Positions 1-31,850 of a stretch of DNA of 31,850 bases are shown here, piece after piece. Source of the stretch: a virus. The notes under the pieces are model-generated. The model was not told where the DNA came from. It made no database searches and saw only the letters and a list, made by a program, of their open reading frames with translations. The stretch lies in IMG/VR virus record IMGVR_UViG_3300035698_008552, positions 1-31,850 of that record; one strand, given 5' to 3'. A program made the position numbers and the translations under genes. Positions within the stretch are counted from its first letter, which is position 1. Each line of letters begins with the position of its first letter.

Positions 1-130
1 CAAGTTGGGCTTTATACAAGTCGGTACGCGTGTACTCGGCATCGGAGTAGCTAATCGAGTGGCCCATCCAGCCTCCACTGGTTAGCGCCTTAATGTAACC
101 CCAAGCCCAGATAGTTGGAGGCATGTTCAT
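1..130 (-). CDS. Partial hypothetical protein, C-terminus beyond window
   Basis: The leftward frame is open from an ATG at 130 to the window edge and encodes about 43 residues, beginning MNMPPTIWAWGYIKAL. Its ATG overlaps the TGA of the gene before it (ATGA), and a strong GGAGG ribosome site lies about 7 bases upstream inside that gene. Both point to translational coupling. The visible part is rich in Trp, Tyr and Ser and matches no family I recognise. It is the last visible member of the leftward replication operon. Confidence 0.6.
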   Translation of the reverse strand, partial: MNMPPTIWAWGYIKALTSGGWMGHSISYSDAEYTRTDLYKAQL

Positions 131-312
131 TCTGCTGCCTCCATCACCTGCGCGTGGGTCCAGATCCGACCTACTCCGTCGTCGTCAACCTTGTATCCGC
201 GACTTCCGTTGGCCATCGCCAGCTCACCCTCACCCGGAATAACCGTGGTGCCGATGATCCGAATGAATCGGAAGTTCAGCTTCGCAAGTGTCGCTTTTGA
301 AAAGTCCCGCAT
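127..312 (-). CDS. Small hypothetical protein
   Basis: A 61-residue protein of unknown function. I chose the ATG at 312 because a GGAGGG ribosome site sits about 8 bases upstream. A longer version could start at TTG 396, right after the nuclease stop codon, but it has a weaker ribosome site. The protein is mixed alpha/beta with a basic N-terminal half and an acidic DDDG patch near residue 43; it has no signal peptide or membrane segment. It sits between the Cas4-like nuclease gene and the truncated gene at the window edge, so a role in DNA metabolism is only guilt by association. Confidence 0.6.
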   Translation of the reverse strand: MRDFSKATLAKLNFRFIRIIGTTVIPGEGELAMANGSRGYKVDDDGVGRIWTHAQVMEAAE

Positions 313-398
313 CGTGTGGCCCTCCGTTATTCGCGCTCGACCATCGAGTCGCTGTAGGTCTGTTATAATCACATCGTCGGTGTCGGTCAACAACAAAC

Positions 399-1349
399 TT
401 ACCTAATCGGATCCCAATCGTCGCAGCCCTTGGGCAGGAAGTTCTCGGGAATAAGATTGCCGAACCTGCCGCAGTTCCACTGTCCGTCATCCGCTGCCGA
501 TGCTGACGTGCAGGAACGGCAGTTCTTTTCGGGGCTGGTTTGATAGTGGCAGATCTCTCGGAACGCACAAAACTTGCATTCGAACCAGCTGGGGTCTTCC
601 GTTATGCGCATCGGAGCGACAGGCGAAAGAATGACCTTCCTTGCGTTGTCGATGTGGTAAAGCGCGACCTCTTCCTTGTAGTACACAAGCTCCGCATAGA
701 GCTCGTCGTCGTTTTTATTGACGGCTAGGTAAAGCGACCACTTGAGCTTGAAGTAGTGCATGTATATCTGCATCTGGACGTAGTGAACAGGCTTGCTTGA
801 AATGAAGCCACTCTTGACCAGACTCTTGAACGACTTGTCGGAGTGTGTCTTTTCCTCGAGTCCTCCCCATCCGTCAGGCAGTCCAGGTCCGCGAACCATA
901 CCATCGCTGGATCCGGCAAAGTGGCCGCCGTGGTCTTTAAAGTTCCACTGCCTCGGTCCTTGCCCAATCGCCGTCGCAACCACGATGTGCGCAGCATCGT
1001 CGCTCAGGTCATCGAGATCGTCGGTGGCGTTGACATCCTCATCCCAAGGAATAGTCGCGTAGCATCCAGAACCAGGGTGCCACACCAGACGTGACGAGTA
1101 GTCTCGAACTTCGAAACCAGCCATCCGGAGGTACCGGTTGAATCGAAACTCCTCCTCGTGACCTCGGTCAAAAAGCCGACGCAGGCGTCCGAGATGCTTT
1201 TCCTCGTATGCCCACCGAAAGGCGTACCAGGATTGGCGTAGGCACTTTTGCCCAATGGCGCTGGCACCGAGATGACCACGTCGTTTTTCGGGAGTGGCGT
1301 CTCGACGAGCCTTGTCGATTGCGGATACGATGTTCTTTACTACGGTCAA
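399..1349 (-). CDS. Cas4/RecB-type PD-(D/E)XK exonuclease with Fe-S cysteines
   Basis: A 316-residue protein with the motif set of the Cas4/AddB/RecB-like nuclease family. It has H64 in a GHEEEF segment, D149, an E165-x-K167 active-site pair, and a QxxxY motif (Q192 to Y196). One cysteine lies near the N-terminus (C36), with a C-terminal cluster C258, C261, C267, C277 and C280, the pattern expected for a 4Fe-4S cluster. Family knowledge suggests a DNA exonuclease that makes single-stranded ends, which would feed the neighbouring Sak4-like recombinase and DUF669 protein. The start codon is TTG at 1349, chosen because AGGAG lies 6 bases upstream; it overlaps the RNase H stop as TTGA. Its polarity and exact role cannot be read from sequence. 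Confidence 0.85.
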   Translation of the reverse strand: MTVVKNIVSAIDKARRDATPEKRRGHLGASAIGQKCLRQSWYAFRWAYEEKHLGRLRRLFDRGHEEEFRFNRYLRMAGFEVRDYSSRLVWHPGSGCYATIPWDEDVNATDDLDDLSDDAAHIVVATAIGQGPRQWNFKDHGGHFAGSSDGMVRGPGLPDGWGGLEEKTHSDKSFKSLVKSGFISSKPVHYVQMQIYMHYFKLKWSLYLAVNKNDDELYAELVYYKEEVALYHIDNARKVILSPVAPMRITEDPSWFECKFCAFREICHYQTSPEKNCRSCTSASAADDGQWNCGRFGNLIPENFLPKGCDDWDPIR

Positions 1350-1855
1350 AAGTCTCTCCTAAAGCTGCGCTTAAAGTCCGACGTGCTGTCGTGGACAACC
1401 ACATCGGTGCCGCCAAATCTAGCCGAGCGTTGGGCTTTGCGTGAATTAACGTCGGCCCAGTTATTGGTCCAAGACGCGGAGTCCTTGATTACTCCGTGAC
1501 CCTTAACGTGCCGACCAACGGTTCGGACGTCTCGCATGCTGGCACTTGCCATGGCGTCCGCCCAGATACATCTTAGTCTGGTGTTGGCGTGAGTGTGGTT
1601 GGCAAGACCTACGACAGCTTGACAGTCGCTTCGGATAAGCACACTGGTTGCACCACGCTGCGCTGCGAGCCATATACCGTTAAGTGCGGCGTAGACCTCG
1701 GCCACCGTATTGTCAGGAACTTTGGCCTTGATTACTCCGTACCCTTTTACGGTAATCCCACCGTCTATTTTTACCCATGCCGCCCATCCTGCGTGCGTTA
1801 CGCGAGTTTTATCACATCTGTAGAAGCTGGCATCACAAACAACCGTGGCTCGCAT
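1346..1855 (-). CDS. RNase H-like protein
   Basis: 169 residues with the RNase HI active-site pattern: D8 in CDAS on the first strand, E53 in VAEVYAAL, D77 in RSDCQAVV, and D135 in the late NNWADVNSRKA segment after H116 and H120. Length and spacing match a single-domain RNase HI. The expected role is to remove RNA from RNA-DNA hybrids, such as primers or R-loops, during phage replication. It starts at ATG 1855 after AGAGGAG and overlaps the Cas4-like nuclease downstream by 4 bases, so the two are probably co-translated. About 45 basic or polar residues follow the last catalytic Asp and look non-conserved. A related RNase H-fold enzyme of unknown specificity is the main alternative. Confidence 0.85.
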   Translation of the reverse strand: MRATVVCDASFYRCDKTRVTHAGWAAWVKIDGGITVKGYGVIKAKVPDNTVAEVYAALNGIWLAAQRGATSVLIRSDCQAVVGLANHTHANTRLRCIWADAMASASMRDVRTVGRHVKGHGVIKDSASWTNNWADVNSRKAQRSARFGGTDVVVHDSTSDFKRSFRRDF

Positions 1856-1882
1856 AAAGACTCCTCTAGCCGACCAAAGAAG

Positions 1883-1908
1883 CGAGCGACCCTCGAAAGG
1901 ATCGCTCG
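1883..1908 (-). terminator. Hairpin terminator or attenuator between the DUF669 and RNase H genes
   Basis: Arms at 1883-1889 and 1902-1908 (CGAGCGA/TCGCTCG) are perfectly paired. The loop can pair further (CCT/AGG), and on the leftward RNA the remaining position is a G-U pair. The leftward RNA continues CUUCUUU, a weak U-rich tail; the rightward side has TTTT, but no rightward gene needs ending here. It may reduce transcription into the nuclease genes. Confidence 0.5.
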
Positions 1909-1918
1909 TTTTAGGCTA

Positions 1919-2626
1919 TCAGGAAGTCTGCCAAGGTGGAGCAGCACCTGCTGGGGCGGTCTGCGCAGGTTGCGCCCAAGGTTGCGCTGCAGGAGGTGCG
2001 ACCTGCGGCGGTGGAGCAGCGGCAGGAGCAGCTGGCTGCGCCCACGGTTGTGGGGCTGGTTCCTGTGGGGGTGGCGCTGCTGCCGCAGGAGGTGCCGCCC
2101 ACGGCTGGGCTGGAGCAGCTTGGGGCGGTGGCGGGGCAGGTTGGGCGGCAGCAGGAGGGGCCATCGGCGGTGCCGTCGCGGGGGCTGCCGGAGCACCAGC
2201 AAACCGACCGAGTTGGGGCTCGTTGCCCTGACTGTCAAAGTAACCGCGAATCTCGTTGTTGAACTTTGACGCGTCGTCCTTGCGCGGCATTTTCTCCACG
2301 CTCGCCTTGAATGGCCGATTGTGCAGCTGCTGCGAATCCTCAAGCTTGCCGATACCCACCACATGGCAGATTGCGGAAAGTTCGCGGTACGCAATCTCAA
2401 CAGCCTGCGCATTCTGGTTGACCAAGTTCAGTCGAATTGGAAGACGCCGACCCGCGTGGTCTGGATTCAGGCACTCGAGCGTAAGCACCAGCATGGTACC
2501 GGTCGAGTCCTTGGTCTGCTTGGCTTCCGACTTGGTGATCTGGAAGTCGTACATGCCTGTCTCGAACAGATCCGCTCCGCTACTCGCAGGATCGTGTTTG
2601 GTGGGATCAAATGATAACGCGACCAT
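1919..2626 (-). CDS. DUF669 family protein with Pro/Ala/Gln-rich tail
   Basis: 235 residues from ATG 2626, which has GAGGAG just upstream; the longer open frame to 2788 lacks such support. Residues 1 to about 139 resemble DUF669 phage proteins: a Y-D-F-Q start strand, a KDSTGTMLVLTLEC-like strand, an NPDHAGR turn, and a late K-x-NNEIRGYF segment. That family travels with phage recombinases and is thought to bind single-stranded DNA, so here it probably serves as SSB partner of the Sak4-like ATPase. Residues 140-235 are low complexity, built of imperfect QPWAQPA and APPP repeats with almost no charged residues and no acidic tip as in bacterial SSB. The gene sits mid-operon, flanked by hairpins on both sides. 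Confidence 0.8.
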   Translation of the reverse strand: MVALSFDPTKHDPASSGADLFETGMYDFQITKSEAKQTKDSTGTMLVLTLECLNPDHAGRRLPIRLNLVNQNAQAVEIAYRELSAICHVVGIGKLEDSQQLHNRPFKASVEKMPRKDDASKFNNEIRGYFDSQGNEPQLGRFAGAPAAPATAPPMAPPAAAQPAPPPPQAAPAQPWAAPPAAAAPPPQEPAPQPWAQPAAPAAAPPPQVAPPAAQPWAQPAQTAPAGAAPPWQTS

Positions 2627-2645
2627 TGTGGTGGTCTCCTCAGAT

Positions 2646-2666
2646 AAAACGCGATGGCCAGTCGCG
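2646..2666 (-). terminator. Weak hairpin plus U-tract upstream of the DUF669 gene
   Basis: On the leftward strand, CGCGA and TCGCG arms (2662-2666 and 2650-2654) enclose a 7-base loop and are followed directly by TTTTATC. The stem is only 5 bp, so it may act as an attenuator. It lies in the 58-base gap between the preceding small gene and the DUF669 ribosome site. Confidence 0.3.
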
Positions 2667-2684
2667 GGGTTAAGCCGTCGTTCC

Positions 2685-2912
2685 CTAAGTGCTTGTCGAT
2701 GTACCCTTAAGGGGTTCTGGGTACACACATTCATCATCCAGATGCGTTTTAAGCTCCGCAAGCTGAAGAATAATATCGGTTGCCGCAAGGCGAGCTACTT
2801 CTGAAGCCGTGGGCGCTTGCTCGATGGCAGTCATTCCACGCTGCGCCGACAAGACCTTTCCAATCAGGCCACCGTGAGTCCAGGCAGCTCTGCTGTTGGC
2901 GCTGCGAGACAT
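2685..2912 (-). CDS. Small hypothetical protein
   Basis: 75 residues, family not recognised. The ATG at 2912 overlaps the TAA of the upstream gene by one base (TAATG), which suggests coupled translation and supports this start. The middle, from about residue 25 to 60, looks helical with alternating Ala, Leu and Glu (SEVARLAATDIILQLAEL), and the C-terminus is polar with Thr and Ser. There is no membrane segment, signal peptide or metal-binding pattern. It is placed among recombination and replication genes, but nothing in the sequence itself gives a function. Confidence 0.6.
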   Translation of the reverse strand: MSRSANSRAAWTHGGLIGKVLSAQRGMTAIEQAPTASEVARLAATDIILQLAELKTHLDDECVYPEPLKGTSTST

Positions 2913-3385
2913 TATATAAGCTCCAGCGGCGGTTGCGGAGGAGAGGTCGTGACCAACATCCTTGATGCGGCCATAAACGCGCCTGGTTTCTTTTCGATCT
3001 TCCGAAACTCGGTGATGTTAAGCTCGTACTTCACCCGAAGAAGCTGGTCAAAGGTTACGCCATCGTTGTCGTTGGTCTTGGCGTATTCCTCGCGCGACAT
3101 CGATATGGAAGCCTCGTCGACCTTGCGATCAATCTTGTTGGTCATCTTAAGACTCCGACCGTTTTCAAGCGGAACGTTGTTAACGCCTTCGGTAAGCTTG
3201 GCACCGAGTGATACCTTAAGGCTGTCCGTAATGGTCTTTCGCATCGTGAGCTCAACTTCAGCGATCTTCGCAATTTCGGCGTCGATGGCCGTCGTCATAC
3301 GCTTCTTATCGTCAACCAGGTTGGCGATCAGCTGCCTTTGACGATCCCAGAGCATGACGTAATCTTCAAAAGTCATCTGCGTCAT
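2912..3385 (-). CDS. Conserved phage hypothetical protein (DUF7173-like, tentative)
   Basis: 157 residues. The N-terminal two thirds are helical and highly charged (WDRQRQLIANLVDDKKRM, then alternating Glu/Lys/Ile). A segment near residues 72-95 reads NGRSLKMTNKIDRKVDEA, a pattern I associate with a small phage family of unknown function found near recombination genes (DUF7173); this assignment is from memory and tentative. The C-terminus carries a basic KIEKKPG stretch. The start at ATG 3385 overlaps the previous stop as ATGA, and the stop overlaps the next start as TAATG, so the gene is tightly embedded in the operon. No catalytic motif is visible. Confidence 0.7.
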   Translation of the reverse strand: MTQMTFEDYVMLWDRQRQLIANLVDDKKRMTTAIDAEIAKIAEVELTMRKTITDSLKVSLGAKLTEGVNNVPLENGRSLKMTNKIDRKVDEASISMSREEYAKTNDNDGVTFDQLLRVKYELNITEFRKIEKKPGAFMAASRMLVTTSPPQPPLELI

Positions 3386-3582
3386 GGCCGACCTCCTGTC
3401 AGACTCGTTATTGCTGCCTCGTAAACGTCAAGCCTGTCGGCTTCAGGGAGCTTACGCGTATCGTAGATCAGCTCGGATGCCCAAACGGACAAGCTTCCAC
3501 TCCTGTACTTGGCCGTCTGTAAAAGCCTGAGCTTCAGCGTGGTCATCCTTTTGCTGTGCTCCACTTCGTTCTGGATTGTCAT
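3382..3582 (-). CDS. Small hypothetical protein
   Basis: 66 residues beginning MTIQNEVEHSKR. GAGGGAG lies about 8 bases before the ATG, and the stop overlaps the next start (ATGA). The composition is mostly helical and basic (KLRLLQTAKYRSGSLSVWASEL), with no cysteine pair, membrane span or known motif. The 54-base gap upstream, after the Sak4-like gene, contains TTTTTG and no strong hairpin. Function unknown. Confidence 0.6.
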   Translation of the reverse strand: MTIQNEVEHSKRMTTLKLRLLQTAKYRSGSLSVWASELIYDTRKLPEADRLDVYEAAITSLTGGRP

Positions 3583-3636
3583 TTAGTTCTCCCTCGTTAC
3601 AAAAAGTTATAGCGGATAGTCGCGTCGGTTGGAAGT

Positions 3637-4407
3637 CTAAACCTTGGGCGGCGCTGCCTTTATCTTTGAGATGATGTTCGAGATGTCGGGATACTCGACC
3701 TCGTCAAGCGCGCCAGATCGATCCTTCGCCTCGGCGTTGAAAGCCGCGTGCGTCCGAAGAGCGTGGTAGGTGTCCCCGTTGGCATCCTTGTCAGTGAAGG
3801 CGTGGAACACCTCATCAAAAAGATAGGGCAGCGCGGGACCGACTTGCTGTCCAGGAGCTGTGGGCGAAGCCTTCTCCAGACCCGTCATAGGATCCTTGCC
3901 GGTCATTTGCTTGGCGATCACAAGGACATGAAAGCCCTTAAGATCACGAAAGTCCTTGACCATCTGAATGGCTCGGTCGGCCATCGCACCGTACGCTTGG
4001 CGCGGATCCTTGGTCTTAAGGCGTTCAGAGAACAGAACCTTTTCCACGATCTCGCTGATCGAATCCAAGGCAACCGATAGAATGCCCTGCTTTGCCGCGT
4101 AAAGGCGGCACCACGTCAGCGCTGCATCTACCTCTGCCGCCGTGGTAACCGTGATCACCGGAATCGACTTACCTCGCAGCGACAGCAAGCCCTGCTCGGC
4201 GCTGATAATCAGCGGCGACGGCATCGTACCCGCCAACACGGTTTTACCCGCGCCACTCGCTCCGTACACCAGCATTTTGATGCCGTGGTCGATGCTGGCT
4301 TTGTCGGTCGTCGTGAAGTTGAGAACGATCTCCTCGGCTTTTGGCGCAGCCGCAGCAGTTGGCGCTACGTTCAAAACCGCAGGTCCGAATGGCGATGCCC
4401 CACTCAT
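3637..4407 (-). CDS. Sak4-like RecA-fold ATPase (phage recombinase)
   Basis: 256 residues with a clean Walker A motif GASGAGKT at residues 49-56, a Walker B-like strand ILSVALDS ending at D115, and a conserved K-Q-M segment after LVIAKQ near residue 168. Size and layout match the AAA_24/Sak4 group of phage single-strand annealing or strand-exchange proteins, which have a RecA core without long extensions. An N-terminal Pro/Ala-rich stretch of about 30 residues precedes the core. Family knowledge implies ATP-dependent DNA pairing, usually helped by an SSB partner; the DUF669 gene in the same operon is the natural partner. It starts at ATG 4407, overlapping the HD gene stop by 4 bases. A non-recombinase ATPase of the same fold is the alternative. 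Confidence 0.85.
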   Translation of the reverse strand: MSGASPFGPAVLNVAPTAAAAPKAEEIVLNFTTTDKASIDHGIKMLVYGASGAGKTVLAGTMPSPLIISAEQGLLSLRGKSIPVITVTTAAEVDAALTWCRLYAAKQGILSVALDSISEIVEKVLFSERLKTKDPRQAYGAMADRAIQMVKDFRDLKGFHVLVIAKQMTGKDPMTGLEKASPTAPGQQVGPALPYLFDEVFHAFTDKDANGDTYHALRTHAAFNAEAKDRSGALDEVEYPDISNIISKIKAAPPKV

Positions 4408-4955
4408 GTGAATGATCCATCGGTTATCGCCAGCGCCTTAAAGCGGTCAAGAAATGCTTCCTTGGCTTCAAAGCTAGTCCAGCGTTGTATCTTGAAGCGC
4501 TCCACATTCAGAGGCAACTCGACAAATTGCTTACCAAGAGGAAAAAGCGCAATCGACTCATCGTAAAGGATCGCGTCGTCGTACTTTTTGATCATCGCCT
4601 TGTCCGCAGAGTCGACCGTGATTGAAAAACGCTCGTGGATAACGCCTTGCATAACACGTTCCGCAACCTCGTAGCCTGGCATCAGACCCTTGATCGGACG
4701 CGGAACGTCGACCAAGTACGCTTCTGACGCGTCGTGCATCAGCATGGCAAGCGTCAGCTTTTTGCTTTTGGTTAGCCAGAGTATCCTGTCCGCCAAGTAA
4801 ACGCAGTGCTGCGCGACCGAGTAATGATAGAGCGTGTGTCCGCTGAACCTGCACTGATTCGACAACGCGTGGGCGATGTCCTCGATGTGGATGTCCTCCA
4901 CGCTCGGATCAAGTGGAAAGACAGAAGCGCCAGTGTAAGTCCTAATCCAGCTCAT
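4404..4955 (-). CDS. HD-domain phosphohydrolase (YfbR-like)
   Basis: 183 residues with the HD metal-site pattern: H50 in HYSVAQH, the H74-D75 pair in LMHDASEAYL, followed by DVPRPIK, a segment typical of phage and YfbR-like 5'-deoxynucleotidases. A later Asp in the D-S-A-D or YDD segment (about residues 126-137) probably completes the site. The likely reaction is hydrolysis of nucleoside monophosphates or related phosphate esters, so a nucleotide-pool role fits its place as first gene of the leftward replication operon. The ATG at 4955 follows AAGAGGG. It is driven by the promoter-like sites at 4998-5026. The precise substrate cannot be inferred. Confidence 0.8.
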   Translation of the reverse strand: MSWIRTYTGASVFPLDPSVEDIHIEDIAHALSNQCRFSGHTLYHYSVAQHCVYLADRILWLTKSKKLTLAMLMHDASEAYLVDVPRPIKGLMPGYEVAERVMQGVIHERFSITVDSADKAMIKKYDDAILYDESIALFPLGKQFVELPLNVERFKIQRWTSFEAKEAFLDRFKALAITDGSFT

Positions 4956-4973
4956 GGTACCCTCTTTGCTGAC

Positions 4974-4990
4974 AGCGATCCCTTATCGCT
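4974..4990. promoter_or_regulatory. Inverted repeat at the predicted leftward start site
   Basis: AGCGAT (4974-4979) and ATCGCT (4985-4990) form a perfect 6-bp inverted repeat around CCCTT, placed at or just after the expected transcription start of the leftward promoter. It could be a repressor operator or a 5' RNA hairpin. A pair of 6-bp arms can also arise by chance. Confidence 0.35.
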
Positions 4991-4997
4991 TCGGCAG

Positions 4998-5026
4998 ACA
5001 TTACCTCCCGTGGGATAAACAGTCAA
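4998..5026 (-). promoter_or_regulatory. Candidate sigma70-type promoter for the leftward replication operon
   Basis: On the leftward strand a TTGACT box (5021-5026) is followed after exactly 17 bases by TAATGT (4998-5003). The -35 box is near consensus; the -10 matches only in part. It lies 43 bases upstream of the HD gene ATG in the divergent gap, where a promoter is required. Confidence 0.5.
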
Positions 5027-5075
5027 CTCCCCAGTCGTGGTGTCGATCTGAGATTAGAGCCACCAAATGTGGGAC

Positions 5076-5103
5076 TTGCCTTTTTTGCCGTAACGGGTGT
5101 AAA
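5076..5103 (+). promoter_or_regulatory. Candidate promoter for the primase-helicase gene
   Basis: TTGCCT (5076-5081) and TGTAAA (5098-5103) are separated by 16 bases, in the 226-base divergent gap before the rightward gene at 5182. A related arrangement (TTGCAA, 16 bases, TAATAG) precedes the gene at 8549. The box matches are moderate. The remainder of the gap shows no gene. Confidence 0.4.
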
Positions 5104-5181
5104 TGGGGATTGCTAATCAGGGCAGTAGCAACGGGGAAATATTGAAGTGATCCACCAGACATCCCACGGGATTAACAACGC

Positions 5182-7830
5182 ATGACGTTATTGTGTCATG
5201 GGGTTGGTCGTTTTCAAACGCACTCGGGAACGGGCGTTGCTTACGATGGAATAGAATGGTCGACCATCGTAACGATGTTAGGCACTCCGCAGTACGTTAA
5301 AAAGGAGGACGCTGCCTGGGTTATCGGATCCACCTACCGCGCGGACAATGGTCGAGAAGCGGTGGCGCAAAATGCGGAGGGACTGTTCTACTACATGTGG
5401 GCGGACCTGGACAAGGGTAACGCTGGCCTTTCTGACGTCGTTAACGCGTTGCGCAAAGTTTTTCCTGATGGCGAGTGGCTTGTTTACTCGACCAAGAGCT
5501 CGGAGCCAGAAAACCGAAAGTGGCGGATTATGGTGCGGATGGCGGTATCGATTGTTGGTCGAGCCTACGCCGCCTACCAGCAGGGCTTTAACGAAGCGCT
5601 TACCCAGCTAGGACTGCATCCGGATAGCTCATCAATCTCGGTCAATCGAATATGCTTTTTGCCGAACCGAGGCGCGCATTACGATACACACTACCATGAA
5701 GGACGTGCGGTTGACCTGACCGACAGTTGGTTCACGAAGCGAGCCACTGAGATATATCAAGACTTCCTGCTGCGGGACACCGAGTACCAAAAGCGCCGAA
5801 CCGAAACATCGCGCATCAAGCGCAGCGGCCACAACTCACACATCGATGCATTTCGCGCAGAGAACCCGCCAGACCAGCTCCTCGAGCGTCTCGGCTTTGT
5901 AACGCGCAACGGTATTTCATGGCACCATCCCCAACTGCAGGTCGGCCATTCGTTCGCCACCGATCTCTACGCAGACGGCGGCATATTCACTCTGAGCTCT
6001 TCCATAGGTGGACCGACAGCAGCTGGCGGCCATGCGACCAACGGCGGTTGGTACTTTAACGACGGCTACGATCTTGCGCGCTACATCTGGTTTGCCAAAG
6101 GCAAGGAGGGTGACAACCAGATGAAGGCCATCGCGGGTCAGATGCGCGACAAAAGGCAGGACTACTTCCTTGCCCACGGACGCGATCAAGCGTTGCGCAT
6201 CCTGCCGTCAATGGAAGCCGCGATCCACAAACGTAGAGGCAACAGCCTCAGCCTCGTGCAGTGGTCGGTCGAGGCACAGGCCGCTGACTTGGATCGTGCA
6301 CAAAAGGAATCACTCGAGTTGGCCGCGCTGCAAAAGCGTGCCGAGACCGACAGGATCCGAAGTCAGCACCAGCTTTGGGGTGGCGATTGGATGAAGCAGG
6401 TACCGTTCGAATTTGACGACACGGTAAACGAGTGGGAGTGGCTTGCTTGGCATGCGCCTGGTGTCCTCGGAAAGCTGGTGCGTGACAATGCGCGATTCTC
6501 CGCAAAGGCCACATTGGTGCCGAGCCTCGTAGGAGCTCTTGGCGTGCTCGCGCATAGATGCCAAGGCAAGTTTGTCATGGGCTTCTCTGGACACATAACG
6601 CCGCCATCGCTGCCCATGCTTCTCATAGGTAACTCCGGAACGGGTAAGGCTGACGCGAACAAGCTTTTCCGCAGGGTCAACAAGTACCACGAGCTGCCCG
6701 CTGCCGACTCGCGCCAAGAGGTGCGCATGTTCGCATCCGGAGCAGCGGTTACCCGACACCTTTCGCAGTACCCAAACACCATCGTAATCGACAGCGAGTA
6801 CGGGGCTGGCCAGTCAGCGATGAAGGGGAACTCAAACGGCGGCCACCACGACGACGAGCGTGCCAAGCTCACCGACGCGATGTCCGCGTTCGTAGAAGGG
6901 CTCGGCGCTTCCAAGAACTCCGACAGCGGCAAGTCAACGCCAGCGGTGCACAATCCATGCATCAGCGCAATCCTCAGCTCGACGCCTGAGCGATTCGCAG
7001 AGGCCGTTTCGGAACGCGATGCCGAGGGCAGATTTCTAGGACGCTTCGTAAGCTTCGCCGTATCGGATCCGCAGAACCTTCCCAAGCGTGATCGCGGAGT
7101 CTTCGCGGGCGACATTCCAGAGGACGTCAGGCTGTGGCTCGACTACATAGAGTCCATCGCAGCGCCGCAGACCGAACGCTTGCCAGCACCGACCGACCCA
7201 GACGGCGCACTCGGATTGGCGTGGCGCGGGCAGTACCGGTGCTTCCACATGTTGGTCCCCGACGCCGAGGCAGCAGTCGAGCTCGGAAAGCTCATCGCAC
7301 GCATGGATAAAGAACGTCAGCGAGCCATCCAGTCAGGCGAGCGAACGCGCGCACACCTCATGAACCGTGGACCAGAACGCGTCAGCAGGCTCTCGCTCAT
7401 CGCAGCGCTTGCCCAGCTGTCGCCAAGTCGACCACCAGTCATTACAGCGGACTGCGTGCGATGGGCAAACAGCGTTGTCATGGCGTCGATAAACCACTTG
7501 TCCGCAACGAGCAATAGTGGCGACGACGACAATTACGTATCGATGTGCCACGCGCGCATAAAGGATATGTTCCGTCGCATCGAAGAGGATCCGAGCTTCG
7601 CGGCCAGCCTCGGTAGCGACTGCCGGAAAGTGGACGTGCCAAGTCTCGGGGTGACAAGAACGGAAGTTAAGAGATTCAAGCTACGCTCGTATATAAGGCG
7701 CAACAAAGCAGCCGCGTATGTTTGCGACCGAGAGTTGGATTCGCTGGTGGAGGAGAGAATATTGCTCTGCAACCAGGAAGTTGTCCTCGGAAAGACGGTC
7801 ACCTATTATTCACTTATCGGGCGTATCTAG
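5182..7830 (+). CDS. Primase-helicase: PrimPol-like N-terminus plus DUF3987 ATPase
   Basis: 882 residues. The N-terminal part resembles an archaeo-eukaryotic-type primase: a WADLD segment with D75 and D77 as likely metal ligands, YSTKSSEPENRKWRI near 102-116, and DSSSISVNRICFLPNRG near 148-164, the usual three PrimPol motifs. After a linker, residues about 440-700 match DUF3987-type ATPases: Walker A GNSGTGKA at 483-490 and Walker B TIVIDSEYG ending near 541. The C-terminus (about 780-882) is basic and probably winged-helix-like. It would make primers and unwind DNA at the repeat-rich region directly downstream. The residue after the Walker lysine is Ala, not Ser/Thr. The ribosome site before ATG 5182 is weak (GGGA), so a later start is possible. 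Confidence 0.8.
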   Translation: MTLLCHGVGRFQTHSGTGVAYDGIEWSTIVTMLGTPQYVKKEDAAWVIGSTYRADNGREAVAQNAEGLFYYMWADLDKGNAGLSDVVNALRKVFPDGEWLVYSTKSSEPENRKWRIMVRMAVSIVGRAYAAYQQGFNEALTQLGLHPDSSSISVNRICFLPNRGAHYDTHYHEGRAVDLTDSWFTKRATEIYQDFLLRDTEYQKRRTETSRIKRSGHNSHIDAFRAENPPDQLLERLGFVTRNGISWHHPQLQVGHSFATDLYADGGIFTLSSSIGGPTAAGGHATNGGWYFNDGYDLARYIWFAKGKEGDNQMKAIAGQMRDKRQDYFLAHGRDQALRILPSMEAAIHKRRGNSLSLVQWSVEAQAADLDRAQKESLELAALQKRAETDRIRSQHQLWGGDWMKQVPFEFDDTVNEWEWLAWHAPGVLGKLVRDNARFSAKATLVPSLVGALGVLAHRCQGKFVMGFSGHITPPSLPMLLIGNSGTGKADANKLFRRVNKYHELPAADSRQEVRMFASGAAVTRHLSQYPNTIVIDSEYGAGQSAMKGNSNGGHHDDERAKLTDAMSAFVEGLGASKNSDSGKSTPAVHNPCISAILSSTPERFAEAVSERDAEGRFLGRFVSFAVSDPQNLPKRDRGVFAGDIPEDVRLWLDYIESIAAPQTERLPAPTDPDGALGLAWRGQYRCFHMLVPDAEAAVELGKLIARMDKERQRAIQSGERTRAHLMNRGPERVSRLSLIAALAQLSPSRPPVITADCVRWANSVVMASINHLSATSNSGDDDNYVSMCHARIKDMFRRIEEDPSFAASLGSDCRKVDVPSLGVTRTEVKRFKLRSYIRRNKAAAYVCDRELDSLVEERILLCNQEVVLGKTVTYYSLIGRI

Positions 7831-7840
7831 GCTCGTTTTT
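7818..7840 (+). terminator. Factor-independent terminator overlapping the primase-helicase stop
   Basis: CGGGC (7818-7822) pairs with GCTCG (7831-7835), including one G-U, around an 8-base loop that holds the stop codon; TTTTT follows at 7836-7840. The stem is short, but the U-run is immediate and the location is right. Confidence 0.45.
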
Positions 7841-7899
7841 GATATAAAGCGCGCAAATATCAGCGCCGCACCCAAGCCAAAAGCCCTTATTCAAAGAAA

Positions 7900-7973
7900 T
7901 CAAACGTTTAGACCAAACACTCACGACTACAATTTGATAGTCGCCAGATGCCTTTGATTTCATTGGATAATTC
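7900..7973 (+). repeat. Long repeat unit, copy 1
   Basis: Starts with TCAAACGTTTAGACCAAAC (the GTTT...AAAC hairpin-like core is at 7906-7918) and ends with TAGTCGCCAGAT then CCTTTGATTTCATTGGATAATTC (7938-7973). It corresponds to 8321-8395 with a constant offset of 420-421 bases. The 11-mer CTCACGACTAC at 7920-7930 is the reverse complement of the 11-mer at 8347-8357 in the other copy. Confidence 0.75.
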
Positions 7974-8003
7974 GGAAAAGGCAGGGGGTCACGACTATCC
8001 GGA

Positions 8004-8039
8004 AAGTCGCCACATGTCTTTGATAACGCAAGACAATTC
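8004..8039 (+). repeat. Degenerate copy of the 3' half of the long repeat
   Basis: AAGTCGCCACATGTCTTTGATAACGCAAGACAATTC aligns without gaps to 7938-7973, keeping the GTCGCCA, CTTTGAT and ACAATTC/ATAATTC blocks but diverging between them. The TTTGATAAC part instead matches the inverted copy at 8251-8275. It is followed at 8041-8049 by CTGACGACT, another inverted core. Confidence 0.55.
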
Positions 8040-8125
8040 GCTGACGACTGACTTTTAGGGGGGTCCGCGCGCCGCCGTGTGTGAAGAGACGGAACTGCAC
8101 AACTGAATAAGAATGTCAAAGAGTG

Positions 8126-8175
8126 TGAGAAAATATCGGACTCTTCAATATAATATAAAAAGAGTAAGTAATGTC
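8126..8175. other. AT-rich segment with hairpin inside the candidate origin
   Basis: This is clearly more AT-rich than the flanking coding DNA. ACTCTT (8140-8145) and AAGAGT (8160-8165) can pair around a loop made almost only of A and T. In an origin this would be the natural unwinding element. No gene fits here. Confidence 0.4.
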
Positions 8176-8250
8176 AAACTGCGGGAAGGAGTTTTGGGGG
8201 CATAGGGGAATTTAAGTCGTCAGGGGTCTAAGTGGGATAAAAGCGCGTGT

Positions 8251-8275
8251 TATCAAAGGGTTGTCTGACGACTAT
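8251..8275 (-). repeat. Inverted copy of the repeat core
   Basis: Read leftward this is ATAGTCGTCAGACAACCC followed by TTTGATA, which matches 8358-8379 (TAGTCGTCAGATAACCC then TTTGA) with a single change over 22 bases. It is therefore an inverted copy lying about 80 bases before the second long unit. Confidence 0.65.
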
Positions 8276-8320
8276 AGGTGGGGAAAATGGTAGTCGTACC
8301 TATGTAGTTATTCAATGATA

Positions 8321-8395
8321 TCAAAGGTTTAGACCAAACGTCTTGGGTAGTCGTGAGTAGTCGTCAGATAACCCTTTGAATTCGTTGGATAATTT
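8321..8395 (+). repeat. Long repeat unit, copy 2
   Basis: TCAAAGGTTTAGACCAAAC (core at 8327-8339) and, from 8358, TAGTCGTCAGATAACCC followed by TTTGAATTCGTTGGATAATTT reproduce copy 1. Tandem AGTCGTGAG and AGTCGTCAG motifs (8349-8357, 8359-8367) sit 10 bases apart, one helical turn, as expected for adjacent protein-binding sites. Confidence 0.75.
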
Positions 8396-8495
8396 AATTC
8401 TGTGTTTTTTAATATTAGGGTTGTTTTTTATTATTGGGGCTATGGAGTCTCAAAGGGCGGGTTTATTCTCAAAGTTTCGATAATAGTCAAAAGGC

Positions 8496-8523
8496 TTGCA
8501 ATATTTTTGGCGGGTGGTAATAG
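8496..8523 (+). promoter_or_regulatory. Candidate promoter for the gene at 8549
   Basis: TTGCAA (8496-8501), a 16-base spacer and TAATAG (8518-8523) precede the AAAGGAG ribosome site by a short leader. The boxes are partial matches only, but position and AT-richness fit. Confidence 0.35.
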
Positions 8524-8548
8524 AAAGTGGATCAAAAGGAGAGATGGG

Positions 8549-9370
8549 ATGCTTATTGGAAGAAGGCTGCAAGCGAGTAAGGAGCGCCGCTGGGGGAGCG
8601 TCAAGGAGATGACGTTTGCAACGCCAGAGAGCCCTGCCTCAACCACGGAGGCCATTGCCAGGATTGTAGCGAGGTTCGCTGACTGGAGTATTGAGGAGGC
8701 GCTTGAGGACTTCAACTTCGCGCTTCCATACAAGGACTACAACGAGAGCCTTCCATTGGTCGCAAGACCGATGCCACAAATCATGCGGAAGGCCGAGAGA
8801 GCTTTGTTTTCAATATTCGGTGCGGCTTCCGGATGCGCAACCGTGATCAGCTCACAATGGAATCAGCACTTCATTATTGGACGTGAGCATAGTGCCGAGG
8901 CGCTTTACACAAACTGGCAGGCCGCACTCAATATTAGAAGCTCAAAGCACTGGCGGGCGATGGCGACCATGACGCAGTCCAGACTGACTTGGTTTGAATC
9001 GCAAATGGAGATGGCCGCACGCAACGCGTTGTTTTGTCATGGCCAGGTCAATGTGCTTAAGACAGACGACCAGCAGGACGTCAACGTTTATCGCGCGCAA
9101 ATCGAAACCCGAATTTCGCGAGATAGGTTGCGTCATTTTGTGGCCGAGAAGTTTCCAAGTCTCAGGATCCGAAACGCAGGAACGGCTGATGAAGAGGTTG
9201 TGCTTCGCAGTCGAACCGACGAGGGTCTGATCCTCGGTGGCGCTGTCTGGGGAAGGGAGTACTTCGCCAACGGATCACATCTGATCAGCGCGACGATGGC
9301 CCTTCCGAAGGTAAGAGTGCGTCCACCAGGCGCTGATACGGGCGGTGGGCGTTGGTGGTACCCTGGTTGA
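8549..9370 (+). CDS. Protein of unknown function next to the candidate origin
   Basis: 273 residues from ATG 8549, chosen because AAAAGGAG lies 7 bases upstream; the open frame continues upstream to 8402 into repeat DNA without a ribosome site. No family is recognised. The N-terminus is basic (GRRLQASKERRWG). A helical middle follows, with aromatic and Trp-rich segments (SSQWNQHFIIGREHSAEALYTNW) and a run of charged residues with several Arg (RISRDRLRHFVAEKFPSLRIRN). The C-terminus is Gly/Pro/Arg-rich (PGADTGGGRWWYPG). There are no signal peptide, membrane span or cysteine clusters. Being the only rightward gene here, beside the repeats and followed by a converging operon, it could be a DNA-binding replication accessory protein, but that is only inference. 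Confidence 0.75.
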   Translation: MLIGRRLQASKERRWGSVKEMTFATPESPASTTEAIARIVARFADWSIEEALEDFNFALPYKDYNESLPLVARPMPQIMRKAERALFSIFGAASGCATVISSQWNQHFIIGREHSAEALYTNWQAALNIRSSKHWRAMATMTQSRLTWFESQMEMAARNALFCHGQVNVLKTDDQQDVNVYRAQIETRISRDRLRHFVAEKFPSLRIRNAGTADEEVVLRSRTDEGLILGGAVWGREYFANGSHLISATMALPKVRVRPPGADTGGGRWWYPG

Positions 9371-9395
9371 GGTTCGGGAAGGTCGCAAATCGGCG

Positions 9396-9484
9396 CAAAC
9401 CTGCCCCAACGGCGGCACTAGCTGGAATTCGGGGGACGGCTGGGCATGCGAAGGGCGATTACCGCGCCACACGGGGCAGGTTTG
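9396..9484. repeat. Perfect 12-bp inverted repeat with long loop
   Basis: CAAACCTGCCCC at 9396-9407 and GGGGCAGGTTTG at 9473-9484 are exact reverse complements separated by 65 bases. It lies just after a rightward gene and before the converging leftward terminator, in a 262-base stretch without a credible gene (9371-9632). It could be a structured RNA, a recombination footprint or part of a bidirectional termination zone. Confidence 0.55.
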
Positions 9485-9490
9485 GCGATG

Positions 9491-9520
9491 AACGAGAAAG
9501 GCCGCCCAATCGGGCGACCT
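9491..9520 (-). terminator. Strong terminator of the leftward accessory operon
   Basis: On the leftward RNA, AGGUCGCCC (9512-9520) pairs completely with GGGCGGCCU (9499-9507), using one G-U pair, around the GAUU loop, then UUCUCGUU follows. The rightward RNA would have a C-A mismatch, so the element is oriented leftward. It closes the gene string starting near 15079. Confidence 0.7.
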
Positions 9521-9632
9521 CGATGTTGTTTGGTTTTTGGCGTTGATTAAGTCAGCTTGGTGGCCAGCACGAAAACTTTACGTTAATCCAGGGCGTCGGT
9601 TGATGCAACCGATATTTCGGCGCGGGCGATGG

Positions 9633-9887
9633 TCAGCGTCTTGGCTCGCTGTGGGCGGTAAGAAACTCGCGCGCATCGCTCGGCGTCATATTCGATGCCA
9701 GCTTTACGAAAGCTCTGGCGGTGGCCAAGGCTTCGTTCCGGTTGCGTGTCCTACCCTTGAAGAAGTAGCTGACCGGAAGTAGTCCATACTTGGGGTGCGC
9801 CACCTCCGCGTACATGTGAACCTCCGGAGTGTAGATGCCTTGGCGGGTGGCTGTGGCGCAGGCTGTGATTTGGTTTGGGTGGGGCAT
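9633..9887 (-). CDS. Small hypothetical protein
   Basis: 84 residues of unknown function. AAGGAG lies 7 bases upstream of ATG 9887. The sequence is polar and basic, with a central HMYAEVAHPKYGLLPVSYFF segment that looks like two beta strands and a C-terminal helix (NEALATARAFVKLAS). There are no membrane or metal-binding features. It is the last gene before the leftward terminator. A rightward open frame overlaps the same DNA (9537-9782) but lacks a ribosome site, so I regard this one as the gene. Confidence 0.65.
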   Translation of the reverse strand: MPHPNQITACATATRQGIYTPEVHMYAEVAHPKYGLLPVSYFFKGRTRNRNEALATARAFVKLASNMTPSDAREFLTAHSEPRR

Positions 9888-9925
9888 GGTCGACTCCTTG
9901 GTTAAGGTTTAATGGGTGGTCGGGG

Positions 9926-10120
9926 TTACCGGTATGTCCAGCGAACCCTGTGCTGCTTTTTGTCTTCGGTGTCGAACCAGCCATTCAAAAAGCATTCGAT
10001 GTGCTGCATCGCAAATGCCCCATCAGCCTTGTGCAATTTGCTGCCTCGTACAAAGAGCGTGATGCTCAGGTCTTTGTTCCAGACTGCGTGGATGGCGGGG
10101 GTTTTGGTGGCCTTGGTCAT
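9926..10120 (-). CDS. Small hypothetical protein with conserved leader
   Basis: 64 residues beginning MTKATKTPAIHAVWNKD. GGGAG lies 8 bases before the ATG. The protein has a short beta-rich body (LSITLFVRGSKLHKADGAF) and a basic, aromatic C-terminus (KKQHRVRWTYR). Its leader at 10134-10161 is the most divergent of the five related leaders in this block, and a hairpin stands before it at 10179-10204, so it may be expressed as its own small unit. Function unknown. Confidence 0.65.
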   Translation of the reverse strand: MTKATKTPAIHAVWNKDLSITLFVRGSKLHKADGAFAMQHIECFLNGWFDTEDKKQHRVRWTYR

Positions 10121-10133
10121 GGTCTTGTCTCCC

Positions 10134-10161
10134 GTTTGCGTTGCCTTACACTTTTCTAATC
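10134..10161 (-). promoter_or_regulatory. Leader repeat, copy 1 (divergent)
   Basis: Read leftward it is GATTAGAA, then 13 bases, then ACGCAAAC, followed by the ribosome site. It shares the GATTAGAA start and the AC(G)NAAAC end with the four other copies, but has 4 to 5 extra bases between them. Confidence 0.5.
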
Positions 10162-10178
10162 GAAGTCGAGAGAGAGTT

Positions 10179-10204
10179 CAACCGGAATCTCGCGACTCCG
10201 GTTG
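10179..10204 (-). terminator. Hairpin between small leftward genes
   Basis: CAACCGGA (10179-10186) and TCCGGTTG (10197-10204) form a perfect 8-bp stem around a 10-base loop, 6 bases after the stop of the gene at 10211. The leftward tail AACUCUCUC is only moderately U-rich, so termination may be partial. Confidence 0.5.
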
Positions 10205-10210
10205 TGTATC

Positions 10211-10432
10211 TTAGGTGTTGAATTTGAAGTCGATGCTGTCGAAGTCGCAGTCTTCAAAACCATCGTTTGCCAAGTCAACCAGGATCGCGGCGGCGGTTCG
10301 GTTGCTTTTAAATGTGAATCCTCCGGAGCAGCCTTGCGTCGTGAAGGATTCGTCTTTGGTAAGTACCGAAGCGAACACTCGTTGGGCCGAGGCCTTGTAG
10401 TCGGTGAAGCGGATGGTGCACTCGATGGGCAT
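10211..10432 (-). CDS. Small hypothetical protein
   Basis: 73 residues from ATG 10432, preferred over an upstream ATG at 10498 because AAAGGA lies just before it. The N-terminal half looks beta-rich (IECTIRFTDYKASAQRVFASVL); the C-terminus is strikingly acidic and aromatic (DLANDGFEDCDFDSIDFKF). A short acidic protein like this could be a DNA mimic or protein inhibitor, but no family supports it. It carries one of the conserved leaders (10456-10478) and is followed by a hairpin. Confidence 0.6.
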   Translation of the reverse strand: MPIECTIRFTDYKASAQRVFASVLTKDESFTTQGCSGGFTFKSNRTAAAILVDLANDGFEDCDFDSIDFKFNT

Positions 10433-10455
10433 GGTGTGGTTCCTTTCGGGTTTCG

Positions 10456-10478
10456 GTTTCCGTACGTACGTTCTAATC
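10456..10478 (-). promoter_or_regulatory. Leader repeat, copy 2
   Basis: Read leftward: GATTAGAACGTACGTACGGAAAC (split at the GTACGTAC self-complementary stretch). It contains the shared GATTAGAA and ACGGAAAC blocks found upstream of four other small leftward genes, and ends about 23 bases before the ATG at 10432. Confidence 0.65.
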
Positions 10479-10522
10479 AAAACCGTTGTGGCGTTCAAGT
10501 ACTATCGACGTTGTAATGTCGA

Positions 10523-10735
10523 TTAGCCTTCGAAGGTTTGGTCGTCCTCTTCGGCGTAGCCAAGGTATTTATGCATCTCTTTGATATAGTTGGCGCGACG
10601 GGTGTTTACAGCTCTCGCGACGTCAGCAAGAGTGAATCCCTCTGGGACAGGTGCCTCGCGCCTTTTCATTTGACCGAACCACTCGACGGTGTCCAGATAC
10701 TTGCCGAACTCCGCCATCACCTTACGCCTAGTCAT
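10523..10735 (-). CDS. Small hypothetical, possibly DNA-binding, protein
   Basis: 70 residues from ATG 10735, which overlaps the stop of the MazG-like gene as ATGA; an upstream GTG at 10744 is less likely. It starts MTRRKVMAEFGKYLDTV. The middle (GFTLADVARAVNTRRANYIKEM) has the spacing of a short helix-turn-helix, with a small-residue turn and a basic recognition-like helix. It would therefore fit a small regulator coupled to the MazG-like protein, but this is a visual guess. The C-terminus is acidic (EEDDQTFEG). Confidence 0.65.
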   Translation of the reverse strand: MTRRKVMAEFGKYLDTVEWFGQMKRREAPVPEGFTLADVARAVNTRRANYIKEMHKYLGYAEEDDQTFEG

Positions 10736-11412
10736 TTGTAGCACGACAGCCGCTGCCCTGCGTTAAAGATTGCGACGTAGTCAGGATCGCCAAAATCTGC
10801 GACAAGCTTTTCTACGGCGACATACTTAGCGAGACCCTCCTCCATCTCGTAAAGGCCTGCCGCTTGTCTTGCAAACTCTGGACCTAAAGATCTCGCGGCG
10901 GCAGACTTACGCTTCGCAAGTGACCAATGCTGCATGGCAGCGAATGCGACAGCTTGTGCGTCTTGCCAAGATGCGTCGGGCTGTTCCTTTTTGGATACCT
11001 CGACGTGCGTGATAACTGCGTTCCCGACAAAGTCAGCCATTGCGTCGTGTATCGAGGTCCAGGTCAAACTACCGTCGTAGGCGGTGTCTTCGGAATCGCG
11101 CGGATCCACGCGCGACGACCTTACCGATTTGAACGCTGGCGTAGGTTGGACGGGCGGCAGTCCCACGGTCTCGTCGCCTTCTACCCACAATCGGTAAAGC
11201 ATGGCCACGGAGTCGATCATCTCGTTGCGAAGCTTACTGATCTCTTGACGGCCCTCCGCGCAGTGGATGGCGTCCTTCACCACCTCGCCGGACTCCTCAG
11301 CAAACTTGGCGATCACGTAGTTGGGCTGCGGGTACTTCTTCATTGCCGACTCGGCTCTTATGATCGAGTCTTTCACCATCTGCATGAAGGTGGTCTCAGA
11401 GTGGTTTTTCAT
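10732..11412 (-). CDS. MazG-like NTP pyrophosphohydrolase family protein
   Basis: 226 residues. Residues about 32-75 carry the all-alpha NTP pyrophosphatase signature EExxE (E39, E40, E43 in AKFAEESGEVV) followed about 20 residues later by ExxD (E64 to D67 in NEMIDSVAML), the metal-binding set of MazG/dUTPase-like enzymes. The C-terminal 130 residues form a second helical region of unknown role. MazG-like proteins of phages hydrolyse nucleotides, and some are thought to affect (p)ppGpp or base-modified nucleotides, so a role in nucleotide pools or host stress response is plausible. The ATG at 11412 follows AAAGGA. Substrate unknown. Confidence 0.8.
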   Translation of the reverse strand: MKNHSETTFMQMVKDSIIRAESAMKKYPQPNYVIAKFAEESGEVVKDAIHCAEGRQEISKLRNEMIDSVAMLYRLWVEGDETVGLPPVQPTPAFKSVRSSRVDPRDSEDTAYDGSLTWTSIHDAMADFVGNAVITHVEVSKKEQPDASWQDAQAVAFAAMQHWSLAKRKSAAARSLGPEFARQAAGLYEMEEGLAKYVAVEKLVADFGDPDYVAIFNAGQRLSCYK

Positions 11413-11479
11413 TTCGTATCCTTTCAGGTTTCAAGGTTATAGGAGCGGACGCTGCCACTCGTCCTCACCAATAATCTCA

Positions 11480-11665
11480 TCACCAGCGTGTCTCAGCTCC
11501 CTCGCGGCGCGCGGCGTTCCACTCAGCGCACTCAGCATCCCACTCGGCCTGAGCTGCGTCCCAGTCGGCCTGGTTGCGGGCTTCGCTGCGACGTTCGGCG
11601 GCCTGATCGCAGCGCTTGGCTGCGGATTCTTGGCGGTCTTTGTTGGCCTGCTGTGCGTTGGTCAT
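11480..11665 (-). CDS. Short Ala/Glu/Arg-rich coiled-coil protein
   Basis: 61 residues composed almost only of Ala, Glu, Arg, Gln, Asp and Trp, with an imperfect 7 to 8 residue periodicity (WDAAQAEWDAECAEWNAARRE), so it is predicted to be one long helix or coiled coil. AGGAG lies 7 bases upstream of ATG 11665, and one of the conserved leaders is at 11687-11710. Function unknown. Long frames on the opposite strand come from its simple codon usage; the ribosome site and leader favour this strand. Confidence 0.65.
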   Translation of the reverse strand: MTNAQQANKDRQESAAKRCDQAAERRSEARNQADWDAAQAEWDAECAEWNAARREGAETRW

Positions 11666-11686
11666 GGTCGTTGCTCCTAGGTGCGT

Positions 11687-11710
11687 GTTTCCGTTGTTAC
11701 ACTTCTAATC
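11687..11710 (-). promoter_or_regulatory. Leader repeat, copy 3
   Basis: Read leftward: GATTAGAAGTGTAACAACGGAAAC (shared GATTAGAA and ACGGAAAC blocks, 8 bases between). It ends about 21 bases before the start codon at 11665. A TATACAT box on the same strand lies about 20 bases further upstream and could be a -10 element. Confidence 0.65.
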
Positions 11711-11733
11711 ACTCTCGCTGGGCATCGCAAGCT

Positions 11734-11961
11734 TTATGTATAGGGATCGAGAGGAAATAAGTCAGCTCTTATTAGCAGCGCGACCATATCGGTTTCGACC
11801 TTACCGTACCAGTGGAACGGTCCAAGCGAGACACTAACCGCGCGACCAACAGCAACAGGGCAGTCAAAGATCACTGTTATTGTAGCAGGGAACGTCTCGA
11901 CGTCGTCTTTTTCGATACTCACGACGCCATCTGCAATCATCGATGAAAGCCACGTATCCAT
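11734..11961 (-). CDS. Small hypothetical protein
   Basis: 75 residues from ATG 11961, with GGAG 7 bases upstream. After a short helical start (MDTWLSSMIADG) the rest looks like a small beta barrel: VVSIEKDDVETFPATITVIFDCP, then VSVSLGPFHWYGKVETDMVALLI. No cysteine cluster or membrane span is present. It begins 21 bases after the cytosine methyltransferase stop and is probably co-transcribed with it. Function unknown. Confidence 0.65.
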   Translation of the reverse strand: MDTWLSSMIADGVVSIEKDDVETFPATITVIFDCPVAVGRAVSVSLGPFHWYGKVETDMVALLIRADLFPLDPYT

Positions 11962-11982
11962 AACCACACTCCAGTCTATCTG

Positions 11983-12774
11983 TTAAAGCCCAGCCTCGTG
12001 CATTAGTATCGCTCGTCCTATAAGTTCGGGTATCGGAGGAAAGACTGCGTTGCCGCAGGCCTTGAGTTTTAGTCGGTCCAGTGCAAGGGAAACCCCATCG
12101 CCAGTTCGTAAAGGCAGCAGACTTGATACCAGGGCACTCCCGCGTGGAGCGCTTCCGTCGCCAGCGAAGGCGTATGTCGCAGTCTGGCGGCCAAATAACC
12201 CGTTGTGCGAGATAAGTCTTTGCCGTCCCTCGCGTTGGGTGTAGGCCACAAGCCAGATCCTCTCTCTGCGATGCGAAGCGCCCATGGCTGCTGCGGGTAT
12301 ATTTTCCCATTCCGCATCATACCCGCGTTCGGCCAGGTCTCCGAGTATTCTACCAAACCATCCTCCTGGCTTGGACTTTGGCCCAGCAAGCAAAGCTGCG
12401 ACGTTTTCCACGATGACGTATTCTGGTCGTAGCTCGCCAACAAGTCTTGCAATTTCACTCCACAATCCACTTCGTGTTCCTTCGCCAATTCCAGCCTGCC
12501 TTCCCGCTACGCTGATGTCCTGGCACGGAAACCCGCCAGTGATTACATCAACGGTGATTGAGTCATTGTCAAGTACGTCGCGCGTTAGCTCGGTCACGTC
12601 GGCATAGCATGGCACGTCGGGCCAGTGCTTGCGGAGTATCGAACGCGGGAACTTCTCAATCTCGCAGAACGCCACGGTCTCGAAGCCTCCCGTGCGTTCG
12701 AGGCCAAGGCTGAATCCGCCGATGCCGCTGAACAAGTCAAGCACGCGAAGCTTCTTTTTTACGGCGTCAGGCAA
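11983..12774 (-). CDS. C5-cytosine DNA methyltransferase
   Basis: 263 residues with the ordered C5-methyltransferase motifs: I, DLFSGIGGFSLG (13-24); IV, GGFPCQDIS with catalytic C84; VI, ENV (123-125); VIII, RRERIWLVA (169-177); and X, GNAVFPPIPELIG (241-253). It would transfer a methyl group from S-adenosylmethionine to cytosine C5 in a specific site. The variable target-recognition stretch is only about 50 residues, so the enzyme is compact for the family. The start is TTG 12774: an in-frame TAA lies directly before it, and AGGGAG is 9 bases upstream. No restriction enzyme is adjacent, so a solitary phage methyltransferase protecting phage DNA is likely. Target sequence unknown. Confidence 0.93.
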   Translation of the reverse strand: MPDAVKKKLRVLDLFSGIGGFSLGLERTGGFETVAFCEIEKFPRSILRKHWPDVPCYADVTELTRDVLDNDSITVDVITGGFPCQDISVAGRQAGIGEGTRSGLWSEIARLVGELRPEYVIVENVAALLAGPKSKPGGWFGRILGDLAERGYDAEWENIPAAAMGASHRRERIWLVAYTQREGRQRLISHNGLFGRQTATYAFAGDGSAPRGSALVSSLLPLRTGDGVSLALDRLKLKACGNAVFPPIPELIGRAILMHEAGL

Positions 12775-12798
12775 TTAGGTCCGCTCCCTTTAATGACC

Positions 12799-12834
12799 GT
12801 TACCCAGCAGCTCTAGTCAATTCTGCTGGGTAAC
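12799..12834. promoter_or_regulatory. Perfect 12-bp inverted repeat in the methyltransferase leader
   Basis: GTTACCCAGCAG (12799-12810) and CTGCTGGGTAAC (12823-12834) are exact reverse complements around a 12-base spacer. It is located 25 bases upstream of the TTG start of the C5-methyltransferase, in the gap after the preceding leftward gene. Neither side has a U-run, so it is not a typical terminator. A dyad operator or an mRNA hairpin controlling the methyltransferase is more likely. Confidence 0.7.
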
Positions 12835-12860
12835 AAAAGCGTTATTTTGACCTGGTCGGA

Positions 12861-13085
12861 TCAAAAGATATCGACGTCGTTAACCGCTACGTCATCATCC
12901 GGATCATCAACAATACGGAAGGCTGAGAAATGGGAACGGTTGACCGTCGTGGTTCCCATCGCGGCGTGCGAGTTTCCTCCTTGGGCAAACTCGGAGACAA
13001 ATGTTTTTGCCTCCCATCCGAGCTTTTCACCCTCAAGCAGGGTGATCCACAATCCTGTGTGGTTGTGCAGGCCTTCGACTTTCAT
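12861..13085 (-). CDS. Small hypothetical protein
   Basis: 74 residues beginning MKVEGLHNHTGLWITLLEGEK. The ATG at 13085 overlaps the TGA of the upstream gene (TGATG), so translation is coupled. It looks like a small beta domain followed by a strongly acidic C-terminus (DDPDDDVAVNDVDIF). It is followed by the inverted repeat before the C5-methyltransferase. No motif suggests a function. Confidence 0.6.
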   Translation of the reverse strand: MKVEGLHNHTGLWITLLEGEKLGWEAKTFVSEFAQGGNSHAAMGTTTVNRSHFSAFRIVDDPDDDVAVNDVDIF

Positions 13086-13270
13086 CAGATCAATCCTTTT
13101 TCAAGTGCGAGTTGTTCGGGCAGCGTGATCGTCCAGATCGGATGAGCATACTCAACTTCGATCTGGGAAAGCGGAAGCCAGACTGCGTTGGCGCGGTTCC
13201 CATCGTTGGAAAACAGAACCGCCTTCTCTGTCGTGCGGTGAACCATGCCTTCGATGTCGATGATTCGCAT
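13085..13270 (-). CDS. Small conserved phage-type beta protein
   Basis: 61 residues. The segment KAVLFSNDGNRANAVWLPLSQIEVE resembles a short beta-hairpin pattern seen in many small phage proteins (a K-A-ILV...-D/E-G...W-hP-S-Q-I theme). This is recognised by eye, and its function is unknown. The ATG at 13270 lies 2 bases after the stop of the beta-class methyltransferase, and its AAAGGAG site lies within the end of that gene. It is therefore part of the methyltransferase operon. Confidence 0.65.
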   Translation of the reverse strand: MRIIDIEGMVHRTTEKAVLFSNDGNRANAVWLPLSQIEVEYAHPIWTITLPEQLALEKGLI

Positions 13271-13272
13271 TA

Positions 13273-14109
13273 TTAGGTCTCCTTTGGTGTGATGCCTTGT
13301 GTATGTGCTGCGTGGTTCATAATTCTGTCAACCGATTTGTCAGCGTACTCGAGACTTATCTCGCAGCCGACCCATCGCCTGCCAGTCTCGATGGCAGCGC
13401 ATGCTGTCGTACCGCTGCCCATAAACGGATCGAGCACGCAGTCTCCAGGATTCGACCAGGAAAGAATATGGTCTCTTGGAAGGGCGATAGGAAACATCGC
13501 AGGGTGCGTGTTGTCTGCGCGACTGTTCTTTTCCTCGTTTATTTGCCAGACGTTAAAGCGATGCCCAAAAGATGGTATCAGCTGCCCCTTATTCTGCTTT
13601 GCAGCAGCCGCCAGAGTACCGTCTTTTTTCCTGGTTGAGCCCTTTCGCTGGGCGTAACCTGCGTACTTATTGGGCCTGTCCTTTATTGGATTAAACGTGC
13701 GCAGCTTGCCCTTTACAAAAACAAACATGTACTCGAAAAGTTGGGGATACCGAAAACCAATCCCGCCGATAGTTCCAAACGTGGACTTATACCAAATCAT
13801 CGTATCGTTCAGTTTGAATCCGCAATGGTCAACAAAATGAATGGCTTGGCGAAAGCTTGTGCATGTCTCGCTGCCTTTAGCGGTGGCATCACTGACGTTC
13901 CAGACTACCACTCCGCCATCTTTTGTCACGCGATAAAGCTCCGCCGCGAGCGATTCAAAGTCAAACGAATAGCCTTTGTAGTCGCGCAGGTTGTCGTACG
14001 GCGGCGACGTCACGGTAAGATCAATAACGCCGTCGGGAATTGTCCGGAGCACCTCTACGTTGTCGCCAACGTATAGTCTGCCGTTTCGAATGTCCTTGAA
14101 CACAGCCAT
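13273..14109 (-). CDS. Beta-class DNA methyltransferase (N6-adenine or N4-cytosine)
   Basis: 278 residues. The catalytic motif TSPPY (34-38) precedes the S-adenosylmethionine-binding motif DPFMGSGTT (227-235), which is the beta-class order. Between them lies a target-recognition region of about 120 residues containing basic stretches (KDRPNKYAGYAQRKGSTRKK). A GCEIS segment after motif I (about 248-252) is also typical. The serine in SPPY is found in both N4-cytosine and N6-adenine enzymes, so the modified base cannot be decided. The ATG is directly adjacent to the upstream TGA (TGAATG). No restriction endonuclease neighbours it, so it is probably a solitary protective methyltransferase. Confidence 0.92.
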   Translation of the reverse strand: MAVFKDIRNGRLYVGDNVEVLRTIPDGVIDLTVTSPPYDNLRDYKGYSFDFESLAAELYRVTKDGGVVVWNVSDATAKGSETCTSFRQAIHFVDHCGFKLNDTMIWYKSTFGTIGGIGFRYPQLFEYMFVFVKGKLRTFNPIKDRPNKYAGYAQRKGSTRKKDGTLAAAAKQNKGQLIPSFGHRFNVWQINEEKNSRADNTHPAMFPIALPRDHILSWSNPGDCVLDPFMGSGTTACAAIETGRRWVGCEISLEYADKSVDRIMNHAAHTQGITPKET

Positions 14110-14307
14110 TCAGTAGAATTGGAAGAGCAGGTTTTCTGCGCCTTCAACTGCGTGCGCGCCACACTCGGCACACTCATATTCGGAGGCATCTGGCTCGCAG
14201 CCGTCAGCCTCCTCCCCGCACGCTGTGCAGAAACCAATGTGGTCGTCTTGCTCGACAGCGGCCATGACTCGGTCGAGGGTGATTGATGCGTGGATGGTAA
14301 TGGTCAT
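14110..14307 (-). CDS. Small zinc-ribbon-like protein
   Basis: 65 residues with two C-x-x-C knuckles, CTAC at 27-30 and CAEC at 46-49, plus C37 between them; a structural zinc site is likely. The surroundings are strongly acidic (EEADGCEPDASEYE). The ATG at 14307 overlaps the upstream stop as ATGA and its own stop touches the methyltransferase start, so the three genes are coupled. Small zinc ribbons in phages often bind nucleic acids or host polymerase subunits, but nothing here proves either. Confidence 0.7.
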   Translation of the reverse strand: MTITIHASITLDRVMAAVEQDDHIGFCTACGEEADGCEPDASEYECAECGAHAVEGAENLLFQFY

Positions 14308-14567
14308 GTGGTTCTCTCCGGGTTCAGCGGGCGGAGGCGAGCGATCAGGGTTGTGGCGCTCTCATCCTCAAGCGGTACTTCGTGGATCTGGATGTTTACC
14401 AACGCGAAGTTCCGACGACCACGCCGAGAAAGACAATAAGCGTCAATGAACCAGCCTGGCTGATAACCGTGATCTGGATTGCGGTCGAACATCAAGATGG
14501 CGTCTCGAACCTGTCGCACTTCAACTATGCCGCGATGGTTTTTGTAGTAAAATATCAGCTGGTTCAT
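14304..14567 (-). CDS. WYL-like domain protein
   Basis: 87 residues reading IFYYKNHRGIVEVRQVRDAILMF, then GWFIDAYCLSRRGRRNFALVNIQ. This pattern (Y-K-N-x-x-G, basic strand, W-h-h-x-A-Y, R-x-F-A-L-x-x-I) resembles the single WYL-like domain proteins common in phages, which are thought to sense ligands or bind nucleic acid. AAGGAG stands 8 bases before ATG 14567. It is followed by the zinc-ribbon gene with a 4-base overlap. Family assignment is by eye. Confidence 0.7.
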   Translation of the reverse strand: MNQLIFYYKNHRGIVEVRQVRDAILMFDRNPDHGYQPGWFIDAYCLSRRGRRNFALVNIQIHEVPLEDESATTLIARLRPLNPERTT

Positions 14568-14600
14568 TCGGGTTCTCCTTGTTGGTCGATGGTTAAGTTG

Positions 14601-14831
14601 TTAGTGGGCGGTGACCTTCGCGCCGGAAAAGCAGGCGTAGCGTGGCTTGCCTTGGGATTGACCGTTGATCATCATGGGAGCGCCAGTCGAGTCGGTCTTG
14701 AAGAACTCGTAGCCAGCCTTTGCCCAGTCAGCGCGGTGCTTGGCCTTGACCTGAATCGACTTTGCGTAGGTGGTGATGCAGACCGTCTTGTTGTTGTCCA
14801 GGGCGGCGTTGATTTGCTCGATCAGGGTCAT
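14601..14831 (-). CDS. Small hypothetical protein with conserved leader
   Basis: 76 residues beginning MTLIEQINAALDNNKTVCITTYAKS, with AAAGGA about 8 bases upstream. The first residues, MTLIE, are shared with the next upstream small gene (14912-15079), though the rest does not obviously align. It has a basic central helix (AKHRADWAKAGYEF) and a polar C-terminus, with no known domain. One of the conserved leaders lies at 14848-14870, and a 9-bp hairpin precedes it. Function unknown. Confidence 0.7.
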   Translation of the reverse strand: MTLIEQINAALDNNKTVCITTYAKSIQVKAKHRADWAKAGYEFFKTDSTGAPMMINGQSQGKPRYACFSGAKVTAH

Positions 14832-14847
14832 GGTTCTTTTCCTTTGC

Positions 14848-14870
14848 GTTTCCGTAGTTCTGTTCTAAGC
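14848..14870 (-). promoter_or_regulatory. Leader repeat, copy 4
   Basis: Read leftward: GCTTAGAACAGAACTACGG followed by AAAC. It differs from copy 5 (15105-15127) at two positions over 23 bases: the second base, and the tenth. It ends 16 bases before ATG 14831. Confidence 0.7.
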
Positions 14871-14873
14871 AGT

Positions 14874-14905
14874 TTCTCGAGTCTCCGCAAGCAGAAACTC
14901 GAGAA
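14874..14905 (-). terminator. 9-bp hairpin between two small leftward genes
   Basis: TTCTCGAGT (14874-14882) and ACTCGAGAA (14897-14905) are perfect complements around a 14-base loop, 6 bases after the stop of the small gene at 14912. No U-run follows, so it may be a partial terminator, an RNA-processing site or an operator just before leader copy 4. Confidence 0.45.
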
Positions 14906-14911
14906 CTTTGT

Positions 14912-15079
14912 TCAGAAAAGGTCGATTCCCGTCGCTTTCTTGAGTGCGTAGCATGCTTCTGCCAGACAGTCGTTGAGCATCTCGTCGTCGTCGCGACCAT
15001 CCATCGAGCTGCGGATATCCTCGATGCAGTCGATCATCGCGCGGTACTCGGGGTTGTTCAGGGCTTCGATCAGGGTCAT
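14912..15079 (-). CDS. Small acidic hypothetical protein (55 residues)
   Basis: I read a 55-residue frame from ATG 15079 to TGA 14912, starting MTLIEALNNPEYRAMIDC. AAAGGA is about 9 bases upstream, and the conserved leader copy 5 is just before it. The middle is acidic (GRDDDEMLNDCLAEACYAL), with cysteines at 18, 38 and 43, and it ends KATGIDLF. It is predicted to be helical. It is the first gene of the leftward accessory block, next to the divergent gap. Function unknown. Confidence 0.65.
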   Translation of the reverse strand: MTLIEALNNPEYRAMIDCIEDIRSSMDGRDDDEMLNDCLAEACYALKKATGIDLF

Positions 15080-15104
15080 TTTCTTGTTTCCTTTGGCTGC
15101 GTTT

Positions 15105-15127
15105 GTTTCCGTAGTTCAGTTCTAATC
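15105..15127 (-). promoter_or_regulatory. Leader repeat, copy 5
   Basis: Read leftward: GATTAGAACTGAACTACGG followed by AAAC. It contains the shared GATTAGAA and ACGGAAAC blocks, and ends about 25 bases before ATG 15079. A second GATTAGA (15139-15145) stands 18 bases further upstream, so the start of the element is doubled here. Confidence 0.7.
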
Positions 15128-15153
15128 GATACCGACGGTCTAATCAACATCAA
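15126..15153 (-). promoter_or_regulatory. Candidate promoter for the leftward accessory block
   Basis: On the leftward strand TTGATG (15148-15153), 16 bases, then TATCGA (15126-15131). It lies in the 141-base divergent gap and would start transcription near leader copy 5. Moderate box matches only. Confidence 0.4.
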
Positions 15154-15220
15154 AAGACGAGCTTGCCGTTTTATTTAACGTAGGGCAGACAAGTCGAGAA
15201 CGTAAAGGAGAGACGCCCCC

Positions 15221-15550
15221 ATGACCTTATGCACTTGGCCCAGCGGAACTTGCGCGTGCTACTTGGAGCGTATTGAAAAGCCTCACGACCATGCAGGACG
15301 TGTGTGGATGCACTGCGAAGATGGCTTGAGTTTTACGAAGGCCAGTATGGCGCGGTTTATGATGTTCTGCCTCGGGAATAACGTGGAAATAGTCGACGTC
15401 TCCGCGTTTAATCCGAAGTTTTCCGGATCCCAAGTCACGGCGGCAATTAGACTGCGCCCTGACCAGTTCGAGGCGTTCGAGACGGCTACGCGAGGCAAAC
15501 TGCGCGAGCCTCCGACGCTGAGTCTGAACTGGTCGGATGGGTCATGCTAG
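15221..15550 (+). CDS. Hypothetical protein
   Basis: 109 residues with AAAGGAG about 10 bases before ATG 15221. It opens with a Cys-rich start (C4, C11, C13), then a mixed alpha/beta body (GRVWMHCEDGLSFTKASMARFMMF, then VEIVDVSAFNPKFSGSQVTAAIRL). No family is recognised and no membrane segment is present. It is the first gene of the rightward small-gene operon and overlaps the following nuclease gene by 7 bases. Confidence 0.7.
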   Translation: MTLCTWPSGTCACYLERIEKPHDHAGRVWMHCEDGLSFTKASMARFMMFCLGNNVEIVDVSAFNPKFSGSQVTAAIRLRPDQFEAFETATRGKLREPPTLSLNWSDGSC

Positions 15551-15966
15551 GACCACGTGGTGCAAAGGCAAAGGGAGCCACAGCCGAGCGCGAGCTTGCT
15601 GCGGTTCTTACCGGTTGGGCAAAGGACGCTGGGATCACGATTGCCCTGTTTCGCAACCTAGAACAAACTCGCTCCGGTGGTCACGACCTGGTCGGCACAG
15701 AGAAGTACGGGATGGCCATCGAGGTCAAACGCGTCGAGGCCTTGGCGATGCCCAGCTGGTGGCGACAGGCTGTGCGTCAAGCTGCTGCCCTTGAAGGATG
15801 CGATCCAGTTCTGGCGTGGCGGCAAAACCACAAGCCTTGGCGCTTTCGAGTTCGCGCGTACGTGTGGCCTTGTAACGTTCCGATGGTCCTCGACATGGAT
15901 GCCGACGAGTTTCGCAAGTGGTTTCTGAGTAAGATAGCTGTTGCGAAGCCGTCGATTACTGAGTAG
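15544..15966 (+). CDS. PD-(D/E)XK endonuclease (Holliday-junction-resolvase-like)
   Basis: 140 residues with the compact nuclease core: E15 in GATAERELAAVL, D48 in RSGGHDLVG, and E60-x-K62 in GMAIEVKRVEAL, followed by an amphipathic helix (WWRQAVRQAAAL) and a strand LAWRQNHKPWRFRV. This layout matches small phage PDDEXK nucleases related to archaeal Hjc-type resolvases. It may resolve branched DNA before packaging, which would fit the recombination genes elsewhere in the window. It starts at ATG 15544, within the end of the previous gene. A sequence-nonspecific nuclease is an alternative. Confidence 0.8.
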   Translation: MLGPRGAKAKGATAERELAAVLTGWAKDAGITIALFRNLEQTRSGGHDLVGTEKYGMAIEVKRVEALAMPSWWRQAVRQAAALEGCDPVLAWRQNHKPWRFRVRAYVWPCNVPMVLDMDADEFRKWFLSKIAVAKPSITE

Positions 15967-16001
15967 TGATGCTGCAACGTTAACCAGACGGAGCAACGCC
16001 A

Positions 16002-16394
16002 ATGCCACAATGCAAAAAGGACTTCTGCCGAGAGCGAGCGGTGCCGAATGCACCGAAGCAGTACTGCCGCGCCCATCTCGATGAGTATCTTTCCAAGCGT
16101 TACGCGTTCCGCGCCAGACAAGCGGACCTTCCGGATTGTCCAGGTCCAGATGAGGGTCAAGGATGTCCGTACAAGGCCAAGGTTCAGCGAAAGCCAGTCT
16201 ACCACGGGATGGACACCCAAGCGGAGCCCAACTTCGCCCTTTGCGGAAACTGTCGTCGCGAGGACGATAAGCGCGCAGCGGAAGCCCAAGAGGAACGCCG
16301 AAAGGTTGACTTCGACAGGGTACGCCTAAGCCTTTTGAACTACTGCGACAGCGTGGAAGACCTGCGCCAATGGATAAAGGATTATGTGCTATGA
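16002..16394 (+). CDS. Cysteine-rich, probably zinc-binding, hypothetical protein
   Basis: 130 residues with many cysteines in zinc-finger-like spacing: C4, C9, C22 and H25 at the N-terminus (CKKDFCRERA, then YCRAH), C46 and C55 (DLPDCPGPDEGQGCP), and a CGNC knuckle near residue 81. The C-terminal third is a charged helix. GGAG precedes ATG 16002. Two small zinc modules seem likely. Such proteins often bind nucleic acids, but no family is recognised. It is the head of a chain of genes joined by 4-base overlaps. Confidence 0.7.
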   Translation: MPQCKKDFCRERAVPNAPKQYCRAHLDEYLSKRYAFRARQADLPDCPGPDEGQGCPYKAKVQRKPVYHGMDTQAEPNFALCGNCRREDDKRAAEAQEERRKVDFDRVRLSLLNYCDSVEDLRQWIKDYVL

Positions 16395-16561
16395 AGACGC
16401 CATGCTGTAATCAAAGGTGTAACCAAGGACGCGACTGTCCGAACCGCGCGATCCACACGGCGCGCATGAACCGAGGTGGTGCATTGGTACTGGTTGGCGT
16501 CACCGTTTTCCTCCTGTCCATGTGGGCAGTAGCGATTGGACTAATTTGGAGCATGCTATGA
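16391..16561 (+). CDS. Small membrane protein with Cys-rich N-terminus
   Basis: 56 residues from ATG 16391, which overlaps the previous stop as ATGA. Residues 5-17 carry four cysteines (CCNQRCNQGRDC), and the C-terminal half is a clear transmembrane segment (GGALVLVGVTVFLLSMWAVAI) ending almost at the stop codon. With 20 or more hydrophobic residues and the charged residues on the N-terminal side, it is a single-pass membrane protein. It could affect host membrane or exclusion; it is not near lysis genes, so a holin role is unsupported. Confidence 0.65.
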   Translation: MKTPCCNQRCNQGRDCPNRAIHTARMNRGGALVLVGVTVFLLSMWAVAIGLIWSML

Positions 16562-16830
16562 CCAATCAATCAAGACCGAGGCTGCCTGACCTTCCCGTGT
16601 TCTGCACTGGACCATTCAGCTTAAACTTTTGCGGCTGGATTGTCGGAAGGGACGCCTTCGGCGGGCCTTGCCACATCGCAGACATTCGCGGATGGGGATA
16701 TCTGACCGGTCACGGACAAGCGTTGGCGATGGACAGTGGCAGCGCAGTCAAGGCGCAAGCGAAGGCTGCGCAATTCATCGTGGACGCCATGAATGAAAAG
16801 ATGGCGCGCGATTACCCAGAGGAGGAATGA
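16558..16830 (+). CDS. Hypothetical protein
   Basis: 90 residues from ATG 16558, overlapping the upstream stop as ATGA. The beginning is Pro-rich (SRPRLPDLPVFCTGPFSLNFC), followed by Gly/Trp-containing strands (WIVGRDAFGGPCHIADIRGWGYL) and a C-terminal helix (AVKAQAKAAQFIVDAMNEKMAR). Three cysteines are spread without a clear metal site. No family is recognised. Confidence 0.65.
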   Translation: MTNQSRPRLPDLPVFCTGPFSLNFCGWIVGRDAFGGPCHIADIRGWGYLTGHGQALAMDSGSAVKAQAKAAQFIVDAMNEKMARDYPEEE

Positions 16831-17072
16831 CGATGCACAGAAAGCCTGACATGCTGCTACCGGTAGTCGTCCACGATTTACCCGCGTACTTTGTTTTTCA
16901 ACCAGACGGCGCGCTGCGCGAAAACGTACGTCGTGCGGTTGACCAAGGAGTGGTGCGCGTCGTTGCTGGTCCGGAAAAGTGTCATGTCGTCGTGGACGTG
17001 AGGCGTCCGTACTATCACCCTCGGACAAATCAGAAGCTCATCGAGGCATTGGAAAAGGAGGATGCAGAATGA
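16827..17072 (+). CDS. Hypothetical protein
   Basis: 81 residues starting at ATG 16827, in an ATGA overlap with the previous gene after GAGGA. It looks alpha/beta (LPVVVHDLPAYFVFQPDG, then RVVAGPEKCHVVVDVRRP) with a C-terminal charged helix. The central strand-loop-strand with a single cysteine does not match a family I know. Its stop overlaps the next ATG. Confidence 0.6.
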   Translation: MTMHRKPDMLLPVVVHDLPAYFVFQPDGALRENVRRAVDQGVVRVVAGPEKCHVVVDVRRPYYHPRTNQKLIEALEKEDAE

Positions 17073-17251
17073 ACGAGGCGCAGTTCTTACTAGGGCTGGG
17101 TTTTAGGCCAAAGCCTGATCGTCGTGGTCCCCTGGCAGCGCCGCCTGTGGTCCGTAACATATGGAAAGAGCATCGTAAGTGGACCTACGATTCTGAATTT
17201 GACGGTAATGTAAGAATCGCGGGAACGACCTATGACGAGGCCAAGCCATGA
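17069..17251 (+). CDS. Small hypothetical protein
   Basis: 60 residues from ATG 17069, overlapping the previous stop (ATGA), with GGAGG about 7 bases upstream. It starts MNEAQFLLGLGFRPKPDRR, and the C-terminal half looks polar and beta-rich. No motif is recognised. It is part of the six-gene overlap chain. Confidence 0.6.
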   Translation: MNEAQFLLGLGFRPKPDRRGPLAAPPVVRNIWKEHRKWTYDSEFDGNVRIAGTTYDEAKP

Positions 17252-17421
17252 GCATTAATAAGTTTCGCGGCAAGCTGTATCAACTTGCCAAGGTGCTCGG
17301 TGACGTCCAGGCTGTCGCACATAAGAAGCCAGCTAAGGCGATACCCAAACGGATAGGTCGCCGCATCGCTGGTAAACTCACGGGGCGCATCATGGGCTCC
17401 ATATTTCCATCGACCAAGTAA
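17248..17421 (+). CDS. Short, strongly basic protein
   Basis: I read a 57-residue frame starting MSINKFRGKLYQLAKVL, with the ATG overlapping the previous stop as ATGA and the TAA at 17419-17421. It contains about 15 Lys or Arg and almost no acidic residues (KKPAKAIPKRIGRRIAGK), and ends MGSIFPSTK. The positive charge suggests nucleic acid or membrane binding. Function unknown. A longer frame exists on the opposite strand (17230-17523) but has no ribosome site or context. Confidence 0.6.
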   Translation: MSINKFRGKLYQLAKVLGDVQAVAHKKPAKAIPKRIGRRIAGKLTGRIMGSIFPSTK

Positions 17422-17434
17422 GGAGACTGACGCA

Positions 17435-17608
17435 ATGAAACTCTCGCCAGACGAACTTGCTGAGCAGGTCAAAAAGATGGTAACCGACAACGGCGACCTT
17501 TTGACTTTACTCAAACTCGACACAATCCGAGGATCGCACAGCTACACACCGCTTGGCTACTGGCGCACGGACGGTACGCCAGTAGCTGTTTTGGTATCCG
17601 GCAGTTAA
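17435..17608 (+). CDS. Small hypothetical protein
   Basis: I read a 57-residue frame from ATG 17435, preceded by AAGGAG about 10 bases upstream, to TAA 17608. It opens MKLSPDELAEQVKKMV (helical, acidic), and the second half (SHSYTPLGYWRTDGTPVAVL) looks like a beta hairpin. Function unknown. The gene belongs to the same rightward operon. Confidence 0.6.
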   Translation: MKLSPDELAEQVKKMVTDNGDLLTLLKLDTIRGSHSYTPLGYWRTDGTPVAVLVSGS

Positions 17609-17630
17609 ACGTATATAAAGGACAACTCGA

Positions 17631-17867
17631 ATGCTAACTCTTTACGCCGATGACGATCACCAATTCGATGAGCTTCGCAAAAGACTGCTGGCGTGGATCC
17701 CGGCCAACAGCGCGACGTCGGGGCTGCATGTATTCCCCATCGATCTTGTGATTCGAGTAACAATGGTCGGAGATGTCCGATCCTTGCTGGACGATCTTGT
17801 GCGCGACGAGGTCTTTGACCCGACGCTGACGACTTACGTAGTCGATGAAGACGACATCCCGTCATGA
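17631..17867 (+). CDS. Acidic hypothetical protein
   Basis: 78 residues starting MLTLYADDDHQFDELRKRLL. It is acidic (many Asp, ending YVVDEDDIPS), with an alternating helix-strand pattern similar to a small ferredoxin-like fold. Its stop overlaps the next ATG by 4 bases. No known domain is recognised. Confidence 0.6.
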   Translation: MLTLYADDDHQFDELRKRLLAWIPANSATSGLHVFPIDLVIRVTMVGDVRSLLDDLVRDEVFDPTLTTYVVDEDDIPS

Positions 17868-18163
17868 CCTACTATCACGCCAGGCGCGAGCTGGCCACCG
17901 AGGCTGGGGATACGTATCGGTCGCACTTTGCAGTACGCGTCGAGCTTGAACCTAACAACGGATGGGTTTTGGTGCTGACGCCTCTCTCCAACTCGGTTTT
18001 CGACTACCCTATTGGTCCGCTGCTATCCATTGCGGAGATCGACCTGACCGGATACGCGCGACTGCGGAGGCGACCAGAGTCTCATCGCAAGACTTCAGCG
18101 CCGCCACTAAAGAATCCGATGGCCGCGTTCTCGGCTGACAAGAAACCGTGGGAGATCAGTTGA
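17864..18163 (+). CDS. Hypothetical protein
   Basis: 99 residues from ATG 17864 (ATGA overlap). The N-terminal half is beta-like (HFAVRVELEPNNGWVLVLTPLSN). From about residue 66 a basic, Pro-rich tail follows (RLRRRPESHRKTSAPPLK). No family is recognised. It is the last gene before the DUF3489 gene; the 70-base gap that follows shows no hairpin of note. Confidence 0.6.
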   Translation: MTYYHARRELATEAGDTYRSHFAVRVELEPNNGWVLVLTPLSNSVFDYPIGPLLSIAEIDLTGYARLRRRPESHRKTSAPPLKNPMAAFSADKKPWEIS

Positions 18164-18233
18164 CTCTGATGTAAAAACTGCTTAGAAACGAGTCATGGCA
18201 ACCACGCCGCAGCATTCGGAAGGAACCACCGAA

Positions 18234-18794
18234 ATGAAACTCACCGACACGCAGCTTATCATCCTGACCAAAGCATCGATGCATCCTGAGCTTATCGCGA
18301 TGCCTCTTCCCTCGAACCTTCGCGGTGGGGCAGCAACAAAAACGGTCTCCTCGATGATCGCAAAGGGACTTCTGGTCGAGGTCGATGCGAACATTCGCGT
18401 CGGGGACGTGATGTGGCGCGAAACTGGCGACGGTCACGGGGTCACCCTGATGGCGACAGCCGAGGGGATGGCCGCCATCGGCCTGGACGAGCTCACACGC
18501 GCGCCAACAGCCGCTGCGCCGCCCATGGAGGCACCGACGCAGGCTGCGCCGACGCCAGAGCCTTCGGCGGCCACGCCAGCGCCTGTCCAGACCAAGATCA
18601 AAGTCAAGGGCCGCAAGCAGGAGGCGCTGATCTCGATGCTTAAGGACGGCACAACGGCTGTCGAGGCAGCTGCAGCGCTTGACTGGGAGGTCCACACTGT
18701 TCGCGGAGCCATCTTCGGAGCCATCAAGAAGGCTGGTCACACAATCACCTCGGTCAAGGTCGAAGGTCGAGGCCGGGTTTACTACGCGGACTGA
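18234..18794 (+). CDS. DUF3489 domain protein, helix-turn-helix-like
   Basis: 186 residues from ATG 18234, selected because GGAAGGA lies 9 bases upstream and homologous proteins typically start MKLTDTQLIIL-like; ATG 18195 would add 13 residues. Residues 1-85 form a helical, winged-type domain. A Pro/Ala-rich linker follows (about 90-122). The C-terminal domain (KQEALISMLKDGTTAVEAAAALDWEVHTVRGAI) matches DUF3489, with its TVRG core and final GRGRVYY. DUF3489 is thought to be a DNA-binding helix-turn-helix. It stands just before the late operon, so a regulatory role is plausible, though unproven. Confidence 0.8.
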   Translation: MKLTDTQLIILTKASMHPELIAMPLPSNLRGGAATKTVSSMIAKGLLVEVDANIRVGDVMWRETGDGHGVTLMATAEGMAAIGLDELTRAPTAAAPPMEAPTQAAPTPEPSAATPAPVQTKIKVKGRKQEALISMLKDGTTAVEAAAALDWEVHTVRGAIFGAIKKAGHTITSVKVEGRGRVYYAD

Positions 18795-18812
18795 ACACGG
18801 CGACTTGCCAGA

Positions 18813-18846
18813 CCTATGGGATTCGGTTACTGCTGGATCCCATAGG
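18813..18846 (+). promoter_or_regulatory. Stable hairpin just upstream of the NusG-like gene
   Basis: CCTATGGGAT (18813-18822) and ATCCCATAGG (18837-18846) form a perfect 10-bp stem with a 14-base loop; flanking TTGCC/GGCAA can lengthen it with an internal gap. No U-run follows, and the ribosome site AAGGGAG comes right after, so a leader RNA structure is more likely than a terminator. Confidence 0.6.
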
Positions 18847-18860
18847 GCAAGGGAGTCGGC

Positions 18861-19475
18861 ATGCTAAATGAGTGGCAGATACTAACCGTTCAACCATTCG
18901 CAGCTACGTTTCCGCTTATGGAAAGGCTCACAGGATGCATCGTCGACATTGCTGGGCCACGCAAGGGACGTCCGCTGATATCAGAAACGCCAAGGCCAGT
19001 CGCTTGGACGCCTATCACATGCACCAGTTATCGAAGGCCGCGAACCACCAACTACATAGAGCGCGTGCAGCAGATGCTGAGTGGTATCCTTTTCATGGAT
19101 CCGGATATCGTAAGCGAGGTTATCGCTAAGACATCGCGCGGCGAGATCATACTAAACGGTAAGTACGTAAACGTTGCGCGCTTTATGTTTAACGACAGAG
19201 AGCGATTTGTTTCGCCAAACGAGCTCAGCCGCCTACGTGAAATTGAGCAGCAGTCGTGGCTTTCGCGGATGGAACGCGACAAGCACGGACTACCGAAGCT
19301 CAAGCCTGGTGACAAGGTTCGATTCAAGGACAGCATTCTTGGGCTGCACGGCACTGTTAATCGCGTTGCCGGGGACCAGATAAAGGTCACACTTACCAAC
19401 GGCGTGCTACAATCTGCTGTGGTTTCACGTTTGATGCTTGACTTAATTCCAAACGCAGGTCAAAGCTCCTCGTAA
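18861..19475 (+). CDS. NusG-like protein with KOW domain (candidate late antiterminator)
   Basis: 204 residues. The start, LNEWQILTVQPFAA, has the W-x-h-L-x-V-x-P of NusG N-terminal domains. A MLSGILFMDPD segment (72-82) resembles the NusG GYVLV strand, and residues 147-178 (LKPGDKVRFKDSILGLHG, followed by NRVAGDQIKVTL) form a KOW domain. NusG paralogs bind RNA polymerase and change pausing or termination. Placed directly before terS and a late operon of more than 12 kb, it is a candidate antitermination or processivity factor. AAGGGAG is 6 bases before ATG 18861. A residue stretch of about 60 between the N-terminal strands (about 28-65) is an insertion relative to typical NusG. Confidence 0.75.
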   Translation: MLNEWQILTVQPFAATFPLMERLTGCIVDIAGPRKGRPLISETPRPVAWTPITCTSYRRPRTTNYIERVQQMLSGILFMDPDIVSEVIAKTSRGEIILNGKYVNVARFMFNDRERFVSPNELSRLREIEQQSWLSRMERDKHGLPKLKPGDKVRFKDSILGLHGTVNRVAGDQIKVTLTNGVLQSAVVSRLMLDLIPNAGQSSS

Positions 19476-19548
19476 TCTGCTGTTGGGCGCTAGGCACGAC
19501 GCGGTTAAATCAAGCTGGGGATGGCCCACGCAGGGATAAGTTTGCCGA

Positions 19549-20076
19549 ATGGAAGGCCGTGATATCGTGAACAACACAAAGTCATGGCGTAACATTTCCA
19601 ACGGCGCGCACCCTTTCACAACATCGCAGGAGCTTCTTGTCGCTGCCGCCGACTACTTCCAGTGGTGTGACAACCATCCGATACTGGAAGAAGATGTGGC
19701 CGTCTACCAAGGTGACATAACCAGGTACACGAAAAACAAGATCCGACCGTACACCCTTAAGGGCATGGCGGTCTACCTGAACGTAGCTGTCTGTAAGCTG
19801 GAGCGATACAAGCTCGATCTCGAGGGACTTGCCTCCGCGATGGAGCTTATCGAGCAGGTTATCTACACCCAGAAGTTTGAGCATGCCGCTGTCGGACTTA
19901 TGAACGCGACGTTTATCGCGCGTGACATTGGGCTGGCGGACAAGCAGGAAATAACAGGCATCAACGGCGGACCGATTCAACTGGAGGAAATCAGTGCTAG
20001 GGAACGAGTCAATAGCAAGCTCACTAGCCTCGCTGCCAGAATTACAACGGATCGAGTTGCTGGCGAGTCTGAGTAA
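19549..20076 (+). CDS. terS: Terminase small subunit
   Basis: 175 residues. The middle (RPYTLKGMAVYLNVAVCKLERYK) is the helix-turn-helix-like part of phage DNA-packaging small subunits. FEHAAVGLMNATFIARDIGLADKQE is the typical C-terminal helix with the ARD-GLADK signature, followed by a G-G-P-I-Q motif. It recognises the viral DNA end (pac or cos) and guides the large subunit. A weak AGGGATAAG precedes ATG 19549; a start at GTG 19567 is an alternative. It overlaps terL by 83 bases. The 73-base gap upstream contains no gene. Confidence 0.85.
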   Translation: MEGRDIVNNTKSWRNISNGAHPFTTSQELLVAAADYFQWCDNHPILEEDVAVYQGDITRYTKNKIRPYTLKGMAVYLNVAVCKLERYKLDLEGLASAMELIEQVIYTQKFEHAAVGLMNATFIARDIGLADKQEITGINGGPIQLEEISARERVNSKLTSLAARITTDRVAGESE

Positions 20077-21292
20077 CGCAGACTTAGCCGAGCTTGAATA
20101 CGACTGGAAGTTCTGGGCGCGCAAGAATCAGCTGACGCCAAGCGGAGACTGGTTGACGTGGCTGGTCATGGCTGGTCGGGGATTTGGCAAAACCGAAACG
20201 GGGGCCAACTGGATCCGCGAACGCTGGCTTAACGGGGCCATGCAAATTGCTATTATCGCGGAGACCCAAAAGGATCTCGAAGAGGTAATGGTAAAGCGCC
20301 TGATTGATATCCATCCGCCGAGTGAAAAGCCGACAGTTCGCTACAGCCCAGTTCGGATATCGTGGGCAAACGGCGCTACCGCGCTTGGTTACACAGGCAC
20401 CGAGCCTGACCAGCTGCGTGGTCCAGAGTTTGACACCGCTTGGGTAGACGAGCTTGCCAAGTATAAAAAGGCGCGCGAAGTTTGGGATATGCTCGCGTTC
20501 ACGATGCGCTTTGGTAATGACCCGCGCGTGATTGTTACGACTACGCCGCGTGCAATTCCTGTTATGCGCGAGATGCTGAATGATGAGACCACCGTGGTAA
20601 CGCGCGGGAGTACTTTTGATAACCGTTCCAATCTCCCGGCGGCCTTTCTCAATAAGCTGCAGAAGAAGTATGCCGGAACGCGACTCGGACGGCAGGAGCT
20701 CGAGGCGGAGCTTCTTGAAGACCTGGTCGGGGCGCTGTGGAATCATCAGGCCATTGACGAGACTCGCGTAGAGGCTATGCCAGCTATGCGCCGCATCGTT
20801 GTGGCTATCGATCCAAGCGGTACCAAGGGCGTCGAGGATAGCGGCGACAGCATCGGGATTGTTATCGCAGGTAAAGGCGTCGATGATCGCGGTTACGTTC
20901 TGGGGGACTTCACCTGCAAGCTTTCTCCGTCAGGCTGGGGCGCGCGGGCGGTTGAGGCGTACCACCGGTTCGGCGCTGACCGACTTGTTGCCGAGAAGAA
21001 CTTCGGCGGAGCCATGGTCGAGCACGTAATACGTACGGTCGACAAGAACGTGAGCTACAAGGAAGTCAACGCTAGTCGAGGCAAGGTTGTTCGCGCCGAG
21101 CCTATCGCGGCATTGTACGAGCAAAAGAGGATAAGCCACGTTGGCGGCTTCGCGGAGCTCGAGGACCAAATGTGCAGCATGGGACCGGATGGATTTGTGG
21201 GTGAAGGATCGCCTGATAGAGTAGACGCCTTGGTTTGGGCATTGACCGACCTGATGCTGGAAGACGATAGCTCCTGGGAGGGCACCATATGA
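19994..21292 (+). CDS. terL: Terminase large subunit
   Basis: 432 residues. The N-terminal ATPase has Walker A GRGFGKTE (61-68), Walker B with D152-E153 in FDTAWVDELAKY, and a TTTP coupling motif at 182-185. The C-terminal RNase H-type nuclease has D273 in AIDPSG, E334 in VAEKNFGG, and D408/D411 in SPDRVDALVWAL. It translocates DNA into the prohead and cuts genome-length units. The start is GTG 19994, within terS and preceded by GGAGGA 7 bases upstream; no closer ATG gives the full N-terminus. Its ATG-type successor, the portal gene, overlaps its stop by 4 bases. Confidence 0.95.
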   Translation: MLGNESIASSLASLPELQRIELLASLSNADLAELEYDWKFWARKNQLTPSGDWLTWLVMAGRGFGKTETGANWIRERWLNGAMQIAIIAETQKDLEEVMVKRLIDIHPPSEKPTVRYSPVRISWANGATALGYTGTEPDQLRGPEFDTAWVDELAKYKKAREVWDMLAFTMRFGNDPRVIVTTTPRAIPVMREMLNDETTVVTRGSTFDNRSNLPAAFLNKLQKKYAGTRLGRQELEAELLEDLVGALWNHQAIDETRVEAMPAMRRIVVAIDPSGTKGVEDSGDSIGIVIAGKGVDDRGYVLGDFTCKLSPSGWGARAVEAYHRFGADRLVAEKNFGGAMVEHVIRTVDKNVSYKEVNASRGKVVRAEPIAALYEQKRISHVGGFAELEDQMCSMGPDGFVGEGSPDRVDALVWALTDLMLEDDSSWEGTI

Positions 21293-22608
21293 CTATGTTT
21301 TTGGATGGCCTTTTCAACATCGTAGCGCGCTTGGGAACCAGCCGTGACAAGGCCGCAAGCTCCAAGTACGAGCTCGTCCAGATCGATGAGAATCAGCTTG
21401 TTGCTATGTACAGGACGTCAGCCGTCGCACGCAAGATTGTCGACATCCCTGCCGAGGACAGCCTTCGCGAGTGGCGCGAGTGGCAGGCCGAAGGCGATAT
21501 GGTAACGAAGATCGAAGCGGAAGAGAAAAGGCTTGGCTATCAACCGTCGTTAATCAAGAGCAGTAAGCGGTCACGGCTGTTTGGTGGAAGCGCTGTTTTC
21601 ATCGGCACGGGCGAAGAAGATCTGACGCTTCCGCTTGACCCAGAGACTATTGGATTGGGCGGACTTAAGTATCTGACCGTGTTGAGTCGCCAAGACCTTA
21701 TGGCGGGTGTCATCGAGGCCGACCCGCGCGAGCCTTCATATGGCAAGCCTAACTTTTACCGAATGAGCACGGTCGGCGGATCGGTAGAAATTCATCCTAC
21801 AAGATTGGTTATTCTCACTGGCGACGATCTTCCTGACGAGCGCTACTCGGGAAACAATCTTGGCTGGGGCGACCCTGTGCTTCAGGCTGTTCTTACCGAC
21901 GTGCGTAATCTCGACGCCACCGTTGCCAACGTTGCGAGCCTTGTGTTCGAGGCTAAGATCGACATTATTTCGATTGCGGGATTTAACGAAGGGCTGCGCA
22001 GCGGAGGCGCAAAGTACGAGGAACTGGTGCTTGCACGCGCGGCATTGACTAGCACTGGCAAAGGTATCAATGGCGCGCTTTTAATGGACGCCAACGATTC
22101 GTACAATCAAAAGTCAGCGAGCTTTGCTACGCTGCCCGATATCATGGACCGTTTCATGCAGATGGTAAGCGCGGCGTCTTCGATTCCAATGACGCTGCTC
22201 TTCGGCATGTCGCCTGGCGGGATGAACGCTACTGGCGATGCAGACACTCGCGGTTACTACGACAGGATAAAGGTTATGCAAACGCTCGAGCTTACGCCAG
22301 CAACGGCTATCCTCGACGAGTGCCTTATCCGATCCGCGTTGGGTAGCAGGCCGCCAGAAGTGTTCTATAACTGGCGTCCACTCTGGCAACCGACTACCAA
22401 GGAGCGTGCCGAAACAGGAAAGCTGATCGCGGACACCTTCAAAATACTGTACGAGATGGACATTGTACCAGACGACGCAATTGCCAAGTCGCTGGTCGGA
22501 AGCCTGACAGAAAGTGGTCTTGCGCCTGGTCTTGAAGGTGCGGTAGCCGAGTATTTCGAGTTAGAAGGTACGCCTTCTGAAGACGACACGCTTGAAGATC
22601 AGCCGTAA
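21289..22608 (+). CDS. Portal protein (DUF1073 type)
   Basis: 439 residues. The order of segments fits DUF1073-type phage portals: AVARKIVDIPAEDSLREW near 43-60, RLFGGSAVFIG near 95, a strand-rich wing, GNNLGWGDPVLQAVL, and SIPMTLLFGMSPGGMNATGD near 298-317, then a long stem helix and an acidic tail. It forms the dodecameric DNA gate at the capsid vertex. The ATG at 21289 overlaps terL (ATGA). The gene order TerL-portal-DUF2213-decoration-capsid supports the assignment. Confidence 0.9.
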   Translation: MTMFLDGLFNIVARLGTSRDKAASSKYELVQIDENQLVAMYRTSAVARKIVDIPAEDSLREWREWQAEGDMVTKIEAEEKRLGYQPSLIKSSKRSRLFGGSAVFIGTGEEDLTLPLDPETIGLGGLKYLTVLSRQDLMAGVIEADPREPSYGKPNFYRMSTVGGSVEIHPTRLVILTGDDLPDERYSGNNLGWGDPVLQAVLTDVRNLDATVANVASLVFEAKIDIISIAGFNEGLRSGGAKYEELVLARAALTSTGKGINGALLMDANDSYNQKSASFATLPDIMDRFMQMVSAASSIPMTLLFGMSPGGMNATGDADTRGYYDRIKVMQTLELTPATAILDECLIRSALGSRPPEVFYNWRPLWQPTTKERAETGKLIADTFKILYEMDIVPDDAIAKSLVGSLTESGLAPGLEGAVAEYFELEGTPSEDDTLEDQP

Positions 22609-22625
22609 CACAAAGGAACGATGCG

Positions 22626-23726
22626 ATGCCCACAGTTAATTTCACAGACGCAATGCCCGTCACTGGTCAAATCAAAAAGACCGACGACGGCGCTGTTGTT
22701 ATGGCGAGAGTTGCGCGCGGCAGTAACGTCCAAGACTACCTCGGTTCTGAGATGGGCTTTTCGGACAGAGCAATTGTCCGCGTCTACCGTCCGGAGACCG
22801 AGGTATTTTCGAGTGATGCCATCAAGAGCTACGCGCGCAAGCCGATCACAATCGACCATCCCAAGGATGGCGTGAGTTCCGGCAGCTGGAAGGATCTGGC
22901 TGTCGGTGAAATTGACCCCGTTGGCATTCTCCGCGATGGCGAGTTTGTTACCGTGGCGCTGATCTTTAGGGACGCAGCAGCGATCACTTTGATCGAGTCA
23001 GCGGATGGTCCGAAAGAGCTCTCGATGGGATACTCCGCTGACATCGAAATGGTCGACGGCGTTTCTTCAAAGGGCGAAGCCTACGACGCGATTATGACAA
23101 ACTTTCGCATGAACCATGTGGCCGTTGTTCGAGAAGCACGCGGAGGCACACAACTACGCATCGGTGATGCACAGACATGGGGCGCTTCTCCCTGCCCACC
23201 AACTCAAATGAAGGATAACGTTATGCTACTGCTCACAGTGGTTCTAGGAGATCGGGCAGTGCAAGTTGCCCCCGCCGACGCACCAATCCTCAATAGCTTC
23301 AAAGACAGCGTGACTAAGGCTGCGGCTGACGCGCTGGCTACGAGCGTGGCCGCACTGGCTACGAAGGACGAAGAGATCGGCACCTTGAAGGCCGAAAACA
23401 AGAAGCTTTCCGACGCCGCGATGACTCCCGAGAAGCAGACCAAGCTGGTCGCTGATCGTGTGGCGCTGGAAACGTTGGCTAAAGGTATCGCACCAGCTGT
23501 GGTGTGCCCCAACGTGTCCGATGCTGACCTTCGGAAGGCCGCTGTAGCCATCGTCCACGGCGACGACATGGTTGCTGACGCTTCCGAAGCCGAGATTTCT
23601 GGAATGTTCAAGGCGCTTGCCAAGGACGCCGGAAAGACCAAGGACACATTCGCTGATACCGTCAAAAACGGTATCACTGTTGTAACGAACGACGCATGGG
23701 GCGCGTTCCTTCCGAAGGGGAAGTAA
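22626..23726 (+). CDS. DUF2213 prohead protease with scaffold-like C-terminus
   Basis: 366 residues. Residues 1-180 match DUF2213: MARVARGSNVQDYLGSEM, VRVYRPETEVF, PITIDHP (H78), ELSMGYSADI (S133) and FRMNHVAVV (H164). The Ser/His set fits the view that the family includes prohead maturation proteases. Residues about 215-366 are Ala/Lys/Asp-rich with a coiled coil (AALATKDEEIGTLKAENKKLSDA), as in scaffolds fused to proteases. It probably directs capsid assembly and is cleaved out. AAAGGA precedes ATG 22626. Catalysis itself is not proven. Confidence 0.85.
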   Translation: MPTVNFTDAMPVTGQIKKTDDGAVVMARVARGSNVQDYLGSEMGFSDRAIVRVYRPETEVFSSDAIKSYARKPITIDHPKDGVSSGSWKDLAVGEIDPVGILRDGEFVTVALIFRDAAAITLIESADGPKELSMGYSADIEMVDGVSSKGEAYDAIMTNFRMNHVAVVREARGGTQLRIGDAQTWGASPCPPTQMKDNVMLLLTVVLGDRAVQVAPADAPILNSFKDSVTKAAADALATSVAALATKDEEIGTLKAENKKLSDAAMTPEKQTKLVADRVALETLAKGIAPAVVCPNVSDADLRKAAVAIVHGDDMVADASEAEISGMFKALAKDAGKTKDTFADTVKNGITVVTNDAWGAFLPKGK

Positions 23727-23729
23727 GCG

Positions 23730-24113
23730 ATGACAATTCTCACTGAAGGTAAGCGCAACTACGCGTTTCTGGTTTCCGAGGCCAACGGCATGTATCGTTC
23801 GCGTCAAGAAGTGACCGTGACCGTACCAGCGGACAGCACCATCACTCCCGGCACAGTCATGGGTGTGATCACAGCCAGCGGCAAGTTTGTGACCCAGCTT
23901 GCGGCTTCGGACAATGGCTCGCAGGCTGCTGCTGGCCTGCTCTTGGTCGCGCAGACCAACACCACTGACAGCGCCATCGACGTCGTTGCGACAGTTATTC
24001 GCCGTGACGCCGAAGTCGTCCAGTCGGAACTGAAGTACGACCCGGCTGCAAACGCTGCCGCCATCATTGCCGTGAATGTAGCCTTGGCTGCACTCGGCAT
24101 CATCGTCCGCTGA
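23730..24113 (+). CDS. Head decoration protein (lambda gpD family)
   Basis: 127 residues. The short beta-tulip family signature is visible: TILTEGKRNYAFLVSEANGM, a VPADSTITPGTVMG start, a long A-x-A-x-G turn and Ala-rich C-terminus ending ALAALGIIVR. The size is close to lambda gpD (about 110), with some extra residues at the N-terminus. It trimerises on the expanded capsid and stabilises it. It lies 3 bases after the protease gene and 13 before the capsid gene. Confidence 0.9.
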   Translation: MTILTEGKRNYAFLVSEANGMYRSRQEVTVTVPADSTITPGTVMGVITASGKFVTQLAASDNGSQAAAGLLLVAQTNTTDSAIDVVATVIRRDAEVVQSELKYDPAANAAAIIAVNVALAALGIIVR

Positions 24114-24126
24114 AAGGAGCCGTATC

Positions 24127-25143
24127 ATGGCCACAATGGATATCTTTAGTAATACGGCTTTTGGCACGTCCTCGCTTTCTGGGTTCGTGCAGAAGATGCC
24201 GTATGTTCCGCAGCTCTTGGGTTCGCTCAATCTGTTCACCCCAAAGCCTGTGCGCACGCGCAACATCTTTGTTGATCGCACCGAGGGCGGCATCAAGCTG
24301 ATCCCAACTTCGGCGGATGGCGCACCACCAGCGTCCTTGGACAGCACTGGTCGTGACGCAGTCGCACTGCGCACAACGCGGCTGGCCAAGCAGTTCACTC
24401 TCTATGCTTCGGAGCTGGATAGCATTCGCGCAAGTGGTACCGAAACCGAGTTGATGGCCGTGCAGGCCGAGTATAACACTCGTCTGCTGCGGCTTCGCGC
24501 TGACATGGAGCTTACCCACGAGCACCACCGTCTTGGCGCGCTTCAGGGGTTGCTGTTGGACGCTGACGGTACCACCGTCATCTACAACTACGCCACGGAG
24601 TTTAACGAAGCAATTCCGGCTGCGATCAGCTTTGAGCTGGACGTGGCTTCGACAGACGTTATCGCCATCTGCAAAACGATCTCGCGCGGCATGGCACGCT
24701 CGGGTAAGGGTTCGCTTGCTGGCGCGACGATCCACGCGCTTTGCGGCGATGCGTTCTACGACGCACTGGTCACGCATCCCAACGTCGAGAAGTTCTACCT
24801 GAACCAGATGGCAGCGGAAGCGTTGCGCGATCAGGCCAGCATCTTCGGCAGCTTCACTATCGGCGGCATCACCTTCCATAACTATCGCGGCACCGACGAC
24901 AACTCGACCGTTGCCGTTCCAAGCGCCGAAGCCAAGTTCTTCCCGATTGGCGCATCCGACGTTTTTGAAGTGGCCTACTCGCCACTCGAGTCCATCGGCT
25001 TTGTCAACACCCCCGGCCAGCCATTGTACGCAATGAACATTCCGGATCGGGATCGGAACATGTGGACCAAAGGCGAGCTGTACAGCTACCCGCTGTACAT
25101 GTGCGCCCAGCCACGTGTTCTGCGGCGCGGCACACTGACATGA
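24127..25143 (+). CDS. Major capsid protein (lambda gpE family)
   Basis: 338 residues starting MATMDIFSNTAFGTSSLSG. Segments typical of the gpE-type HK97 fold are readable: MPYVPQLLGSLNLFTPKPVRTRNIFVDRT (N-arm), ELTHEHHRLGALQGLLLDADG, HALCGDAFYDALVTHPNVEKF, FGSFTIGGITFHNYRGTDD and FGVAYSPLES-like AYSPLESIGFVNTPGQPLYA. The length (338) equals lambda gpE within a few residues. AAAGGAG lies upstream of ATG 24127. It builds the icosahedral shell. Confidence 0.95.
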   Translation: MATMDIFSNTAFGTSSLSGFVQKMPYVPQLLGSLNLFTPKPVRTRNIFVDRTEGGIKLIPTSADGAPPASLDSTGRDAVALRTTRLAKQFTLYASELDSIRASGTETELMAVQAEYNTRLLRLRADMELTHEHHRLGALQGLLLDADGTTVIYNYATEFNEAIPAAISFELDVASTDVIAICKTISRGMARSGKGSLAGATIHALCGDAFYDALVTHPNVEKFYLNQMAAEALRDQASIFGSFTIGGITFHNYRGTDDNSTVAVPSAEAKFFPIGASDVFEVAYSPLESIGFVNTPGQPLYAMNIPDRDRNMWTKGELYSYPLYMCAQPRVLRRGTLT

Positions 25144-25481
25144 GCAATGTGTTGGTGGGTAATCCTACACCCCAGGCAAAGGCTGTCCGCATTGCGGGCG
25201 GTCACGCCATCATCAAACCTGGCAAGTCAGCTGCTCTTACGCTGATGTTGAGCGCCGAAGAATTGGCGCGATACGAGGCTGCTGGGCTTACCTTTTCGGA
25301 TCCTGACGCCGAGCCATTGGCGGACACGGATTCGGATCCGGAGCAGTATCCGGAAAAGCAGCCAGAGACCCCGAAACCTGCCCCAGCCGTGGCCAAGGCA
25401 GCCGACCCCGCACCGCAGCCAGTCAAACCTGCGGAGGCTCCCAAAGCAGCCGCTGCGGTACCGCCCAAAAGCGGCGATTAA
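25140..25481 (+). CDS. Hypothetical protein with Pro/Ala/Asp-rich tail
   Basis: 113 residues from ATG 25140, overlapping the capsid gene stop as ATGA. Residues 1-55 form a compact beta-like domain (MSNVLVGNPTPQAKAVRIAGG through LSAEELARYEAAGL). From about residue 57 it becomes acidic and Pro/Ala-rich (DTDSDPEQYPEKQPETPKPAPA). It could be a small head accessory protein; its family is not recognised. Confidence 0.65.
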   Translation: MSNVLVGNPTPQAKAVRIAGGHAIIKPGKSAALTLMLSAEELARYEAAGLTFSDPDAEPLADTDSDPEQYPEKQPETPKPAPAVAKAADPAPQPVKPAEAPKAAAAVPPKSGD

Positions 25482-25494
25482 GAAAGGCTAGGCG

Positions 25495-25890
25495 ATGTAC
25501 GGAACCGTTGCAAACTGGATTACATACGCCGCCCTTCGCGGCAACGTTGTCGCTAACGATGCTGCCTCCGCTCAGGCACTGCAGCGCGCTAGCGACTATA
25601 TCCGTACGCGGTACGTACTTCGCCTAGCTCCCGCCTACGACGCCGACTCTGAAGCCACGATTGAGGCTACGTACATCGCGGCATCGTACGATCTTGCCTC
25701 CCCTGGGTTCTGGGCAAAGTCATTCACGCCGTCGCAGACAAAGGTGTTGACCAAGGCGGGCGACATTTCTTGGACTCCGGTTAGCTCTATGGGCCACACG
25801 AGTTTGGTCGACGCTATGCTACCTACCTCGCCAGCAATTGACGCGCTGTTCTTTGGTGCTCAGATTGCTCTTGGTCCGAGGCTGGTATGA
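25495..25890 (+). CDS. Head-tail adaptor (DnaT-like phage family)
   Basis: 131 residues beginning MYGTVANWITYAALRGN, with ALQRASDYIRTRYVLRLAPAY and a later IEATYIAASYDLASPGFW. This is the pattern of the phage neck/adaptor family often labelled DnaT-like, which is unrelated to the bacterial replication protein in function. It likely attaches to the portal ring. AAAGGC before ATG 25495 is a weak site. Function inferred from position and pattern. Confidence 0.7.
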   Translation: MYGTVANWITYAALRGNVVANDAASAQALQRASDYIRTRYVLRLAPAYDADSEATIEATYIAASYDLASPGFWAKSFTPSQTKVLTKAGDISWTPVSSMGHTSLVDAMLPTSPAIDALFFGAQIALGPRLV

Positions 25891-26255
25891 GCGGTTACCT
25901 TATCGCGCAGGAAATAAAGGATGCCCTTGCTGAAGTTGGCGAGGCTGTCGGCGCTGGCGCGCTTGTTGGTGTGGTCAAGCGCAGAGGTACCAACTCAGGA
26001 ACAGCTCACAAGCCTATCTTCGCGGCAGACGTTTTGCACGTCTTTACAGTAGTTCTTGGATCGTTCGATAATCGCGAGCGCGAGGGTACCGGAATACTGG
26101 TCACTGATACCAAGATAACCGCCAGCGTAGGTGTGATCGTACCCTCCGTATCTGACAGGATTTCGGTGCTGGGCGTTGACTACCAAATCTATGGCGTCAC
26201 CCCGCTTCGTACTGGAGGCGTCGACCTGATGTATAAATTGTGGGCGAGAAGTTAA
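25887..26255 (+). CDS. Head closure / head-tail connector protein
   Basis: 122 residues, ATG 25887 in ATGA overlap. The beta-rich body (IFAADVLHVFTVVLGSFDNRE, then GVIVPSVSDRISVLGVDYQIYGVTPL) and length fit stopper proteins of siphovirus necks, which follow adaptor genes. There is no strong family signature; assignment rests mostly on position and fold-like pattern. The stop precedes the next ATG directly. Confidence 0.65.
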   Translation: MSGYLIAQEIKDALAEVGEAVGAGALVGVVKRRGTNSGTAHKPIFAADVLHVFTVVLGSFDNREREGTGILVTDTKITASVGVIVPSVSDRISVLGVDYQIYGVTPLRTGGVDLMYKLWARS

Positions 26256-27347
26256 ATGGCACGTCGCAAAACGCTACTTCAACTTCTTGACGAGCTTGGA
26301 CCTTCTGTCCGCAAAGCGTTCAACGCGGCGTTATCCGAAATTAGAAGCGACGTCCAATTCGCGGCACTTGAATCCGCTATACGAGCGGGTAATATAACGG
26401 CGGCCATGGACGTGATTAACGTCAACGGCGCGTACTTTCGCCAACTTGACGAGGCGCTTCGCGCAGCGCATATCGCTGGTGGAGTCTGGGCTACAGGCGA
26501 GTTTAAGGCGATGGCGAAACGGCAGGGAGCGCGAGTTTCAGGGCAATTCGATACGCGTAACATTCGCGCTGAGTCCTTGCTGAGGTCGGTGTCGAGTGAA
26601 AAGGTCGTGCAGATCGTCGAGGGTACGCGAGTGGCCATTCGGGAGACCTTGGAAACTGCGCTACGAGCTGGAACGTCAGCAAGAGCGACGGCTACCCTCC
26701 TCGTGGGCAACGTAGGACCGACAGGTGTTAGAGTTGGCGGCATTGTCGGTCTCGATAGTACCAAGGCAGCTTGGGTTTCGGGTGGCTACCGTGCAGACGG
26801 TACCTTTATCAAGGGCATGAAGGGTGACCTTGAGATGCTCGACAAAAACTACTTTACCCGCAAGCTTCGTGACAAGCGATTTGACGGTATGGTTCGCAGA
26901 TCCTTCGCGGAGGGTAAGCCACTAAACCAAACGCAGATCGCCAAGATAACTGATCGCTACACTGGACGACTTCAAAAGCTTCGCGGCGAAGCGATATCGA
27001 GAACTGAGCTTCTGAAGTCGCTGCATGCCGCACAGGACGAGGGACTTCAGCAGATCATCGACAACGGCGAAGTTGCCGCCGATGCCATCGAAGAGGAGTG
27101 GGACGCCAGCGAGGATAAAGCCACGCGACCAACTCATGCGGCGGCGGACGGACAGAAGGTTATCCACGGACAGCCGTTCACGGTCGGTGGTTTTCTGATG
27201 ATGTACCCAGGCGATGAAAGCCTCGGAGCTCCTGCTCGAGAGATTATCCAATGTCGCTGCGTAAAGCGCATCGACATTAACTTTATGAAGGGTCTCAAGG
27301 ACAGGCTGACACCAGAGGAACTTGCAGCAGCGAGGTCGGCAATGTGA
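26256..27347 (+). CDS. Phage head morphogenesis protein (SPP1 gp7 / Mu gpF-like)
   Basis: 363 residues. The C-terminal half has the family signature: REISRTELLKS-like ISRTELLKSLHAAQ, then EWDASEDKATRPTHAAADGQ with the H-x-x-x-D-G part, PFTVGG, MYPGDESLGAPA, and IIQCRC with two cysteines near 329-331. The N-terminal half is helical, including a long basic region. Such proteins enter the prohead in small copy number. It is unusual that the gene is after the connector genes and not next to portal. Start ATG 26256 follows TTAA without a strong ribosome site. Confidence 0.85.
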   Translation: MARRKTLLQLLDELGPSVRKAFNAALSEIRSDVQFAALESAIRAGNITAAMDVINVNGAYFRQLDEALRAAHIAGGVWATGEFKAMAKRQGARVSGQFDTRNIRAESLLRSVSSEKVVQIVEGTRVAIRETLETALRAGTSARATATLLVGNVGPTGVRVGGIVGLDSTKAAWVSGGYRADGTFIKGMKGDLEMLDKNYFTRKLRDKRFDGMVRRSFAEGKPLNQTQIAKITDRYTGRLQKLRGEAISRTELLKSLHAAQDEGLQQIIDNGEVAADAIEEEWDASEDKATRPTHAAADGQKVIHGQPFTVGGFLMMYPGDESLGAPAREIIQCRCVKRIDINFMKGLKDRLTPEELAAARSAM

Positions 27348-27775
27348 CAGTCTATAAACTCGCTGACCTTCCGCTCTGGGCCACCAAGGTAACTAAGATT
27401 GCCGACGCGATAGTCAAGCAGTCAGTTAACGATCTACTACGCAGTATCGAAATTGTACCAGGCATCAACCGAGGCGGAAGCAGAGTACGAGGTACTATTC
27501 CACGCGACTTGGGACCATTGGCTGCGTCATTGCAATCAAGCCTATACGGAAGCACAGCCATCACTGGTACCGAAAGCTACGTGCTTATCGTGACTCAACT
27601 CAAGGCTGGTGATGTAGCTAGGTTTGCGTGGGGCGGAAACGCGGCACCGTATGTCCTAGAAGTTCACTATGGTGCCAATGGTGTGGACGGCACCTTTTGG
27701 GTAGACGTAGCAGCCAACAAATGGACATCGTTTGTTGATGTGGCTGTCATAAAGGCAAAGGCTGCAATCCAATGA
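27344..27775 (+). CDS. Tail completion protein (HK97 gp10-like)
   Basis: 143 residues from GTG 27344, overlapping the previous stop as GTGA. The segment RGTIPRDLGPLAASLQSSLYG and AWGGNAAPYVLEVHYGANG matches the gp10-like neck/tail completion pattern: an exposed helix, then a YxxxVHYG-like motif and a Trp-rich close. It helps join the tail to the head. Assignment is by pattern and position. Confidence 0.7.
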   Translation: MTVYKLADLPLWATKVTKIADAIVKQSVNDLLRSIEIVPGINRGGSRVRGTIPRDLGPLAASLQSSLYGSTAITGTESYVLIVTQLKAGDVARFAWGGNAAPYVLEVHYGANGVDGTFWVDVAANKWTSFVDVAVIKAKAAIQ

Positions 27776-28185
27776 ACCGCGATGACATTACCGAGGCACT
27801 AAAAACGCGGCTGGCTTCGGGCGGCGTTGGCCTGCTTGGAACTTATCCAGCTGTGTATCCACAAGGAGCCATGACGCGACCTTACTTTGAGGTCAGCTTT
27901 CCTGCCATCGATACGGACGGACCATCGCTAAAGGGCGGTCTTGAGCGTGAGGTAGGTCGCATGTCGGTTATGATAGTGGTGGAGTTTGGCGTTGGTGAGA
28001 CCGAGGCGAACAATTACGCTGACGCGGTTAAGGCGCTGTTTCCCCAAGCCCTGCGTATCCCAGTGGCGGGCGGAATCATTACGATTCAACAGCCAGCCCA
28101 GATAAGGCCTGGCTACAGAGACGACCGTAACGAGATAGACTGGCGAGTTCCAGTGATCATTCGGTTCTCAACGTTGAGCCAGTAG
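27772..28185 (+). CDS. Tail terminator protein (DUF4128 / lambda gpU-like)
   Basis: 137 residues, ATG 27772 with ATGA overlap. An N-terminal helix (DDITEALKTRLAS), then beta strands (FEVSFPAIDTD, MSVMIVVEFGVG) and the second helix ANNYADAVKALFPQ; the end (EIDWRVPVIIRFSTLSQ) resembles DUF4128 tail terminators. It caps the tail tube at its final length. The order completion-terminator-tube supports this. Confidence 0.8.
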   Translation: MNRDDITEALKTRLASGGVGLLGTYPAVYPQGAMTRPYFEVSFPAIDTDGPSLKGGLEREVGRMSVMIVVEFGVGETEANNYADAVKALFPQALRIPVAGGIITIQQPAQIRPGYRDDRNEIDWRVPVIIRFSTLSQ

Positions 28186-28214
28186 GCATTAAACCAAATC
28201 AGACGGAGGCTTTG

Positions 28215-28496
28215 ATGACCAAGGAAACACATGACGCAGCTCCAAAAAAGACGGTCCTCAAGACCAAGAAGGAGCTGGTTATCGACAACGCTGTAATCGT
28301 ACGCTTTGACGATAACAGCGGGCACTCACCACCTTGCATATCGTACGATGGCGATGCTCCCTCGAAGGGTGAGCGCGTTGAGTTTGTACTGGAAAACGGC
28401 ATTCTCTATGCTGGCGTTGTTGCCAAAGTTCACACGGCTGGCGGTAACGTGATGATCGAATTTGTGGATGGTATCTTACCAGTCACTTCCAAATAG
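28215..28496 (+). CDS. Small beta-rich hypothetical protein
   Basis: 93 residues from ATG 28215, with GGAGG 7 bases upstream. After a Lys/Thr-rich, helix-breaking start (TKETHDAAPKKTVLKTKKE), the body is beta-rich (VIVRFDDNSGHSPPCISYDG, then FVLENGILYAGVVAKV). It lies between tail terminator and tail tube genes and may be a minor tail or unrelated small gene. Family not recognised. Confidence 0.65.
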   Translation: MTKETHDAAPKKTVLKTKKELVIDNAVIVRFDDNSGHSPPCISYDGDAPSKGERVEFVLENGILYAGVVAKVHTAGGNVMIEFVDGILPVTSK

Positions 28497-28547
28497 GCAA
28501 GTACGCCTACCATCGCGCATTTGCGCAACCACATGAAAGGATAGCCC

Positions 28548-28985
28548 ATGGCTACCACTGAAGGCATTGGCGGTTTCCTATCAGCCGCAGCTGCTGCTCC
28601 AGCTACGTATAACGCAGCTGGGTACGCGGCACTTACGTTCTCCGATATTGGTGAAGCGACGGAGATCCCTGAGTACGGCGCGGAGCACGCTGTTGTTACG
28701 CATACGCCATTGAAGACGGGCATCGTCAACAAGTATCACGGCGAGCTGAACTACGGATCCGTCGCAATTCCAATGGCGCTTGACTTGGCTGACGCTGGCC
28801 AGATTATCCTGAAGGCTGCACTTGCGTCAAAGGACGAAATCAGCTTCCGCGAAACGCGATCCGATGGATCGGTTCAGTATTTCTCCGGCAAAGTCATGTC
28901 GTTCCGCTCAGCCCAGTCTATTGGGTCTGTTGTTCCGGCAACCTCCATGGTTGAAATCACGCGCGCAACCATCGTCGGACCGTAA
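28548..28985 (+). CDS. Major tail tube protein
   Basis: 145 residues starting MATTEGIGGFLSAAAAAPATYN. The body FSDIGEATEIPEYGAEHAVVTHTPLKTG, LNYGSVAIPMALDLADAGQ and FSGKVMSFRSAQSIGSVVPATSMVEIT is the common tube-protein pattern of long-tailed phages (lambda gpV-type core): strand, D-A-G-Q helix, and S-x-V-P-A-x-S/T-M-x-E-I-T final strands. It forms hexameric rings of the flexible tail. A strong ribosome site, AAAGGA, precedes ATG 28548, and a hairpin follows the gene. Confidence 0.88.
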   Translation: MATTEGIGGFLSAAAAAPATYNAAGYAALTFSDIGEATEIPEYGAEHAVVTHTPLKTGIVNKYHGELNYGSVAIPMALDLADAGQIILKAALASKDEISFRETRSDGSVQYFSGKVMSFRSAQSIGSVVPATSMVEITRATIVGP

Positions 28986-29019
28986 TCCCTGCTGCGCTTT
29001 CCCTGAGCGCTGTCGGGCT

Positions 29020-29050
29020 GGCCGCAAGGACGTGGTTTACCCTTGCGGCC
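29020..29050 (+). terminator. Hairpin after the tail tube gene
   Basis: GGCCGCAAGG (29020-29029) and CCTTGCGGCC (29041-29050) form a perfect GC-rich 10-bp stem with an 11-base loop, followed by TACTTTAACC. The U-tract is weak, so it may reduce, not stop, transcription, which fits a highly made tube protein before low-copy chaperones. Confidence 0.55.
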
Positions 29051-29079
29051 TACTTTAACCAAAACCAAGGATGATGAAA

Positions 29080-29484
29080 ATGAAAACCGATCTCGACAAC
29101 TTCGACGTCTCCGCCGACGCAGAAAAAGGCGCAACGCTTGAAATTCGCCATCCGGTCACGGATGAAGTTCTGCGTGATGATGCTGGCAATCCATTGACGA
29201 TCACGCTGATGGGCGCTGACAGCCGCACGTTCAAGCGCGCTGTAAACGACATTCAGATGGCCAGCTCCTCGCGCAAGAAGGTCTCGGCGGCTGAAGTTGA
29301 ACGTAACACAGTTGACGCATTGGCGCGCGCCACTGTCGGATGGTCGGACAACTGGACTTGGGGCGGTAAGCCGTTTGCGTTCAGCGCAGAGAATTGTCGC
29401 AAGCTTTATGCGGAGCGTACTTGGGTTCGGTCGCAGGTCGATGAGTTTGTCGCTGACCGGTCGCAGTTTTTTACGAAGGCCTAG
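29080..29484 (+). CDS. Tail assembly chaperone G (unshifted product)
   Basis: 134 residues from ATG 29080 (MKTDLDNFDVSADAEKG). ATGs at 29071 and 29074 are also in frame; the third fits AAGGATGATGAAA best, since AAGG then lies about 10 bases upstream. The pattern (LEIRHPVTDEVLRDDAGNPLTITLMGAD, then VGWSDNWTWGGKPFAFSAENCRKLYAE) is that of the phage tail assembly chaperones encoded between tail tube and tape measure. It binds the tape measure protein during assembly. The frame ends at TAG 29484, immediately after a TTTTTT slip site, and the -1 frame stays open to 29843. Confidence 0.88.
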   Translation: MKTDLDNFDVSADAEKGATLEIRHPVTDEVLRDDAGNPLTITLMGADSRTFKRAVNDIQMASSSRKKVSAAEVERNTVDALARATVGWSDNWTWGGKPFAFSAENCRKLYAERTWVRSQVDEFVADRSQFFTKA

Positions 29485-29508
29485 AGGCGCTTTGTCTATG
29501 GGCTAGGC
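29467..29508 (+). promoter_or_regulatory. Programmed -1 frameshift site with stimulatory hairpin
   Basis: Zero-frame codons read CAG TTT TTT ACG AAG GCC TAG. The six T bases (29467-29472) let the Phe tRNA move back one base with perfect pairing in the P site. After a 6-base spacer, GCCTAG (29479-29484) pairs exactly with CTAGGC (29503-29508). The -1 frame continues without stop for 123 more residues. Confidence 0.8.
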
Positions 29509-29843
29509 AGCACGCCTGGCTCTCGACATCGTCAAAGGGCTTTCGCCAATCACGATGGAAGTTTCTGGAAAACGCGAAACAAGTCGCGCAGTTTCCTAAT
29601 CTGCCAATGCGCGGACACCTAGTTGTCGACCTGCAGTCGATTGGTTACGCGATGCAAAGCGAAATGGGGAATGTCGCAGTTCCCCACTCCGAGCTGCGGG
29701 CATGGGCTTGCAACACTGGTGTAAGGTTCGAGGGTGCCGAAGCCGAATGGCTCAACAAAATGAGCGAGGCCTACGCCATTGAGCTGGCCAGATCCTCGGA
29801 CAAAGACACGGCTGCACCCTTTGACGGCACCAAAGACGCATAG
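29472..29843 (+). CDS. T-domain of the frameshifted tail chaperone (GT product)
   Basis: Reached by -1 slippage, this frame reads YEGLEALCLWARQHAWLSTS directly after the slip site and ends at TAG 29843. It adds about 123 residues to give a fusion of about 254 residues. LWARQHAWLST is the usual start of lambda-type T domains, and the C-terminus is polar (DKDTAAPFDGTKDA). There is no ribosome site at the internal ATG 29607, so separate translation is unlikely. The fusion would be made in small amounts, as for lambda gpG-T. Confidence 0.85.
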   Translation, partial: YEGLEALCLWARQHAWLSTSSKGFRQSRWKFLENAKQVAQFPNLPMRGHLVVDLQSIGYAMQSEMGNVAVPHSELRAWACNTGVRFEGAEAEWLNKMSEAYAIELARSSDKDTAAPFDGTKDA

Positions 29844-29870
29844 CAGACTTAACAGAAGGTAGACCATCAA

Positions 29871-31850
29871 ATGACCGACATGGCCACCTTGGGTTTTGAC
29901 GTCGATAGTCGTCCAGTAAAGGGTGCAACCGACGATGTCGATAAACTCGGCAAGCAGGGCGCACAAACTGACGCTAAGCTGAAAGGGTCAACCGAGAACA
30001 TCAACCGTTCCTTCGGAAGCGTTTCCAAGAGCGTAAGAGTTGCCGCTGCAGCAGTAGCCGTTTTCGCGGCGGCGGCGTTGGCGGCGGCTGCTGGATCTGT
30101 AGGCAGGTTTATCGATGCCACCGTGACGACTGAGAAGGCGCAAGCGCAGCTTGCGGCTGCTATACGATCAACTGGAGGGGCGGCAGAAAAAACGGCGTCA
30201 GACCTTAACAGTCATGCGGCATCGCTGCAAAGGATCACTAACTTCGGTGATGAGGCCATCAACTCCATGCAGGGCCTTCTTCTGACGTTCACCAACATCA
30301 AGGGCGATCAGTTTGACGCGGCAACCGTCGCTGTGCTGAACCTTTCGACAGCTATGGGAACCGACCTGAACTCTGCGGCGCTTCAGATCGGTAAGGCGCT
30401 GAACGACCCCGTCCTGGGCATGACAGCCTTGTCACGCTCTGGCATTCAGTTCACCGAGGTCCAGAAAGCCACCGTCAAAGAGATGGTAGCGATGAACGAT
30501 ACTGTCGGTGCGCAGACTATAATACTCGCTGAGTTAGAACGGCAGTTTGGTGGATCCGCTGAAGCAGCTCGCGCTACGCTGGGAGGAGCGCTAGTCTCGT
30601 TGCGTAACGCGTTCGGTGACTTGTTCGAGATTAGCGGTCCAGCAGCTGATGGACTACGTAGCGCAGTCGAGGCGTTGATCACAACCATAAATGATCCACG
30701 GTTTGTGGCTGGATTTCAATCAATTGGCGCGGCGTTGTTCGGCATGGTTGAACTCGGTCTGCAAGCTCTTAACGGTCTGGGGCTGGCCTTTGCTTTTGTC
30801 GCGGACAACTTCGATATCATAGCGGCCAGCGCTGGTGTCGCTGCCACCGTTTTTGGTGGTCCTTATGTCGCTGGCCTGGCAGCGGCGGCGGTCGCCACCT
30901 TCTCGCTTACTGGCGCGCTTGCGATTCTTAAAGCGGCACTGATCGCGACAGGTATAGGCGCGCTGATCGTCGGCGCTGGTTTTCTGATCGCCATGTTCGG
31001 TCGGCTTGTAACGGCAGTTGGCGGTTTTGGTAATGCAATGTCGTTGCTTGGTGAAGTTGCTGAAGGCGTTTTTCAAGGAATCAAGACAAGCGGATCAGCA
31101 TTAGCGCCAGCTCTTGGCGCGGTGTTCCAAACAATTAAAGCTGGCTTTATGAGCATGATTGCTGGTATTACGGAAACGTACACCAGCTTTCTTCGCACTG
31201 TAACAAACGGAATGGCTAACATTCCAGGCGCAGAAGCGGCTACGCTTCTGCTGAGTGAGGCGTCGATTCGAGCCGGATCTAAAGTGTACGAGTTTAGTGC
31301 AGCCGCTGATGCCGCAAGCGAAAGTGCGGAAACACTTCGTGTTCGCGCTGGTGCGTTAGCGACTCAGGGTTTTGAAGCGGCTGGCGCAGCGCTGCAAAAG
31401 CTTAACGTGAAGGTCACCGAAAATGCCGAGGAGACTGAATCGGCAACCAAGGCTTCTAGTAAGCTTAGCGGTGAACTAGAAGCCATCGGAGGTAAGTCTG
31501 GCGGCGGAAAAGGGTCAGCCAAAAAAGCGGCTGACAGCATCGACGAGGCGACCAAGGCAGCAGAAGCACTGCGTAAGGAAATGGAAGCGCCACTTGTGTC
31601 GGCCATCGACAGCGTGTCTAACGCCTTCGGTGACTTCGTGTCTCGAGGATTCAAGGACTTCAAGGGCTTTAAGGATGCCATCCTTAACAGCTTCAAGTCC
31701 ATGCTTTCGCAGATGATTGCCATGGCAGTAAAGAACCGCATCATGATCAGCCTCGGTCTTTCGGGCGGCGGCGTTGGCGGCGCTGGTGCAGCCCTTGCTG
31801 GCGCGGCTGGGGGTGGCGGGCCATTGGGGATGCTCGGCAGCTTGGGCGGC
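29871..31850 (+). CDS. Tape measure protein (incomplete at window end)
   Basis: The frame from ATG 29871 is open for 660 residues to the window edge. It begins MTDMATLGFDVDSRPVKGA, then an Ala-rich hydrophobic helix (about residues 55-75), a FNVKGDQFD-like TFTNIKGDQFDAATVAVLNLS segment, KALNDPVLGMTALSRSGIQFT, and a central hydrophobic stretch (about 285-360, AASAGVAATVFGG to FLIAMFGRL) suggesting membrane-active segments. Later it is Ala/Ser/Lys-rich, and the visible end holds SVSNAFGDFVSRGFKDFKG and a Gly-rich tail. These are tape-measure traits: it sets tail length and helps DNA entry. The total length cannot be judged. Confidence 0.93.
   Translation, partial: MTDMATLGFDVDSRPVKGATDDVDKLGKQGAQTDAKLKGSTENINRSFGSVSKSVRVAAAAVAVFAAAALAAAAGSVGRFIDATVTTEKAQAQLAAAIRSTGGAAEKTASDLNSHAASLQRITNFGDEAINSMQGLLLTFTNIKGDQFDAATVAVLNLSTAMGTDLNSAALQIGKALNDPVLGMTALSRSGIQFTEVQKATVKEMVAMNDTVGAQTIILAELERQFGGSAEAARATLGGALVSLRNAFGDLFEISGPAADGLRSAVEALITTINDPRFVAGFQSIGAALFGMVELGLQALNGLGLAFAFVADNFDIIAASAGVAATVFGGPYVAGLAAAAVATFSLTGALAILKAALIATGIGALIVGAGFLIAMFGRLVTAVGGFGNAMSLLGEVAEGVFQGIKTSGSALAPALGAVFQTIKAGFMSMIAGITETYTSFLRTVTNGMANIPGAEAATLLLSEASIRAGSKVYEFSAAADAASESAETLRVRAGALATQGFEAAGAALQKLNVKVTENAEETESATKASSKLSGELEAIGGKSGGGKGSAKKAADSIDEATKAAEALRKEMEAPLVSAIDSVSNAFGDFVSRGFKDFKGFKDAILNSFKSMLSQMIAMAVKNRIMISLGLSGGGVGGAGAALAGAAGGGGPLGMLGSLGG

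Follow-up and report, generated by a model that had tools for sequence, protein, structure and literature searches.

The window analysed here is the whole 31,850-base record of an uncultivated tailed phage. Its structural genes (terminase, 19549 on, portal, protease, major head and tape-measure) start at ~19.5 kb, and its left part carries a replication module. To the left of the plus-strand primase-helicase gene (Table 1), minus-strand genes encode a Cas4-type exonuclease, RNase H, SSB, Sak4 and a phosphatase. Directly after the primase-helicase gene lie 718 bases in which repeats start ~57 bp past the stop codon. No ORF in these bases is conserved in the close relative IMGVR_UViG_3300032462_000036, in agreement with the sequence-only reading, which had found no credible gene in this ~720-base stretch. 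The next gene encodes an orphan protein with one homologue and no Pfam, PHROGs, NCBIfam or PDB relative; it has a conserved C-terminal GADxGGGRWW motif, and its structure model (pLDDT 33) was useless. Further to the right, two minus-strand genes (11983–12774 and 13273–14109) encode DNA methyltransferases (C5-type and phrog_67).

Table 1. Features of the primase-helicase locus (window coordinates)
Feature	Position	Strand	Remarks
Primase-helicase, candidate initiator	5182–7830	+	882 aa; DUF3987/phrog_3022 C-terminal half; predicted winged helix ~residues 779–882
Candidate origin region, non-coding	7831–8548		42% GC in a 55% GC contig
Unit A	7887–7972		Two half-sites, inverted repeat; arms 7887–7904 and 7953–7970; inner CGACTA/TAGTCG dyad
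IHF consensus, A-left	7898–7910	+	Perfect match to WATCAANNNNTTR
Half-site B	7989–8035		Single, inward-facing; left partner of D
Dyad centre	8125–8177		AT-rich divergent promoter-like pair; both promoters matched in the relative
Half-site D	8243–8275		Single, inward-facing; right partner of B
IHF consensus, D	8251–8263	+	Perfect match to WATCAANNNNTTR
Unit E	8308–8396		Inverted repeat like A, which it mirrors
IHF consensus, E-left	8319–8331	+	Perfect match to WATCAANNNNTTR
Unwinding-element-like AT-rich segment	8376–8440		Least stable 60 bp of the window; 18-nt AT-rich repeats 8403–8420 and 8422–8439
Orphan gene	8549–9370	+	273 aa; 56% identical in the relative (L004 9453–10286)

A palindromic array of bipartite half-sites

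The sequence-only reading had described nine TCAAAG/CTTTGA copies and about ten AGTCG-type cores in this region. Every position given for the nine copies proved correct, and both words occurred far above chance under a Markov model: 9 copies of TCAAAG/CTTTGA against 0.61 expected (maximum 5 in 2000), and 10 copies of AGTCG/CGACT against 1.06. Three of the CTTTGA copies (8116, 8450 and 8469) are not part of the symmetric array described below. The same reading had recognised an AT-rich segment (8388–8440), a degenerate unit and an inverted partial unit, all of which are present, the latter two being half-sites B and D. The two '75-bp units' that it had also proposed are real (A and E; 32-nt ends 91% alike, 22-nt ends 91% alike, spacing 421–422 bp), but they are ~86–89 bp long and each is an inverted repeat of two half-sites, 16–17 of the 18 arm positions pairing when G-T is allowed. 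The array is therefore better described, in place of 'multi-type iterons', as six copies of one bipartite half-site, in which box 1 (approximately TTATCCAANGAAATCAAAG) is followed after a few bases by box 2 (approximately TCTGACGACTA). Some copies have a clear box 2; in others, chiefly the left-hand parts of units A and E, it is degenerate or displaced.

The orientations of the half-sites read + − − on the left and + + − on the right, and the array is mirror-symmetric about 8138–8140 (pair midpoints 8139.5, 8139.0 and 8138.0), a feature that the earlier reading had missed. In the relative the corresponding midpoints are 8965.5, 8966.5 and 8965.0, so that the symmetry holds within 2 bp in both phages. 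Random layouts came within 3 bp of symmetry in 194 of 400,000 trials, which speaks against chance and not for any given function, as an inverted duplication could yield such symmetry; the arrangement could in part be a relic of one.

The relative, the one close relative found, encodes a primase 84% identical to that of the window, followed by a protein 56% identical. The intergenic blocks are all collinear, whereas the DNA between them has diverged and the total length differs (718 vs 803 bp). Spacings between half-sites are 57-66-230-68-58 bp in the window and 59-66-218-69-57 bp in the relative. The comparison of relatives for conserved copies, which had been suggested as a check, thus found blocks, orientations and spacings kept, a conservation that rests on two sequences. 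Copies within one phage resemble one another (B and D are 85% alike over 52 nt in the relative), as would be expected if the sites co-evolve with a binding protein. A contig-wide search found no copies of the array in the rest of the contig, and BLASTN found no relative of the region among phage records at E 1e-5, with chance matches only at E 10. The pattern GTCGTCAGA..CTTTGAT, tried as a locus finder, gave matches that were apparently due to chance and no further locus with a site cluster. Elsewhere in the two phages, a 231-bp block (window 14602–14832, L004 13060–13290) is 93% identical within surroundings that are ~65–80% alike and differ in gene order; it contains a 76-aa ORF with no assigned family.

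When 60-bp stretches of the 31.85-kb window were ranked by nearest-neighbour energy, the five least stable all fell in or at the region (8376, 8107, 8273, 8463 and 7880). At the dyad centre, the minus-strand promoter-like sequence (8177–8150) is near-perfect, TTGACA-16-TATTAT (TTGAGA-16-TATTAT in the relative), and the plus-strand one (8125–8154) is weaker, GTGAGA-18-TATAAT. The region has no perfect DnaA box; TTATCCAA resembles one. GC skew gave no clean switch, its profile being confounded by gene direction.

Box 1, the IHF consensus and the predicted winged helix

Box 1 coincides in part with WATCAANNNNTTR, the consensus for IHF binding given in PMC10380432. Perfect matches to this consensus number three in the region and none elsewhere in the window, with 0.017 expected. 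In the relative's record three of four matches are located in the region; the corresponding fractions for the gap region discussed below are 3/4 in the complete KL1 genome, 2/4 in UF_RH5, 2/4 in PaMx10, 2/5 in LPPA15, 2/7 in FtMidnight and 1/9 in QH3. In QH3 (PP932004), four perfect matches are also clustered at 34569–35001, within a virion structural gene. When the half-sites of the window and the relative were considered together, a perfect match was present in all but one of the six plus-oriented sites (A-left, D and E-left in both phages) and in none of the six others. Phages classically use IHF at origins, attP and cos/pac regions, which is why we propose box 1 as a site for a bending protein. 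Box 1 is conserved beyond the consensus, and just 15 of the 75 sites examined among viral contigs fit its TTR part, so that a factor other than IHF is possible. We consider the chances about even that box 1 is bound by IHF or a similar protein.

A DNA-only scan for CTTTGATTTCNTTGGATAA matched five contigs, the close relative among them. In another, IMGVR_UViG_3300020045_013381, box 1 lies in AT-rich non-coding DNA 222 bp downstream of a phrog_3022 primase-helicase gene (E 2.3e-42), whose product is 28% identical to the window's protein. The box-1 sequence TTATCCAATGAAATCAANG occurred in 74 viral contigs (IMG/VR; L167–L235), as against one for the reversed pattern. The sites represent about 29 sequence contexts, 21 of which have no frame of at least 110 aa across the site. 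A large group adjoins tRNA 3′-end sequence in phages with a tyrosine integrase and is attP-like; in L175, L188, L197 and their relatives box 1 is immediately next to TTAATCAATTGGTCGTAGGTTCGATCCCTACCGCCGGAGCCA, a tRNA 3′ end, and this arrangement is probably attP, although ARAGORN called no complete tRNA there. Further sites lie near terminase genes. Fourteen matches to the box-1 19-mer in the genome_contigs set, in which no primase relatives were found, were mostly within long open frames. In a profile search of 88 box-1 loci, a primase-helicase was detected only in the relative and L126, and most box-1 sites are therefore not established as origins. The occurrence of box 1 at non-origin places in other phages counts against the origin reading. 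A literature search for box 1 returned no relevant paper. Tentatively, and with somewhat more doubt than belief, we propose that TTATCCAATGAAATCAANG may be an undescribed cis-element common to many unrelated phages, to which a host bending protein (IHF or similar) would bind with high affinity at places where looped complexes form (origins, attP, packaging), and which is employed here in a palindromic array that would position two opposed primase-helicase complexes.

For box 2, the primase-helicase itself is a candidate ligand. Modelling of its last 183 residues predicted a winged helix at ~779–882, with 10-residue means mostly at pLDDT 61–87 (mean pLDDT of the winged-helix model 64.7; best VIA Z 7.4; shallow alignment of two sequences). 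Winged helices are common, and the model permits DNA binding without demonstrating it. Binding of box 2 by this C-terminus is a suggestion that we rate at slightly below even.

Comparison with other phages and known origins

The C-terminal half of the primase-helicase is ~25% identical to Septimatrevirus/Kilunavirus proteins. In UF_RH5, KL1, QH3, FtMidnight and LPPA15 an AT-rich gap of 318–930 bp is located 0.6–1.4 kb downstream of the primase-helicase gene (31416–31777 of OQ319036 in UF_RH5), and the left-hand gene order of the first four matches that of the window (the LPPA15 stretch is cut off on the left). Most of these AT-rich islands contain inverted TAAGTC-N-TTGAT sites, and in KL1, QH3, LPPA15 and UF_RH5 an inverted pair of related sites 146–162 bp apart surrounds an AT-rich core. 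QH3 contains TCCAATGAAATCAACGACTTAG, with 14 bases common to box 1. The box-1 weight matrix alone gave marginal results, the best gap P values being 0.025 in QH3 and 0.05 in FtMidnight, with none in UF_RH5. The Septimatrevirus/Kilunavirus module (phage 73, UF_RH5, KL1, QH3 and LPPA15) is thus like that of the window in its exonuclease-SSB-Sak4-phosphatase genes followed by a divergent primase-helicase and a non-coding, AT-rich island whose WATCAANGACTTA sites are mostly inverted. It is unlike the window in its primase (~25% identity), in having a single inverted site pair of about 145–160 bp (four phages) without outer A/E units, and in a small regulator gene before the primase that was not recognised in the window, where the 63-aa ORF upstream (4954–5145) was unsupported as a Septimatrevirus HTH regulator. 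More distant primase relatives (Knedl, Seurat, Axy20, S0112, CRP-831 and VCLv21) had nothing similar, and no IHF cluster, near the primase gene, which counts against the origin reading.

Two other sites came to light in these comparisons. An 80–100 bp AT-rich intergenic block (NC_007806 36824–36925 and relatives) is 85–90% identical among Septimatrevirus-type phages of Pseudomonas, Xanthomonas and Stenotrophomonas, and is likely to be the Septimatrevirus-type origin core; no origin is named for phages of this type in PMC3483164 or PMC4559383. Vibrio phage 168E36-1 (OX241434) has non-coding GTATTGGGT-type repeats and TAAGTCTTTGATA at 44977–45418, just past a RepA-like helicase gene, a candidate origin.

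Several known origins share parts of this layout. In P4 the iterons are type I repeats of about 10 bp in both orientations, and crr lies far from ori. Like P4 alpha, which fuses primase, helicase and initiator in one protein (PMC7145576), the window would have these functions in a single polypeptide beside iterons in both orientations; it differs in protein family (DUF3987/phrog_3022) and in the one locus seen, as against P4's ori plus distant crr. The origins of SaPI and SCCmec lie directly downstream of the helicase gene, the C-terminal domain of the helicase binds their repeats, and SaPI Rep is thought to bind as two hexamers (PMC7581432). SaPI Rep and SCCmec Cch2 thus resemble the window in having repeats directly past the initiator-helicase gene, but those staphylococcal elements have short iterons (about 5-nt in SCCmec), whereas the window has long bipartite half-sites in a mirror-symmetric palindromic array over the IHF consensus, and primase and helicase fused. 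Iteron plasmids and E. coli oriC with IHF (PMC4980987, PMC10380432) also combine initiator repeats, an IHF bending site and an AT-rich unwinding element; unlike them, the window has no perfect DnaA box, palindromic rather than tandem sites and no Rep family protein. Among the scanned proteins there was no Rep-family match, which speaks against an iteron plasmid Rep origin.

A candidate replication origin

The earlier reading had assigned an origin function to 7831–8548 from its position alone. That proposal has gained support from the conserved architecture in the relative and from the least stable DNA of the contig, and further from the synteny with Septimatrevirus, the blind match 222 bp past a phrog_3022 gene and the precedent of PMC7581432. 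The repeat counts far above chance, the mirror symmetry, the clustered IHF-consensus matches and the winged-helix model also speak for it. As in initiator-helicase origins, the repeats adjoin the primase-helicase gene and an easily melted AT-rich segment is present. We infer that 7831–8548 is probably a phage replication origin, and its best reading is an initiator-helicase origin of the SaPI/P4 type with an unusual palindromic layout.

The region could instead be an operator/promoter region, in which a phage regulator on the half-sites controls the central promoters and the orphan gene while replication starts elsewhere. We regard this as unlikely: the divergent sigma-70-like promoters do lie at the exact dyad centre, the minus-strand one conserved, with sites symmetric on either side, but six half-sites across 480 bp are many for an operator, no conserved protein would come from the minus-strand transcript, the five least stable stretches coincide with the region, and the position downstream of the primase is kept in phages with different downstream genes. 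Much less probable is a structured RNA, with units A and E forming long transcript hairpins of an antisense RNA or an orphan-gene leader. Both units are more stably folded than shuffled sequences (z −3.1 to −5.8), yet this is expected of any inverted repeat; covariation is not consistent, since of seven pairs that differ between the two phages four gain or lose pairing and only one is a double change, no Rfam match was found, and the same half-site is single in B and D and present in other phages.

A site for site-specific recombination, partition or packaging is equally improbable. The inverted arms around a spacer, and the proximity of box 1 to attP-like DNA and terminase genes in other phages, would suit such a site. 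Against it, neither the window nor the relative, whose records may be fragments, encodes a tyrosine or serine recombinase or ParB, and the terminase genes are 11 kb away. We give least credence to non-functional debris of an inverted duplication or mobile element, for while the partial homogenisation of copies within a phage (as for B and D in the relative) would be expected of it, spacing and orientation have been kept while the DNA between diverged, and the contig holds no further copies.

Under the preferred interpretation as an initiator-helicase origin, the C-terminal winged helix of the primase-helicase would bind the half-sites, and the inward-facing half-sites B and D would carry two oppositely facing complexes, units A and E acting as enhancer-like pairs further out. 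Bound at box 1, IHF of the host or a similar bending protein would fold the arms together, the AT-rich DNA would melt at the centre and/or at 8376–8440, and the helicase would be loaded both ways, giving bidirectional replication; opposed loading at B/D and bidirectionality are suggested by the symmetry. The promoters at the centre may contribute transcriptional activation or serve to express the downstream gene.

The region would provide a precise candidate origin for siphophages with DUF3987/phrog_3022 primase-helicases, including the well-sampled Septimatrevirus, and the model specifies, as predictions, the protein bound to each set of bases and the place of strand opening. Box 1 may also offer a DNA-only handle with which origins, attachment sites and packaging sites could be found in viral metagenomes.

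Follow-up and report, generated by a model that had tools for sequence, protein, structure and literature searches.

A five-copy leader repeat in an uncultured phage corresponds to predicted sigma70-type promoters with a recurring, U-poor start sequence

T7 A1 and T5 N25 belong to the strong early promoters of phages, and the first stretch transcribed from them is purine-rich. According to the cited part of PMC8407463, promoters mapped by their starts in nine bacteria most often have spacings of 17 bp and 6 bp, and most alphaproteobacterial promoters have no T at position -7; the Caulobacter RpoD -10 consensus is given as GCtANAWC (PMC8407463; PMC8144410, in part). Among repeats described in phages, the SAS of Cluster K mycobacteriophages is a 13-bp sequence, GGGATAGGAGCCC, tied to the translation start, and the ESAS is an inverted repeat (PMC3203893, cited part), whereas the 17-bp dyad repeats of Cluster O are palindromic and mostly lie away from promoters (PMC4351075, cited part). 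Translation-enhancing ACA motifs, of which the cases in the cited part of PMC3879156 are enterobacterial mRNAs, are a further example of an A/C-rich stretch before the ribosome site.

The stretch of DNA analysed here (the window) comprises positions 1 to 31,850 of IMG/VR record IMGVR_UViG_3300035698_008552, and a repeated leader occurs five times between 10134 and 15127. All five copies are on the minus strand at the sites reported in the initial annotation (10134-10161, 10456-10478, 11687-11710, 14848-14870 and 15105-15127), and each precedes a separate small open reading frame with a ribosome site, of 64, 73, 61, 76 and 55 amino acids for copies 1 to 5 respectively. Copies 4 and 5 differ at two of 23 positions, as had been claimed. 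The gap between the two words of the motif, previously put at 7 to 13 nt, measures 12, 7, 8, 7 and 7 nt in copies 1 to 5, and the first word, GATTAGAA, is present in copies 1, 2, 3 and 5 but is replaced by GCTTAGAA in copy 4. The sequence GATTAGAA, followed after 5 to 20 nt by ACGGAAAC, has three exact matches in the window and none in 100 dinucleotide shuffles; the variant patterns of copies 1 and 4 match once each, again against none in 100 shuffles. The five leaders are genuine and not due to chance. An exact scan of IMG/VR for the whole element gave a single match (L005), inside a 412-residue open reading frame of an unrelated record, which we judged to be chance.

The earlier description covered only the downstream half of the element, and overlooked both a fixed upstream TTG and a sixth site, on the plus strand at 18160. 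The features are as follows.

10176..10181, minus strand: copy 1 -35, TTGAAC, 17 bp from the -10
10153..10158, minus strand: copy 1 -10, TAGAAA; predicted start 10146
10121..10146, minus strand: copy 1 leader, 26 nt, no T; ACGCAAAC at 10134-10141, not at the predicted start
10179..10204, minus strand: inverted repeat between the preceding gene and copy 1, touching the -35
10493..10498, minus strand: copy 2 -35, TTGAAC
10470..10475, minus strand: copy 2 -10, TAGAAC; predicted start 10463
10433..10463, minus strand: copy 2 leader, 31 nt, no T, opening with ACGGAAAC
10504..10523, minus strand: inverted repeat upstream of copy 2
11725..11730, minus strand: copy 3 -35, TTGCGA
11702..11707, minus strand: copy 3 -10, TAGAAG; predicted start 11695
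11666..11695, minus strand: copy 3 leader, 30 nt, one T, opening with AACGGAAAC
14885..14890, minus strand: copy 4 -35, TTGCGG, within an inverted repeat
14862..14867, minus strand: copy 4 -10, TAGAAC; predicted start 14855
14832..14855, minus strand: copy 4 leader, 24 nt, no T, opening with ACGGAAAC
14874..14905, minus strand: inverted repeat over the -35 and part of the spacer of copy 4
15142..15147, minus strand: copy 5 -35, TTGATT
15119..15124, minus strand: copy 5 -10, TAGAAC; predicted start 15112
15080..15112, minus strand: copy 5 leader, 33 nt, no T, opening with ACGGAAAC
18160..18188, plus strand: sixth promoter, TTGACT-17-TAGAAA, without ACGGAAAC, before a rightward gene (18195/18234); same site in relative G001

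In all five copies TTGNNN stands exactly 17 bp upstream of TAGAAN; a shared TTG offset, at whatever distance, arose in none of 100,000 shuffles. The combination TTG-17-TAGAA has six matches in the window against 0.5 expected, and all six precede gene starts. (Our listing of boxes in the window omits by eye one of seven matches, at 24781, which lacks the family -10 or a gene start behind it.) The element is found in five of the seven leftward gaps of at least 60 nt and in none of the eight shorter ones, on a hand-chosen gene list.

All six sites have a -35 with TTG, and their -10 boxes read TAGAA with A, C or G as the last base, so that none has the E. coli form, close to TATAAT with T at -7; TAGAAN agrees with TATAAT at only four of six positions. 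A standard consensus scan of 9500-16000 found no promoter because it requires T at the last -10 position. With alphaproteobacterial sigma70 (RpoD) promoters, as set out in the cited parts of PMC8407463 and PMC8144410, the sites share the TTG of the -35, the 17-bp spacer, a -10 that begins with TA and has no -7T, and a distance of 6-7 nt to the start. The TANAWC part of the Caulobacter consensus is present in three of the six -10 boxes and its leading GC in none, and a host promoter set shows far less uniformity than is seen here in GATTAGAA and the start sequence.

In four of the five copies ACGGAAAC or its variant begins 6-7 nt past the -10, which is the expected transcription start; in copy 1, ACGCAAAC begins 11 nt past it. 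The motif ends 13-25 nt before the ATG, the distance originally reported, and not at the start codon or ribosome site; in these four copies it lies at the predicted transcription start. The proposal of a shared transcription start was right in kind, as geometry and comparison fit promoters that start at or beside ACGG in four of five copies. The view that no standard element explains the repeat does not hold, every copy having a -35 and a -10 at 17-bp spacing. We conclude that the leaders are parts of predicted sigma70-type promoters without -7T, a reading that is well supported.

Like the SAS and ESAS, as described in the cited part of PMC3203893, these short repeats recur in front of many small genes of a phage, and relatives retain them with some of the gene families; unlike the SAS and ESAS, they consist of predicted promoter boxes and a predicted transcription start. 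The Cluster O repeats are likewise multi-copy and partly intergenic (PMC4351075, cited part), whereas those in the window are asymmetric. With T7 A1 and T5 N25 (PMC12464699, cited part) they share host-type boxes, a 17-bp spacer and a pyrimidine-poor start region, but the window phage repeats one start sequence before several genes, from promoters that are predicted.

Very probably, then, these are sigma70-type promoters from which the host transcribes small genes, likely early ones; their U-poor leader would aid promoter escape and translation. Host RNA polymerase would read the -35 (TTGNNN), the 17-bp spacer and the -10 (TAGAAN) and start 6-7 nt further on, four of the five messages opening with or beside ACGGAAAC; each of the five promoters would head a leftward transcription unit that opens with a small, probably early, phage gene. 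The usual alphaproteobacterial absence of -7T is seen at all six sites, the host class being presumed. In favour of it, among terminase relatives in genomes the closest four all belong to Alphaproteobacteria; against it, 10 of the 26 are from Methanolobus, an archaeon, and Synechococcus phages give the nearest capsid matches in annotated phages (60.5%). In four alphaproteobacterial genomes TTGAC-18N-TAGAAC has six matches, and four in the reversed control; neither the TAGAAC nor the TATAAT forms show a clear enrichment there.

A phage-encoded reader, whether a polymerase or sigma factor or a regulator whose operator overlaps the promoter, seems very unlikely. The strict repetition of one sequence within a single phage would suit such a reader, but TTG-17-hexamer-6-start is the geometry of host sigma70. 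Sigma-70 region 2 (PF04542) has no match in the window and its two relatives, all possibly fragments, and was found in 10 of 14 control genomes; T7-type RNA polymerase (PF00940) also has no match in these three records, nor in the control genomes. The different boxes of relative G003, and a dyad symmetry seen by eye in some of its spacers, could also point to a different reader.

In the nearest relative, G001 (primase 84%), the promoters are similar but their leaders looser. Four precede small genes, three with TTG and one with TGGCAA, besides the orthologue of the sixth promoter, and ACGGAA is kept in only one of the four leaders; two of seven matches (16460 and 1480) were left out by eye for want of the family -10 or a gene start, and a TTG-17-TAGATC match at 3182 was not counted. 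In G003, more distant (terminase 76%), 12 promoters of the form T[GT]TACA-17-TA[TC][TC]CT have -10 boxes that all end in T, unlike those of the window. A recurring start sequence lies 6 nt past the -10 at each of the 12, being ACGGA[AC]AC at exactly +1 in six; four of 16 matches (19391, 33056, 35789 and 28322) were left out by eye on the same grounds as in G001. Neither a scan of IMG/VR with the G003 form of the element, which matched G003 alone, nor a primase-alignment search brought in further relatives.

The presence of the element before the same genes in relatives had been set beforehand as a refuting test, and the outcome is divided. Orthologues of the copy-3 gene have a promoter and an ACGGA leader in all three phages, whereas the copy-4 gene, 96% identical in G001, is there second in an operon and has no element. 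The proposed gene cassettes stand only in a loose sense: units of hairpin, promoter, leader and gene are present, but the copy-4 gene in G001 is without an element of its own. The gene family of 9633-9887, judged by eye, has its own promoter-like sequence in three relatives and none in the window. The hairpins reported before three leaders are confirmed as inverted repeats adjoining copies 1, 2 and 4; lying ahead of or under the promoters, they would probably terminate the preceding unit, although in the window they have no clear T tracts.

The start sequence may be passive, promoter and leader having spread jointly among small genes by duplication and recombination, with the start sequence carried along or drifting within an A-rich, U-poor leader; we regard this as a serious possibility, somewhat short of an even chance. 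Copies 4 and 5, with two differences in 23 positions and genes that both begin MTLIE, look duplicated, the G003 copies are near-identical from -10 to +8, and the looser start sequence of G001 fits as well. The window copies, however, resemble one another less in the spacer (0.47) and in the 6 nt that separate the -10 from the start (0.32) than in the -10 (0.88) and at +1 to +8 (0.62), which is unexpected for a recent copy, and in G003 ACGGA[AC]AC has the same place behind different boxes.

The leaders are nearly free of U. Those of the window contain one T in 144 nt, against 17.7% T before 28 long open reading frames, and across 21 predicted starts in the window and relatives (a set without the sixth promoter and its G001 orthologue) T stands at -1 in 15 and at +1 to +5 in none. 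Part of this depletion is general, ribosome sites poor in U being frequent in these phages: at most one T in 24 nt is seen at 11 of 89 starts in the window and at 17 of 72 in G001. Little structure is predicted in the 24-33 nt leaders, which might allow easy promoter escape and leave the ribosome site open. Four of the five contain ACA, absent from copy 4; as with the ACA motifs of PMC3879156 (cited part), an A/C-rich stretch precedes the ribosome site, and an enhancing role here would be by analogy.

That the depletion sets in at the predicted start is what a constraint on RNA would give, and the same +1 motif occurs behind different promoters in two phages and with the copy-3 orthologues in three. 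These observations suggest that a phage or host factor could bind the first RNA bases or regulate through them, or that these bases act as a stability signal, but we consider such a role unlikely: the motif is poorly kept in G001, and among 50 relative records it stands before a ribosome site and ATG only in G003 (four matches) and, beyond it, in one other (G011, one match). A stricter form with TT in front was found in one of 12 records, again G003. An Rfam scan of the window gave no match at the gathering threshold, and thus no known structured RNA leader, and a tRNA scan found nothing. Nothing observed requires the processing or RNA-binding site once proposed. With an equally low probability, ACGGA[AC]AC at +1 may be a separately selected 5'-end tag that outlasted changes in the -35 and -10 boxes and is recognised by some phage or host factor, which would act on the opening bases of the RNA or of the transcribed DNA.

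On the preferred reading of host-type promoters, a seemingly unexplained repeat resolves into predicted promoters, which provide a transcription map of the leftward small-gene region in an uncultured phage. The promoters look like ordinary bacterial ones, placed by the phage before small genes; they stand out only in that the predicted messages mostly open with nearly the same eight letters and are thereafter almost U-free. The puzzle is that two phages with different promoter boxes have the same first message letters, which makes selection on the opening transcribed bases, a promoter segment usually ignored in annotation, a candidate explanation.

The five repeated leaders on the minus strand of the window (31,850 bases, GC 0.55, carrying phage genes for replication, packaging and the head) are ordinary predicted promoters of tidy design, for small, probably early, phage genes. 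The initial annotation located all five correctly, each before its own small ORF and 13–25 nt from the ATG; its wording for copy 4, which in fact reads GCTTAGAA, and its spacing of 7 to 13 bases between the two words of the leader, measured here as 7–12, required correction. The two-word pattern is absent from all 100 shuffles, and none of the five small proteins has a PHROGs or Pfam match at E 0.001.

Predicted promoters and inverted repeats in the window.
10134-10161, minus strand: leader copy 1, −35 box TTGAAC
10179-10204: inverted repeat of copy 1, at or just past the stop of the preceding gene, touching or spanning the −35 box
10456-10478, minus strand: leader copy 2, −35 box TTGAAC
10504-10523: inverted repeat of copy 2, at or just past the stop of the preceding gene
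11687-11710, minus strand: leader copy 3, −35 box TTGCGA
14848-14870, minus strand: leader copy 4, −35 box TTGCGG
14874-14905: inverted repeat of copy 4, at or just past the stop of the preceding gene, touching or spanning the −35 box
15105-15127, minus strand: leader copy 5, −35 box TTGATT
18160, plus strand: sixth TTG-17-TAGAA site, before an ORF listed from 18195

Upstream of every GATTAGAA in copies 1–5 lies a TTGNNN hexamer, 17 bp from TAGAAN. All five copies have TTG at this spacing, with only one other TTG in range, at 23; a common TTG offset arose in none of 100,000 shuffles, and TTG-17-TAGAA occurs six times across the window against 0.5 expected. In start maps of nine bacteria the most frequent box spacing is 17 bp and that from −10 to start 6 bp, and T at −7 is absent from most alphaproteobacterial promoters (PMC8407463); −7T is found in none of the six window −10 hexamers. 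Compared with the Caulobacter RpoD consensus, quoted as TTGaCgS and GCtANAWC (PMC8144410), three of the six window boxes (TAGAAC) match the TANAWC part of the −10, whereas none has its leading GC. Relative to the −10, ACGGAAAC starts 6 nt downstream in copies 2, 4 and 5 and 7 nt downstream in copy 3, placing it at or beside the predicted start; in copy 1, ACGCAAAC begins 11 nt past the −10. When the window copies are aligned on the −10, this box has a mean pairwise identity of 0.88; the −35 and positions +1 to +8 each reach 0.62, the spacer 0.47 and the 6 nt preceding the start 0.32.

The inverted repeats at copies 1, 2 and 4 have weak T tracts and look like terminators of the preceding unit. 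In G001, the nearest relative phage (IMGVR_UViG_3300032462_000036, 34 kb, primase 84% identical), the copy-3 promoter is preceded by a hairpin with a T-rich tail. The element occupies five of the seven leftward gaps of at least 60 nt and none of eight shorter ones, in a gene list chosen by the analyst. One large leftward gap without it holds a long near-perfect inverted repeat (12775-12860, TTACCCAGCAG ... CTGCTGGGTAA) before a cytosine methyltransferase gene (11983-12774), one of two DNA methyltransferase genes in the leftward region, the other being at 13273-14109. The divergent intergenic stretch 15138-15197, which contains the copy 5 −35, retains 87% identity to G001 over 60 bp despite different neighbouring genes; it could contain a promoter for rightward transcription or an operator.

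The sixth promoter has an orthologue in G001, and its leader lacks ACGGAAAC. The ATG listed at 18195 coincides with its predicted +1; since G001 has no ATG at that position and has one behind a ribosome site corresponding to window 18234, comparison of the two phages indicates that the gene probably starts at 18234.

No sigma-70 region 2 was detected in the contigs of the window, G001 and the more distant relative G003 (IMGVR_UViG_3300028364_000048, 50.7 kb; terminase 76%, portal 77% and capsid 84% identical), with the positive control matched; a search for a T7-type polymerase gave no match in these records, nor in the control genomes. All three records are classed as linear and may be fragments, so that a phage factor could be encoded elsewhere. 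We infer the host tentatively, from gene relatives. Among terminase relatives in genomes, the closest four (69–70%) are from Zhengella, Pararhizobium, Mesorhizobium and Pseudogemmobacter, all Alphaproteobacteria. The best terminase matches among annotated phages are Brevundimonas and Roseobacter phages (45–47%). Counting against a simple host reading are Methanolobus, with 10 of the 26 terminase relatives in genomes (50–54%), and Synechococcus phages, which provide the closest capsids in annotated phages (60.5%).

Four promoters of the window type precede small genes in G001; of these, three have TTG and the fourth TGGCAA. Their leaders are looser: one has ACGGAAGC, and the remaining three have ACGCAACG, AGCAGAAAC and ACAGCAAC. 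G003 has 12 promoters with different boxes, T[GT]TACA-17-TA[TC][TC]CT, and exactly 6 nt past the −10 these read ACGGA[AC]AC (six), ACGGACAA (one), ACGAACAC (one) or AGGAATAC (four). The remaining oddity is this ACGGA[AC]AC at +1, common to two phages with different boxes. Six of its eight occurrences in G003 are at promoter starts, and its frequency in the loci of other terminase relatives is ∼2.5 per 50 kb; among 50 relatives' records it precedes a ribosome site and ATG in G003 (four) and G011 (one) only. The simplest account is an inherited A-rich leader, and a separate function for the motif seems unlikely; no paper title was found describing this motif among conserved start motifs of phage early promoters, which is weak evidence of absence. 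The G003 promoters at 31731, 23718, 17097 and 14701 form a second class, starting AGGAATACAA rather than ACGGACAC at the same place past the −10. By eye, dyad symmetry that may represent an operator is seen in the spacers of those at 26057, 23180 and 38003 (AGCGCC...GGCGCT; TGTACA...TGTACA).

Among 21 promoters picked by boxes and gene start (5 window, 4 G001, 12 G003), 15 carry T at −1 and none has a T anywhere from +1 to +5, a break at the predicted start that is compatible with an RNA-level constraint. T makes up 1 of 144 nt in the window leaders, 4 of 116 in G001 and 32 of 383 in G003, compared with a mean of 17.7% for 28 long window ORFs over the 30 nt upstream of each. At most one T in the 24 nt before the ATG is found in 5/5 window leaders and in 6/84 other starts, a set with some ORFs that might not be true genes (Fisher 1e-5). 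As other starts also show this, U-poor ribosome sites are a common feature here, a general trend in which the elements mark the extreme. The window leaders are predicted to fold weakly (−0.4 to −2.9 kcal/mol); compared with the average for single-base shuffles, four are weaker and copy 2 is stronger. By analogy, the leaders might assist promoter escape, which a purine-rich first transcribed sequence favours in the T5 N25/T7 A1 system (PMC12464699), or translation, raised by ACA motifs in Salmonella (PMC3879156); ACA is present in every window leader except copy 4.

Two further relatives have a different sequence before the gene, ATAGAGA, which L098 shows once and L101 twice. In L101, a relative further removed, TTGACC...GGCAATAATGGGCCATAGAGACACACCGGCAAGGA precedes genes at two places (9900-10001 and 12340-12436), another case of a repeated promoter joined to a U-poor leader. 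The copy-3 gene has orthologues in G001 and G003, with promoter and ACGGA leader in all three phages. The copy-4 gene is 96% identical in G001, where no such promoter lies within 160 nt upstream and the orthologue overlaps, at its end, the gene that follows the G001 promoter at 8695. The gene family of 9633-9887 has its own promoter-like sequence in G001, G003 and L101, and none was seen in the window. Going by these differences, the element marks the heads of transcription units, not particular genes.

Follow-up and report, generated by a model that had tools for sequence, protein, structure and literature searches.

A possible phage-borne elongation factor for late genes: a very divergent NusG-like protein encoded just ahead of the packaging genes, with a conserved RNA hairpin upstream

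RfaH and UpxY are NusG paralogs that specialise in long operons (PMC7819879). LoaP, a NusG paralog of Bacillus velezensis, is reported to bind a small hairpin in the leader of its target operon and to prevent termination there unaided by other factors (PMC12691694). Antitermination of phage or phage-like genes is also described for GafZ, which acts on the phage-like late cluster of the Caulobacter gene transfer agent in an alphaproteobacterium, and for p7 of phage Xp10; the accessible portions of the sources describe neither as a NusG paralog. In a search of mostly open literature, no phage NusG paralog for late genes was found in titles and abstract openings. Annotated NusG-type genes close to the terminase are present in Sinorhizobium phage phi3LM21 (ATE84713.1, upstream of the terminase) and in Rhizobium phage vB_RleM_PPF1 (YP_009099654.1, at the end of a record that the terminase opens).

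The locus described here lies in a viral DNA of 31,850 nucleotides, the whole of which we call the window (positions 1 to 31,850 of IMG/VR record IMGVR_UViG_3300035698_008552). The NusG-like gene (18861..19475, + strand, ATG start) encodes 204 amino acids, with a KOW/SH3 barrel at about residues 140-198 and a probable NGN-like domain at about residues 1-119. As in the window, the NusG-type genes of phi3LM21 and PPF1 follow a replication or HTH gene and stand shortly upstream of terS and terL, at the terminase-proximal end of the early genes. A NusG-type gene before terS is therefore not new, and the dedicated phage paralog for late genes that the first-pass annotation had called an unusual strategy is not unusual in the sense of lacking precedent. 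However, the phi3LM21 and PPF1 proteins reach E 1e-18 to 1e-21 against the NusG, LoaP and UpxY models, which the window protein does not, and their loci bear no annotated partner of the DUF3489 type that precedes the gene in the window.

The open reading frame at 18861-19475 is a real gene under purifying selection. Homologs were found in the IMG/VR contigs L002 and L003, which encode one identical protein (74-75% identity to the window protein), and in the 34-kb contig L011 (62% identity), whose member was first found via its terS. The gene taken as a whole has a dN/dS ratio of 0.15-0.24 and its KOW part one of 0.06-0.08, with dS above 0.9; these values and the existence of relatives argue against a chance open reading frame. 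The KOW part is the best conserved: pairwise comparisons find 50-54 of its 59 residues identical, versus 63-84 of the 118-119 N-terminal residues. The W-x-h-L-x-V-x-P start, the GILFM strand and the C-terminal KOW-type stretch that had been picked out earlier can all be read in the 204-residue translation, as W5-Q-I-L-T-V-Q-P12, as residues 75-79 within SGILFM, and as KLKPGDKV...LGLHGTVNRVAGDQIKVTL at residues 146-178, respectively. The order of motifs in the protein (W-Q-I-L-x-V-x-P, P51, a basic stretch, SGILFM and KOW) is that of NusG.

The C-terminal KOW barrel is well supported. Two AlphaFold models were built, each on a three-sequence alignment; the second, with the L011 member as first sequence, was set aside because it was poor throughout (mean pLDDT 42), and the core of the barrel in the other reaches pLDDT 83-87. 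The closest solved structures to the barrel are Spt5 and NusG KOW domains (Z 7.5-8.4), with unrelated SH3-like barrels scoring 8.1 and 7.4-7.8, and in local profile-profile alignment (hhalign) the KOW part matches NusG profiles at E 0.011 and 0.016. The protein therefore has the KOW/SH3 barrel of the NusG/Spt5 family, though the Pfam KOW model is silent on it.

Comparisons speak both for and against membership in the NusG family. The family phrog_6386, a NusG-type family named 'transcription antiterminator' that gave a match in all 14 control genomes, matches residues 47-196 collinearly in each of the three members (E 0.011, 0.0041 and 1.4e-5). When the window and L011 members were each split in two, neither half alone reached phrog_6386, which indicates that the score is drawn from both. 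The top Foldseek match in the PDB, and the only one below E 0.001, is Aquifex NusG (E 8.9e-4); in BFVD a phage protein that bears the name RfaH comes first (E 4.4e-4). The UpxY antiterminator model weakly matches the L011 member (E 0.0044, residues 107-187), whereas the NCBIfam RfaH models have no match at E <=1 in the window protein, P0001 or P0003; the NCBIfam LoaP model is likewise without a match at E <=1 in these three. The Pfam NusG and KOW models found nothing in the window or in the L011 contig, sequence searches of the PDB found no NusG, and a NusG profile of 34 alphaproteobacterial sequences, searched against 8767 ORFs, did not lift the three members above background: among the matches listed they came 102nd, 150th and 366th. 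The N-terminal half alone aligned with NusG profiles at E 0.43 and 0.51 (hhalign), and the best of 60 column shuffles scored lower, at 0.041 and 0.046; this half is also of low confidence in both AlphaFold models. In one of the two shuffle sets of the hhalign comparison, a single shuffle in 60 beat the real alignment (0.013 vs 0.031).

Matches and failures together lead us to regard the KOW barrel as well supported, NusG family membership as likely, and the polymerase-binding (NGN) domain in the N-terminal half as likely but unproven. A NusG-type protein, as the first-pass annotation had called it, is thus the best available identification; the structure prediction against NusG and RfaH that it had proposed bears out the barrel and puts Aquifex NusG first, but does not reach the N-terminal half with confidence. 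The protein could instead be no elongation factor but a regulator that binds RNA through its KOW/SH3 domain and has an unrelated domain at the N-terminus, a reading that we consider somewhat unlikely. Such a regulator might, for instance, act post-transcriptionally on its own gene, binding the leader hairpin and so controlling its own translation. The barrel alone is firmly identified, and the barrels of YajC and ProQ_C, which are other SH3-like folds, score equally on the C-terminus, both of which would fit such a regulator; yet the phrog_6386 match spans residues 47-196 and requires both halves, and the series of motifs from the N-terminal tryptophan to KOW follows NusG.

The gene is placed directly upstream of terS, as had been claimed: a gap of 73 nt separates it from the terminase small subunit gene (19549..20076, + strand; PF16677, GP3_package, E 2.1e-21; phrog_606, E 2.3e-35). 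The gene for the large subunit TerL (432 aa; 19994..21292, + strand) opens the late head and tail genes, which run to the end of the record and include, after TerL and all on the + strand, portal, protease, major head protein, head morphogenesis, neck and tail genes. The last open reading frame of the late region (660 aa) runs off the end of the record, a linear sequence and possibly only a fragment. Of the late transcription unit of more than 12 kb that had been proposed, the same-strand packaging, head and tail genes are observed, but that the 12.3 kb downstream form a single unit is an inference. On the other side of the NusG-like gene lies the gene for a DUF3489 protein (18234..18794, + strand; PF11994, E 3.8e-14; phrog_10315, E 1.2e-37), a conserved neighbour; it was listed from an ATG at 18195, and the ATG at 18234 is the start common to all three relatives. 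Before it, the open reading frame at 17864-18163 has recognisable counterparts in the corresponding position of L003 (1734-2027) and L011 (3302-3571).

The order DUF3489, NusG-like gene, terS is the same in the window, L003 and L011. In L011, the open reading frame after terS (5485-7008, 507 aa, read as a terminase by eye) differs from the 432-aa TerL of the window, and the large terminase has likely been swapped, while terS is still 61% identical. The three-gene block was thus kept while its neighbour changed. This bears on the possibility that a NusG-type protein acts generally on host transcription, for instance by competing with host NusG or Rho, with no special link to late genes. The NusG-type genes of other phages could be cited for it, since that of S-CREM2 sits among small early-type genes and that of phage G among unnamed genes, both away from packaging genes; however, the order of the three genes retained despite a different L011 terminase (by eye), and the conserved elements that flank the NusG-like gene, make this general action distinctly unlikely. 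As to the host, the DUF3489 relatives in genomes are mostly of Rhizobiales type (five of six loci, the sixth being named Verrucomicrobiota) and the closest TerL matches are from Brevundimonas and Roseobacter phages, from which we would guess at an alphaproteobacterium.

Between the DUF3489 gene and the NusG-like gene lies an RNA hairpin with a 15-bp stem and a 4-nt loop (18813..18846, + strand); 14 nt separate its end from the start codon. In the three relatives its RNA fold z-scores are -6.4, -5.7 and -4.6, the stem is paired in 93.3% of the alignment cells, and 5 of its 15 pairs are changed on both sides, versus at most 52.4% paired and 2 pairs changed on both sides in controls with slid partners. 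The shuffle counts are 2 to 37 of 500, from three sequences, which are few. A hairpin in which 14 or all 15 of the pairs form is in itself nothing unusual, with at least 8 matches at 6 places in the window and 1-8 per random control; the case for this one rests on its covariation and its position. A hairpin model run on eight records matched the window, the L011 contig and two short contigs at E 3e-8 or better. It had no match in phi3LM21 or in the L004 contig, which begins downstream of the hairpin, and its matches in G005 (E 0.051) and PPF1 (E 0.73) were taken as chance; phi3LM21 and PPF1 thus differ from the window in this respect as well. No convincing second copy was found within the window (next best E 0.75, the opposite strand of the same place excepted), and Rfam gave no match within 17400-20600, the hairpin included. 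Because the hairpin adjoins the ribosome-binding region of the NusG-like gene, translational autoregulation by a KOW/SH3 regulator is the main rival to a role in elongation.

It is also evident that the intergenic sequence after the gene is conserved. A 59-bp element (19473..19531, + strand) begins at the stop codon and ends 17 nt short of the terS ATG, with 53 of 59 bases invariant in the three relatives; the 50-nt stretch with the highest conservation anywhere in the region falls within it. It forms no RNA structure (fold z +1.08, -0.57 and -0.15), and in IMG/VR its 20-nt core is present only in these same relatives. The first-pass annotation had missed both this element and the hairpin. The order DUF3489, hairpin, NusG-like gene, conserved element, terS is fixed in the three relatives. 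Packaging signals and late promoters may lie just upstream of terS, and a promoter, a pac or cos site or another DNA signal are candidate roles for the element. If the hairpin and the element served as a packaging signal, a late promoter or an operator bound by the DUF3489 protein, the NusG-like gene would be a passenger between them. Such a role would agree with the lack of RNA structure in the element and its place just upstream of terS, but the hairpin retains G-U pairs (one U-G pair is found in all three sequences), and these and the covariation suit RNA better than a palindromic DNA operator, so that we consider a passenger gene very unlikely. A further conserved site, the promoter-like TTGACT-N17-TAGAAA (18160..18188, + strand), lies upstream of the DUF3489 gene; its hexamers are invariant and the centre of its spacer is variable in the three relatives, and the pattern had no match in 385 genomes.

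The divergent NusG-like protein and the conserved hairpin point to, without proving, an elongation factor of the phage's own for its late genes. That the gene encodes a highly diverged, phage-borne and specialised NusG paralog of the RfaH, LoaP or UpxY kind, which antiterminates across the late operon, has in our estimate about an even chance of being right. Such a protein would probably bind host RNA polymerase via its NGN-like N-terminal domain, its KOW barrel would contact RNA or a host partner, and the polymerase would be made resistant to pausing and termination across the late operon. The NGN domain and its binding to polymerase are inferred, as are the antiterminating effect and its direction at the late operon; for the action on late genes, the basis is the position of the gene and its conserved flanking elements.

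A more specific version, in which the paralog is a LoaP-like antiterminator with its own cis-encoded RNA loading hairpin, appears rather unlikely by our reckoning. Polymerase starting from the promoter-like site upstream of the DUF3489 gene would reach the hairpin after some 620 nt of message; the protein would be loaded there, and the polymerase would then read through the late genes. Since LoaP is reported to load at a hairpin in the leader of its target operon, a LoaP-like loading site at the window hairpin is conceivable. The window likewise has a small RNA hairpin, a putative binding site of its protein. The LoaP hairpins are of the UNCG type, whereas the loop here is UACU/UAAC, and the LoaP hairpin lies in the leader of the target operon, whereas that of the window precedes the paralog's own gene, outside the leader of the first gene. 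The position just before the protein's own start codon means that loading and autoregulation could be one switch. If this reading holds, RNA-guided phage NusG paralogs for late genes would be a third route beside antitermination of the N and Q types, built on a compact pair of protein and hairpin, and the LoaP principle, so far one of Gram-positive operons, would reach phages whose hosts are probably alphaproteobacteria. Should the hairpin be only autoregulatory, the family is still a very diverged NusG-like protein missed by standard domain models, and such phage genes may be undercounted for that reason.

Scans of IMG/VR proteins found relatives only in L002 and L003, in the L011 contig and, as an 18-residue end, in L004. 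Among the best 80 of 92 DUF3489 loci, the NusG-like gene is present only in L002, L003 and L055 (the L011 contig), and the remaining loci had nothing better than E 0.5. No homolog was found in INPHARED phages with the window protein, in plasmids with P0003, or in genome contigs with the two-member profile A1, the forerunner of the family profile A3; A3 had no match in 385 genomes of the class of G004, and none of four genomes behind DUF3489 loci had a homolog, both searches being without a positive control. In five annotated relatives picked by terminase, no NusG is annotated before the terminase, nor did phrog_6386 find one there, a silence that is weak because the same search missed the window gene too.

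Several minor observations were made along the way. With P0003, INPHARED gave a match to Pseudomonas phage EKU1 (E 0.02), which we attribute to chance since it lies opposite annotated ribonucleotide reductase fragments and reaches only E 0.52 with A3, and another to an Escherichia phage at E 1. In the EKU1 record (L015:4781-5913), ribonucleotide reductase is annotated as short broken pieces with many overlapping frames, and the record may contain sequencing errors. The L011 contig bears a small KOW-like open reading frame (L013:1501-1665, that is G001:C1:10283-10447; phrog_6386 E 1.8e-4) on the strand opposite the late genes. A Microvirga genome has a NusG-type gene (L104:1390-2004; Pfam NusG E 1.2e-7) whose C-terminus is no normal KOW and which lies, by eye, between a replication-type open reading frame before it and an HNH-type one after it; it looks like a prophage NusG paralog. 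Finally, several phage-filed records (H33-H38, with Salmonella, Acinetobacter and Listeria labels) contain apparent housekeeping nusG genes, which suggests that bacterial sequence is present in the collection.
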